From the NCBI RefSeq assembly GCF_013042245.1, contig NZ_JABDQL010000125.1:1-46000 (forward strand): 46,000 nucleotides of DNA, written 5' to 3'. The translations under genes and the position numbers were made by a program. Shown here in pieces: positions 1 through 46,000 of this stretch (the stretch's first letter is position 1; each line of letters opens with the position of its first letter). This DNA comes from Winogradskyella sp. (GTDB lineage Bacteria; Bacteroidota; Bacteroidia; Flavobacteriales; Flavobacteriaceae). The notes beneath the pieces were generated by a model that had not been told where the DNA came from, made no database searches, and worked only from the letters and a program-made list of their open reading frames with translations.

Positions 1-1
1 A

Positions 2-115
2 CTTGAGCGGATTAAGAATAATAATCAACGCCTAAAGGAGTTTGCATTATATGCCATTACAGGGCAATCCGCTTGGGAATTATGGAGAACAAGTACTAAT
101 TCAGTCATATATTAG
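2..115 (+). other. C-terminal end of an unidentified ORF at the left edge
   Basis: An open frame runs in from the window edge for 37 codons and stops with TAG at 113-115. The peptide contains RLKEFALYAITGQSAWELW and ends in SVIY. I do not recognise it. Its stop codon overlaps the premature stop of the proline dehydrogenase on the other strand, so it probably belongs to the DNA that truncated that gene, perhaps a transposase tail. It may equally be chance coding. Confidence 0.25.
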
Positions 116-897
116 AATATAGCCTTGTTTTTTAGAGCGCGACCTCGTTCTTTTTCCATGTAGGCACCTCTCACGAGTTTTATACCTATTTTATAATTTT
201 TGGTCTTAGCTCTTTGATGTAATCCCTTTAAATAGGTTAATCTATCCCAGCGATACGCTTGTAGTGTGTTAAAAATGATAACGTCTTCTGTGTTATATTT
301 TTCCATCATTTCTTCAATAAGACTATCTGCCGTATCTTGCATCCAACTTTCTTCTGCGTCAATCAACACGGGAATATTATATGTGTATGCTGTTTTGCAA
401 ACTATATCAAATCGCGTTTTTATAGCTTTCCATTCAACCTTTTCGGCGGCACTTAAAGGTGTGCCTTCTGTAAGTTTTTGATAAATTTTAAATCGTCCAA
501 AACCTGTGGGTTTAAAGACCACAAAAGGAATAGCTTTATCTGTTTTAGCAAACTCTAAAATTTTTAATATTCTCTGAAGTGTATTATCAAACTGTTGCTC
601 TTCTTGTTTACCTTCCACTGAATAGTCTAAAACCGTATACACATTTTTAGTATACATTTTTTCGACAACTTCTTGACAATCATTTTCATTTATGCCTCCA
701 CAAAAATGATCAAAAACGGTAGCGCGAATTAATTTTTCAACAGGCAATTTAATTTTTAAGGCAAAATTAGTTGCTACTGCTCCAATTTTTACTAATGATG
801 CTTTACGTATCATTTTGAACAAAACTAATGCTCTGATAAGTTCCAAATCTGATTTCAGAGCCAACGCCACTTCTGTATTATCAAATAATTTTTTCAC
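112..897 (-). pseudogene. Proline dehydrogenase, C-terminally truncated
   Basis: FAD-dependent proline dehydrogenases oxidise L-proline to pyrroline-5-carboxylate and feed electrons to quinones. The product is family-like up to the barrel strand KLVRGAY (about residues 240-246), then ends after only 261 residues with a non-family tail (RALKNKAIF). Bacteroidota homologues are usually about 390 residues. The lost third should hold the arginine pair that binds the substrate carboxylate and part of the FAD site, so the fragment is probably inactive. The start is GTG at 897, overlapping the permease stop as GTGA, which indicates translational coupling and an operonic role. A related imino or N-alkyl amino acid substrate is possible given the neighbours. 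Confidence 0.8.
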
Positions 898-2177
898 TTA
901 CTTTGTTTTTTTATTCGGCTTAGAAAAGTATATAAAGCACCTGAAACAATTAAAGATTGTACCGCAGGAAAACCCATTGGGAACAGGTATTGTGTAATAT
1001 ATCCCACTAAAAGTCCTACGGCAATACTTATGGTTGCTAACCAATTCCATGATTTAATGGTAGTAACTTCATTTTTATCGACAAAAAAGTAATGTGCCAT
1101 GATGACTCCAGCTATAACTGGAACTATTAATGCAATGGAATATAAAAAGTTTACGAATTGATCCATAATGCCTAGCAAAGCCAAAATGATACCAACAATA
1201 GCAAAGACGAGTGTCATTATTTTTCGGTTTTTGTTATCATGTAGACTAAACATGTTACACAACACCAAACCACCTGTGTAATTACTAACGAGTTGACTGG
1301 TCCAAGTCGCTACCCAAAGGACAACAAAGCCCCAAGCAGGAAAACCTAATTCTTGCATTACTTGTACAATGTCTGAATTACCGGTTCCAATAGACATAAT
1401 TCCACCAACTATAAACAGCGGAAAGCCTACGATAATAATTCCTAATGGAATTAATATATTATCTCTCCATGTTGGCTTTGCAAATCTTGTATAATCTGGT
1501 GCAATTAACCATTGCGCAACATTAATACTAATCACTAAATTAATGGCTTCTATAAAAGACATAGAACCTTCAGGATTCCAAGCACTAATTTTTTCCCAAC
1601 CCATGTTATTTATGGATAAGTAGAGCGCAACTGTTACGAGCAGTAATCCTGCAGGAATAGCCACATAATCTACCCATTTAATAGAGGCATAGCCTAATAT
1701 GGAAGGAATTGCAAAAAGAATACCAATACCAGCGGTACTCAATACATAAAGAAAAAAATTGTCAACTTTATTAATGCCAACCAAAGCACTAAAGGCGTCT
1801 GTAGCCACAGATGTTTGTATCGCCCACCATCCTAGTGTTAAAGCTAAAATTACAATACCTACAATAATTCGTGACTGTTCTTTTCCAAAACTTAAAGCCG
1901 CTAAAGCGGATGATGTTAGGCTAGTTTTTGCACCAATATAGCCTTGGATGGCATTTCCAATCCACTGAAAAAACACCAACGCAATCACTAAAACTCCAAT
2001 GATTTCTAGTAAGCTAAAATTGCCTATCAAAATACCGCCGATTAATAATACTGGGATGCAAAATTCTAATCCACCAAAAATAAAGGCTGGCACATACCAA
2101 GGTTGTCTTTCGTTTAAAGGAATAGATTCTGAAGCAGAATTTTTAGTTTCTTTGGAATTTTTTGATGTATTTTCCAT
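894..2177 (-). CDS. NCS1-family permease (cytosine/hydantoin/allantoin type)
   Basis: This is a 427-residue polytopic inner-membrane protein with about 12 hydrophobic segments, the usual size for the nucleobase:cation symporter-1 family. The cytoplasmic N-terminus (about 25 residues) leads into RQPWYVPA and a glycine-rich first helix, typical of CodB-like members. NCS1 proteins carry cytosine, purines, hydantoins or allantoin with Na+ or H+. Its place directly after hyuA, hyuB and a cupin gene suggests that it brings the cyclic amide substrate from periplasm to cytoplasm. The actual substrate cannot be read from the sequence. The 3' end overlaps the next gene by 4 bp. Confidence 0.88.
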   Translation of the reverse strand: MENTSKNSKETKNSASESIPLNERQPWYVPAFIFGGLEFCIPVLLIGGILIGNFSLLEIIGVLVIALVFFQWIGNAIQGYIGAKTSLTSSALAALSFGKEQSRIIVGIVILALTLGWWAIQTSVATDAFSALVGINKVDNFFLYVLSTAGIGILFAIPSILGYASIKWVDYVAIPAGLLLVTVALYLSINNMGWEKISAWNPEGSMSFIEAINLVISINVAQWLIAPDYTRFAKPTWRDNILIPLGIIIVGFPLFIVGGIMSIGTGNSDIVQVMQELGFPAWGFVVLWVATWTSQLVSNYTGGLVLCNMFSLHDNKNRKIMTLVFAIVGIILALLGIMDQFVNFLYSIALIVPVIAGVIMAHYFFVDKNEVTTIKSWNWLATISIAVGLLVGYITQYLFPMGFPAVQSLIVSGALYTFLSRIKKQSK

Positions 2178-2214
2178 GATTTTAAAATGTAGTATCTAGA
2201 TGTTAGTTACTGTT

Positions 2215-2523
2215 TTATATTTCTTTGAATAGAAAAAATAATATTTTGCTATCCTTCAAAGTTTCGGTTTTTCGGATTTCGTCTTTATTCAAATAAATTA
2301 AATCGCCTTGGTTCATTATTTTTTCATTTCCATCTTTTGTATATACCTTTAGTTTGCCAGAAACTAAATAGCTTATTTCATGCGCATATAGTGCTTTAAA
2401 TGGAAGTACATGACCTTTTTTTAATACCACTGAACCGCAATCTATCACAACACCATCTTCTTGTTTTTGAATGATATATTTTAGATACTCTTTTTCGGGA
2501 TAGGTTAAGGGTGTAACTTCCAT
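2215..2523 (-). CDS. Small cupin-domain protein
   Basis: This 102-residue protein consists of little more than one cupin beta-barrel: PFKALYAHEISYLVSGKLKV, then GDLIYLNKDEI, fit the two conserved cupin motifs. The first motif has a single His and Glu, so metal binding is uncertain. Single cupins in catabolic operons often act as isomerases, ligand sensors or stabilising accessory proteins. It lies between hyuB (22 bp away) and the permease (37 bp away), in the same orientation, so it is almost certainly co-transcribed with them. The function is not identified. Confidence 0.75.
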   Translation of the reverse strand: MEVTPLTYPEKEYLKYIIQKQEDGVVIDCGSVVLKKGHVLPFKALYAHEISYLVSGKLKVYTKDGNEKIMNQGDLIYLNKDEIRKTETLKDSKILFFLFKEI

Positions 2524-2545
2524 ATGATTTCTATGTAATTAGTCT

Positions 2546-4216
2546 TTAGTAGGTGGGATAATTTTCTAAGGCTTGTTGCTTTGTGATATAACCATTTTTT
2601 ATATCCTTTTGAATTTTTAATAAAGGCCTATTTTTAGGGTTTCCATATCCACCACCTGTAGCGGTGACCAACTTTACACGATCGCCTTTATGTACCTTTA
2701 CATTGGTTACCACATTATAATTTTCTTCGGTACCGTCTGTTCGTATAACGGTAAAATAATTATAGCTCCCTTCTTTTCCTTCTTTAAGACCCCAAGTTGG
2801 GATGGAATAGCCTAAGAATGCACCTGTTAAAAAAGCTTCTTCAGATAGTATTTTGAACGTAAGATATTGTCCATTACCACCTTGAAACTCACCATAACCA
2901 CCACCTTCATTATGAAAAGCATATTCTTCTACGATAACGCCATATTTTCGTTCTCTGGTTTCCGCAGGAATGTTGTAGGATTCTCCATGTGCATATGAGA
3001 ATTGTCCTCGATTTCCGTCATGAAAGGCACAGGCTCCCCAACCACCAGAAAGTGGCTCAGCTTGCACATAGAATTCGTTGGTCACAGGATGAATACCCGA
3101 AATATACGTAACACACACCGATCTAAAATGACCAGCTGGTAATTTATCTGGCACAATTGGGCCTAATGTTTTTAGTAGTAAATCTATCGCTGCTAAAAAC
3201 ACTTCATAATACACAGATATAGGTGCTGGGGATTGCGCGCTTACGACTGTCTTTTCTGGACAAATTAATTTTACATGTTTAAAAGAACCATTATTTGCAG
3301 GTAGAGTAGGAGTTGTAATGGATTTAAAGGCTGCTCTTACTGCGGTTTCTAATCCTGTTCTAGACAGATTTAAAGGCCCTTTTAATTGTTCGTGTGAGCC
3401 TGTGAAATCACAGACCATATTTTCGTTTGAAATAGTAATTTTTAATTTCAACGGAAATGGTCCATTACCAAAACCGTCGTTTTCAATCCAACCAGTATTT
3501 TCATAGGTTCCGTTTGGAATTTTCTGAAGTTCTTTTAAGCTAATGCGTTCGCCATAATCCATAAATTCTATAGCAGCTTGTTTGTAAGCATCTAAGCCAT
3601 ATTTTTCAATAAGTTTTAAAATGCGTTCTGCACCAACATCATTGGCAGCAATACCCGAATATAAATCTCCTAAAGTACTTTTAGGTAGTCTTACATTAGC
3701 TTCTATCATTTTGATAACCGCTTTATTTAGACTACCATTTTCTTTTATTTTAATAAAAGGAAAATGCAGTCCTTCCTGAAATATTTCAGTAGAAATTGTA
3801 GATACAGACCCTGGATTTGTACCACCTATATCTGTCCAGTGTGATTTATTTACTGTAAAAGCGACACGTTCTCCGTTATAAAACACTGGCGTAATAATGG
3901 CAATGTCAGATAAATGTGTGCCACCACCAACATAGGGTGTATTTGCGATGATTACGTCTCCCTCCTTTAAAGGGTTATTTTCGTTAAATTTTTCTAAAGT
4001 TTCTTCAACAACAAGACTCATAGCTGCCAAAAAGGTAATAACGCCATTGCCTTGTGCGAGTAATTGTCCTCTACCGTCAGTAATGCCAACTGCATAATCT
4101 AATGCTTCATAGATAATTGGGCTCATGCTGGTGCGCTGGATGGTTTCGAACATGGCTTCACCAATAGAAATTAATGAATCCTGAATAATATCTGATGTAA
4201 ATTTATCTAAGCTCAT
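2546..4216 (-). CDS. hyuB: Hydantoinase B/oxoprolinase family subunit (HyuB)
   Basis: At 556 residues this is a full-length HyuB-type subunit. It shows the family's GGTHLSDI motif near residue 100 and a glycine-rich C-terminal region (GGGYGEFQGG, then TGGGYGNP). With HyuA it forms an ATP-dependent amidohydrolase that opens cyclic amides: 5-oxoproline to glutamate, N-methylhydantoin to N-carbamoylsarcosine, or lactams. HyuB supplies the hydrolytic half of the reaction. It starts 2 bp after the hyuA stop, so the subunits are translationally linked. The family is certain; the substrate is not. Confidence 0.93.
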   Translation of the reverse strand: MSLDKFTSDIIQDSLISIGEAMFETIQRTSMSPIIYEALDYAVGITDGRGQLLAQGNGVITFLAAMSLVVEETLEKFNENNPLKEGDVIIANTPYVGGGTHLSDIAIITPVFYNGERVAFTVNKSHWTDIGGTNPGSVSTISTEIFQEGLHFPFIKIKENGSLNKAVIKMIEANVRLPKSTLGDLYSGIAANDVGAERILKLIEKYGLDAYKQAAIEFMDYGERISLKELQKIPNGTYENTGWIENDGFGNGPFPLKLKITISNENMVCDFTGSHEQLKGPLNLSRTGLETAVRAAFKSITTPTLPANNGSFKHVKLICPEKTVVSAQSPAPISVYYEVFLAAIDLLLKTLGPIVPDKLPAGHFRSVCVTYISGIHPVTNEFYVQAEPLSGGWGACAFHDGNRGQFSYAHGESYNIPAETRERKYGVIVEEYAFHNEGGGYGEFQGGNGQYLTFKILSEEAFLTGAFLGYSIPTWGLKEGKEGSYNYFTVIRTDGTEENYNVVTNVKVHKGDRVKLVTATGGGYGNPKNRPLLKIQKDIKNGYITKQQALENYPTY

Positions 4217-4218
4217 AT

Positions 4219-6279
4219 TTAATTTATTTTACTAATGATGATATTTGCGTAGTCGTCAATTCTAAATTGATGGTTTGGCGGTACAACGGTTGATGTAGAT
4301 TGTTCGACTATAATTGCTGGTCCTGCGATGTTCATACCTGGGTCTAATTTATCTCTATCGAAAAAACGACTTTGATATATACCAGATACATCAAAATCTA
4401 CATTTTCAGTAGTAATTAAAGCGTCATCAACGGTATAGCCTTTTGCTTCAACTTTCCCAATTACGGGCTTGTTCACGATCACTTCTGCTACAAGGTGATA
4501 GTTTACAATTTCAATTTTTGTATCTACAAGGCTAAAGGCATATCGTTTTTTATGAAGTTGATGAAAATCGAGTTCTATTTCATCCATTTTCAGATCATCT
4601 AGATCAGATAATTTTAATTTAACCGAATGCTCTTGCCCATTATAACGCAGGTCTAAATAGTATTCAAATTCTATATCTTCTTTTTGGTAGGCGTCGCGTT
4701 CGTAAGCCATTATAGCTTCATTTTTCATGTCCTGAAACACGATTTTTAAGTCTGCAAACTTATCTTCGTTTAAGTCCATGACATCGGTGCGGATGTAGTC
4801 TCTTCGTAAATCAGACATCAGCATTCCAAAAGCAGAAAACACACCTGCATTTAATGGTATTATGATTTCTGGCATTTGCAATTCTTCGCCTAAATAGGCG
4901 CCATGCATTGGTCCACCACCACCAATGACCACTAAAGAGAAATCTCTTGGGTCATAACCTTTGTTTACGGATACACTTTTTAAAGCGTTGATCATATTAG
5001 AATTTGCAACCCTAATCACACCTCGTGCAACTTCCTCCATCGTCATGTCTAATTCTTCACAGAGAGGTTGAGCGGCATTTTTTAAACTATCAAAATCTGG
5101 TTTTAATTCGCCTCCTAAAAAATAATCTTTATGAATACGATTGCATACCACATTGGCATCGGTCGTCGTAAAATTAATACCTCCTTTACCATAAGAGGAT
5201 GGACCTGGATTTGCAGCAGCACTTTTAGGACCTACACGCATTTTTCCTCCATCATCCAGCCAAGCAATACTTCCGCCACCATTACCAATTTCTACAATAT
5301 CAATGACAGGAGTGAGAATTGGAAACCCCGCTTGAGTTTTTGTTTTTTCAATGTTATATGTGGTTACTATTTTTGGAATACCGTTTTCAATGAGTGAACA
5401 TTTTGCAGTCGTCCCACCGATATCGAGTACCAATAAGTTTTCTTTACCAATAGTTCTACCCAAAACAACGGCTCCTAACATACCACTTGCTGGTCCTGAT
5501 TCTATTAAGGTAATTGGGTTGGCTTTTACATCTTCTACTGTGGTAATACCGCCATTAGATTGCATAATGTATAAGTTATTTTTATAACCTAATTTTTGCA
5601 AATGGTGGGTGAGATTGTTTAAATATTTTGTTGCGATAGGTTTGACATATGCCGATAAAACCGTGGAGCTTGTGCGCTCATATTCTCGCCATTCTCGTGT
5701 AACCTCATGTGAGGTTATGATTTCAAATTGAGGATGGTTTTTACGAATATAAGAGGCTAATTGTTTCTCGTGAACTGGATTTTTATAACCGTGTAAAAAA
5801 CAAATAGCAATAGCTTCTACACCTTCTTTTATAAAGGTAGTAATGTGTTTGTCAACCGAAGTTTCATCTAATGGTATAATAACTTCACCCAAATAATTAA
5901 TACGTTCTTTTACTTCTTGTCGTAAATAGCGTTCTACAAAGGGTTCTTCTTTTTTGAAGTTGAAGTTATACAGGTCAGGACGCGTGCCTCTTGCAATTTC
6001 TAATACATCTCTAAATCCTTCGGTTGTAATTAACGCAGTTTTAGAACCTTTACGTTCTGTTATAGCATTAATGACCACAGTTGTGCCATGAGCGAAAAAA
6101 TCTATGGTATTTAGATCTAAGCCAATTTTTTCTATCGTGTTTAGAATACCTTTTTCAAATTCACCTGGCGTTGTACTAGACTTAGAAACCTCTACCTTTT
6201 TTACTTCCTTAGTTTTTTTATCGTAATCAAAGAAGACAAGGTCTGTAAAGGTTCCTCCAATATCTGTTGCGACTCTCAT
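4219..6279 (-). CDS. hyuA: Hydantoinase A/oxoprolinase family subunit (HyuA)
   Basis: At 686 residues this is a full-length HyuA-type subunit of the ASKHA (actin-like ATPase) fold. RVATDIGGTFTDLV at the N-terminus and LVLDIGGTTAKCSL near residue 280 are the two phosphate-binding motifs. VIGGGGPMHGAYLGEEL near residue 460 is the adenosine motif. The subunit phosphorylates the cyclic amide carbonyl before HyuB hydrolyses it. The gene follows the TonB receptor by 94 bp and hyuB starts 2 bp downstream. With the receptor, permease and ProDH it suggests a dedicated uptake-and-ring-opening pathway, but the substrate class is inferred. Confidence 0.94.
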   Translation of the reverse strand: MRVATDIGGTFTDLVFFDYDKKTKEVKKVEVSKSSTTPGEFEKGILNTIEKIGLDLNTIDFFAHGTTVVINAITERKGSKTALITTEGFRDVLEIARGTRPDLYNFNFKKEEPFVERYLRQEVKERINYLGEVIIPLDETSVDKHITTFIKEGVEAIAICFLHGYKNPVHEKQLASYIRKNHPQFEIITSHEVTREWREYERTSSTVLSAYVKPIATKYLNNLTHHLQKLGYKNNLYIMQSNGGITTVEDVKANPITLIESGPASGMLGAVVLGRTIGKENLLVLDIGGTTAKCSLIENGIPKIVTTYNIEKTKTQAGFPILTPVIDIVEIGNGGGSIAWLDDGGKMRVGPKSAAANPGPSSYGKGGINFTTTDANVVCNRIHKDYFLGGELKPDFDSLKNAAQPLCEELDMTMEEVARGVIRVANSNMINALKSVSVNKGYDPRDFSLVVIGGGGPMHGAYLGEELQMPEIIIPLNAGVFSAFGMLMSDLRRDYIRTDVMDLNEDKFADLKIVFQDMKNEAIMAYERDAYQKEDIEFEYYLDLRYNGQEHSVKLKLSDLDDLKMDEIELDFHQLHKKRYAFSLVDTKIEIVNYHLVAEVIVNKPVIGKVEAKGYTVDDALITTENVDFDVSGIYQSRFFDRDKLDPGMNIAGPAIIVEQSTSTVVPPNHQFRIDDYANIIISKIN

Positions 6280-6373
6280 AGTATTTTTTTTATTTAAATT
6301 GATTATACAAGCAGCCTCCCTAACTTACTATTTGGTAAGAAAAGAACAAATTAGAAGACTGCTTAAAATGTAT

Positions 6374-8776
6374 TTAGAAGTTATACGATAAGTCGATACC
6401 TACTGTAGTTGGCGTGTTCGGGAATCTTAAGTTATTAAAGCCAAACTCTGCTGTTGGGAAAAACTCTGTATTGAATTGGGTGTCAAAGATATTGTTTGCC
6501 CAAACGGTAACCCCAAATTTATTCAGCTTTAGGTTAACTCTTGCATTTACTAAAGTATAAGGGTCTTGTTTGTATTCCTCTAATGGATCCCAATATTGTG
6601 TACCTCTACTATCTACATTGACATTAAATCCTATGGTAGAACGCTCTGCTAATTCAAAATTGGCATTGGCACCAATCTGAAATGTACTTTCTATGGTAAA
6701 AGGAGAGGTGTTACCACTAACATCAACTTCTTCATTGGTTTCATAATCAAAGGCAGCCGCATTGGTCAATCTGTTGTATGTTCCTTTTTTAATTTCTCCA
6801 TCATTAAAACCAATGCTGGCAAAGAAATCTAGGTTATTAGTTGCTTTAAATTTTATTTCAGATTCGAACCCAACAATTTCAGATTCCTCAAAATTATAAA
6901 TACCCAATACTGCAGGCGTTACCGGAATAAAGGTGTATTGCTGTTGGTTTTCAAAATCAATACGGTAAAAAGCATTGTTAAATATTATTCTATTGTTTAA
7001 GAAACTTGTCTTTAAACCAATTTCGTAGTTATTTGTAAATTCTGGTTCATAAGTTCTACCGAATTTTACGGTTTCATCCGAATTAAATCCGCCACTTCTA
7101 TAGCCGCGACCATAGTTAGCATAAGCTAGCACATTATCCGTAAATTGATACGCTAATGAAAACTTAGGCTGCCATACCGTAATGTCGTTTTCAATACTGT
7201 TGTCTGAGATTCTAGAATCATTAGTGAGTTTATCATAATCAACACGCACACCTGCCGAAATGGTAAACTTATCTGTAACCTTATAGTCTACAAAACCAAA
7301 ACCAGCTAAAGTTTGTATGGTATTATCATCGTCATTACCTACCAACGGATCCGTGCTATAGTCTGCATTTTCTGCAGATGCATCTGTAAACCCTCCTTGG
7401 TAATAGGTGTTATTTAAAAATGTTGATGTATTTAAATAGCGTTTGCTATTTTGAAATAATGTACCAAAGGTATAGTTAAGTTTTGTGTCTTCGGATGAAT
7501 TTGAAGTTACCCTAAATTCCTGGCTAAAGGTATCAGAATCTGATTGTTGAGAAACCTTACTAAAGGCATACTGCGAATAATCATTTTCACCAATATAATA
7601 GCGTCTTGTTGCATTAAAAGAGGTCACAGACTGAAATTTTGCTCTCTTAAGCGACCCTTCGATTTTAAGACTACTTAAAGAGTTAGATAATTCTGAATCT
7701 CCTAAAATATCTCCAAAAGGCTCACTAGAGTAATCATCATCAGCAAGAACAGGAATACTTGGGTTAAAAATATCTGTTTTCGTCACATAATAGTTTCCAC
7801 CAGCATCAATTTTAAAGTTATCTTGTACAAAGGTTGCAGACCATCTTGGATTAAATCTGTATTTTAATTTGGCTCGAATATTAACTTCATCCGAAAAATC
7901 TACGGTCTGACCTAAAAAGGTGTTGTTAATTAAACCATCAAAAGTGCTGTATCTACCATTTATACTATAGTAGAATTTATTCTTAACAAAAGCACCAGAA
8001 GAAGAGATGCCCGCTCCGAATAAACCGCCATTACCTGCATTAAGCATTACTTTGGTTTTATTTTTATTGGTAGGGTCTTTTGTTATGATATTTACGGCGC
8101 CAGCGATTGCATTTTTACCATACAACGTACCTTGTGGACCTTTAACAAATTCTAATAATTCAATATCATATAAAGACATATTCATGGCACTAGCATCTGG
8201 TAAAGTCATACCATCAATAACAACTGCAACTGGAGATTCTGCATTTCTAATTTGAGAAATTCCACGTACGGTTAAAAAATTAACTCCTGGTTGTTGTGCT
8301 TCTGTAAAGGTTACGTTAGATATTTGAGCTGTAAAAGACTGTATATTATCAATGCCACTAGCCTCAATTGTAGCTGCATTTACGGCCACTGTTGTTTCGG
8401 GTAGTGTCTGTATGGCTTGTGTTCTATTCCTGGCCTTACTTGCTACAGAGGCAAAACCCTCTATGGATACGGCGTCTAACTGGCTGGCTTCCGCTTTTAG
8501 ACTGACGCTAAGATTGTCGTTCGTTATTTGGACAGTCTGAGTCTCGAACCCCAAATAAGAGATTTCCAATTCTTTAACATCTTCGTTAACAGTGATAATA
8601 AACTCACCGTTAAAATCTGAAGTTACCCCATTGGTAGAATTCCCTTTTTCAACGATAGTTGCACCAGGTAAGGGATTGCCTGTGTCATCATAGACAGTGC
8701 CTCCAATATCCTTAGTTGTTTGTGCCGATAAGAAGAATGTTGTGAGACATAAAATGCTTAAGAGTAGCTTTTTCAT
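6374..8776 (-). CDS. TonB-dependent outer-membrane receptor
   Basis: This 800-residue protein has a signal peptide (about 1-19, cleaved after FFLSAQ) and a CarboxypepD_reg-like domain (about 23-105, with the family's GNPLPGATI and YLGFETQ). The plug domain follows (about 120-230; QGTLYGKNAIAGAVNI) and then a 22-strand barrel ending in the terminal-aromatic YNF. Such receptors import substrates energised by TonB-ExbBD. No SusD partner lies beside it, which argues against a glycan utilisation locus and fits a small nitrogenous substrate. It is first in the minus-strand operon and carries the only long upstream region (8777-8922), so the operon promoter should lie there. Confidence 0.95.
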   Translation of the reverse strand: MKKLLLSILCLTTFFLSAQTTKDIGGTVYDDTGNPLPGATIVEKGNSTNGVTSDFNGEFIITVNEDVKELEISYLGFETQTVQITNDNLSVSLKAEASQLDAVSIEGFASVASKARNRTQAIQTLPETTVAVNAATIEASGIDNIQSFTAQISNVTFTEAQQPGVNFLTVRGISQIRNAESPVAVVIDGMTLPDASAMNMSLYDIELLEFVKGPQGTLYGKNAIAGAVNIITKDPTNKNKTKVMLNAGNGGLFGAGISSSGAFVKNKFYYSINGRYSTFDGLINNTFLGQTVDFSDEVNIRAKLKYRFNPRWSATFVQDNFKIDAGGNYYVTKTDIFNPSIPVLADDDYSSEPFGDILGDSELSNSLSSLKIEGSLKRAKFQSVTSFNATRRYYIGENDYSQYAFSKVSQQSDSDTFSQEFRVTSNSSEDTKLNYTFGTLFQNSKRYLNTSTFLNNTYYQGGFTDASAENADYSTDPLVGNDDDNTIQTLAGFGFVDYKVTDKFTISAGVRVDYDKLTNDSRISDNSIENDITVWQPKFSLAYQFTDNVLAYANYGRGYRSGGFNSDETVKFGRTYEPEFTNNYEIGLKTSFLNNRIIFNNAFYRIDFENQQQYTFIPVTPAVLGIYNFEESEIVGFESEIKFKATNNLDFFASIGFNDGEIKKGTYNRLTNAAAFDYETNEEVDVSGNTSPFTIESTFQIGANANFELAERSTIGFNVNVDSRGTQYWDPLEEYKQDPYTLVNARVNLKLNKFGVTVWANNIFDTQFNTEFFPTAEFGFNNLRFPNTPTTVGIDLSYNF

Positions 8777-8826
8777 TTTGAATTAATTTTTCATTAGATA
8801 GACAATTTTACAAACTAAATTATATT

Positions 8827-8886
8827 AATTCCATAATTCCTGTTTATTTAATATTATTAATTAATTATAGGAATTTAAATGGAATT
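8827..8886. promoter_or_regulatory. Candidate operator dyad between divergent genes
   Basis: Within the 146-bp AT-rich gap between the receptor operon and the divergent 436-residue gene, AATTCCATAATTCCT (8827-8841) faces AGGAATTTAAATGGAATT (8869-8886). The arms are inverted copies, each with two TTCC/GGAA half-sites 8 to 10 bp apart. A further GGAATT occurs inside the next gene near 8935. The position suits a regulator controlling both directions. The DNA is so AT-rich that chance symmetry cannot be excluded. Confidence 0.4.
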
Positions 8887-8922
8887 AGAGTAATTTTAAA
8901 AAATATAACAACTTATTAAATA

Positions 8923-10233
8923 ATGAACACTAGAGGAATTAAAGTATCAAATGGTCTTATTTTAGCACTACATAAAGAGCTTTTAAGTGTTTTTTCTAAA
9001 CATTATGGTTTAAAAATAAAAACCTTAACCGTATTCCAATTATACGGTTTTGGGGATTATGATGAGCTTCGTCCAAGTTTAAAAAACTACATCATGGAAA
9101 TCACGCATCAGCTTATCAATGGTAAATATATTTATAATAAAATCAGGGAAGTTGATAAAGGTAATAGCAAATATGTAAGATTACGAAGAGATTATTTATC
9201 CCTTTTAATTTTATCTGCTGGTTATGAAAATTATACACAATATATAAACAAATCGCCTTATATAAGTTCTCAAATTAGAGAAGAAGAAGGGAGTAATTTT
9301 GATGAAACCTCTAATAACATTGATGCGTTGTACTATGTAGGGTATTATGTAGAGGACAGACAGTATTATATAAAGTCTAAGCTTACCATTAACAAAATGA
9401 AAACGGCATCTTGGGAAATTTTATATTGGGAGAATAATACCACGCCTACCTATTACACTTATTTTGGAAAATGTGTGCCCACAGGAGAAAGCGCACTCTC
9501 CTTTTATTTTAGTAAAGAAAATTCGAGTTTAAATAAAGAATGTTTTGTCAATTTGTTTTACGGTAATAATATGCAGTCAAAACCTGTGTTATTAGGCGCT
9601 TATTGTGGTTTTAACCGAAGCAATAGTCCGGTCATAGGCAAATTAGTTTTTGAGCAGGCGCAAGACAAGGAAGACCAGGATTTAAAAGTAAAGTCTAGGA
9701 ACATTAACCCTATATTTCATCATTATTTGTATTCCCAACGTATGGAGATCGATAATATTCTGCCTCGAAAAGATTCAGATCTTACCGTATCTCTAAACAG
9801 GCTAGAGATTATTAATTTTTTAATTGGAGATTATCTTGGTTTTTATTTAGACCGAAACAACTATTTAATCCCTATCTCTTTTGGTGTTATAAATAACCTT
9901 GGCGAAATAAAATTTAAAGTAAACAATATAAATTTTAAGGGGATTGGGAGAATTAGCAGAACCGAAAATTACCTTATATCAGAGTTCAGCGAAAAAACAC
10001 CTTCCTATTCTCAGTTTTCATTGCAAGTACAGCCTTTAGAACGTGATTTGTTTTTGGGGCAAATGCTTGTTTATACAGGGGCAAACGTGCTCAATGGAAA
10101 AGTACTACTTTGGAAACAGAACAAAAATCTAAAAGCATTTATAGATACCAATAAAGAGTTTTATCTAAATAAAACTGATTTAGAGGCGGATATAAATGTA
10201 AAAATCACCGAATATTTAGAAAATAAAATATGA
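8923..10233 (+). CDS. Unknown 436-residue protein, divergent to the hyuAB operon
   Basis: I do not recognise a family. The protein is cytoplasmic by appearance: no signal peptide and no membrane segment. Residues 1-110 look helical and basic. Residues about 120-436 alternate hydrophobic and polar positions with many Tyr, Phe and Asn, as in beta-rich ligand-binding domains. The helical N-terminus could be a DNA-binding or interaction module, but I cannot assign an HTH motif. A divergent position over a shared intergenic dyad is the usual place for a pathway regulator, so a ligand-responsive regulator is a guess. It is followed by about 245 bp without a gene, then an IS200-type element. Confidence 0.7.
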   Translation: MNTRGIKVSNGLILALHKELLSVFSKHYGLKIKTLTVFQLYGFGDYDELRPSLKNYIMEITHQLINGKYIYNKIREVDKGNSKYVRLRRDYLSLLILSAGYENYTQYINKSPYISSQIREEEGSNFDETSNNIDALYYVGYYVEDRQYYIKSKLTINKMKTASWEILYWENNTTPTYYTYFGKCVPTGESALSFYFSKENSSLNKECFVNLFYGNNMQSKPVLLGAYCGFNRSNSPVIGKLVFEQAQDKEDQDLKVKSRNINPIFHHYLYSQRMEIDNILPRKDSDLTVSLNRLEIINFLIGDYLGFYLDRNNYLIPISFGVINNLGEIKFKVNNINFKGIGRISRTENYLISEFSEKTPSYSQFSLQVQPLERDLFLGQMLVYTGANVLNGKVLLWKQNKNLKAFIDTNKEFYLNKTDLEADINVKITEYLENKI

Positions 10234-10478
10234 AACCCATAATGGGCATTTGGCAAACAATGGCTAATACCCATTGGAATAATTAAAGCATTGATAGCCT
10301 AAATATTACAAAAATGTAAATAGATAAAAAACTATTAGATCATACATATTTATCTAAAATAATGACGGATATTAAGAACCCAATCAATATCAAAATGTTC
10401 AATATAAGTTAGACGTTAAACCGATCTTATAAAACTTTAATTCATTGCCTTTTATTGGTCCCAAAAATAGTTAAAACT

Positions 10479-10494
10479 ATGCACTTTAGTGCAT
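10479..10494. repeat. Left-end hairpin of the IS200-type element
   Basis: A perfect 6-bp stem, ATGCAC/GTGCAT, closes a TTTA loop. It lies 36 bp before the transposase start, where IS200-type elements keep their left-end recognition hairpin. Confidence 0.65.
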
Positions 10495-10517
10495 CCGCTT
10501 TAGCTTCTAAAAATACC

Positions 10518-10525
10518 TACCTTTG
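10518..10525 (+). promoter_or_regulatory. Bacteroidota -7 box of the IS200-type transposase
   Basis: TACCTTTG matches the TAnnTTTG consensus exactly and lies 5 bp before the ATG, which implies a very short or absent 5' leader. No clear -33 TTTG is visible. Confidence 0.4.
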
Positions 10526-10530
10526 TTTTT

Positions 10531-10955
10531 ATGTCACATCAAAGGGTAAATGGTCATGCAGTTTCTAGATTAACTGTTCATATAGTTTGGAGTACAAAGT
10601 ACAGGTATTCTGTTCTCAAAGGAGATGTCCAAAAAAAGTGTCGTGAATTATTAATCCAAATCTGTGATGCAGAAGGAGTAAATATTCTAAAGGGTGTTGT
10701 TAGTAAAGATCATATTCATATAGAATATCTCCCTTCACAAGATATAAGTACATTGGTAAAAAAATTTAAAGGTAGAACTTCACGACGTTTACAGCAGGAA
10801 TTTCCAGTGTTGTATAAACGTTATTGGGTATGCATTTTTGGGCAATAGGTTTTGGCTTTTGGAGTACAGGAAACATTACTGATCAAATGGTTAATGAGTA
10901 TTTAGAACATCACAGGAAATCTGAAAATGATAGTGAAAATTTCATACTTGAGTAA
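10531..10955 (+). pseudogene. tnpA: IS200-type TnpA transposase, frameshifted
   Basis: The Y1 HUH transposase cuts single-stranded DNA at the element's hairpin ends. The HUH pair is visible in KDHIHIEYLP (His-x-His near residue 70). The frame breaks after KRYW near 10828: one base is missing, so the first frame ends at 10848. The family C-terminus resumes in the next frame (MHFWAIGFGFWSTGN), including the region of the catalytic tyrosine (MVNEYLEHH), and stops at 10953-10955. Without that tyrosine the first-frame product of 105 residues should be inactive. Programmed frameshifting is not known for this family, so I treat it as a mutation. Confidence 0.85.
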
Positions 10956-10965
10956 TCACGTACTG

Positions 10966-10979
10966 CTGACTTTAGTCAG
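10966..10979. repeat. Right-end hairpin of the IS200-type element
   Basis: CTGAC-TTTA-GTCAG has the same loop as the left-end hairpin and lies 11 bp after the transposase stop. A second stem-loop of similar shape (CTATGG..CCATAG, with a bulged T, 10988-11008) overlaps the end of the neighbouring pseudogene; whether it belongs to the element is unclear. Confidence 0.6.
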
Positions 10980-10987
10980 TAACAAAC

Positions 10988-11906
10988 CTATGGTACTTTA
11001 GTCCATAGTGGTTTATTTTCAGTCGTTGTAAATGTTTCATTCTTCCATACACATTCTTCGTAATTGGTATAATCAAGAGCAATTTCTCCGTAATAAAATA
11101 CCAACTGTTGTAAAACTTCTGCTTTCCTATCTTCATTAGATTTATCGTAAAAGTTCGAATTCAAAAAAACACTTAAAGCAAATCGATCTACATTAGTATT
11201 TGAATGGTCGTAAAATTCTTGAATTGGTCCTGAGCCACTATAAATTATTCCTGAGGTTCTATGTTTTTTCCAAAAAGGTGCTTTGTAGGTCAACCCAATT
11301 CTAAGAGAATCATGCATCCATGTATGCGTATTTAATACCAATGCAGAAATATCCTCAGGTAAATCCGGCTAAATTTTGATAGTGTTAGAAAGTAAAAGTG
11401 ATGGTAATGTTGAAACTACGTATTTTGAGTTATAGCTAAAATCGTTGGATTTAGTAATAATGTCATTATCATTGAGTAGAATTTTACTGATAATTTGATT
11501 TGTTTTAATAAAATTTCCATCTATTCGCTCTAATAGTGCTTCAATTACAGCAGAAGTACCGCTAGAAATCAGATAGTTTTAGTGTCGTTTTTGGGCAATT
11601 GTACCAATTTTGCTGATTTTAACCATTGGGATGATAAATTACAGTGTTACCTTAGTGTTGCTCAAACACAGAAATATTAAGTTCCTTCAATAGTTCTAAA
11701 GCTGAAGTTTGTTGGTCAATAAGCTAGGTTGCACCTAATTCTATAGGAGCTTGATTTGTATTGGATTTGGTTAATATTCTTACCTCTAAACGTTCTATAG
11801 CTTCGACAACTATAAAATTAATATTCGCTTTTTGAAGAAAATAGGCGAGCGATAAGCCTGTTAATCCACCGCCAAAAATAAGAACATCCGTTTTTAGCTT
11901 ATTTAT
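10988..11906 (-). pseudogene. Flavin amine oxidase-like gene, multiply broken
   Basis: Reading minus-strand frames from just below recG gives KTDVLIFGGGLTGLSLAYFL, a Rossmann FAD-binding motif followed by VVEAIERLE, as at the start of flavin monoamine oxidases and protoporphyrinogen oxidase relatives. Stops then appear after ELGAT, after FEQH and after HPNG, and a frameshift occurs near SDF. The reading resumes with SGTSAVIEALLERID and STLPSLLLS, has another stop after NTIKI, and ends as a clean stretch (11341 down to 10988: NTHTWMHDSLRIGLTYKAPF and onward). The C-terminus is missing where the IS200-type element begins. At least four stops plus truncation make it a dead gene. No ATG survives; ATA at 11904-11906 may be the mutated start. 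Confidence 0.8.
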
Positions 11907-11909
11907 AGG

Positions 11910-14084
11910 TTACGAAATATAATTCCAAATATTCTTATACTTACTCATCTCACGATAGGTGTTTAAAATAGCTTGATGCTGGGGTAAACTAAGTGCGGGG
12001 TCAGTTCCTAATATTTTTTTTGCTTGGTAACGTGCTTCTTGCAGAATGTCCTTGTCTTTTACCACATCTGCAATTCTTAAATTTAATACGCCGCTTTGTT
12101 GCGTTCCCATAATATCTCCAGGACCACGAAGTTTTAAGTCTACCTCGGCAATTTCAAAACCATCAGAAGATCTCACCATAGTTTCTAAGCGTGTTTTACT
12201 ATTTTCTCCCAATTTATGGCTAGTCATTAAAATGCAGTAGCTCTGTTCGGCACCACGGCCAACACGACCTCTTAGCTGATGTAACTGAGACAGGCCAAAG
12301 CGCTCTGCACTTTCAATAACCATTACAGAGGCGTTAGGCACGTTAACTCCAACCTCAATAACCGTAGTGGCAACCATAATTTGAGTTTCACCTTTTACAA
12401 AGCGTTGCATCTCAAACTCTTTATCAGCGGGTTTCATTTTGCCATGAACTATAGAGATTTGATAGTTAGGCTGCGGAAACTCTCTAACAATACTCTCATA
12501 ACCATCCATTAAATCCTTGTAATCCATGTGCTCGCTTTCTTGAATCAATGGATACACAACATAAATTTGTCTGCCTTTAGCGATTTCATCCTTCATAAAC
12601 TTAAAGACTTTCAGGCGATTACTATCATATCGATGTACCGTTTTTATCGCTTTACGACCAGCAGGTAATTCGTCAATAACTGAGATGTCCAAATCTCCAT
12701 AAACAGACATGGCTAAAGTTCGTGGAATAGGGGTAGCAGTCATCACTAAAATATGTGGAGGAACTATCTTTTTAGAACTTGCGTATGAAGCTGAATTTGA
12801 ACTCGAATTCTCATCATCATTTTTTAAAATTTGCACAGAAGTTTTATCCCATAATTTTTTTCGTTGTGCAACTCCAAATCGATGTTGTTCATCTATAATA
12901 GCCAAGCCTAAATTCTGAAATTTAACCTTATCTTCAAGGAGCGCATGAGTGCCTACAAGTATCTGTAAATTGCCATTTTCGAGATTTTCATGGATTTTTT
13001 TTCTTTTTGAAGTTTTAGTTGAGCCTGTTAATAGTGAAATTTTGATATTCAGTGGTTTGCATAATTCTAATAATCCATTATAGTGTTGGACTGACAAAAT
13101 TTCAGTTGGCGCCATTAAGCAGCATTGAAAATCGTTGTCAAGCCCCATGAGCATTGACATAAATGCAACAATGGTTTTTCCAGAACCTACATCGCCTTGA
13201 AGAAGTCGACTCATTTGTGCATTGCTACCCAAATCAGCCCTGATTTCTTTTAGTACACGTTTCTGTGCGTTGGTTAATTCAAAGGGTAAATGGTCTTTAA
13301 AAAAGGTGTTAAAATACGTTCCGACTTTATTAAATTTTAATCCTTTAATTTTTGATTTATGGATAAGGTTTTTGAGAATTAATTGCAACTGTATATAGAA
13401 CAATTCTTCATACTTTAATCGGAATTGTGCGCGTGCTAGTAGCTCTGGAGATTTTGGGAAATGAACGTTTAAAAGTGCTTCAGATTTTGAGAGCAATTTG
13501 AGGTCGTTTATAGTCTCTTTAGGTAGCGTTTCAAAGAAGGCTCCTTTGGTTTCTAAAAAGAGTTGTTGCATTATTTTAGAAACCACTTTATTGGTAATGC
13601 CTTTGTTGGATAGTTTTTCTGTCGAGGGATAAATAGCCTGCATGGCTGAACGTAGATTGCTGTCCTGTTCCGATTGTAATTCAATTTCTGGGTGCGGCAT
13701 ACTGTATCTTCCGTTAAACCAATTAGTACGCCCAAAAATGACGTAAGGCTTACCAATCTTAAGGCTTTCGCGTATCCACTTTTGTCCTCTAAACCATACA
13801 AGTTCCATCATTCCGGTATTGTCTTTAAAATCAGCTACCAGTCTTTTGCCACGTTTTTGAGCGACCTCTCTAAAACCTATGATAGTACCAATAACTTGTA
13901 CTTCGGCATTATTACGATGTAGTTCGTTGATTTTATAATAGCGTGTACGATCAATGTAGCGATTTGGAAATAAGTTGAGTAAATCTTGATAGGTTTTTAT
14001 CCCTAGCTCTGAGCGTAACAAATCTGCACGATTTGGTCCAACACCTTTAAGATAATCGATGGGAGTCTGAAGATTTACACTCAT
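11910..14084 (-). CDS. recG: ATP-dependent DNA helicase RecG
   Basis: RecG reverses stalled replication forks and processes Holliday junctions. The 724-residue product has the N-terminal wedge/OB domain (about 1-200) and the helicase motifs: Walker A GDVGSGKT, the DExH box as IIDEQHRFGV, motif III VMTATPIPRT, and motif VI LRGRVGRG. The C-terminal TRG region follows motif VI. It is about 30 residues longer than the E. coli protein, partly because of a Ser/Asn-rich loop (SSSNSASYASS) before motif III. It is monocistronic in appearance and diverges from the M1 peptidase gene across 78 bp. Confidence 0.97.
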   Translation of the reverse strand: MSVNLQTPIDYLKGVGPNRADLLRSELGIKTYQDLLNLFPNRYIDRTRYYKINELHRNNAEVQVIGTIIGFREVAQKRGKRLVADFKDNTGMMELVWFRGQKWIRESLKIGKPYVIFGRTNWFNGRYSMPHPEIELQSEQDSNLRSAMQAIYPSTEKLSNKGITNKVVSKIMQQLFLETKGAFFETLPKETINDLKLLSKSEALLNVHFPKSPELLARAQFRLKYEELFYIQLQLILKNLIHKSKIKGLKFNKVGTYFNTFFKDHLPFELTNAQKRVLKEIRADLGSNAQMSRLLQGDVGSGKTIVAFMSMLMGLDNDFQCCLMAPTEILSVQHYNGLLELCKPLNIKISLLTGSTKTSKRKKIHENLENGNLQILVGTHALLEDKVKFQNLGLAIIDEQHRFGVAQRKKLWDKTSVQILKNDDENSSSNSASYASSKKIVPPHILVMTATPIPRTLAMSVYGDLDISVIDELPAGRKAIKTVHRYDSNRLKVFKFMKDEIAKGRQIYVVYPLIQESEHMDYKDLMDGYESIVREFPQPNYQISIVHGKMKPADKEFEMQRFVKGETQIMVATTVIEVGVNVPNASVMVIESAERFGLSQLHQLRGRVGRGAEQSYCILMTSHKLGENSKTRLETMVRSSDGFEIAEVDLKLRGPGDIMGTQQSGVLNLRIADVVKDKDILQEARYQAKKILGTDPALSLPQHQAILNTYREMSKYKNIWNYIS

Positions 14085-14162
14085 AAAGCGAATTTAATTC
14101 ATTTCTCTAAAACTCATAAGCTAAAATTTCATTTTGGTCTATTCCTTGTGTAGTTTTACCGT

Positions 14163-16142
14163 ATGAAGAAATGGATTTTTGGTTTTTGCCTATCAATTGC
14201 TGTGTTTTTGAAAGCGCAACAAAATGAATATGTGGATTTTAAGAAGATTGAAGCTAACATAGAGTTTTTGGTTGATTCTTCTAAAGTAAAAGGTAAGTTA
14301 ATTTATCAATTTGAAATTTTAAAGGATATTGATTCTGTATTTATTGATGCTCAGTCTATTTTGTTTTCTGATATTAAGTTAACAGAATTAATGGCGTATA
14401 CTGATGTAGAGTTTGTTAGTGTCAAATACAAGAAAAATAAATCAAAATTGGTAGTTTACAATAATTTCAAGGCTGATAGTAGTTATGAATTAAGGTTAAA
14501 TTACCTGGCAAACCCTCGAAAAGCATTGTATCTTCTCAAAAGAAATGATTATTTAAATATTTGGACCCAAGGTCAAGGCAAGTACACAAGCCACTGGTTG
14601 CCTAGCTTTGATGATATGAATGAAAAGGTGGAGTTTGATTTATCTATTATATTTAATGAAGATTACACAGTTTTAGCCAATGGAAAATTAGATAGTATTT
14701 CAGGTTCCGGAGATTTTAAAAATTGGCACTATAATATGAAGAAGCCCATGTCTAGCTACCTCGTAGCTTTAGCTATTGGTAAATACGATAAGAAAACTGA
14801 AACTTCAAAAAGTGGTATTCCTTTAGAGTATTATTACTATCCTGAAGATTCTCTAAAAGTCGAGCCAACATATCGTTACACCAAACAGATATTCGATTTT
14901 TTAGAAGATGAGATTGAATTTAACTACCCTTGGCAAAATTACAAACAAGTACCAGTGCACGATTTTTTGTATTCTGGTATGGAGAATACGACACTCACGA
15001 TTTTTTCAGATACTTTTGTGGTAGATTCTATAGGTTTTAACGATAGAAATTATGTCAATGTTAACGCACACGAATTAGCACATCAATGGTTTGGCGATTT
15101 GGTTACTGTAACTTCTGGTGTGCATCATTGGTTGCAAGAAGGTTTTGCAACTTATTATGCGTTATTAGCGGAAAAAGAGATTTTTGGTCAAGATTATTTT
15201 GATTTTAAACTCTATAATTCTGCAAAAGATTTAGGTCGTCAAGATGTTTCAGGAAGTGGAACATCACTACTTAACCCTAAATCTAGTAGCTTAACATTTT
15301 ATCAACGTGGCGCATGGGTTTTATATGCTTTACGCCATAAAGTTGGTGATAAAGTATTTAAAAGTGCTGTAAAGAATTATTTAGAAAAACATCAGTTTGC
15401 TAATGTCGAAACATCAGATTTTATCTCTGAAGTTGAAGCAATTTACGGTCAATCGCTTTCTAAATTTGTTGATAATTGGATAGTTGTTAAAGATTTTCCG
15501 TTTAACAATGCTATAGCATTGCTCAAATCACAATCCAATTTCATACAAGAATATATTATGGTGGATTGTGAAGCAAACTCTTCAAAATGTGAAGATTACT
15601 TAACTTATTATCTATCAGATGAAGCTAAAATAAAAGTCATTTCCCAGCGTCCTGATTTAGTATCTAACAAAACCTTTAAGGAAAGTAAAAAAGTGCGTCA
15701 AGCGATTTCGCAATATGTAACTACAATTCCTAAAGAATTAAAAGGAAATTACGAAACACTACTTGATGATGCATCTTATCTAACTATTGAATCGGCCTTG
15801 TATAATTTATGGATTAATTTTCCGACGGCTAGAGCCCGTTACTTGGCCAAAACAAAATCTGTTTATGGGTTTTTAGAAAAAAATGTGAGATTGTTATGGT
15901 TGGTTCTTAATTTGAATACGCCAGAATACCAATCCGATAAAAAAGAAGAAATTCTTAATGAATTAAAAAGCTATACTAATCCTGATAACAATTTTCAATT
16001 ACGTATTAATGCGTTCAATTTCTTAGATTTAATTGGTGCTTGTGATGCAAATTGTAGAGCCAATTTAGAGCAAGCAAAAACACATCATAATTGGCGAATG
16101 GTTAAGTTTGCAAAAGATATGCTTAAAAAACAAGATAAATAA
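14163..16142 (+). CDS. M1-family metallo-aminopeptidase, exported
   Basis: The signal peptide spans about residues 1-18 (FGFCLSIAVFLKAQ). The zinc site is HELAH at 303-307 followed 18 residues later by Glu326, the exact M1 HExxH-x18-E pattern. The substrate-binding GMEN motif (SGMENTTL) lies about 30 residues upstream. At 659 residues it is at the short end for M1 peptidases, with a reduced helical C-terminal domain. It should remove N-terminal residues from peptides in the periplasm or at the cell surface. The stop codon overlaps the next start (TAATG), so it is coupled to the patatin gene. Confidence 0.93.
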   Translation: MKKWIFGFCLSIAVFLKAQQNEYVDFKKIEANIEFLVDSSKVKGKLIYQFEILKDIDSVFIDAQSILFSDIKLTELMAYTDVEFVSVKYKKNKSKLVVYNNFKADSSYELRLNYLANPRKALYLLKRNDYLNIWTQGQGKYTSHWLPSFDDMNEKVEFDLSIIFNEDYTVLANGKLDSISGSGDFKNWHYNMKKPMSSYLVALAIGKYDKKTETSKSGIPLEYYYYPEDSLKVEPTYRYTKQIFDFLEDEIEFNYPWQNYKQVPVHDFLYSGMENTTLTIFSDTFVVDSIGFNDRNYVNVNAHELAHQWFGDLVTVTSGVHHWLQEGFATYYALLAEKEIFGQDYFDFKLYNSAKDLGRQDVSGSGTSLLNPKSSSLTFYQRGAWVLYALRHKVGDKVFKSAVKNYLEKHQFANVETSDFISEVEAIYGQSLSKFVDNWIVVKDFPFNNAIALLKSQSNFIQEYIMVDCEANSSKCEDYLTYYLSDEAKIKVISQRPDLVSNKTFKESKKVRQAISQYVTTIPKELKGNYETLLDDASYLTIESALYNLWINFPTARARYLAKTKSVYGFLEKNVRLLWLVLNLNTPEYQSDKKEEILNELKSYTNPDNNFQLRINAFNFLDLIGACDANCRANLEQAKTHHNWRMVKFAKDMLKKQDK

Positions 16143-17029
16143 TGCGTGCACTGGTCATTTCTGGAGGTGGAAGTAAAGGTGCCTTTGCTGGTGGCGTGGC
16201 ACAATATCTCATGGAACAAGAGAAGCGAGAGTATGATATGTTTTTAGGAACTTCCACAGGTAGTTTACTCGTTCCGCATTTGGCTGTCAACAAAATAGGT
16301 AAGCTTTATGATATTTTTACCAATGTACAACAACATGATATCTTTAGTGTAAGTCCGTTTGTCCAGCGCAAAAAAGGAGATAGAGAATATGTTTCTATAG
16401 ATTTTATTAATTCTTTATGGCAGTTTATTCGTCGCAAACGAACGTTTGGCGAGAGTAAAACGCTTAAGAAAAATATTAAGAAAAATTTTACTCAAAGCGA
16501 ATTCAACAAAATTAAAGAAACCAAGCATGATGTTGTTATTACGGTTGCTAATTTATCTATGAACCGAGTAGAGTATAAGTCTATTAATGACTGTTCGTAT
16601 GAGGAGTTTTGCGATTGGATATGGATTTCTTGTAATTACATTCCGTTTATGTCTTTGGCAGAGCGTAATGGTCACGAATACGCTGATGGTGGTTTGGGTA
16701 GTGTTATTCCTATAAGAGAAGCTATTTTACGTGGTGCAACTGAAGTTGATGCAGTAGTTTTAGAGGCTGAAAATATGGATAGGCAAAAAGTGTTAGGTAA
16801 AAACCCTTTTTCTTTAATGCTTAATCTGTTTGGCCACTTACTAGACCAAAACGAACGAAATGATATTCTCATTGGTAAACTTGCGGCCAAAAATAGAGGT
16901 GTGAAACTTAATATTTATTACACGCCAACAACATTAACCGAAAACTCTCTTATTTTTAGTAAACGGCTAATGGAGAAATGGTGGCAACAAGGTTATGATT
17001 ACGGAGAAAGAAAGCATTCTGTTGTGTAA
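16142..17029 (+). CDS. Patatin-like phospholipase
   Basis: This 295-residue cytoplasmic-type patatin hydrolyses acyl esters with a Ser-Asp dyad. The oxyanion loop is SGGGSKGAFAGG (residues 7-18). The nucleophile elbow GTSTGS (36-41) puts the catalytic Ser at 38. The Asp lies in YADGGLGS (about 180-187). All three elements are intact. The start overlaps the stop of the M1 peptidase by one base, indicating a two-gene operon. No signal peptide is present, so it probably acts on inner-membrane lipids from the cytoplasm. Confidence 0.92.
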   Translation: MRALVISGGGSKGAFAGGVAQYLMEQEKREYDMFLGTSTGSLLVPHLAVNKIGKLYDIFTNVQQHDIFSVSPFVQRKKGDREYVSIDFINSLWQFIRRKRTFGESKTLKKNIKKNFTQSEFNKIKETKHDVVITVANLSMNRVEYKSINDCSYEEFCDWIWISCNYIPFMSLAERNGHEYADGGLGSVIPIREAILRGATEVDAVVLEAENMDRQKVLGKNPFSLMLNLFGHLLDQNERNDILIGKLAAKNRGVKLNIYYTPTTLTENSLIFSKRLMEKWWQQGYDYGERKHSVV

Positions 17030-17103
17030 TGATCAGTAATTATCTTTTGCAAACAAGGTTGAAAGTTAAAAAAGATATGTGTTTTTAATAATCGCTTAAG
17101 CTA

Positions 17104-17625
17104 TTACCATAATTCACTAACTTCTTTTCTTATAAAAGAAAGTCCAGCACTACTTGGAGCTGGCTTATCCATCAGATTGGTTAAAATTACTTCACGAAGT
17201 TTATCTGCTGAATCAATTTTATCGCTTAAACTTGATTTCCGTATCAATTGAATTGTGGCGTTTTTTGAAGCGTTTATAACATTCCAGCATTCGTCAGATA
17301 TATAGATTTGCTGAGCAAGATTGTGCTGAAATTCTTGTTCAATATTTGCTATAAGTAAAGATTCGTAACTTTCTTTATTTGATGAATTTGGATTTAATCT
17401 AACTACTAATTTGTTTGGCGAAATTCGTTCTAAAAATAACGCCATACGTTCATAGGCTTGTAAGCGTAATGGAAGCGCCTCTTTTTGTAGGTCTTGTTTT
17501 AACGAAAATCGTCGTTGTAGGCTTAGGTTATCAGTAAATCCTTTAAAAAAATAGTAGGCTATGGCAGCTACAATTAGCGTAGGTAATAGAGTAATAAATA
17601 ATTGTAAAATGTTATCTGAGGTCAT
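17104..17625 (-). CDS. Membrane-anchored protein of unknown function
   Basis: This 173-residue protein has one N-terminal membrane helix (about 8-28, LFITLLPTLIVAAIAYYFF). A mostly helical cytoplasmic domain follows, rich in Leu, Glu and Arg (RLQAYERMALFLERISP). The pattern of one TM anchor plus a helical domain is common among small conserved Flavobacteriaceae proteins. I cannot assign a function. It is flanked by short AT-rich gaps and transcribed towards the patatin gene, so it is probably a single-gene unit. Confidence 0.7.
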   Translation of the reverse strand: MTSDNILQLFITLLPTLIVAAIAYYFFKGFTDNLSLQRRFSLKQDLQKEALPLRLQAYERMALFLERISPNKLVVRLNPNSSNKESYESLLIANIEQEFQHNLAQQIYISDECWNVINASKNATIQLIRKSSLSDKIDSADKLREVILTNLMDKPAPSSAGLSFIRKEVSELW

Positions 17626-17672
17626 ATATTTAGGTTTTAAACAAACATAGAATGATTATTTTGTTTTTGCAA

Positions 17673-18161
17673 TTAAGCTTTGGCTTTTCCACCGAGATAT
17701 ATACAGTTTTTTAAATCTTGCATGTTAGTGTAATCGACAGAAGTTTTATTGTAGCCAAACGTAGTATTAAATTCTTTAGACAGGTTGTGGTCATCGACAT
17801 TCATTTCCACGTCAGTCATTTTAAACTGACATGGATGTTCATAGCCAGCAGCATGTGTAATCTCAATTAATTCCTTTTTAAAGGTTTTAAAGTATTGTGC
17901 CAAACGCTCATATTTTAATGGAATATTAATTCCTTTTTGTAACCACTTATTTTGTGTAGCAATACCTGCTGGGCAACGGTTTATATGGCAAACTTGAGCT
18001 TGTATATAGCCAATAACGCAAATGCCCAACAACAGGGAAGTTGTGGCTAATGGTGTGTTTACTTTGGAAAAATATATATCCCTGATGGCAACAATAACTA
18101 ACCCAATAAAAATTCATGCCCACCACGAGATTTGCCCTAAGAATTGAATAATGCTATCCAT
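17673..18161 (-). pseudogene. FMN-binding glutamate-synthase-like gene with a large internal deletion
   Basis: From ATG at 18161 the frame reads MDSIIQFLGQISWWA and then hits TGA where a Trp codon is expected, followed by a second hydrophobic stretch. A frame change is then needed to read HNFPVVGHLRYWLY, the N-terminal signature of membrane-linked glutamate-synthase-domain proteins. Within a few codons the sequence jumps to AQVCHINRCPAGIATQ, the iron-sulfur-cluster signature that normally lies several hundred residues later, and the C-terminus continues to 17673. The FMN/2-oxoglutarate barrel is absent. Intact family members are roughly 500 residues. It begins 3 bp after the M20 gene, so it was once in that operon. 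Confidence 0.82.
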
Positions 18162-18164
18162 AAA

Positions 18165-19433
18165 TTAGTTGTTCAAATAGTCTAACGTAATCTGAGTAAA
18201 AGCTTTAACGCCAAGTAGTAAGCCACTTTCATCAATTTTAAAATCAGGTGTATGATGCGGAAAAGATTCTGTATTTCCTGGAGTCATTCCACCTAAAAAG
18301 AAATATACGCCAGGCACTTTTTCTTGAAAGTAAGAGAAATCTTCACCACCAGTTGTGGCTTTCATAAGTTGTACGTTTTCTTCACCAGCTACTTTTTGAA
18401 TAGATGGTAAAATTTGCATGGTCAATTCTGGGTCATTATTAGTAACAACGGTATTGTTTTGCCATTCTATAGTTGCAGAACCGCCGTATGCTTTTGCAAT
18501 ATCTGCCGCCATTTCATTCATGCGTTTCATGATTTGTAATCGCATGTTCGAATCCAAAGTTCGGACAGTTCCAATCATTTCAGCAGATTCTGGAATGATA
18601 TTGAAACGTGTACCTGCTGTAATTTTTCCTACTGTAATTACAGCAGCTTCGTCTGTAAGTCTAGCTTCACGACTTATGATGGTTTGAAATCCATCTATAA
18701 TTTTTGCCGAAATTAAAATAGGGTCAACACCAGACCAAGGTTGCGAACCATGTGTTTGTTTTCCTTTTACATTAACCACAAAACGCTCTACAGAAGCCAT
18801 AATACCACCAGTTTTATATTTAATCACACCAACTGGAGTTTGAGAGTTAATATGTAAACCAAAAATAGCATCGACTTTAGGGTTATTGAGAACACCTTCT
18901 TTAATCATCAGTTTAGCACCACCTTCTTCACCTGGTGGTGGACCTTCTTCGGCAGGTTGAAAGATGAATTTAATAGTACCATTAATTTTATCCTTATGTT
19001 TAGCAAATACTTCTGCAGTTGCCATTAGAATAGCAATGTGTGTATCGTGACCACAGGCGTGCATCACACCAGTTTCGGTATTTAGGAATGTGGTTTTTAC
19101 ATCAGATTTAAAGGGTAAATCGTTGCGCTCAGTTACGGGTAAAGCATCAATATCTGCTCTAATAGCGACTACTTTTCCTGAGTTATTTCCTTTTAAAATA
19201 CCAACAACACCTGTTTTAGCGATATTTGTTTCTACTTCTAATCCTAGCGACTTTAAATGCTTAGCAATCTTATCTGCTGTTTTAAACTCACGGTTAGAGA
19301 GTTCAGGGCTTTGATGAAAATCGCGACGCCACTCAATGAGTTTGTCTTCGATGTCAATAATGTCTTGTTCAATGGCGTTTTGTGCGGTTATGCTTAAAGA
19401 AGCAAGTAGTAGTAAAGCTAGGAATTTTTTCAT
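18165..19433 (-). CDS. M20-family amidohydrolase, exported
   Basis: This 422-residue metallo-amidohydrolase has a signal peptide (MKKFLALLLLASLSITAQ). Metal ligands are visible in MHACGHDTHI (near 110), PAEEGPPPGEEGG (near 155), GLHINSQT (near 190) and the C-terminal FPHHTPDF. The central dimerisation domain lies about 200-320. Relatives hydrolyse N-acyl amino acids, amino-acid conjugates or dipeptides; here this would be periplasmic. The HxCGHDxH arrangement fits the carboxypeptidase/hippurate hydrolase subgroup. It was once followed by the now-broken glutamate synthase-like gene. Confidence 0.92.
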   Translation of the reverse strand: MKKFLALLLLASLSITAQNAIEQDIIDIEDKLIEWRRDFHQSPELSNREFKTADKIAKHLKSLGLEVETNIAKTGVVGILKGNNSGKVVAIRADIDALPVTERNDLPFKSDVKTTFLNTETGVMHACGHDTHIAILMATAEVFAKHKDKINGTIKFIFQPAEEGPPPGEEGGAKLMIKEGVLNNPKVDAIFGLHINSQTPVGVIKYKTGGIMASVERFVVNVKGKQTHGSQPWSGVDPILISAKIIDGFQTIISREARLTDEAAVITVGKITAGTRFNIIPESAEMIGTVRTLDSNMRLQIMKRMNEMAADIAKAYGGSATIEWQNNTVVTNNDPELTMQILPSIQKVAGEENVQLMKATTGGEDFSYFQEKVPGVYFFLGGMTPGNTESFPHHTPDFKIDESGLLLGVKAFTQITLDYLNN

Positions 19434-19517
19434 AGTGTTATTGAGGTTTATTGGACATTATATCTCTAAATGCCAGATATGGGCTACTAAGATATTTAAA
19501 AAAACGAAAACCATTAT

Positions 19518-19536
19518 AACCTGAGTTCGATTAATA
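19518..19536. repeat. IS982-type terminal inverted repeat, left
   Basis: A 19-bp perfect inverted match to 20510-20528. It contains the transposase stop codon. Confidence 0.93.
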
Positions 19537-20424
19537 AAAAGCAAGTTGATTAGATTTAATAGTTTGATATTTAATAGCAGGTTTTTTAGGTAAAAAGCTA
19601 TAGGCTATAAGCCCTGCGACTATATTCGACAAGAAGTTAGTAAAGCTTCTATGTCTAGAATGTTCAATTTGACAAATATTTTTAAGTTCATCATTTATAG
19701 TTTCTATAATTGAAAGTTTTCTGAGTAAAATTTCATCACTCATTGTCATTAAAGAATTCTTCATATTATTTTTAATATGTGTAATTAAATGCAATCCATC
19801 AATAAAAAGAAGTTGCATTAGATCTTTACCAATATATCCTTTATCTGCATATAATTTTCCGTAGATTTTATCTAAAAAAGATTTCTTTTTTAAGGGGGTT
19901 CTATCATCTACATTTGCTTGTGTTATGGTAAAATTTAAGATTTCTCCTTTGTCATTTATTATGATGTGAAGTTTGAATCCATGAAACCATCCCATAGTAG
20001 ACTTTCCAGTGGTAGCAACACCCTTAAAGACTTTGTTGTTCTTAATTCGTTTTGGTTTACAAACTCTAACAGGGGTTGAGTCTATAAAAGAAATACCTGT
20101 ACATTCTCCCAAACAACAAGTCTTTAAAAACAAGGTCATTGGCATTAAATTTTGACTCATCAATTCTGTAAATCTATTATATGAAACTGTTGCAGGAAAA
20201 TCATCTTTCATATGTTTTTGGACATAAAAAATATAGAAATGTTTAAAGGTTCTAAAACCACTTAATTGGAATAAAACAGTAATTGTAATTATCTCACTTT
20301 TTGACATAATTGATGGGCGTTTTGAACGATTTCCTAAAAGGTGTTTATCAACTGTTTGATTATATTCTTTGCAAAATTCATCAACAACACAATAAATTTC
20401 TGTAATTTTAGAGTAGATTACCAT
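19531..20424 (-). CDS. IS982-family transposase
   Basis: This is a 297-residue DDE transposase of full family length. The catalytic residues are visible: Asp in SFIDSTPVRV (near 118), Asp in LYADKGYIG (near 193), and Glu in IETINDELKN (near 240). The basic N-terminal region (KHLLGNRSKRPSIMSKSEI) would bind the terminal repeats. No frameshift or internal stop is present. The start ATG is about 85 bp inside the right end, with the promoter presumably between the repeat and the ATG. Confidence 0.95.
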   Translation of the reverse strand: MVIYSKITEIYCVVDEFCKEYNQTVDKHLLGNRSKRPSIMSKSEIITITVLFQLSGFRTFKHFYIFYVQKHMKDDFPATVSYNRFTELMSQNLMPMTLFLKTCCLGECTGISFIDSTPVRVCKPKRIKNNKVFKGVATTGKSTMGWFHGFKLHIIINDKGEILNFTITQANVDDRTPLKKKSFLDKIYGKLYADKGYIGKDLMQLLFIDGLHLITHIKNNMKNSLMTMSDEILLRKLSIIETINDELKNICQIEHSRHRSFTNFLSNIVAGLIAYSFLPKKPAIKYQTIKSNQLAFY

Positions 20425-20509
20425 AGATAGATTTTTAGATTAATAAATTGATTTTCAGAACCTTAATATACTAAAAATCTATCTTTTATACTAACAAAAT
20501 CTACTTAAA

Positions 20510-20528
20510 TATTAATCGAACTCAGGTT
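20510..20528. repeat. IS982-type terminal inverted repeat, right
   Basis: The exact reverse complement of 19518-19536. The ISAon1-type transposase remnant begins immediately after it. Confidence 0.93.
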
Positions 20529-20931
20529 ATTAGCTAGAAGTCGCTACATTATTGCTAAAAAACCACACCAATGGACAGATAATCAAAAACAGAGAGCTAG
20601 GCTATTGTTCAAAAAATATCCAGAACTTGAAATTGCCTATAACCATACTATAGAATTTAGAAACATCTAAGAATTAAAAGATAAAATAATGGCTAAAGAA
20701 CGCTTTGATACATGGATAGAAGACACTTTCACAAAAGAACTCAAAACATTTTATAGATCAGCAAATACTCTAAAAGCTAACTTTAGTAATATCCTCAACT
20801 TTTTTAATAACAGAAATACGAATGCTAATGCAGAATCTTTTAATGCTAAAATTAAACTCTTTAGAGCAAATCTAAGAGGGGTTACAGACACCTCTTTTTT
20901 CCTCTTTAGATTACATAAACTTTTTGCCTAA
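20527..20931 (+). pseudogene. C-terminal remnant of an ISAon1-type transposase
   Basis: Starting right at the IS982 end, the frame reads LLARSRYIIAKKPHQWT, then EIAYNHTIEFRNI, a TAA stop at 20668-20670, and continues in the same frame to NTNANAESFNAKIKLFRANL and FRLHKLFA. That is the C-terminal third of the ISAon1 (ISL3-like) transposases of Bacteroidota, including the NAESFNAKIK motif around the catalytic Glu. The N-terminal two thirds are not found on the far side of the IS982 copy, so insertion was accompanied or followed by deletion. It is non-functional. Confidence 0.82.
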
Positions 20932-21102
20932 TCCCCAGAAAATTAATGTGACTCATAATAATTGACTTACTGTAATTTTATGATCTTTAAATACTGAATA
21001 ATAAATTGATTATCAGATAATAAGATACAAAAATCAAATAAGAAAAACAAGACAAATAATTAATAATCAATAGGTTAAGTCATTACAGGAAATGTTTTGT
21101 AA

Positions 21103-21132
21103 AACAAAAAAACCGGAAGAAAAAATCTTCCG
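21103..21132 (-). terminator. Rho-independent terminator after the NlpC/P60 gene
   Basis: CGGAAGA (21114-21120) and TCTTCCG (21126-21132) form a 7-bp stem with a 5-nt loop. On the minus strand it is followed by GG and a run of seven T. It ends the thiolase-NlpC/P60 unit. The rest of 20932-21160 shows nothing recognisable. Confidence 0.8.
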
Positions 21133-21160
21133 ACCATGGCTGCCAAATTCGTCACTTTTA

Positions 21161-21910
21161 TTATATAATTTTCTTTATGACACGAAGCTTATGTGTATGT
21201 GTATTGGTCTCAACATTGTAAATACCACTATGGTCTAATCTATCAATCCTGACTTTTCCATGGGCATGAATAATGTAATTATCTTCCATGATAATACCTA
21301 CATGTATAATATCGCCTTCCGCATTATCAAAAAAGGCTAAATCACCAGGCTCACTTTCTTCAATAAAACTTAAAGCTTCACCTTGCGAGGCTTGTTGAGA
21401 TGCATCTCGCTTTAATTTGTGACCGTTAAGTTTGTAAACCATTTGGGTAAAACCAGAGCAATCGATACCAAAAGGTGTTTTCCCGCCCCAAAGATAAGGT
21501 GCGTTAAGATAAACAAATGCAGTTTTTAAAAGATTAGATTTCTTTTGTTTTTCACTTTCCTTATTACCATCAAATTTATGATGTAATAAATCAAGGCCAT
21601 TAAGTGAGGCACCAAGCGGTATTGTAAAGAGATTGTTGTTTTCGTCAGATACATATTCTAATAAATCAATGGATAGAATAGGTTTAGATTCATTCAAGGT
21701 TTTATATTGAGTATCTGTAATATTTAAGTATTGCTTATTATCTATCCAACCTTCATATTTATCATATGCAATTCGGATACGACTCCACTTTTTACGCTTT
21801 TCTAAAACTTTAAAAAATTCACCATAAAGTACCTGAGAAACAAGTTCTGACTTGTCACACGGTTCAGACCGAATGGGCACAATACCAAGGTTACAAATAC
21901 CGTATTGCAT
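21161..21910 (-). CDS. NlpC/P60 (C40) peptidase with SH3-like domain
   Basis: This 249-residue protein has an N-terminal bacterial SH3 region (about 1-65, with KRKKWSRIRIAYDKYEGWI) and a C-terminal cysteine peptidase (about 125-249). The catalytic Cys is at 151 in GIDCSGFTQMVY, the first His is in IIHVGIIM, and the third residue region is YIIHAHGKVR. Such enzymes cut D-Glu-diaminopimelate bonds in cell-wall peptides. No signal peptide is visible, which fits cytoplasmic recycling of muropeptides taken up from the periplasm. It follows the thiolase gene by 9 bp and precedes a strong terminator. Confidence 0.9.
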   Translation of the reverse strand: MQYGICNLGIVPIRSEPCDKSELVSQVLYGEFFKVLEKRKKWSRIRIAYDKYEGWIDNKQYLNITDTQYKTLNESKPILSIDLLEYVSDENNNLFTIPLGASLNGLDLLHHKFDGNKESEKQKKSNLLKTAFVYLNAPYLWGGKTPFGIDCSGFTQMVYKLNGHKLKRDASQQASQGEALSFIEESEPGDLAFFDNAEGDIIHVGIIMEDNYIIHAHGKVRIDRLDHSGIYNVETNTHTHKLRVIKKII

Positions 21911-21919
21911 ATAATTATC

Positions 21920-23098
21920 CTAATAACGCTCTAAGACTAAAGCAGATGCACCACCACCACCATTACAAATAGCTGCAGCCCCATATTTTGCATCATTTAG
22001 TTCTAAGATATGAACTAAAGTTACTAATATTCTTGCTCCAGAACATCCTAAAGGATGCCCTAAGGATACTGCACCACCATTAATGTTTACATTACTGTCG
22101 TTGAGACCTAAAATTTTCATATTTGCTAATCCTACTACAGAAAAAGCTTCATTAAATTCAAAATAATCTACATCGTCTATTGAGATGTTAGCTTTTGCTA
22201 AGGCTTTTGGTAATGCCTTCGCAGGAGCTGTTGTAAACCATTTTGGCTCTTGTGCTGCGTCAGCGTAACTTTTTATTGTAGCTAGAGGTTTTAATCCTAA
22301 TTCCTTGGCTCTCTCTTTAGACATCAAAACCATAGCTGCTGCACCATCGTTAATTGTAGATGCATTAGCAGCAGTTACTGTACCTTCTTTTGTAAAAGCT
22401 GGCCGTAAAGCAGGAATTTTTTCCAACTTCACGTTTGTATATTCTTGGTCTTTATTAACTACAATAGCATCGCCTCGACGTTGAGGAACTTCTACGGGTA
22501 CAACTTCTGCATCAAATTTACCATTATCCCAAGCATTTTTTGAACGTTCATAAGACTGAATTGCAAAAGCATCTTGGTCTTCTCTAGAAAAACTGTATTC
22601 TTCTGCACAAGCGTCTGCACAAACACCCATAGCATTTTTATCATAAGCATCTACAAGACCATCTTTTTGCATTCCATCTTCAAAAGTGACTGGACCAAAT
22701 TTAGTTGCTGTTCTTGCATGGTAATAATGTGGAATTAAACTCATATTTTCCATACCACCTGCAACAACAATATTAGCATCCCCAAGCTGAATTGCTTGAG
22801 CTGCTTGCATTATGGCTTTCATTCCAGAAGCACAAACTTTATTCACAGTTGTACAGGGTACTGTATCTGGTATGCCTGCATAAATAGCTGCTTGTCTTGC
22901 TGGAGCTTGCCCAGTTCCAGCCTGCACTACATTACCCATCAATACTTCTTCAACCAATTCTGGTTTCAAATTTATTTTTTCTAACGCAGTTTTTATTGCT
23001 GTTGCTCCTAATTTTGGTGCACTAACAGTTGATAAAGCACCCATGAAACTACCAATAGGTGTTCTTACAGCTGATACAATTACAACCTCTTTACTCAT
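21920..23098 (-). CDS. Acetyl-CoA C-acetyltransferase (thiolase)
   Basis: This 392-residue thiolase is of standard length. The nucleophilic Cys is in KVCASGMKA (near 88). The catalytic His is in GGAVSLGHPLGCSGAR (near 348) and the second Cys is in AICNGGGGAS (near 378). EFNEAFSV is also conserved. It condenses two acetyl-CoA or cleaves acetoacetyl-CoA and so connects fatty-acid/amino-acid breakdown to central metabolism. No beta-oxidation partner lies beside it. It heads a two-gene minus-strand unit with the NlpC/P60 gene, diverging from the HD-domain gene across about 115 bp. Confidence 0.96.
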   Translation of the reverse strand: MSKEVVIVSAVRTPIGSFMGALSTVSAPKLGATAIKTALEKINLKPELVEEVLMGNVVQAGTGQAPARQAAIYAGIPDTVPCTTVNKVCASGMKAIMQAAQAIQLGDANIVVAGGMENMSLIPHYYHARTATKFGPVTFEDGMQKDGLVDAYDKNAMGVCADACAEEYSFSREDQDAFAIQSYERSKNAWDNGKFDAEVVPVEVPQRRGDAIVVNKDQEYTNVKLEKIPALRPAFTKEGTVTAANASTINDGAAAMVLMSKERAKELGLKPLATIKSYADAAQEPKWFTTAPAKALPKALAKANISIDDVDYFEFNEAFSVVGLANMKILGLNDSNVNINGGAVSLGHPLGCSGARILVTLVHILELNDAKYGAAAICNGGGGASALVLERY

Positions 23099-23213
23099 AA
23101 TACTTCTGTTTTCTTTTTTGCTAATGCGAATTTAATGATTTTTGAGGGATTTGATTATGAAATGTTTCTTAAAGAGACTTCAAAATACATATATTTATTA
23201 CATTTGATTGTAT

Positions 23214-25265
23214 ATGAATGAACTTGTAAATAAATGGTATCGCAATCATGCGTTAATCTATAAACTTCTACTCTTATTAGGAACTACTTTTTTTATAGTG
23301 TATTTGTTCCCAAAAACAGGCAAATTCAGATATTCTTTTGAAAAGGGAAAACCATGGCAGTCTGAAAATCTATATTCACCATTCGATTTTGCAATAAAAA
23401 AATCAGACGCACAAATTAAATCTGAAATTGAAGATGTTACCTCAAGGAGTGAAGTATATTTTGAAGTGGATTCTGCAGTAAAACGTGCAGCAATTGACAA
23501 TTACCTCGAACGTTTTAATAGTGTATTTAAAGATTCGGTAATTGGTTTTGAGGATAAAAATGTATTGTATTCTAGAGGAAAAGTAGCTTTGTCAGAATTG
23601 TACAAGTATGGTGTACTTAACTCTATTTATAATTATGAAGATAGTAGACTGCTAACTTTGGTTGAAGATAATGCTCAAATTAATAAAGTTCAGTTTAAAG
23701 ACTTAACTCAGCAAAGTGAAATTAGACCTTATTTAGAGAATTTATTGAGTAAAAACAGGCTTGAAACCTACAGAGAAGACTTTATATCGTTATTTTTCAA
23801 TTTAATTCAGCCCAATGTTAGTTTTAATAATTCATTGACAGAAAAAGTTTTAGAAGAAAAACTATCTAATATTTCAAAGACTAGAGGAATTGTTTCCGAA
23901 GGCACCTTAATAATTTCAAAAGGACAGGTTATCGAAGATGAGCACTATAATATTCTTAATTCTTTAAAATCTGAATACGAGTCTCAGGTTTGGAGTTCTA
24001 ACAGTTATAATTGGGTCATCGTAGCTTACACGCTATTAGTAGCTTTAGCGTTATTGATGCTGTTACTATTTTTAAGGAAATATAGAAATGATGTGTTTTT
24101 GAACAACACTAAGGTGACGTTTATTTTCTTCAATATTGTTGTGATGGTTGTTCTAACAACTATCATCATCAATTACAATTCGGAGTATCTTTATGTAGTC
24201 CCTTTGTGTATTTTGCCATTAGTATTAAAAGCTTTTTTCGATGCCCGTTTAGGTCTATTTACTCATGTATTAACAGTTCTGCTTTTAGGCTTTATAGTCC
24301 CCAATAGTTATGAGTATATGTTTTTACAGATAATAGCTGGTATCGTTACTATACTAACTATTTCCGAACTTTATAAACGTGCTAATCTATTTATTTCTGT
24401 TGGGCAAATCACACTTATATATATAATTGCATATTTCGCATTTTTTGTAATTCATGAGGGTCAGATTTCAACTATTAAATGGGAAACCTTTGGACTTTTT
24501 ATTCTTGGAGGTTTAGCAACCTTATTTGTACAGCCATTGATATATATCTACGAAAAATTATTTGGACTAGTATCTGATGTATCATTATTAGAACTTTCAG
24601 ATACAAACGCTAAGCTCCTCAAAGAACTATCAAATAAAGCGCCTGGTACATTTCATCACTCTTTAAATGTTGCAAACCTAGCAGAGGCTTCAGCAAACGA
24701 AATAGGAGCTAACTCTATGTTAGTTAGAGTAGGTGCTTTGTATCATGATATTGGGAAGATGAAGAATCCTACTTTTTTTACTGAAAATCAATCTACAGGA
24801 ATTAATCCTCATGACGAGTTGTCTGCAAAAGAAAGTGCAGATATTATAGTTAATCATGTTTTAGATGGAATCGAAATTGCTAAAAAAAATAATCTTCCTG
24901 ATCGCGTTATAGATTTCATTAGGACACACCATGGAACAAGTACTGTCTATTATTTTTACATGAAAGAAAAGGCTAATAATGAAGATACAAATGAAGATGA
25001 TTTTTCGTATCAAGGTCCAAAACCATTCAGTAAAGAAACAGCTATATTAATGATGTGCGATAGCGTTGAGGCAGCTTCAAAAAGCTTGAAGTCTCCGACA
25101 ACAACTAAGATTAATGCGTTTGTAGAAAACATAATCAATAAACAAGTTGAAATGGGACAGTTTCTGAACGCAGATATTACATTTAAAGATATTGAGGCAA
25201 TCAAACGTGTTTTAAAATTGAAACTGGCTAATATTTACCATCTCAGGATTGAGTATCCAGAATAA
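23214..25265 (+). CDS. 7TM-HD domain protein, PgpH-like c-di-AMP phosphodiesterase
   Basis: The product has 683 residues from ATG 23214; an in-frame TTG two codons upstream is less likely. Order: one N-terminal membrane helix (about 14-32), a long extracytoplasmic 7TMR-HDED-type domain (about 35-260), seven membrane helices (about 265-445), and a cytoplasmic HD domain (about 470-680). The metal-binding residues are FHHSLNVA (near 481), YHDIGKM (near 510), NPHDELS and RTHHGTS. PgpH relatives hydrolyse cyclic di-AMP, which controls turgor and the cell wall. Followed by a terminator. Confidence 0.93.
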   Translation: MNELVNKWYRNHALIYKLLLLLGTTFFIVYLFPKTGKFRYSFEKGKPWQSENLYSPFDFAIKKSDAQIKSEIEDVTSRSEVYFEVDSAVKRAAIDNYLERFNSVFKDSVIGFEDKNVLYSRGKVALSELYKYGVLNSIYNYEDSRLLTLVEDNAQINKVQFKDLTQQSEIRPYLENLLSKNRLETYREDFISLFFNLIQPNVSFNNSLTEKVLEEKLSNISKTRGIVSEGTLIISKGQVIEDEHYNILNSLKSEYESQVWSSNSYNWVIVAYTLLVALALLMLLLFLRKYRNDVFLNNTKVTFIFFNIVVMVVLTTIIINYNSEYLYVVPLCILPLVLKAFFDARLGLFTHVLTVLLLGFIVPNSYEYMFLQIIAGIVTILTISELYKRANLFISVGQITLIYIIAYFAFFVIHEGQISTIKWETFGLFILGGLATLFVQPLIYIYEKLFGLVSDVSLLELSDTNAKLLKELSNKAPGTFHHSLNVANLAEASANEIGANSMLVRVGALYHDIGKMKNPTFFTENQSTGINPHDELSAKESADIIVNHVLDGIEIAKKNNLPDRVIDFIRTHHGTSTVYYFYMKEKANNEDTNEDDFSYQGPKPFSKETAILMMCDSVEAASKSLKSPTTTKINAFVENIINKQVEMGQFLNADITFKDIEAIKRVLKLKLANIYHLRIEYPE

Positions 25266-25270
25266 AAAAA

Positions 25271-25291
25271 GCCAGTGAAAACATCACTGGC
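25271..25291. terminator. Terminator between convergent genes
   Basis: GCCAGTGA-AAACA-TCACTGGC is a perfect 8-bp stem with a 5-nt loop. On the minus strand it is followed by seven T, so it is strongest for the TlpA-like gene. On the plus strand the T-tract is weak, but it may still serve the HD-domain gene. Confidence 0.85.
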
Positions 25292-25316
25292 TCAAATAAC
25301 TTTTAAGATTCAGAAT

Positions 25317-26468
25317 CTAATCTAGTAATTCCGAAATCTTTTTTTCTAAAGCAGGACCTCTTAAATCTTTAGCAATAATTTTTCCTTTATCGTCTAATAA
25401 AAACATAGAAGGAATAGATCTTACATTATATAGCTTAGCGATTTCATCAAAATACCTTAAGTTAGAAACTTGATACCATGTTAGACTATCGCTCTGTATA
25501 GCTCTTGTCCAAGTTTCCTTAGCGTTTTGTTGGCCTCGACGACCATCTAAACCAACACCAATAATTTCCAATCCTTTGTCGTGATATTTTTCATAGACTT
25601 TAACAATATTAGGATTTTCTCTTCGACAAGGTCCACACCAAGCTGCCCAAAAATCTATCATAGTTATTTTGCCTTTTGAAACTACATCACTTAGTGCTAG
25701 GGTCTTACCATAAGGGTTTGGTGCTGAAAACTCTGGAGCAATTGCTCCTATTGCTGTTGTTTTTTCTGCTTCTTCACGTTTTTTTAAAGCGTCAATTCTA
25801 TTTTTTATAAGTTTAGCTTCAGGAGTAAGCTTAAGTTTAGCATTTAAAGAATCATAAAGTTCCGAAACTGTATTTAAGTCTAAACTATTTCTTCGCAATT
25901 CAAGTTTGAAAATTTCAAGAGAAATGTAATCATCTTTGTGATTTTTGATAAAATCTAACCCCATATTAGCTGTCTTAATGGCGTTTTCTTTTATCGCTTT
26001 GTCATACTTTAAAATATTCTTATTGTCTTTATCAAGTTGTGCTTTTCTGTACTCTATTGATAGTTTCTTTGCTTCCTCTTTCATGACTCCCATAGAGGCT
26101 TCAAAGTCTTTTAAAAGTTGATTGGATTTTGAACCAAATATCTCTGATTTAATTAAATTACCATTATCAATTGTTAATTGTATTTCAGAATTCTCAATAA
26201 CTAATGGTAATCTACCAGAAATACCATTAACACTTACATAATGTAATTTTGGGTAATCTACTTTGCCTTTAAATGTAAAAGACTCGTTCATCACTAAAGC
26301 TGTATCAATAGGGACGGGCATACCTCTTTCATTAGTTTCATTTAGATAAACCCTAATACCATTAAATACACCCTTTGCAGTGCCGTTAATAACATAGTCA
26401 GCTCTTTGCTCGTTTTTACAACCTAAGATGCTTAAACCTATAAAAGCAAGATAAATAAACTTCTTCAT
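25317..26468 (-). CDS. TlpA-like thiol:disulfide lipoprotein
   Basis: From the preferred start at 26468 (the second of two adjacent Met codons) the 383-residue product has a lipoprotein signal ending in the lipobox LSILGC, so it is lipidated and periplasmic. Residues about 20-240 form a DUF4369-like beta domain plus helices (KKLSIEYRKAQLDKDNKN). The C-terminal thioredoxin fold (about 245-383) has the redox motif WCGPC near 277 and a cis-Pro in VRSIPSMF. It is an AhpC/TSA-type thiol reductase common in Bacteroidota. The frame is open upstream to 26492, but those eight residues would spoil the signal peptide. Confidence 0.92.
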   Translation of the reverse strand: MKKFIYLAFIGLSILGCKNEQRADYVINGTAKGVFNGIRVYLNETNERGMPVPIDTALVMNESFTFKGKVDYPKLHYVSVNGISGRLPLVIENSEIQLTIDNGNLIKSEIFGSKSNQLLKDFEASMGVMKEEAKKLSIEYRKAQLDKDNKNILKYDKAIKENAIKTANMGLDFIKNHKDDYISLEIFKLELRRNSLDLNTVSELYDSLNAKLKLTPEAKLIKNRIDALKKREEAEKTTAIGAIAPEFSAPNPYGKTLALSDVVSKGKITMIDFWAAWCGPCRRENPNIVKVYEKYHDKGLEIIGVGLDGRRGQQNAKETWTRAIQSDSLTWYQVSNLRYFDEIAKLYNVRSIPSMFLLDDKGKIIAKDLRGPALEKKISELLD

Positions 26469-26561
26469 CATTTTTTTTTGTTGTTCTTCCACAAATATAT
26501 AAAGTTAGGCTGAAGCGACTAATTACAAAGTGTAAATTATATCTTAAAAATGTAAAAGCAT

Positions 26562-26569
26562 TACTTTTG
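26562..26569 (+). promoter_or_regulatory. -7 box of mnmE
   Basis: TACTTTTG fits TAnnTTTG exactly and lies 16 bp before the mnmE ATG. The -33 region is not clear. Confidence 0.45.
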
Positions 26570-26585
26570 TAATAAAGATGAGATT

Positions 26586-27977
26586 ATGATTAATACAGAC
26601 ACTATAGTTGCTTTAGCAACAGCTTCTGGTAATGGTGCTATTGCTATAATTAGACTTTCTGGTGAAGATGCTATTACCTTAGTTAACAGTCACTTTAAGT
26701 CAATTAAATCTAGTAAGTCACTATCCAAGCAAAAGACACACACTATTCATTTAGGTCATATTATTGATGGAGAGAGAACCTTAGATGAAGTATTGGTTTC
26801 AATTTTTAAAAACCCAAACTCTTATACCGGCGAAAACGTCGTGGAAATTTCTTGTCATGGTTCTGTATATATTCAACAAGAGATTATTCAGCTTTTTTTA
26901 AGAAGTGGTTGTCGCATGGCTGATGCGGGTGAGTTTACTATGCGTGCTTTTTTAAATGGGAAATTAGATTTAAGTCAAGCTGAAGCAGTAGCAGATTTAA
27001 TTGCTAGTGATAATGAAGCGTCTCATCAAATAGCAATGCAGCAAATGCGAGGTGGTTTCTCTTCAGAAATTGCAAATTTACGAGAAGAGTTGATGAATTT
27101 TGCTTCCTTAATTGAACTGGAATTAGATTTTGCTGAAGAGGATGTTGAATTTGCAGATAGACACCAGTTTAAGCAATTGATAGCGCGTATTAATTTTGTT
27201 TTAAAACGCCTCATAGATTCCTTTGCTGTTGGAAACGTTATTAAAAACGGAATTCCTGTAGCAATAGTTGGAGAACCCAACGTCGGTAAATCGACCTTAT
27301 TAAATGCCTTACTTAATGAAGAACGTGCTATTGTGAGTGATATTGCCGGCACGACAAGAGATACAATTGAAGACGAAATTTCCATTGGAGGTATTGGTTT
27401 TAGGTTTATTGATACTGCCGGAATACGAGACACTAAAGACATTGTAGAAAGTATAGGTATTAAAAAGACATTTGAAAAAATTGAACAAGCCCAAGTAGTC
27501 ATTTATCTATTTGATTCCCAACTCTCAATAAATAACGTAGAAAATGTAACAATTGAGATTGCAAAAATTCGAAATAAATATCCACAGAAACCTTTATTAG
27601 TTATAGCTAATAAAATAGATACATTATCTGATGATGATTTAGCCAAAATTTATTCCATAATTCCTGATGTAAAATTACTTTCGGCAAAAACAGGATTTGG
27701 AGTTGAACAGCTTAATAGGTCGCTTCTAAATTTAGTAAATACAGGAGCGCTAAGAAATAATGAAACTATCGTGACCAATACAAGACATTATGATGCTCTA
27801 CTTAAGGCTCAAGAAGCCATACAAAAAGTGAATTACGCTTTAGATTCTGGTCTTTCAGGAGATTTAATGGCTATTGATATTCGTGATACATTATATCATT
27901 TTGGAGAGATTACTGGCGAAATTACTACGGATGATTTACTAGGAAATATTTTTGCTAATTTCTGTATCGGAAAGTAA
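26586..27977 (+). CDS. mnmE: tRNA modification GTPase MnmE
   Basis: MnmE works with MnmG to place carboxymethylaminomethyl groups on U34 of tRNAs reading NNA/NNG. The 463 residues comprise an N-terminal folate-binding domain (1-118), helical segments, and an inserted G domain: G1 GEPNVGKS (about 229-236), TTRDTIEDE, G3 DTAGIRDT and G4 NKID. The family's C-terminal FCIGK is complete. The last 16 bases of the gene, with the first two bases of the stop codon, form one copy of the 18-bp att repeat, so the inserted element leaves the protein intact. Confidence 0.98.
   Translation: MINTDTIVALATASGNGAIAIIRLSGEDAITLVNSHFKSIKSSKSLSKQKTHTIHLGHIIDGERTLDEVLVSIFKNPNSYTGENVVEISCHGSVYIQQEIIQLFLRSGCRMADAGEFTMRAFLNGKLDLSQAEAVADLIASDNEASHQIAMQQMRGGFSSEIANLREELMNFASLIELELDFAEEDVEFADRHQFKQLIARINFVLKRLIDSFAVGNVIKNGIPVAIVGEPNVGKSTLLNALLNEERAIVSDIAGTTRDTIEDEISIGGIGFRFIDTAGIRDTKDIVESIGIKKTFEKIEQAQVVIYLFDSQLSINNVENVTIEIAKIRNKYPQKPLLVIANKIDTLSDDDLAKIYSIIPDVKLLSAKTGFGVEQLNRSLLNLVNTGALRNNETIVTNTRHYDALLKAQEAIQKVNYALDSGLSGDLMAIDIRDTLYHFGEITGEITTDDLLGNIFANFCIGK
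27959..27976. repeat. attL of the mnmE element
   Basis: TTTCTGTATCGGAAAGTA includes the last codons of mnmE and two bases of its stop. The copy at 36516-36533 differs only at the fourth base (T for C). Confidence 0.85.
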
Positions 27978-28102
27978 CCACCACAAAACAAACATTCAGA
28001 AAACATACTAAAAACTACTACTAAGCCCTTTTATTAGCGCTTTTTGTTTGCAGTAAAGATACTATTTACTATGTAATGTTATGCGTTTATTCGGTGCAAA
28101 TT

Positions 28103-28138
28103 TGTACCTTTGTTGTACCTTTATGCAGTTGAGGTACA
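28103..28138. promoter_or_regulatory. Left arm-type repeats and overlapping -7 box
   Basis: TGTACC occurs at 28103-28108 and 28114-28119 (11 bp apart), with an inverted copy GGTACA at 28133-28138. The first copy overlaps a perfect Bacteroidota -7 box TACCTTTG (28104-28111). A protein bound at the repeats would thus cover the likely promoter of the xis-like gene and perhaps int. The same pair with the same spacing occurs near attR. Confidence 0.65.
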
Positions 28139-28212
28139 AAAAACGGGTTTAACCCTTTTTATTTTGCACTTAATTGCACTTAAATATACTTAATGACATT
28201 TAAAGCTATCAA

Positions 28213-28767
28213 ATGAGCAGTAAAATTGAGGTACAACGTATTTGCCAGTATTGTGAACAGGAATTTACAGCCCGTACAACGGTAACTAAATACTGTTCCC
28301 ATAAGTGCAGCCAAAGAGCATACAAAGCCCGTAAACGAGCCGAAAAGGTTAAGCAGTCAAATACAGAAACCACACAAATAAAAAACCAACCTATTGAGCA
28401 ACTGAAAGCAAAAGAGTTTTTAACTGTTCGTGAAGTAGCCCAATTATTAAACTGTTCAGTACGTTCAGCATACTATTACATTGAAAGCGGTACTATTTCA
28501 GCCGTGAACTTGGGGCAAAGAATGACAAGGGTAAAGCGTTCTGAAATTGATAAACTGTTTCAAAGCAATAGCCAACCCCAAACAAAAGAAGTTGAACCCA
28601 TACAATACGATATTAAAGACTGTTACACCTTAACAGAGGTGCAGGACAAATACAAGGTTTCTGAAAGTGCCGTACAGCAGTTAATCAAAAGAAACAACAT
28701 ACCCAAAATAAAAAAAGGTTGGTACGCTTATGTACCCAAACAGATTATTGATGAATTATTGACGTAA
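28213..28767 (+). CDS. Excisionase-like protein with Zn-ribbon and two HTH_17 domains
   Basis: The 184 residues contain an N-terminal zinc-ribbon-like segment (CQYCEQEF, then YCSHKCSQRAYKARKR, about 11-43). Two MerR/excisionase-type helix-turn-helix units follow: FLTVREVAQLLNCSVRSAYY (about 73-92) and CYTLTEVQDKYKVSESAVQQ (about 138-157). It lies directly before the integrase gene in the same direction, where recombination directionality factors often sit, so it probably controls excision and transcription. The double HTH joined to a zinc ribbon is distinctive. A decayed relative lies just outside attR (36753-37136). Confidence 0.8.
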   Translation: MSSKIEVQRICQYCEQEFTARTTVTKYCSHKCSQRAYKARKRAEKVKQSNTETTQIKNQPIEQLKAKEFLTVREVAQLLNCSVRSAYYYIESGTISAVNLGQRMTRVKRSEIDKLFQSNSQPQTKEVEPIQYDIKDCYTLTEVQDKYKVSESAVQQLIKRNNIPKIKKGWYAYVPKQIIDELLT

Positions 28768-28786
28768 AAAAAAGTTTTTTTCAGCC

Positions 28787-28810
28787 GTTCACATTTTTCA
28801 CGGTTTTCAC
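28787..28810. promoter_or_regulatory. Triple TTCAC repeat upstream of int, 9-bp period
   Basis: GTTCAC (28787), TTTCAC (28796) and TTTCAC (28805) follow each other at exactly 9-bp steps and end 17 bp before the integrase start. The same pentamer and the same period recur at 32634-32683, so one element-encoded protein may bind both. Confidence 0.5.
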
Positions 28811-28827
28811 AAATAGCATAAAAGACA

Positions 28828-29985
28828 ATGGCAACAAAAGTAAGTTTAAGACAAAAGAAAATAAGCAAGGGGCGTAAAAGCCTGTACCTTGACTTTTACC
28901 CACCCATACCACACCCCGAAACAGGCGAACCCACACGCAGGGAGTTTTTAGGGCTTTATATTTATGAGAAAACTAAAATACCTATTGATAAACAGCACAA
29001 TACTGAAACCTTGAAAATAGGCGAAAGCATACGCCAAAAGCGTGAAAACTTTTTAAACAAGCCTGAAATTTACAGCCAGTATGAAAAGGAACAATTAAGG
29101 TTAAAGGAATTAGGCGAACAATGTTTTATTGAATACTTCACTAAGTTAGCCAACAAACGTAAAGGCAGTAACCGTTTAAGTTGGGTTTCAGCACTCAAAT
29201 ACCTTGATACCTTTACAAATGGCAGTTTAAAGTTTGCCGACCTCAACCAAAAGTTTTTAGAGGACTTTAAAGAACACCTACTTACAACCAAAAGCAAAAG
29301 GAGTAACAAAACAACCCTTTCACAAAATTCAGCCGTTTCGTATTTCAATAAGGTTAAAGCTGCATTAAAACAAGCCTACACAGACGGTATTTTGCAATAT
29401 GACCTAAACGCCAAAGTAAAGCCCATAAAAGCAGCCGAAACAAGGCGTCAATACTTAACCCTTGAAGAACTCAATAAACTTGTTAAAACTTCTTGTAATA
29501 ATGTTCTGTTGAAACGTGCAGCCCTCTTTTCAGCACTTACAGGGTTGAGGTTTTCAGACATTAAAAAAATGACTTGGGGCGAACTGGAATACATAAGCGG
29601 GCAAGGGTATAGAATAAATTTTGACCAAAAGAAAACAAAAGGGGTTGAATACTATGATATTTCAGAACAAGCATACAGCTTTACAGAGGGTTCAGAAAAC
29701 CCAAAGGATATGCCACAGGATAAACCCGTTTTTGATGGGCTTAAATATTCAGCCTATCATAACAAACACCTATTTCAATGGATTGGAGCAGCAGGAATAA
29801 CTAAGGATATTACCTTTCATTGTTTCAGACATACGTTTGCCACCTTGCAACTGTTTAATGGCACGGACATTTACACTGTTTCCAAAATGTTAGGACATAA
29901 AGACCTGAAAACAACGCAGGTTTACGCCAAAATAGTTGACGAAGCCAAACGAACAGCAGCCAATAAAATTAAACTAGATATGTAA
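28828..29985 (+). CDS. int: Tyrosine recombinase/integrase
   Basis: At 385 residues this is a full-length Bacteroidota-type integrase: arm-binding domain (about 1-95), SAM-like core-binding domain (about 105-200) and catalytic domain (about 210-385). Catalytic residues are present: Arg in TGLRFSD (near 238), HCFRH (near 331), His in [10 protein letters not shown] and the nucleophile in QVYAK (near 365). It should recombine the 18-bp mnmE site. It is preceded by a 9-bp-period repeat and shares a 16-bp leader-plus-start sequence (28815-28830) with the next gene. Confidence 0.96.
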
Positions 29986-30006
29986 CCACTTTAAGCATAA
30001 AAGACA

Positions 30007-30840
30007 ATGAGAGATTATCTATTTACTGTAAATAAAGAAAATGCATTTGACCTACAAAAAAAATTTAACCTGAATGATTTTGATACGGATTATTTATATC
30101 GAAACTTTTGGCCAATAATAGTTTTGACGGATATTTCAACAAATGAATTTCAAAATTTACTATTGAAAGAAAAAAAAGCATTTATTTCTAAAAGAAAAAA
30201 ATTTGTTTTTAAAATATTTAAAAGAGATTATTTGGATTATTTGATTTACGAATTAAATAATTATTTAGACAATATAAATAAAGGTAAAACTAAAGTATAC
30301 GACAAAATTGACGAAACATATTTTCATTGGTTCAAATTGAAGTTAGATATTAAAAGCTACACATTACTGCTATCTAAAAAAGACATTACAGATTTAGAGA
30401 TATATTTTATCGATTTATTGAATATTATTGAAGTGTTTATTTCAGAAAATGAAACCTTACCACCTCAACAAACCGAAAAGCCAAAGTCTGAACAGGAAGC
30501 CCCACAAACATTTGACGAACTCTTTTACAATATTGAGTTGGTGCAACCGTCTATTGATATTTTAAAGGAAATTGAACCGCCTTTAATTGATACCGATTAC
30601 AATTACATAGGGAAGTTGAAAGGTATTATTTGCGTATGGATTGATGAACTACAAAGGCAGGGTATTGTAAAACATTATTCAGACAGAAAAATATTTGCTT
30701 CATTGATACCACAAAAAATAAAGCGGTTTTCTATTGATGAAAGTATGTTTGGTAAATACCAAAGTAAAGCCGAAAACAATTACAGAACAGATATTAAAAC
30801 AAAAGTTTCTAAAATAAAACTTTCCCAAAATTCCCACTAA
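30007..30840 (+). CDS. Unknown mobile-element protein, mosaic composition
   Basis: I do not recognise the 277-residue product as a whole. Residues 1-155 are Lys/Asn/Ile-rich and AT-rich in DNA. A Pro/Gln/Glu linker (LPPQQTEKPKSEQEAPQ, about 156-172) leads to a C-terminal domain (about 175-277; GKLKGIICVWIDELQRQGIV, then FGKYQSKAENNYR) with codon use like the rest of the element. The two halves look joined from different sources. RteC-like regulators of Bacteroides elements have a comparable C-terminus, but I cannot confirm it. It follows int by 21 bp, so it is probably co-transcribed. No membrane segment. Confidence 0.7.
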   Translation: MRDYLFTVNKENAFDLQKKFNLNDFDTDYLYRNFWPIIVLTDISTNEFQNLLLKEKKAFISKRKKFVFKIFKRDYLDYLIYELNNYLDNINKGKTKVYDKIDETYFHWFKLKLDIKSYTLLLSKKDITDLEIYFIDLLNIIEVFISENETLPPQQTEKPKSEQEAPQTFDELFYNIELVQPSIDILKEIEPPLIDTDYNYIGKLKGIICVWIDELQRQGIVKHYSDRKIFASLIPQKIKRFSIDESMFGKYQSKAENNYRTDIKTKVSKIKLSQNSH

Positions 30841-30853
30841 GGAAAGCAGGGAA
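30822..30853. promoter_or_regulatory. Symmetric TTCCC/GGGAA dyad, 9-bp period
   Basis: TTCCC at 30822 and 30831, AGGAA at 30840 (one mismatch) and GGGAA at 30849 are spaced exactly 9 bp and form a dyad centred at 30837.5. It overlaps the stop codon of the previous gene and precedes the HTH gene at 30901, so it may be an operator or an element-specific binding site. Confidence 0.45.
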
Positions 30854-30900
30854 AATTGAACCTATAAATAGCGGTTTGTTTGTATCAAAATTTATTTGAT

Positions 30901-31251
30901 ATGGACAAAACAGTATTTATTTCGTTGCCGATTGAGGACTTACAAACGGTAATTATTGATTGCGTTAATTCCTGTTTAAAAAACAATACACAGGAAAGCA
31001 AAACACCCACCGAACAGCCTGAACAACTATTAACTATTCAGGAAGCTGCACAATTTCTAAACCTTACAGTACCTACCATTTACAGCAAGGTAAGTAAAGG
31101 CGAATTACCCGTTATGAAAAGAAGCAAACGACTGTACTTTTCCAGCGTCGAACTTATGGAGTACCTCAAAGAGGGGCGTAAAAAGTCAAACGCTGAAATT
31201 GAGCAGGAAGCAAACGCCTATTTGTCTAACAATAGAAAAGGGTTGAAGTAA
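30901..31251 (+). CDS. HTH_17/excisionase-family DNA-binding protein
   Basis: Starting at ATG 30901 the product has 116 residues; a TTG start seven codons earlier is possible but less likely. The centre holds a MerR/excisionase-type winged helix: LLTIQEAAQFLNLTVPTIYS, then GELPVMKRSKRLYF, followed by a basic, Glu-rich tail. Such proteins are standard in Bacteroidota integrative elements, as excision or regulatory factors or as controllers of the replication genes that follow. The stop overlaps the next start (TAATG), so this gene begins a tightly packed unit running to 32629. Confidence 0.82.
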   Translation: MDKTVFISLPIEDLQTVIIDCVNSCLKNNTQESKTPTEQPEQLLTIQEAAQFLNLTVPTIYSKVSKGELPVMKRSKRLYFSSVELMEYLKEGRKKSNAEIEQEANAYLSNNRKGLK

Positions 31252-31550
31252 TGGAAAGCACCAATAACAACAACCCTTTACATAAAAGACAGGGTAAAGA
31301 TACGGACTTTAAAAGCCAACTGAAAACCATATTTCAGTATTTACAGGAACACATTGCCACAGCTTCAATGGTTTCGGCTGCAACTGGAATACCTCAAAAG
31401 AATATTTGCAGGTACAAACGTGATTTAGAAAAGGCAGGGCGACTTTGGGAAATTGAAAAGAGGCTATGTAAACAAACAGGCTTCAAAGTGTGGTACTTAA
31501 CCACCAACCCCGAACAAGCCCCATTTAACAACCAATTAAACCTTTTCTGA
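31251..31550 (+). CDS. Small HTH protein
   Basis: This 99-residue protein overlaps the preceding gene by 1 bp and precedes the helicase gene by 2 bp. A helix-turn-helix-like stretch is visible at about 35-60 (ATASMVSAATGIPQKNICRY), followed by a basic helix (KRDLEKAGRLWEIEKR) and a beta-wing-like end. Proteins of this shape accompany RepA/primase modules in Bacteroidota elements. DNA binding is likely; its exact role is not identifiable. Confidence 0.75.
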   Translation: MESTNNNNPLHKRQGKDTDFKSQLKTIFQYLQEHIATASMVSAATGIPQKNICRYKRDLEKAGRLWEIEKRLCKQTGFKVWYLTTNPEQAPFNNQLNLF

Positions 31551-31552
31551 AT

Positions 31553-32629
31553 ATGAAAGCAATAAAGATAAACCCACAGTTTGAGGACTTGCAGCCCATA
31601 ACGGCAAAGGAAATAAACGACCATGTTCAGGACATTAAAAAAGAACTGGAAAATAAGAAGCAGGATAAAGGGCTTTTTAAAGTAAAGACAGCCAACGAAT
31701 GGTTGGAACAAGCCAAAACAACCCCAATACCCGAAATGTTATTTGGCGAATTTTGGCACGAAAATGAAATATGTATTCTGTTTGCAGATAGTAATTTAGG
31801 AAAGTCAATTTTAGCCGTGCAAATAGCCGATAGCATAAGCAAAAGCGAACCAATAAGAGGGTTTAAACTCGAAGCAAAGAAACAACCAATTTTATACTTT
31901 GATTTTGAGCTTTCAGCCAAACAATTTGAAGTAAGATATTCTGTAAAAAGTGAAACCGAAAAAGTATTTGAAAATCATTATTCCTTTGATGATAATTTTA
32001 AACGAATAGAAATAAACCCCGAAGCAGAAATTCCAACGGAAACAACTTTTGAAAATTATCTTAATCAATCATTAGAGCAAAGCATAACCGAAACAGGGAC
32101 TAAAATCTTAATCATTGACAATATTACATACCTCAAAAACGAAACAGAACGTTCAAAAGATGCTTTACCCTTAATGAAATATTTAAAGGCGTTAAAAAGC
32201 AAATACGGGCTTTCAATATTAGCACTTGCACACACACCAAAACGAGATTTGAGCCGACCAATTACCCAAAATGATTTAGGAGGCAGTAAGATGCTTTACA
32301 ATTTTATAGACAGTTGTTTTGCTATTGGGCAAAGTAATACGGATAAAAGCATACGATACATAAAGCAGATAAAAGCACGTAATACAGCAATGATTTACGA
32401 TACTGAAAACGTGATTGTATGCCAGCTTGATAAGCCGTACAATTTCCTTGCATTTGAATTTTTAGACTTTGGAGCAGAACGGGAACACTTAAAAAATATA
32501 ACAGAAAAAGACCGTGAAAGCCTAATTGAACAAGCTAAGGAATTAAGCGAAAAAGGACATTCGCAAAGGAGTATTTCAAAGGAATTAAGTATTTCGCTTG
32601 GAGCAGTAAATAAATACCTAAAAATGTAA
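31553..32629 (+). CDS. RepA-like AAA/RecA-fold helicase ATPase
   Basis: This 358-residue ATPase resembles the hexameric RepA helicases of small plasmids. Walker A is FADSNLGKS (about 79-87), with the usual Gly replaced by Asn in the middle. Walker B is ILIIDNITYL (near 184), followed by SILALAHTPKRD (near 222) as the sensor/arginine region. The C-terminus adds an HTH (SQRSISKELSISLGAVNKYL) that could bind the element's own origin. With the next gene it forms a probable replication module, meaning the excised circle may replicate. The frame runs directly into a six-unit repeat array. Confidence 0.87.
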   Translation: MKAIKINPQFEDLQPITAKEINDHVQDIKKELENKKQDKGLFKVKTANEWLEQAKTTPIPEMLFGEFWHENEICILFADSNLGKSILAVQIADSISKSEPIRGFKLEAKKQPILYFDFELSAKQFEVRYSVKSETEKVFENHYSFDDNFKRIEINPEAEIPTETTFENYLNQSLEQSITETGTKILIIDNITYLKNETERSKDALPLMKYLKALKSKYGLSILALAHTPKRDLSRPITQNDLGGSKMLYNFIDSCFAIGQSNTDKSIRYIKQIKARNTAMIYDTENVIVCQLDKPYNFLAFEFLDFGAEREHLKNITEKDRESLIEQAKELSEKGHSQRSISKELSISLGAVNKYLKM

Positions 32630-32633
32630 AAGC

Positions 32634-32683
32634 GTTCACACCGTTCACGATGTTCACACCTGAACACTATGAACACCGTGAAC
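32634..32683. repeat. Six-unit dyad array GTTCA x3 / TGAAC x3, 9-bp period
   Basis: GTTCA at 32634, 32643 and 32652 is followed by TGAAC at 32661, 32670 and 32679. All six units step by exactly 9 bp and the orientation flips at the centre (32658.5). It lies in the 71-bp gap between the helicase and primase-like genes. Candidate roles are an iteron-type replication origin, an operator, or, as RNA, a long hairpin between cistrons. Confidence 0.65.
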
Positions 32684-32700
32684 ACTAAAACAGTAAAAGA

Positions 32701-34128
32701 ATGAATACAAAACACAGATACATATTTGAAAAAGGAAGTAAAAAGCACCGTTGCCCGAATTGTGATAAAAAACGCTTTGTAAGGTACATTGATACGGAAA
32801 CAGGCGAACACTTACCCGAACATTACGGACGTTGCGACCGTGAAATAAATTGCCCACAGCAGGAATATAACAACCCTTATTTAGACGGTTACGCAAAAGC
32901 TATTTGGGAGCAGGAACAAGGCAATAAAACAGACTGGAAGCCACAGCACCCAAAAAGAATAAAGAAGCCCGTAAACAAGCCCAAAAGGGTATTTATTCCC
33001 GTTGAGGTATTCAACCGTACCCGTACAGAATATGAGCAGAATACATTTATTCAAAACCTACTTACACGGGTTGCATTTCCTTTTGAAGTGCAGGACATTG
33101 AAAAGGTTATTTCATTATATCATTTGGGAACAGTACAAAACGGTTACAGAGCAGGGGCAAATACATTTCCTTTTATTGATGTTCAGTGTAATGTTAGAGC
33201 CGTTCAGGTAAAGCAGTTTGACGAACAGAACCACACCACAGGCACGGACTTTTTACACTCAATAATTGAAAAGCACCATACCCGAAACAACAAGCCGTTG
33301 CCTGAATGGTTGGAAGCCTATAATAAGAACGAAACAAAGGTTTCCTGTTTGTTTGGCGAACACCTTTTAAGTAAATATCCATACAACCCCATTGCGTTGG
33401 TTGAAGCCCCTAAAACGGCTATTTACGGCACGTTGTATTTTGGTTTCCCTGAACAGCCTACAAACTTACTTTGGTTGGCAGTTTACAATTTAAGCAGCTT
33501 AAACCTCAACAAATGCAAAGCGTTAAAAAGCAGAAACGTTTATTTGTTTCCCGACTTATCAAAAGACGGCAAAGCCTTTGAGTTATGGAGCAGCAAAGCC
33601 ACCGAAATACAAAAACGTTTACAGGGTACATACTTTCACGTTTCGGACTTACTGGAACAGTTAGCCCCACAACAGGACAAAGAACAAGGCAAAGACATTG
33701 CAGACTATCTAATAAAACAGGATTGGCGACTATTCAGAAAGCAGGACATAAAAGAAGCACCACAGCCCGAACCTGAACCAGTTGAAACCTCAACCCGTGA
33801 AAAAAGTGAAGCCCTAAAAAAAACTTTTTTTTCGCAGCCTGAACCTAAACCCTTACCCAAAGTTGAGGTATTCCAACCTGAACCAATTATAAAGGAGCAG
33901 CCCGAAAACTGGGGCAATGATATTGCAGAACTTGAAACCTACTTTTCAGGTATTAAACTACCAACCCAACCCGTAAAGCTGAACAAATGCAGCACAATAA
34001 CGGATTGTTCCCTATTCATTGAAAGCCACTTTGCGACCGTGAAAGGAAACAACGGGAACAGAACCTTTTTACCGTACCTGAACAGATTGCAGGAACTCAA
34101 ACAAGTATTAACAACAAAATTTAATTAA
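32701..34128 (+). CDS. Zn-ribbon and Toprim/primase-like protein (DUF6371-type)
   Basis: The 475 residues start with a zinc-finger-like segment (CPNCDKKRF, then CDREINCPQQ, about 18-60), as in DnaG-type primases. A Toprim-like core follows: IALVEAPKTAIYG (near 230, with the acidic residue of Toprim motif 1) and VYLFPDLSKDGKAF (near 280, motif 2). This pattern matches DUF6371-type proteins of Bacteroidota elements. The C-terminus is Pro/Glu-rich (QPEPEPVETSTREKSE) and probably disordered, then ends in a short folded part. With the RepA-like ATPase it suggests primer synthesis for element replication. Catalysis is inferred. Confidence 0.78.
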   Translation: MNTKHRYIFEKGSKKHRCPNCDKKRFVRYIDTETGEHLPEHYGRCDREINCPQQEYNNPYLDGYAKAIWEQEQGNKTDWKPQHPKRIKKPVNKPKRVFIPVEVFNRTRTEYEQNTFIQNLLTRVAFPFEVQDIEKVISLYHLGTVQNGYRAGANTFPFIDVQCNVRAVQVKQFDEQNHTTGTDFLHSIIEKHHTRNNKPLPEWLEAYNKNETKVSCLFGEHLLSKYPYNPIALVEAPKTAIYGTLYFGFPEQPTNLLWLAVYNLSSLNLNKCKALKSRNVYLFPDLSKDGKAFELWSSKATEIQKRLQGTYFHVSDLLEQLAPQQDKEQGKDIADYLIKQDWRLFRKQDIKEAPQPEPEPVETSTREKSEALKKTFFSQPEPKPLPKVEVFQPEPIIKEQPENWGNDIAELETYFSGIKLPTQPVKLNKCSTITDCSLFIESHFATVKGNNGNRTFLPYLNRLQELKQVLTTKFN

Positions 34129-34129
34129 T

Positions 34130-34732
34130 ATGAATACAAAACAAGTACAGGCACTTGAAAGCTACTTTAAAACAGAAAACGAACATTGGAACGGTTACGC
34201 CTTTGAAATGATTTGTGAAGTATTACAAAAGGGAAATTTTGAAAACCCTGAAACACCCTTAAAGCTATTCAGCCAGTCTATTGACATTTTTACAGAACAC
34301 TTTGAAACACCCCTAAAAGCGGTACAGTTATTTGAGGCTGAAACGGACAAACAGAAAATTGACACCATCCAAAAGCTATTTGTATTTGAATGGGTTTTGA
34401 AGTATGTAAAGTATTCAGAATTTGAAAAGGCAGATACAGACGAAATAAAAGACCTTTTGAAAAGCCAAACAGAACGGCTTAAAGTTGAGGTAAACAAACA
34501 GCCTGAATACAATAAACCGTTGGTTGGCAGTATTCGAGATACGCTAAAAGATTTAATGCAAAAAGAACTTGAACAGTTACCCGAAACACTCAAAGACCTT
34601 GAACCAGTACAGCGTTTAAACGTCCTATGTAAGTTAATACCCTATGTTTTACCAAAGGTTGAAGCGGTACATTCAGAAAAGGGCGAACCCGAAACAGTAA
34701 ACAAAACCACGTTTTCAGGTTATCAATGGTAA
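34130..34732 (+). CDS. Unknown helical mobile-element protein
   Basis: This 200-residue protein starts 1 bp after the primase-like gene and has the same codon use, so it belongs to the replication unit. It is highly charged and almost wholly helical (LKDLMQKELEQLPETLKDLE, then RLNVLCKLIPYVLPKVEA). The 140-185 region resembles the helical segment found next to small-terminase or replication accessory proteins, but there is no diagnostic motif. No signal peptide or membrane helix. Function unknown. Confidence 0.75.
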   Translation: MNTKQVQALESYFKTENEHWNGYAFEMICEVLQKGNFENPETPLKLFSQSIDIFTEHFETPLKAVQLFEAETDKQKIDTIQKLFVFEWVLKYVKYSEFEKADTDEIKDLLKSQTERLKVEVNKQPEYNKPLVGSIRDTLKDLMQKELEQLPETLKDLEPVQRLNVLCKLIPYVLPKVEAVHSEKGEPETVNKTTFSGYQW

Positions 34733-34776
34733 GTAATGTTCTTTAATTATTTAGGTTTCATTTTAAGGAAAATAAG

Positions 34777-34784
34777 TAAATTTG
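34777..34784 (+). promoter_or_regulatory. -7 box of the first cargo gene
   Basis: TAAATTTG fits TAnnTTTG exactly and lies 24 bp before the ATG at 34809. The first cargo gene therefore seems to be expressed separately from the replication unit. Confidence 0.5.
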
Positions 34785-34808
34785 TAAAAACTAAACTATT
34801 TTTAAATA

Positions 34809-35168
34809 ATGAAAAATTTAATTATTCTTCTCATTTTTTTATTTCCTGCAATACTATTGAGCCAAAATTTTAATTATAAAGGCAAAGGTGCATTAATAAA
34901 TGCTGTTAACGGCAACATTGTAGAAGATGTTAATAGGACGTACTGGACAATTAAAAATGATACAATTAAACAATATTTAAACAAAAAAAGAACTAAACTA
35001 TTCGAAACAAATATTTTAGGTATTTCAGAAAATGATGATTGGAAAATAAAATGGACTTTGAAAACAGTTAATGAAAAAAAAGGAGAATTTCATTTAATAA
35101 AACAGGGAATAGATAAATTTACTGAAAAGAGTTATAAAACAGTTTACTATCTTTTTAGAGAAGAATAA
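34809..35168 (+). CDS. Small secreted protein of unknown function
   Basis: This 119-residue product has a clear signal peptide (MKNLIILLIFLFPAILLSQ), so the mature protein of about 100 residues is periplasmic or outer-membrane associated. The rest looks beta-rich (TYWTIKNDTIKQYL, then KTVYYLFREE), like a lipocalin-style or META-like small barrel, but no family is recognised. The DNA is more AT-rich than the replication genes and the gene has its own promoter, so it is probably accessory cargo acquired separately. Confidence 0.7.
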   Translation: MKNLIILLIFLFPAILLSQNFNYKGKGALINAVNGNIVEDVNRTYWTIKNDTIKQYLNKKRTKLFETNILGISENDDWKIKWTLKTVNEKKGEFHLIKQGIDKFTEKSYKTVYYLFREE

Positions 35169-35191
35169 CTTTTAATTGAAAATAGAATGCT

Positions 35192-35779
35192 TTGCCAAAG
35201 CCCCATACATTCCCAACCCTATACAATGAAGCGTTACAAATAAGTATTACAAAGCTAAAAGAATGGGATTACCTTAGCCCTGAGCAAATTAAAAGCGGTA
35301 CATTAACTTGGAGCAGGAACGGAAACGAAACAGGCAGTATTTCAATAAAGGTAAACACCCACAGCGAACAACCTTACATTGAACTGGATTACAAATACAG
35401 AGATGAACTCCGAAACTATAAAGTAAGTTTGGTTTCTATGCCGTCCAATTTAGGTAAGGGGCTTATTTGGTATTTCCTTTGTCCTCAAACAAAAAAGCGT
35501 TGTCGTAAACTGTATTCAATAGGCGGTTACTTTTTACACCGTGAAGCATTCAACGGTTGCATGTACGAAACACAAACCCAAAGTAAGAAGTACAGGCAAC
35601 TGGATAAAACATTAGGGGCGTACTTCAAAACAGATGACCTTTACAGCCAATTATACCAAAAGCACTTTAAAAAGACCTATGCAGGAAAGCCCACCAAAAA
35701 GTATTTGCGAATAATGGAGCAGATACATAAAGCTGAAAGCATACCATACCAAGAAATTGAACGTGAAATGTTAAGTTGA
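35192..35779 (+). CDS. Unknown mobile-element protein with Cys residues
   Basis: This 195-residue protein must begin at the TTG at 35192 or later, because an in-frame stop (35183-35185) blocks any earlier start. Features are TLTWSRNGNETGSISIKVN, a central WYFLCPQTKKRCRKLY with two Cys, and a basic C-terminus (YQKHFKKTYAGKPTKKYLR). The CPxTxxRCRKLY pattern looks like a nucleic-acid-binding zinc-type motif, with HREAFNGC as possible second half. Codon use matches the element core. Similar proteins occur on Bacteroidota mobile elements, but the role is unknown. Confidence 0.72.
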   Translation: MPKPHTFPTLYNEALQISITKLKEWDYLSPEQIKSGTLTWSRNGNETGSISIKVNTHSEQPYIELDYKYRDELRNYKVSLVSMPSNLGKGLIWYFLCPQTKKRCRKLYSIGGYFLHREAFNGCMYETQTQSKKYRQLDKTLGAYFKTDDLYSQLYQKHFKKTYAGKPTKKYLRIMEQIHKAESIPYQEIEREMLS

Positions 35780-35860
35780 AGTATTTTGTGTAATGATTTT
35801 CTTTAATTTCTTAAATATTGGTTATTTTTAGCTCTTAATTTTCTCATTAAAAAAAACATT

Positions 35861-36406
35861 ATGAAAAACTCACTTTTAACCCTATTTCTTTTTTCTTGTA
35901 CATTTATTTACTCACAAACTTTGACATTTGATGAAGTCTCAAAAGCAGAAAAAAAGAAAGAAATAAAATCGAAGTTTTCTGAGTATAAAGCAGAAAATGG
36001 AGAGGTTTTTAAGGTGGGCGAATCCATTACGATTGGTTCACCGTCATCTAATTCAGAAAATTATCAATTCATCATTGAAACTGATGGATGGACATCTTCA
36101 CAAAGAGCAGGTTTAGGAGCAAGGGACTATAATGCTGAAATTATAAAATTTAAAATTACAGGAACAAAAAGAGCAGGTTATGAGGTAATGGCCGTTTGCA
36201 AAACAAAAGGAGGAGTTTTTCGTTATTGGATTAATATCGAAAGTGCTATAAAAAATGGTGAAATAATAACATCACAATTAAGTAGGGCAGAAGCTATAAC
36301 CAAACTTAAAGAGGCTAAGGATTTGTTAGACTTGGAAATGATGACGCAAGAAGAGTATGATAAATTAAAAAAGGAATTAGAACCGATTATACGAGGTAAG
36401 AATTAG
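35861..36406 (+). CDS. Secreted SHOCT-domain protein
   Basis: The 181 residues start with a signal peptide (about 1-19, FLFSCTFIYSQ). A beta-rich middle follows, of unknown family (KVGESITIGSPSSNSENYQF, then RYWINIESAIKNG). A C-terminal SHOCT motif (about 145-178; KLKEAKDLLDLEMMTQEEYD) is a short helical pair found at the ends of many membrane or secreted proteins. It is AT-richer than the element core and is followed by a terminator, so it is the last cargo gene. Why a small integrative element carries secreted proteins is not evident. Confidence 0.75.
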   Translation: MKNSLLTLFLFSCTFIYSQTLTFDEVSKAEKKKEIKSKFSEYKAENGEVFKVGESITIGSPSSNSENYQFIIETDGWTSSQRAGLGARDYNAEIIKFKITGTKRAGYEVMAVCKTKGGVFRYWINIESAIKNGEIITSQLSRAEAITKLKEAKDLLDLEMMTQEEYDKLKKELEPIIRGKN

Positions 36407-36427
36407 TATCTGTAAATAACATCAATG

Positions 36428-36449
36428 AAAAGCCCTTTAAGGGGCTTTT
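36428..36449 (+). terminator. Terminator at the right end of the element
   Basis: AAAAGCCC-TTTAAG-GGGCTTTT forms an 8-bp stem followed by TT. It closes the element's plus-strand genes and should stop read-through towards attR. Confidence 0.8.
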
Positions 36450-36461
36450 TTAATGCGTTAA

Positions 36462-36478
36462 TGTACCTTATTTGTACC
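36462..36478. promoter_or_regulatory. Right arm-type repeats
   Basis: TGTACC at 36462-36467 and 36473-36478 repeats the left-end pair with the identical 11-bp spacing, 38 bp inside attR. It is a probable integrase or directionality-factor binding site. Confidence 0.6.
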
Positions 36479-36515
36479 CTAAAAACTTAAATTGTTGATA
36501 TTCAATATGAATTAC

Positions 36516-36533
36516 TTTTTGTATCGGAAAGTA
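36516..36533. repeat. attR of the mnmE element
   Basis: The direct repeat of 27959-27976 with one mismatch. The base after it would make TAG where attL makes TAA, so mnmE would keep its C-terminus after excision. Confidence 0.83.
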
Positions 36534-36600
36534 GTTATCTTTCCCTTATTTGTTAACTGCCTATTATTGTTGAGTTTACACACTTAGTTTCTTCTCTTGT

Positions 36601-36670
36601 TTGTTGCCAAACTGCTCTTATTTGAGTATATTTGTTGCCTAGTTGTTGCTCAAACAACAAATTTGTTGCC
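36601..36670. promoter_or_regulatory. Arm-type repeats of a second, decayed element
   Basis: TTGTTGCC at 36632 and TTGTTGCT at 36643 are 11 bp apart, with another copy at 36663 and one at 36601. The offsets 0/11/31 match the left arm sites of the intact element (28102/28113/28133, taking TTGTACC). A -7 box TATATTTG (36627-36634) overlaps the first of these, as in the intact element. Confidence 0.5.
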
Positions 36671-36752
36671 CAAAGGCACAAATTGAAAGGTGCTGGTGAA
36701 ATGATGCACCAATCAGCACCACCGAGCAACATCAGGCACTAATAAGCACCAA

Positions 36753-37136
36753 ATGAGTAGTAATATTAAAATTCCGAAATTCTGCCAATATTGTGGTCAG
36801 GCATTTGTTGCCAGAACCACCACTACAAGGTATTGCTAAAAACTTGTAATTCAGAAAACTACAAACAAATTAAGCGAGAAAAAAATTACAAGCTACTCTA
36901 AAAGAACAAATCAAGAATGCAACTTCTGCAAATTCCGAAAACCTGAAAAGTCTGCAAAGCTTGTCAATTTAAACAAGCAATATTATCAATCTAAGAGATA
37001 GAGAATTTTATGCGTTAAAGAAGCTGCCACATTTTTAGGTACAAGCCGTTAGACTATTCAACGCATGATTAAAAGAGAATATTATAACTTGCAAGAAGAA
37101 ACACTATCTTTTGCTAAATACTTAAAGGACTATTAA
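36753..37136 (+). pseudogene. Decayed relative of the xis-like Zn-ribbon/HTH gene
   Basis: From ATG 36753 the frame reads KIPKFCQYCGQAFVARTTTT, closely like the CQYCEQEFTARTT start of the gene at 28213, then a TAA near 36837. Shifting the frame continues with KTCNSENYKQIKREKNYK. More stops and shifts follow, and later VKEAATFLGTSR, a stop, then TIQRMIKRE, which is a broken HTH_17 unit. It ends at 37134-37136. No integrase follows. It is the left end of a second element inserted at the same place and mostly lost. The remaining gap to 37222 shows nothing recognisable. Confidence 0.78.
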
Positions 37137-37222
37137 CAAAAATAATCTCTGAAATCCGATGGAATCATAATTCTAAATATTTATACTAAGATAACACATA
37201 TTTATTTTAGAACTCAGCTAAT

Positions 37223-38284
37223 TTAATTAATGTCTTCAGAGTCTACGCGCTTTATAAAGTCTATTAATCCTTTAAAAAACACTTTTTGATCATCATATTG
37301 TGACAAGTGACTGCCGTTTGGACAATGAAGATAAGTACCATTCTGCACTTCTTGAGACATCCATTCCATATGTTTTGGATCCATAGTATCGAATTGAGCT
37401 CCAATAGTTAGTGTAGGAACTTCTATTTCTTTTAGTCTATCTCTAACATCCCATTTTTTTAATCTAGCATCTCCTTTTATTCCAAATTCACTTGGACCTT
37501 GCATTGTAACATATACATCAGGATTAAGATGATTAAAACCTCTGTTGATAGAATTTGGCCATTTTGACACAGGCATTCTAATGACATGGGCTGTGTAGTA
37601 GTGCTCAACAATTAAATCTAAATAACGCTGATTAGTATAGTCTTCATTATTTTCATAACTCATAATCTCATTTAATACATCCTTTGGTAATTGAGGAGCT
37701 AAAACTTCATCAGAATATTTTTGATATTCTGGAATAGAGGAAACCATATTTGATATAATTAAACCTTTAAGGTGCTCTTGGTATTTTAAAGCATATTCCA
37801 AACCAAGAATGCCACCCCAAGACTGGCCAAATAGGTAAAAGTTATTTTTATTTAATCCTAGAGCCTGTCTTACCTGCTCTACTTCTTCAACAAATCTATC
37901 TAATTCCCATAAAGATAAATCTTTAGGTTGATCGCTGTAATACGATCCAAGTTGGTCATAATAATAGAATTCAATACCTTCTTGTGGAAAATACCCTGAA
38001 AAGCTCTCGTATATCTCGTGTGTCATTCCCGGTCCTCCATGTAGTAAAAGCACTTTCATTTTAGGATTGCTCCCAATACGTTTAGTCCAAACTTTAAACT
38101 CTCCTTTCGGTGTCGTTATAGGAATCATTTTTATACCACCAGTAAACTGGTCTCCGTGAGGTTCAGGGTTATGATATTCTTTGACAGTTAATTCATTGCA
38201 TTCCGTTTCTTTAACTTCAGTTTTACATGAAAACGATAAGAGCAAGACTAATACATAGAAATAGTTTTTTGTATTCATGGTCAT
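37223..38284 (-). CDS. Proline iminopeptidase-like alpha/beta hydrolase lipoprotein
   Basis: This 353-residue protein has a lipoprotein signal with lipobox LSFSC (Cys near 20), so it is anchored in a membrane facing the periplasm. The hydrolase fold shows the oxyanion HGGPGMTHE (near 82), the nucleophile elbow GQSWGG (Ser near 155) and a His in GSHLSQYDD near the C-terminus. Such S33 enzymes release N-terminal proline or hydrolyse amino-acid amides. A second Met two codons downstream is an equally good start. It is the first chromosomal gene to the right of the element remnants and ends convergently with them. Confidence 0.88.
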   Translation of the reverse strand: MTMNTKNYFYVLVLLLSFSCKTEVKETECNELTVKEYHNPEPHGDQFTGGIKMIPITTPKGEFKVWTKRIGSNPKMKVLLLHGGPGMTHEIYESFSGYFPQEGIEFYYYDQLGSYYSDQPKDLSLWELDRFVEEVEQVRQALGLNKNNFYLFGQSWGGILGLEYALKYQEHLKGLIISNMVSSIPEYQKYSDEVLAPQLPKDVLNEIMSYENNEDYTNQRYLDLIVEHYYTAHVIRMPVSKWPNSINRGFNHLNPDVYVTMQGPSEFGIKGDARLKKWDVRDRLKEIEVPTLTIGAQFDTMDPKHMEWMSQEVQNGTYLHCPNGSHLSQYDDQKVFFKGLIDFIKRVDSEDIN

Positions 38285-38294
38285 GGTATTTATA

Positions 38295-38325
38295 TTAAAA
38301 GGCTCACAATCTGTGAGCCTTTTAA
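38295..38325. terminator. Terminator after dnaN
   Basis: TTAAAAGGCTCACA-ATC-TGTGAGCCTTTTAA is a perfect 14-bp stem with a 3-nt loop lying between dnaN and the hydrolase gene. Its A/T ends allow it to work on either strand. Confidence 0.88.
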
Positions 38326-38329
38326 TTTC

Positions 38330-39448
38330 TTAGCTATTAAGCATAACTGGCATCACCAGCATCGTCACATGCTCACCATCGTCTAATCCATCTGTTGGTG
38401 TTAAAATACCAGCGCGATTTGGTAAGCTCATTTCTAATTGAACGTTATCTGCATTGAGATTATTAATCATTTCGGTTAAGAAACGTGAGTTAAAACCAAT
38501 TTGCATATCGTCACCTTGGTAATCACAGCTTAAACGTTCTTCAGCTTTGTTGCTGTAATCAATATCTTCGGCAGAAATATTTAATTCTGCTCCAGCAATT
38601 TTAAGTCTAATTTGGTGTGTTGTTTTGTTAGAGAAAATGCTAACACGACGTACAGAATTTAAAAATTGTGTACGGTCAATAACTAGTTTATTAGGATTCT
38701 CTTTCGGAATTACCGCTTCGTAATTAGGATATTTTCCATCGATTAGGCGACAAACTAATTCTGTATTATTAAAAGTAAATTTAGCATTAGAATCATTATA
38801 TTCGATTGTAAGTGCTTCTTCACTTCCAGCTAAAATTCCTTTTAAAAGATTTAAAGGTTTTTTAGGCATTATGAATTCTGCAACAGTGTCTGCCGATACA
38901 TCTTCACGGGTATATTTTACTAGTTTATGTGCATCAGTAGCAACAAAAGTTAAATTATCCTGTGAAAACTGAAAGAAAACACCACTCATTACTGGACGTA
39001 AATCATCGTTACCAGCAGCAAAAATAGTTTTGCTAATTGCAGTGGCTAGAATATCACTTTCAATCTTAGTTGTGCTTGGATTGTCCAAAGCAACTGCTTT
39101 AGGGAATTCTGCACCATCAGCATAAGCTAAGGCATACTTTCCATGGTTGGAGCTAATTTCAACCGTATTGTTTTCTTCAACAACAAAGGTTAATGGTTGC
39201 TCAGGAAATGTTTTTAAAGTCTCTAAAAGTAAACGTGCAGGTAATGCAATGCTACCTTCAGAATCACTTTCGACTTCAACTCTGGATGACATGGTTGTTT
39301 CCAAATCACTTGCCGAAACGGTTAGGCTCGACTGATTTAATTCAAACAAGAAATTATCTAAGATAGGTAATGTGTTGCTACTGTTAATTACACCTCCTAA
39401 AACCTGAAGTTGCTTTAATAAATAGGTACTTGATACTATAAATTTCAT
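38330..39448 (-). CDS. dnaN: DNA polymerase III beta subunit (sliding clamp)
   Basis: This 372-residue ring clamp is of standard length. Three beta-clamp domains follow one another (about 1-120, 128-245, 250-372): MKFIVSSTYLLKQLQVLGGV at the start, FVATDAHKLVKYTRED in domain 2, and the conserved end VTMLVMPVML. It tethers polymerase III to DNA. It is preceded by an AT-rich gap of about 130 bp that would hold its promoter, and followed by a perfect terminator, so it is a single-gene unit here. Confidence 0.98.
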   Translation of the reverse strand: MKFIVSSTYLLKQLQVLGGVINSSNTLPILDNFLFELNQSSLTVSASDLETTMSSRVEVESDSEGSIALPARLLLETLKTFPEQPLTFVVEENNTVEISSNHGKYALAYADGAEFPKAVALDNPSTTKIESDILATAISKTIFAAGNDDLRPVMSGVFFQFSQDNLTFVATDAHKLVKYTREDVSADTVAEFIMPKKPLNLLKGILAGSEEALTIEYNDSNAKFTFNNTELVCRLIDGKYPNYEAVIPKENPNKLVIDRTQFLNSVRRVSIFSNKTTHQIRLKIAGAELNISAEDIDYSNKAEERLSCDYQGDDMQIGFNSRFLTEMINNLNADNVQLEMSLPNRAGILTPTDGLDDGEHVTMLVMPVMLNS

Positions 39449-39578
39449 AGGATATTATTCCGAATTTTTGACTTTCTATATTACTTACAAATATATCGTA
39501 ATCACTTGTTTTAAAGAAACAAACTTATTAACAAAAATTAGATTGAAAACAGTGACTTTTTAGTTGTAAATTGAATTA

Positions 39579-41252
39579 TTATTTAGCGTATTTACGTTTT
39601 CTAATAAAGTTGAAAGCTATACCAAAAATAGCTAAGAGTAACAATGGTAAGGCCAAATTAATAAATTGCCATGTCCCTTTTTGTTCTTCAATTTTTTCAG
39701 AATCTAAAAAGGCAATCTCAACTGATTTGGCTCTAATGTTTATAAGTCCCGTATCGTCCAATAGATAGTTTACCGTATTTAGTAAAAACTCCTTATTACC
39801 GAAGGTTCTTCCTGTGATACGCTCAAAACCTAGTTGCACGGGCCGGTTTCGCCAGACTTCGTTTTTAATGACTTCTCCATCCGAAATCACAACCATTTTT
39901 GTTGGTTTACTAGTTTCAATAAAATTGTCAATTTCAAATGGAAGAATACGGTTTTTATAAACAGAATTAAATTCGCCTTCTAACAACACCGCTAAATTCT
40001 GCTTACCTTGATTGTAGTTTTCTTCATCTGGAGCTTTAGTTACAGATGCTAAAGAGATGTTCTGTAAAGGGCTTTCAAGTTTCGTTCGCTCTGATGATTG
40101 TAATAATAGGGTCTTTTTAATTGAATTCTTTAAAGTATCTATCTGGCTTGCAAAATCGAACTTTACCAAATCAATATTATCACTAATCGGGTTTTTTTCT
40201 GATGCTTTTGCTAAAGGCGAATATTGCCATTGTACAGGCTGAAACTGCCTGTTGTTGCCTTCGCCTATGGCTAATGGAATAGGTGCAGAGTATAAGTCTT
40301 TAACCAAGTTTTGATTGATACGTACACCATATTGAAAAAAGAAATCTGTAAGATTTAGTTCTTTACCAATGCTAACAGATGTTCCTGCTTCGTTATACAA
40401 ACTGTCTTTATCCATAGAAATAGCTTCGGTTAACCAAAGGCTTTTTCCACCAGACATTGTGTATTGGTCGAGCACTAATTTTTCATTCTCGGTAAAGGCT
40501 TCATTAGGCTTTGCTGAAATAATTAAATCATAATTCTTTAGCTTCTTTAAAGTTGAAATTGGATTCGTAGCAACCGAATCTAAAGTAAATTGGGCGAGAT
40601 TATAGTATGGTTTTATAGTTTGGAGAAAATCCGCAATATAAATATCTGATAGTTGTCCGTTACCTTTTAAAACAGCAACCGTCTTAGACTTTTCTTTGGT
40701 CAATTGCTCAAACGCATCTGCAAAATTATATTCCAATTGCTGTACGGAATTAGAGACTTGAGTTTGTAAATCTTCAGTAATACTTTTTTTGAAAAGTGGA
40801 ATTTTTACAGTTTTACCTTTATAGCTTGCAAAACCCCAAGGAAATAATAATTCTTGCGTTACCTTACCACTTACTTTTTTGCTATTGATATAAGGTTCTA
40901 AACCTGTTTTGGTTAATTCTTTTATAATGTTATCTCTATTGGCTTCATCTGCCAAAGGGTCTATATAATTGACTTTAATTAGTGGATTTATAGTTTGAAA
41001 CTCTTCAATAAGTTGTTTGGTTTCAGTCTGAAGTAATTTAAATTCCGAAGGTAAATCACCTTCTAAAAAAATATCTATAATTAATGGAGAATCTGCTGGG
41101 TCTATTATATCTGTTGTAGTTTCCGAAAGGGTATAACGATTATCTTTTGTTAAATCGAAGCGCTTGTGAAAATTATTGCCAATAACATTGACAATAATGA
41201 CGATTACTAATGCCGAAACAATATAAATTATTTTTGATTTACTATTCTTCAT
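39579..41252 (-). CDS. gldG: Gliding motility ABC-type transporter component GldG
   Basis: This 557-residue protein has one membrane helix at each end (about 8-28 and 530-550) and a long extracytoplasmic region with an ABC-type auxiliary fold (SPLIIDIFLEGDLPSEFKL, then KSLWLTEAISMDKDS). This is the GldG architecture. GldA, GldF and GldG form an ABC transporter needed for gliding in Flavobacterium johnsoniae. The start overlaps the preceding small gene by 11 bp, so the gldF-unknown-gldG block is one operon. gldA is not in this window. Confidence 0.93.
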   Translation of the reverse strand: MKNSKSKIIYIVSALVIVIIVNVIGNNFHKRFDLTKDNRYTLSETTTDIIDPADSPLIIDIFLEGDLPSEFKLLQTETKQLIEEFQTINPLIKVNYIDPLADEANRDNIIKELTKTGLEPYINSKKVSGKVTQELLFPWGFASYKGKTVKIPLFKKSITEDLQTQVSNSVQQLEYNFADAFEQLTKEKSKTVAVLKGNGQLSDIYIADFLQTIKPYYNLAQFTLDSVATNPISTLKKLKNYDLIISAKPNEAFTENEKLVLDQYTMSGGKSLWLTEAISMDKDSLYNEAGTSVSIGKELNLTDFFFQYGVRINQNLVKDLYSAPIPLAIGEGNNRQFQPVQWQYSPLAKASEKNPISDNIDLVKFDFASQIDTLKNSIKKTLLLQSSERTKLESPLQNISLASVTKAPDEENYNQGKQNLAVLLEGEFNSVYKNRILPFEIDNFIETSKPTKMVVISDGEVIKNEVWRNRPVQLGFERITGRTFGNKEFLLNTVNYLLDDTGLINIRAKSVEIAFLDSEKIEEQKGTWQFINLALPLLLLAIFGIAFNFIRKRKYAK

Positions 41253-41733
41253 CGAAAATTATAGGTTCTGTGTAAACTCTTAATTTGTTTAATGTGTTAT
41301 TTGTAAATGTAATTTCTATATTGGTTTTTTCATCTGTAAAAGCGCCAGGTTTAATACCAAGTCCGTAATTCCATTTGTTAGTATCGTGAGTTTTTTTAGT
41401 ATCGTTCCAAGTGAGCCACTCGGCTTTACCTAATAAAGATTCAACTTCAATTTTAGATTTCCCTTTTAATGTATCAGATTCTATTGTGAAATCTATCATT
41501 TCATAGCGAAGTGCAGGTTTTTCTGTCCAAGCTTGCGCATCAAAATATTTTTGATGGTGGTAATTGCTTACAATATTTATAAAAGGATACGCCATATAGA
41601 AATACACGAATGGCGTTAGTACCAAACTGATTATTACTGTCAGCCATTTGCGCTTATCAACCGTGTTTAAAAACAGAAATAGCAGAATAAACACGACTAC
41701 CATAAACATGACCAAAAGTGGTGTAATAATCAT
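41242..41733 (-). CDS. Unknown membrane protein between gldF and gldG
   Basis: The 163-residue product has two N-terminal membrane helices (about 4-22 and 32-52) and an extracytoplasmic domain of about 105 residues (IESDTLKGKSKIEVESLLGK, then WNYGLGIKPGAF). The domain resembles SmpA/BamE-like two-layer folds in its start pattern (SKIEVESLLG), which I treat as a weak clue. It starts 1 bp after gldF and overlaps gldG by 11 bp, so it is translationally coupled to both. In F. johnsoniae gldF and gldG are adjacent, so an extra gene here is notable. Confidence 0.78.
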   Translation of the reverse strand: MIITPLLVMFMVVVFILLFLFLNTVDKRKWLTVIISLVLTPFVYFYMAYPFINIVSNYHHQKYFDAQAWTEKPALRYEMIDFTIESDTLKGKSKIEVESLLGKAEWLTWNDTKKTHDTNKWNYGLGIKPGAFTDEKTNIEITFTNNTLNKLRVYTEPIIFDEE

Positions 41734-41734
41734 A

Positions 41735-42457
41735 TTACTTATTTTTAATATTTAACTTAGTTAATACTATAAAAAATGCAGCAAGACTCATAAAATATAA
41801 TAAATCTCGAGTATCGATAACACCACGACTGATACTTTTATAATGTGATGACATTCCAAAATTTTCAAGATTAAAACCAGAGCCAAAAAGATTATAACTC
41901 GTAATACCGTCAAAACCAAAATAGAATATGAAACAGATAAAAATCGCCACTATAAAAGCCACAATTTGATTATCTGTTAAACTCGACGCAAACACACCAA
42001 TTGCAGTGTAAGAAGCCACTAAAAAGAGCAAACCAATGTAGGAGCCAAGCGTACTTCCGATATCTAGATTACCTTCAGGGTTTCCTAATTTATGTACGGT
42101 GTAGACGTAAAGTAATGTTGGAATTAGTGCAATAATTATAAGTATAAATGCTCCGAAGTATTTTCCTAAAACAATTTGTAAATGCGAAATGGGTTTGGTG
42201 ACTAAAAGTTCTAAAGTACCTTGTTTCTTTTCATCACTAAAACTTCGCATAGTTACCGCCGGAACAAGGAAAATCAATATCCAAGGTGCTAGCAAAAAGA
42301 AAGAAGACAAATCTGCATAACCATTATTTAGTATATTAAAATCACCAGTAAACACCCATAAAAACAAACCATTGAGCACCAAAAACACGGCAATAACTAA
42401 ATAGCCGATTGGCGATGCGAAGAAGATGTTAATCTCTTTTTTTAATATAGCTAGCAT
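41735..42457 (-). CDS. gldF: Gliding motility ABC transporter permease GldF
   Basis: This 240-residue ABC-2-type permease has six hydrophobic segments. The opening MLAILKKEINIFFASPIGYL and SFSDEKKQGTLELLVTKPIS (near 75-94) are typical of GldF/ABC-2 proteins. It would be the membrane part of the GldAFG transporter for gliding motility. It is first in the three-gene unit with the unknown protein and gldG. The start lies about 25 bp from the end of the upstream monooxygenase gene on the same strand, so the unit may extend up to the SAM hydrolase gene at 43617. Confidence 0.93.
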   Translation of the reverse strand: MLAILKKEINIFFASPIGYLVIAVFLVLNGLFLWVFTGDFNILNNGYADLSSFFLLAPWILIFLVPAVTMRSFSDEKKQGTLELLVTKPISHLQIVLGKYFGAFILIIIALIPTLLYVYTVHKLGNPEGNLDIGSTLGSYIGLLFLVASYTAIGVFASSLTDNQIVAFIVAIFICFIFYFGFDGITSYNLFGSGFNLENFGMSSHYKSISRGVIDTRDLLYFMSLAAFFIVLTKLNIKNK

Positions 42458-42482
42458 GGCTTAGTATTAAATATATTTCTTT

Positions 42483-42794
42483 TTACTTTAGCGAAGCAAG
42501 TTTATCTACACTCCAAGCTTCAGGTTTTGCATTAAACAGAGGTTTCGTTTTAGACCAAATTGCTTTAAATAAATCGGAATGTCTGTAATTATTCAAATCC
42601 GATTCAGAATTCCAATAACTATACGTAAAAAACACATTTGTATTGTATTGATCTCTGTACAATTCTAAAAAGTCACAACCTTCAAACCCACGAATTTTTG
42701 CTTTATTTGCATCAAAATTAGATAAAAATTCATCTACTTTTTGGTGTTTAAAACTCATTTTTACAATCCTTACCAACATTTTAAACTTTTTCAA
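42483..42794 (-). CDS. ABM-domain quinol monooxygenase-like protein
   Basis: This 103-residue protein is the size of one antibiotic-biosynthesis-monooxygenase (ABM) ferredoxin-like domain. The elements MLVRIVKMSF, FLSNFDANKAKIRGFEGCDF and FFTYSYWNSESDLNNYRHSD follow the family pattern of strand, helix with a Gly/Cys turn, and the aromatic W near residue 60. Relatives oxidise quinols or are small housekeeping proteins. It overlaps the SAM hydrolase gene by 14 bp, so they are co-translated. The actual substrate is unknown. Confidence 0.85.
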   Translation of the reverse strand: MKKFKMLVRIVKMSFKHQKVDEFLSNFDANKAKIRGFEGCDFLELYRDQYNTNVFFTYSYWNSESDLNNYRHSDLFKAIWSKTKPLFNAKPEAWSVDKLASLK

Positions 42795-43617
42795 AGGTTA
42801 CGGTTACTGTATCCATAGCCATCAATCCCATAAGTGTTGATGCGCTACCAACAGTACTACAATTACTCTTGTAGACAGCGATTTCAAGATAATGGGAGGC
42901 ATTAAAAACAACTAAAGCTTTTCCTTCATCATTACGTTTGTCTTCCGGTATATCGTAGTTAATGATTTCGTTATAGCGGTCATGTACTTTTTTAAACTTA
43001 TAATTTCTGGCAGCTATCTCGTAATTTCTTGTTTTCTGTATATTCTCAAAAACTTTACGCTTAATATTGGTTATGACGTTACCATAATTATCTATATGAA
43101 TTACGGTACCTATAATTTGTGTTTTCTCGTCATTAACAAAAGGGACTAAATACTTAATTGGTTTTATATTGTTAATAACTTTTCCAATCACTTCTAGTGT
43201 TCCGCCACGTGCTATATGGCAGGCAACTTTTACAAAAACATCCAAAACAGGGAAGCTTGTTTGTATTTTATCGTGAATATTAATCTCCACAATCTTCTCT
43301 GGTGCAATATCTTGGCAAATCATACTCATAATACCATTATTAGCACAGATAAAATAATGGTCGTCTAACTTCACTGCAATATGCTTATTCTCTGGGCTAA
43401 GCTCAGAATCTATACCTATAATATGTATGGTTCCTTTAGGAAAACTACTGTAGGCATTTTGTATGGTGTATGCCGCTTCAATGATATTAAATGGCGAAAT
43501 AGAGTGTGAAATATCAACGATTTTAACATCCGAAAGCTCACTATAAATAGCACCTTTAACCGCTCCAGCAAAGTGGTCTTTTTCTCCAAAATCAGTGGTT
43601 AAAGTTATTATTGGCAT
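42781..43617 (-). CDS. SAM hydroxide adenosyltransferase family protein
   Basis: This 278-residue protein belongs to the DUF62/SAM-dependent chlorinase-fluorinase-like family. It opens with ITLTTDFGEKDHFAGAVKG (about 4-22), with the Asp that binds the ribose, and has the family's GTIHIIGIDSE (near 61) and HYFICANNGIMS (near 87). The known bacterial activity splits S-adenosylmethionine into adenosine and methionine using hydroxide. The C-terminal domain (about 180-278) completes the trimer interface. It is first in the minus-strand series running to gldG and diverges from the phoH-type gene across about 105 bp. Confidence 0.92.
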   Translation of the reverse strand: MPIITLTTDFGEKDHFAGAVKGAIYSELSDVKIVDISHSISPFNIIEAAYTIQNAYSSFPKGTIHIIGIDSELSPENKHIAVKLDDHYFICANNGIMSMICQDIAPEKIVEINIHDKIQTSFPVLDVFVKVACHIARGGTLEVIGKVINNIKPIKYLVPFVNDEKTQIIGTVIHIDNYGNVITNIKRKVFENIQKTRNYEIAARNYKFKKVHDRYNEIINYDIPEDKRNDEGKALVVFNASHYLEIAVYKSNCSTVGSASTLMGLMAMDTVTVTFEKV

Positions 43618-43727
43618 TCGTAGATTGTTAATATTTTTTTAACCAATCGAGGGATAAAATTATTAGATTTGTTTCAGCACAAAGCTAACAAAATTGAACA
43701 TATTTATTTATTAAATCTAAGTTGCTT

Positions 43728-44681
43728 TTGAACGAACTTATCCTTGAACTTGAAGAAATTTCTCCAAAAGAATTTTTTGGTGCTCAAAATGCGAATATTA
43801 CCTTATTAAAAAAGTACTTTCCAAAATTAAAAATCGTTGCTCGTGGCAATAGTATTAAAGCCTATGGTGATGAAGAACTCCTTGATGAGTTTGACCGTCG
43901 TATGACGATGCTGATGAATCATTTTGGCAAATACAACAAACTCGATGAAAATGTTATTGAGCGCGTACTAACAAGTCATACGAGTGACGATTACAATACA
44001 TCTGCACAAAGTGGCGAAGTCATTGTACATGGTGTAGGCGGAAAGTTGATAAAAGCCCAAACAGCTAATCAACGTAAATTGGTAGAAAGCATGCGTAAAA
44101 ATGATATGGTTTTTGCTATTGGACCAGCCGGAACAGGAAAAACCTACACCGGCGTAGCTTTGGCTGTTCAAGCTTTAAAGAGTAAACAAGTTAAACGAAT
44201 TATACTAACGCGTCCTGCGGTTGAAGCTGGTGAGAATCTTGGGTTTTTACCTGGGGATTTAAAAGAAAAACTAGACCCATATATGCAGCCGTTGTACGAT
44301 GCATTACGTGATATGATACCTGCAGAAAAGTTAGCGAGTTATATTGAAAAGGGAACAATACAAATTGCACCCCTAGCCTTTATGCGTGGTAGAACTTTGG
44401 ACAATGCTTTTGTTATATTGGATGAAGGTCAGAATACGACGCACAACCAAATGAAGATGTTCTTAACCCGCATGGGTAAAAATGCTAAGTTTTTACTTAC
44501 TGGTGACCCTGGGCAAGTCGATTTACCAAGGCGTACCATTTCTGGTCTAAAAGAAGCACTTTTAGTACTTAAAAATGTAGAAGGTATCGGAATGATTTAC
44601 CTTGATGATAAAGATGTTATCCGACATAAACTAGTGAAGAAAGTGATTTCAGCTTATAAAGAAATCGAGAACCGCGATTAA
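43728..44681 (+). CDS. PhoH family ATPase
   Basis: Starting at TTG 43728 (the reading MNELI fits relatives) the product has 317 residues; another TTG two codons earlier is less likely. Walker A is AIGPAGTGKTYTG (near 133-145) and Walker B is FVILDEGQNTT (near 230). An N-terminal KH-like region (about 20-70, KYFPKLKIVARGNSIKAYG) precedes the ATPase, as in PhoH/YbeZ proteins that act with the ribosome and RNA. Such a TTG start is unusual for an abundant protein. It is followed by purC after 35 bp. Confidence 0.93.
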   Translation: MNELILELEEISPKEFFGAQNANITLLKKYFPKLKIVARGNSIKAYGDEELLDEFDRRMTMLMNHFGKYNKLDENVIERVLTSHTSDDYNTSAQSGEVIVHGVGGKLIKAQTANQRKLVESMRKNDMVFAIGPAGTGKTYTGVALAVQALKSKQVKRIILTRPAVEAGENLGFLPGDLKEKLDPYMQPLYDALRDMIPAEKLASYIEKGTIQIAPLAFMRGRTLDNAFVILDEGQNTTHNQMKMFLTRMGKNAKFLLTGDPGQVDLPRRTISGLKEALLVLKNVEGIGMIYLDDKDVIRHKLVKKVISAYKEIENRD

Positions 44682-44716
44682 TAAATTAATAACACATAAT
44701 AAACTCATCCAGTAAA

Positions 44717-45667
44717 ATGAGTAATACAATCACAGATACCAATTTTAATTTTCCAAACCAAAAAAGCGTTTATAAAGGAAAAGTAAGAGAAGTCTACAAC
44801 ATCAATGATGACCAATTGGTTATGGTGGCTACAGACCGTTTATCGGCCTTTGATGTTGTTATGCCAAAAGGTATACCCTATAAAGGACAAATCTTAAATC
44901 AGATAGCTACTCAAATGATGAAGGATACTGAAGACTTAGTTCCAAATTGGTTAGAAGCAACGCCAGACCCAAATGTAGCTGTTGGGCATTTATGCGAACC
45001 TTTTAAGGTAGAAATGGTTATCCGTGGTTATATGTCTGGTCATGCTGCACGAGAATATAAAGCAGGTAAACGCATACTTTGTGGTGTTGCTATGCCTGAA
45101 GGAATGAAAGAGAACGATAAATTTCCTAACCCAATAATTACTCCAGCAACTAAAGCCGAAATGGGAGATCATGATGAAGATATTTCGAGAGAAGATATTT
45201 TAGAGCGTGGCATTGTTTCCGAAGAAGATTATGTAGTTTTAGAAGATTACACGAGAAAATTGTTTCAACGAGGAACAGAAATAGCAGCAAAGCGAGGTCT
45301 AATTCTTGTTGACACGAAGTACGAATTCGGAAAAACCAAAGACGGAAAAATTGTTTTAATTGACGAAATACATACTCCAGATTCTTCACGTTATTTCTAC
45401 GCTGATGGTTATAAAGAACGCCAAGCAAAAGGTGAAGCACAAAAGCAACTGTCAAAGGAGTTTGTAAGACAATGGTTAATTTCAAATAATTTTCAGGGTC
45501 TGGAAGGGCAAACCGTTCCATTTATGAGTGACGACTATATTGAAACTGTTAGCGAACGCTATATTGAGCTTTATGAAAACATTACAGGCAATACTTTTGT
45601 GAAAGCAGATGTTTCTGATATTCAAAAACGTATTGAAAGGAATGTGTTAGCATATCTTAAGCAATAG
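44717..45667 (+). CDS. purC: SAICAR synthase (PurC)
   Basis: This 316-residue enzyme ligates aspartate to CAIR with ATP in step 8 of purine synthesis. [11 protein letters not shown] (about 19-29) is the glycine loop, [11 protein letters not shown] and [12 protein letters not shown] are signature motifs, and [13 protein letters not shown] holds the metal-binding acid. At 316 residues it is the longer form found in Bacteroidota and eukaryotes rather than the 240-residue E. coli type. It follows the PhoH gene on the same strand and is the last complete gene in the window. Confidence 0.97.
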
Positions 45668-45851
45668 CTAATAATTGGCTAATTCATGTACTTATTTATG
45701 TATTTTTACAAATACATAATCTATTACTAATGCGAATCAAGGGTTGGTAAATAGATAAAAAAACAAGCTTAATTCATTGAAAAACAACGTCTTAAAATTG
45801 TTTAAGTTATTGATTTTCAGTATCTTAATAGTCGATTTCAACAAGATTATT

Positions 45852-46000
45852 TTGGATACAAATAGCAATAACAAGGATTACAAGTTAGTAAAAATTTATG
45901 ATTATGTCTGTGAAAAATTTGAAACACATTTACAATTTGAGTGTGAGAGATTCAGTAATAATAATAAGCCAAAGTTAACTGACCAAGAAATTATAACCAT
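45852..46000 (+). CDS. N-terminus of a DDE transposase, cut by the window edge
   Basis: The frame starting near TTG 45852 reads KLVKIYDYVCEKFETHLQ, then FSNNNKPKLTDQEIITI, which is typical of the start of IS4/IS982-like DDE transposases of Bacteroidota. No ATG is present at the start, so the 5' end may be mis-set or the gene damaged. Upstream, 45668-45851 holds no gene, but GCGAATCAAGGGTT at 45732 is a possible IS end. The full element lies beyond the window. It is unlike the IS982 copy at 19.5 kb. Confidence 0.55.
   Translation, partial: MDTNSNNKDYKLVKIYDYVCEKFETHLQFECERFSNNNKPKLTDQEIIT

Follow-up and report, generated by a model that had tools for sequence, protein, structure and literature searches.

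The window analysed here, a 46,000-nt stretch of Winogradskyella DNA, starts with the end of a multicopy, insertion-sequence-like repeat (1..124, unstranded), which interrupts the last of six genes lying head to tail on the minus strand. In gene order these encode: (i) a TonB-dependent receptor (6374..8776, 800 aa) with CarbopepD_reg_2 and plug domains; (ii) HyuA, the large subunit of an ATP-dependent cyclic-amide hydrolase (4219..6279, 686 aa), with Pfam Hydant_A_N, Hydantoinase_A and Hydant_A_C over cut-off; (iii) HyuB, the metal-dependent subunit (2546..4216, 556 aa; Pfam Hydantoinase_B, 513.6 bits); (iv) a small cupin (2215..2523, 102 aa; Cupin_3, 27.0 bits against a cut-off of 23.5); (v) a CodB-like NCS1 permease (894..2177, 427 aa; Pfam Transp_cyt_pur, 58 bits against a cut-off of 23.5); and (vi) the first 257 codons of a proline dehydrogenase (ProDH; 125..897; Pfam Pro_dh), within a 261-codon ORF spanning 897-112. 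The gaps are 94, 2, 22 and 37 bp, and the NCS1 and ProDH genes overlap by the 4 bp GTGA, so that the coordinates confirm the order, spacing and overlap described in an earlier note on this DNA. Each of its gene names is backed by Pfam, with the correction that its "proline dehydrogenase" is a 261-codon fragment; its view of the block as an uptake and cyclic-amide-hydrolase operon appears borne out by family membership.

Two further features, left out of the earlier description, travel with the block: a divergent ORF of 436 aa (8923..10233, plus strand) and, in the 146 bp between it and the TonB gene, a composite operator (8828..8885, minus strand) that can be written as ATTCC-N6-ATTCC-N29-GGAAT-N3-GGAAT.

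Conservation, regulation and spread of the block

The block is conserved in 17 related loci, and its gene order recurs in relatives from several genera, which puts the order beyond chance. The TonB receptor is present in 16/17 relatives (as two frames in L027, and spread over two contigs in the genome of L024), the small cupin in 16/17 and the NCS1 permease in 15/17. The G371 locus (L012) and L024 were treated as one record, and the distant clusters L043 and L044 (28-30% in HyuB), which hold other genes, were excluded from all counts. A quinone-oxidoreductase-like reductase gene accompanies the block in the more complete relatives; remnants of it were seen in L024 (22 residues) and in the genome of L029 (residues 249-334), and none was found in the 94-bp TonB-HyuA gap of the window.

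The divergent gene adjoins the operon in 16/17 relatives. Its product matched no Pfam or NCBIfam family; the predicted structure is a poor model (pLDDT 66, pTM 0.39), and fold comparison with this poor model gave no convincing match. In 16/18 carrier genomes the operon has the composite operator, its spacing exactly kept. A wider regulon search with a three-half-site operator gave five further matches in five genomes, all differently spaced; the reversed operator, used as control, gave one match in total. Its position and the operator make an operon regulator the most likely product of the divergent gene, and the combination of conserved divergent gene and spacing-exact operator suggests a self-regulated, patchily spread cassette. 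Both this conserved gene without known family and the spacing-exact operator are new here.

Patchiness shows in the counts of carriers: 9/397 genomes of the family (two of the nine distant, at 29-30%, and three of window type, at 90% or more), 1/68 of the genus, 4/395 of the order (one distant) and 2/395 of the phylum (profile at 1e-100), where the counts include the window's own genome and the draws overlap. HyuB identity is 84-92% across genera, against 57-80% for RecG. Recent lateral spread, as a reading of this high HyuB identity, is weakened by heavy synonymous change: the three pairs compared have dS from 0.8 up to values too high to estimate, so HyuAB is simply slow-evolving. HyuA and HyuB identities rise with that of RecG (Spearman 0.69 and 0.55, respectively), which counts toward partly vertical descent, and the case for lateral movement comes from the patchiness and from tree conflicts.

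Proline dehydrogenase in the operon

ProDH is the last operon gene in 12/17 close relatives (intact in 11, truncated by a contig end in the other), in the same orientation as the block in all 12, and is absent from 5/17. The earlier note had staked its reading on ProDH not being lacking from most relatives, and on this point the gene-order comparison agrees with it. ProDH is lacking from all four sister clusters (62% in HyuB) whose sequence continues beyond NCS1 and which can therefore be assessed; this makes it an accessory of one branch. Each of the 12 relatives whose operon includes ProDH, like the window genome, has a separate ProDH elsewhere. In a tree of 30 of the 32 rows (a duplicate Gillisia operon copy and a long-branched Ekhidna row were removed), all 13 operon ProDHs, the window fragment among them, group in one clade (support 100/98) apart from the housekeeping copies. 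Operon and housekeeping L-proline dehydrogenases differ by only two group-diagnostic columns, and the ordinary motifs are kept. The operon enzyme thus shares family and motifs with the flavobacterial housekeeping ProDH, but forms its own clade and lies inside a cyclic-amide operon. Its dN/dS is 0.10-0.15 in three pairwise comparisons (window, L034, L036), and it looks to be under constraint. A second P5C dehydrogenase (P5CDH) lies within the operon in 2/17 relatives, L021 (763.7 bits, over the TIGR01236 cut-off) and L037; in the genome of L033, the only P5CDH detected directly follows the operon. By its motifs and diagnostic columns the operon ProDH looks like a plain proline dehydrogenase.

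Full-length copies in relatives have 390-396 aa. The window copy scores 110.1 bits with Pro_dh, above cut-off, covering only positions 2-162 of the 278 in the profile; after 257 codons of its own comes the repeat end, which provides the 261-aa frame with its final codons and its stop. The C-terminal half is missing, including the Tyr and Arg-Arg that we take to be substrate-binding residues (the L036 copy, from Polaribacter sp. YR2-5-5-J, has KYLPFG and LIRRAEEN), and a search of the assembly for this half did not find it. A second ProDH, 58% identical to the window fragment, is encoded on contig C19.

The repeat begins GGCTATATTC, reading away from ProDH, and is found at no fewer than 21 places of the assembly, window copy included, a lower bound in that 40 of 51 candidates were scored. 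Among the 16 copies placed (of 21), 15 lie at most 4 bases from a contig end and one lies 33 bases in. In all eight copies read, including that of the window, the flank changes over to the same start, although the L007 and L008 flanks resemble each other; recurrence of an identical end across many sites within a single genome is an insertion-sequence trait. The repeat had no match in 20 further genomes of this genus, and a 37-aa plus-strand frame within the approximately 124 bases assembled matched no Pfam model. The ProDH gene looks to have been cut short by a mobile element of the IS type. Alternatively, the contig merely met the repeat and the gene is whole in most cells, its truncation reflecting either an assembly artefact or a variant present in a minority: the repeat sits at the contig end, its approximately 124 bases could correspond to an assembler overlap length, and the assembly is fragmented and 86% complete. 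However, at the eight ends read, flanks that differ (apart from the two similar ones) give way to an identical repeat start, as real insertions would produce, and the missing half was not recovered from the assembly, so we consider an artefact quite improbable.

Hydrolase, transporters and sister clusters

The Pfam domains of HyuA and HyuB exceed the gathering score over nearly full length, placing the pair in the hydantoinase/oxoprolinase (ATP-dependent lactamase) family. The best solved relative of both (448.7 bits for HyuA, 240 for HyuB) is N-methylhydantoinase (PDB 7hk5 group), which is one fused 1288-residue chain, unlike the separate subunits here, and has Gln at the position matching HyuB H126 in the printed alignment. 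Caprolactamase CapAB of Pseudomonas jessenii, in the ATP-dependent lactamase family, shares the two-subunit architecture and the metal ligands: HyuB D40, H101, D104 and H126 line up, in the alignment to 6yra_B, with CapB Asp41, His99, Asp102 and His124, the ligands named in PMC8453981. However, the window HyuA and HyuB fail the NCBIfam equivalog cut-offs (503.5 and 225.6 bits against 1000 each), CapB Tyr136 is replaced by V138, and its vicinal disulfide Cys410-Cys411 by Y408-A409. As aligned, HyuB keeps the Asp-His-Asp-His metal site with caprolactamase pocket residues changed. HyuA/HyuB pairs are frequently misnamed, according to the conclusions of the same paper (PMC8453981).

The operon permease belongs with the cytosine permease CodB in the NCS1 family and retains Trp108 and the Na2-site Thr278, but in the CodB alignment Gln105, Phe204 and Asn280 are all substituted, by Thr, Asn and Gln respectively (the Phe204 equivalent reads Ile if the alignment is moved by one). 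The cytosine-contacting side chains Gln105 and Phe204 are lost, and Trp108 kept, in 16/16 operon permeases. Likeness to the hydantoin permease Mhp1 is that of the NCS1 family. The TonB receptor would, as the earlier note proposed, import a small cyclic amide.

The sister clusters have 59-63% HyuB identity to the window type. Compared at nine positions, the permeases of L038-L041 differ from the window type at four, and that of L042 agrees at all nine. Four sister clusters carry one gene each of the Asp/Glu/hydantoin racemase and S-Me-THD families (families tested on the L038 copies); these hydantoin-racemase-like and thiohydantoin-desulfurase-like genes point to hydantoin-type substrates there. 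No such genes lie between TonB and ProDH in window-type blocks. The L039 cluster adjoins genes that read by eye as HutH, HutU and HutI.

Proposed function and alternatives

Our preferred explanation, to which we give roughly even odds (about 0.5), is a self-regulated operon for uptake and breakdown of a small, probably non-aromatic cyclic amide, with ATP-dependent opening and a breakdown that yields proline. Gene order, family membership, conservation, the operator and the truncation in the assembly are observed, and from them we infer the substrate, all transport and catalytic steps, the tie of ring opening to proline and the role of the regulator. The TonB receptor and NCS1 permease would carry the compound across the two membranes, HyuA would activate it with ATP, and HyuB with its bound metal would hydrolyse the ring amide. 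In the more complete relatives, the quinone-oxidoreductase-like reductase, ProDH and sometimes P5CDH would process the products, L-proline freed from the substrate going to glutamate. The divergent-gene regulator would sense the compound and bind the ATTCC/GGAAT operator. With the window ProDH copy inactivated by the repeat insertion, released proline would depend on the C19 ProDH. Against this explanation, the window holds no enzyme clearly converting the ring-opened product to proline; the absence of ProDH from 5/17 relatives and 4/4 sister clusters, the restriction of a second P5CDH to 2/17, the weak regulator model and the hydantoin-type genes of the sister clusters also count against it. 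In a bolder and doubtful version, a mobile cassette of marine Bacteroidota that regulates itself would combine uptake with ATP-dependent opening by HyuAB of a proline-containing cyclic amide (e.g. a proline diketopiperazine), under an undescribed regulator family with its own four-half-site operator.

The cyclic amide may instead be unrelated to proline, with ProDH (and P5CDH) a passenger caught at the operon 3' end in one branch and kept for another benefit. The same absences from close relatives and sister clusters favour this, as does the finding that every carrier owns another ProDH and that the window copy is broken; yet ProDH is last and co-oriented in all 12 carriers, forms one clade and has a low dN/dS in the three pairs compared, and P5CDH is tied to the operon at two distinct places. 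We hold the passenger reading to be possible, though on the unlikely side. HyuAB could also be of hydantoinase or 5-oxoproline type, its product leading directly to glutamate, with ProDH and P5CDH present because the same food (e.g. peptide debris) gives proline. N-methylhydantoinase as best solved relative, the racemase and S-Me-THD genes of four sister clusters and the Hut-like neighbours at L039 speak for such an enzyme, which we nevertheless find unlikely, in that window-type blocks are free of those genes between TonB and ProDH, HyuB is only 59-63% identical to the sister type, and the L038-L041 permeases depart from the window type at 4/9 positions, although that of L042 agrees at 9/9.

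The earlier note also drew a parallel to the N-methylpyrrolidone pathway, whose nmp genes specify a HyuAB-like hydrolase and then an FAD enzyme; ProDH would then be the FAD oxidase of a ring-opened N-alkyl amino acid in a lactam pathway. The hydrolase-then-FAD order is the same and HyuAB is in the lactamase family, but the FAD enzyme here is by motif an ordinary proline dehydrogenase, two diagnostic columns away from housekeeping copies and accompanied by P5CDH in two relatives. Since clade, ordinary motifs and last place in the operon point to L-proline oxidation rather than to an N-methylpyrrolidone-type oxidase, the parallel is unsupported and the pathway very improbable.

The open-access literature searched yielded no description of a HyuAB-ProDH operon, and nothing useful on thiohydantoin desulfurase or on ergothioneine with thiohydantoin. 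Few HyuA/HyuB substrates are known; because this HyuAB travels with importers, a divergent gene, an exact operator and mostly ProDH, its substrate can be sought through the cyclic amide that turns the promoter on. If that substrate is a proline-containing ring, the operon would offer a genetic route to the breakdown of stable natural cyclic dipeptides, whose degradation is described as little known in one study (PMC3852281). The window itself appears to show a pathway step lost through insertion while a second ProDH persists.

The operon and its variants among relatives

On the minus strand of the window (112-8776), the TonB receptor, HyuA, HyuB, cupin and NCS1 permease genes and a proline dehydrogenase (ProDH) frame follow one another with intergenic gaps of 94, 2, 22 and 37 bp and then a 4-bp overlap, and every gene has an above-cut-off Pfam score for its name. 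The gene order, gaps and family names given in the earlier note hold, while its last gene, taken there as a whole enzyme, is a fragment. We regard this as a real, conserved cyclic-amide operon, in which known enzyme families appear in a new combination. We compared it with 17 relatives: 16 named records with a window-type HyuB, and the single-contig genome L037. HyuA and HyuB are present in all 17; TonB (once as two split frames), the cupin and a divergent 436-aa gene (8923-10233, plus strand, in the window) in 16 each; NCS1 in 15; and ProDH in 12, of which 11 are whole and one is truncated at a contig end. A quinone-oxidoreductase-like reductase occupies the TonB-HyuA interval in 11, a membrane-protein-like gene without a family lies between cupin and NCS1 in six, and P5C dehydrogenase (P5CDH) is found within the operon in two. 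L037 shows the full order: divergent gene, TonB, P5CDH, reductase, HyuA, HyuB, cupin, membrane protein, NCS1, ProDH; relative to this, P5CDH, reductase and membrane protein are all missing from the window.

Some loci depart from this order or are split: (i) in L024, the membrane-protein-like gene comes after the cupin, with no NCS1 behind it; (ii) in L033, the sole P5CDH detected in the genome lies directly downstream of the operon cupin; (iii) L029 starts within HyuB, and the upstream parts of L029, L024 and L033 were located on separate contigs. A ~290-aa hydrophobic protein (L035 12119-12976 and relatives) is encoded in 6/17 operons; Pfam scans of four copies gave no above-cut-off match, and an NCBIfam scan of one copy gave no match.

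The interrupted ProDH and its place in the system

The operon's last gene is interrupted in the window genome. Its frame has 261 codons, the Pfam Pro_dh match covers 2-162 of 278, and the terminal 124 bases of the contig (window 1-124) are one end of a repeat. Searching with these 124 bases placed the repeat end at a minimum of 21 sites in the window genome, its own copy included (at least, as 40 of 51 candidates were scored), and in none of 20 other genomes of the genus; 15 of the 21 lie at most 4 bases from a contig end. All eight copies read, the window's among them, have the same GGCTATATTC start after the flank switch, and two of their flanks are alike. A 137-residue C-terminal query, taken from the operon ProDH of a relative, recovered only one ProDH in the window genome, the other copy on contig C19. 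The lost part includes the KYLPFG and LIRRAEEN stretches, which align with PutA and which we take to serve substrate binding. The insertion looks recent, since the retained 257 codons are free of internal stops. A whole copy, unassembled or polymorphic, is possible because the assembly is 86% complete and in 154 contigs. The window also holds an insertion element at 19516-20530, with a 297-aa transposase (DDE_Tnp_1_3) within perfect 21-bp inverted ends that are unlike the repeat start at 1-124. Past mnmE, a helix-turn-helix gene, a tyrosine integrase, an AAA/DnaB-like gene and a DUF6371 gene (28213-34128) look like an integrated mobile element.

In a ProDH tree (one duplicate and one long-branched row dropped), all 13 operon ProDHs, the window fragment included, form one clade at 100/98, within which the fragment pairs with the copy of Polaribacter sp. 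YR2-5-5-J at 100/99. Another ProDH is found elsewhere in all 12 genomes carrying an operon ProDH and in the window genome; Polaribacter IC066 (L062, G402:C147) has two neighbouring ProDH genes on top of its operon copy. Three pairs measured gave ProDH dN/dS values of 0.10-0.15. Operon and housekeeping copies are told apart by no alignment columns other than 12 and 273, so nothing in the operon ProDH sequences suggests a new substrate, and the parallel with N-methylpyrrolidone degradation drawn in the earlier note is not supported. We read the operon ProDH as a second L-proline dehydrogenase that is expressed together with the operon; on this reading, a substrate that yields proline is the most economical link between the two. 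A passenger role for ProDH is still a serious alternative. The operon is without this gene in L024, L027, L031, L032 and L033, whose genomes show one ProDH each, except that of L032, with none. L027, from Polaribacter glomeratus, is another eroding copy, with the TonB gene in two frames (4186-6592) and ProDH absent.

Control region, hydrolase and permease

An alignment of 13 loci across the 146 bases that separate the divergent gene from the TonB gene has 31 invariant columns; 13 of them, including all six that are G or C, lie in three ATTCC or GGAAT half-sites. The composite operator of the window is at 8828-8885. ATTCC-N6-ATTCC has a single occurrence in the window (0.12 expected) and GGAAT-N-AT-GGAAT has two (0.02 expected), the second at 27652, within mnmE. 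The exact four-half-site form is shared by the window and nine relatives. A search permitting 24-34 bases in the middle matched at the operon in 16 of 18 carrier genomes, with a spacing of exactly 29 every time; the other two are Ekhidna, where the site is degenerate, and that of L032, where neither the divergent gene nor TonB is present at the locus. With exact spacing at the operon, five hits elsewhere at other spacings and one for the reversed control, the site appears dedicated to this operon. We infer that the divergent gene product, whose AlphaFold model is weak, binds the putative operator; the operon looks to have its own control system. A short IS200-like transposase frame (105 aa, 10531-10848) adjoins the divergent gene.

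HyuB aligns with the caprolactamase subunit CapB at all four metal ligands named in PMC8453981, but CapB Tyr136 and the vicinal disulfide are not kept, and both HyuA and HyuB fall far under the caprolactamase cut-offs; N-methylhydantoinase is the closest solved relative. In CodB, cytosine is held by Gln105 and Phe204 (PMC9379551). All 16 operon permeases instead have Thr and Asn at these positions, and Gln for Asn280, while Trp108 is conserved. Comparison with sister permeases may shift the Phe204 position by one residue, to Ile; both readings are non-aromatic. These residues argue against cytosine as the substrate and slightly favour a non-planar one.

Spread and sister clusters

The cassette was found in 9/397 family genomes at E 1e-60, three of them window-type, and in 1/68 genus genomes, the window's own; its distribution is patchy. 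The HyuAB tree is at odds with that of RecG: Subsaximicrobium pairs with Gillisia in the former (100/99) and with the window in the latter (97/96), and Ekhidna, a long-branched metagenome bin, falls within the flavobacterial group of the HyuAB tree. Old transfers and losses fit better than recent spread, because HyuA and HyuB identities correlate with those of RecG and synonymous change is heavy in the pairs measured.

Five sister clusters (L038-L042) have HyuB at 59-63%. HyuA, HyuB, cupin and NCS1 are found in all five and TonB in four, the contig of L041 stopping within HyuA. The divergent gene, reached only by the contigs of L038, L039 and L040, has 25-27% identity to the window's. Four clusters continue beyond NCS1, and ProDH is seen in none of them, though the stretch covered for L040 ends one gene later; the contig of L042 stops at NCS1. 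The L042 permease is of window type at 9/9 positions, and the other four differ at 4/9. An Asp/Glu/hydantoin racemase family gene and an S-Me-THD family gene are added in four clusters, and a second HyuA in three; these genes were grouped by BLAST, with families tested on the copies of L038. L040 also has the quinone-oxidoreductase-like reductase, and another of its genes scores 271.5 bits for the pyrroline-2-carboxylate reductase family, close to but under the cut-off of 322. In L039 (1-17410), the cluster with the racemase and S-Me-THD family genes adjoins genes that read by eye as HutH, HutU and HutI, which suggests that its substrate is a hydantoin derived from histidine.
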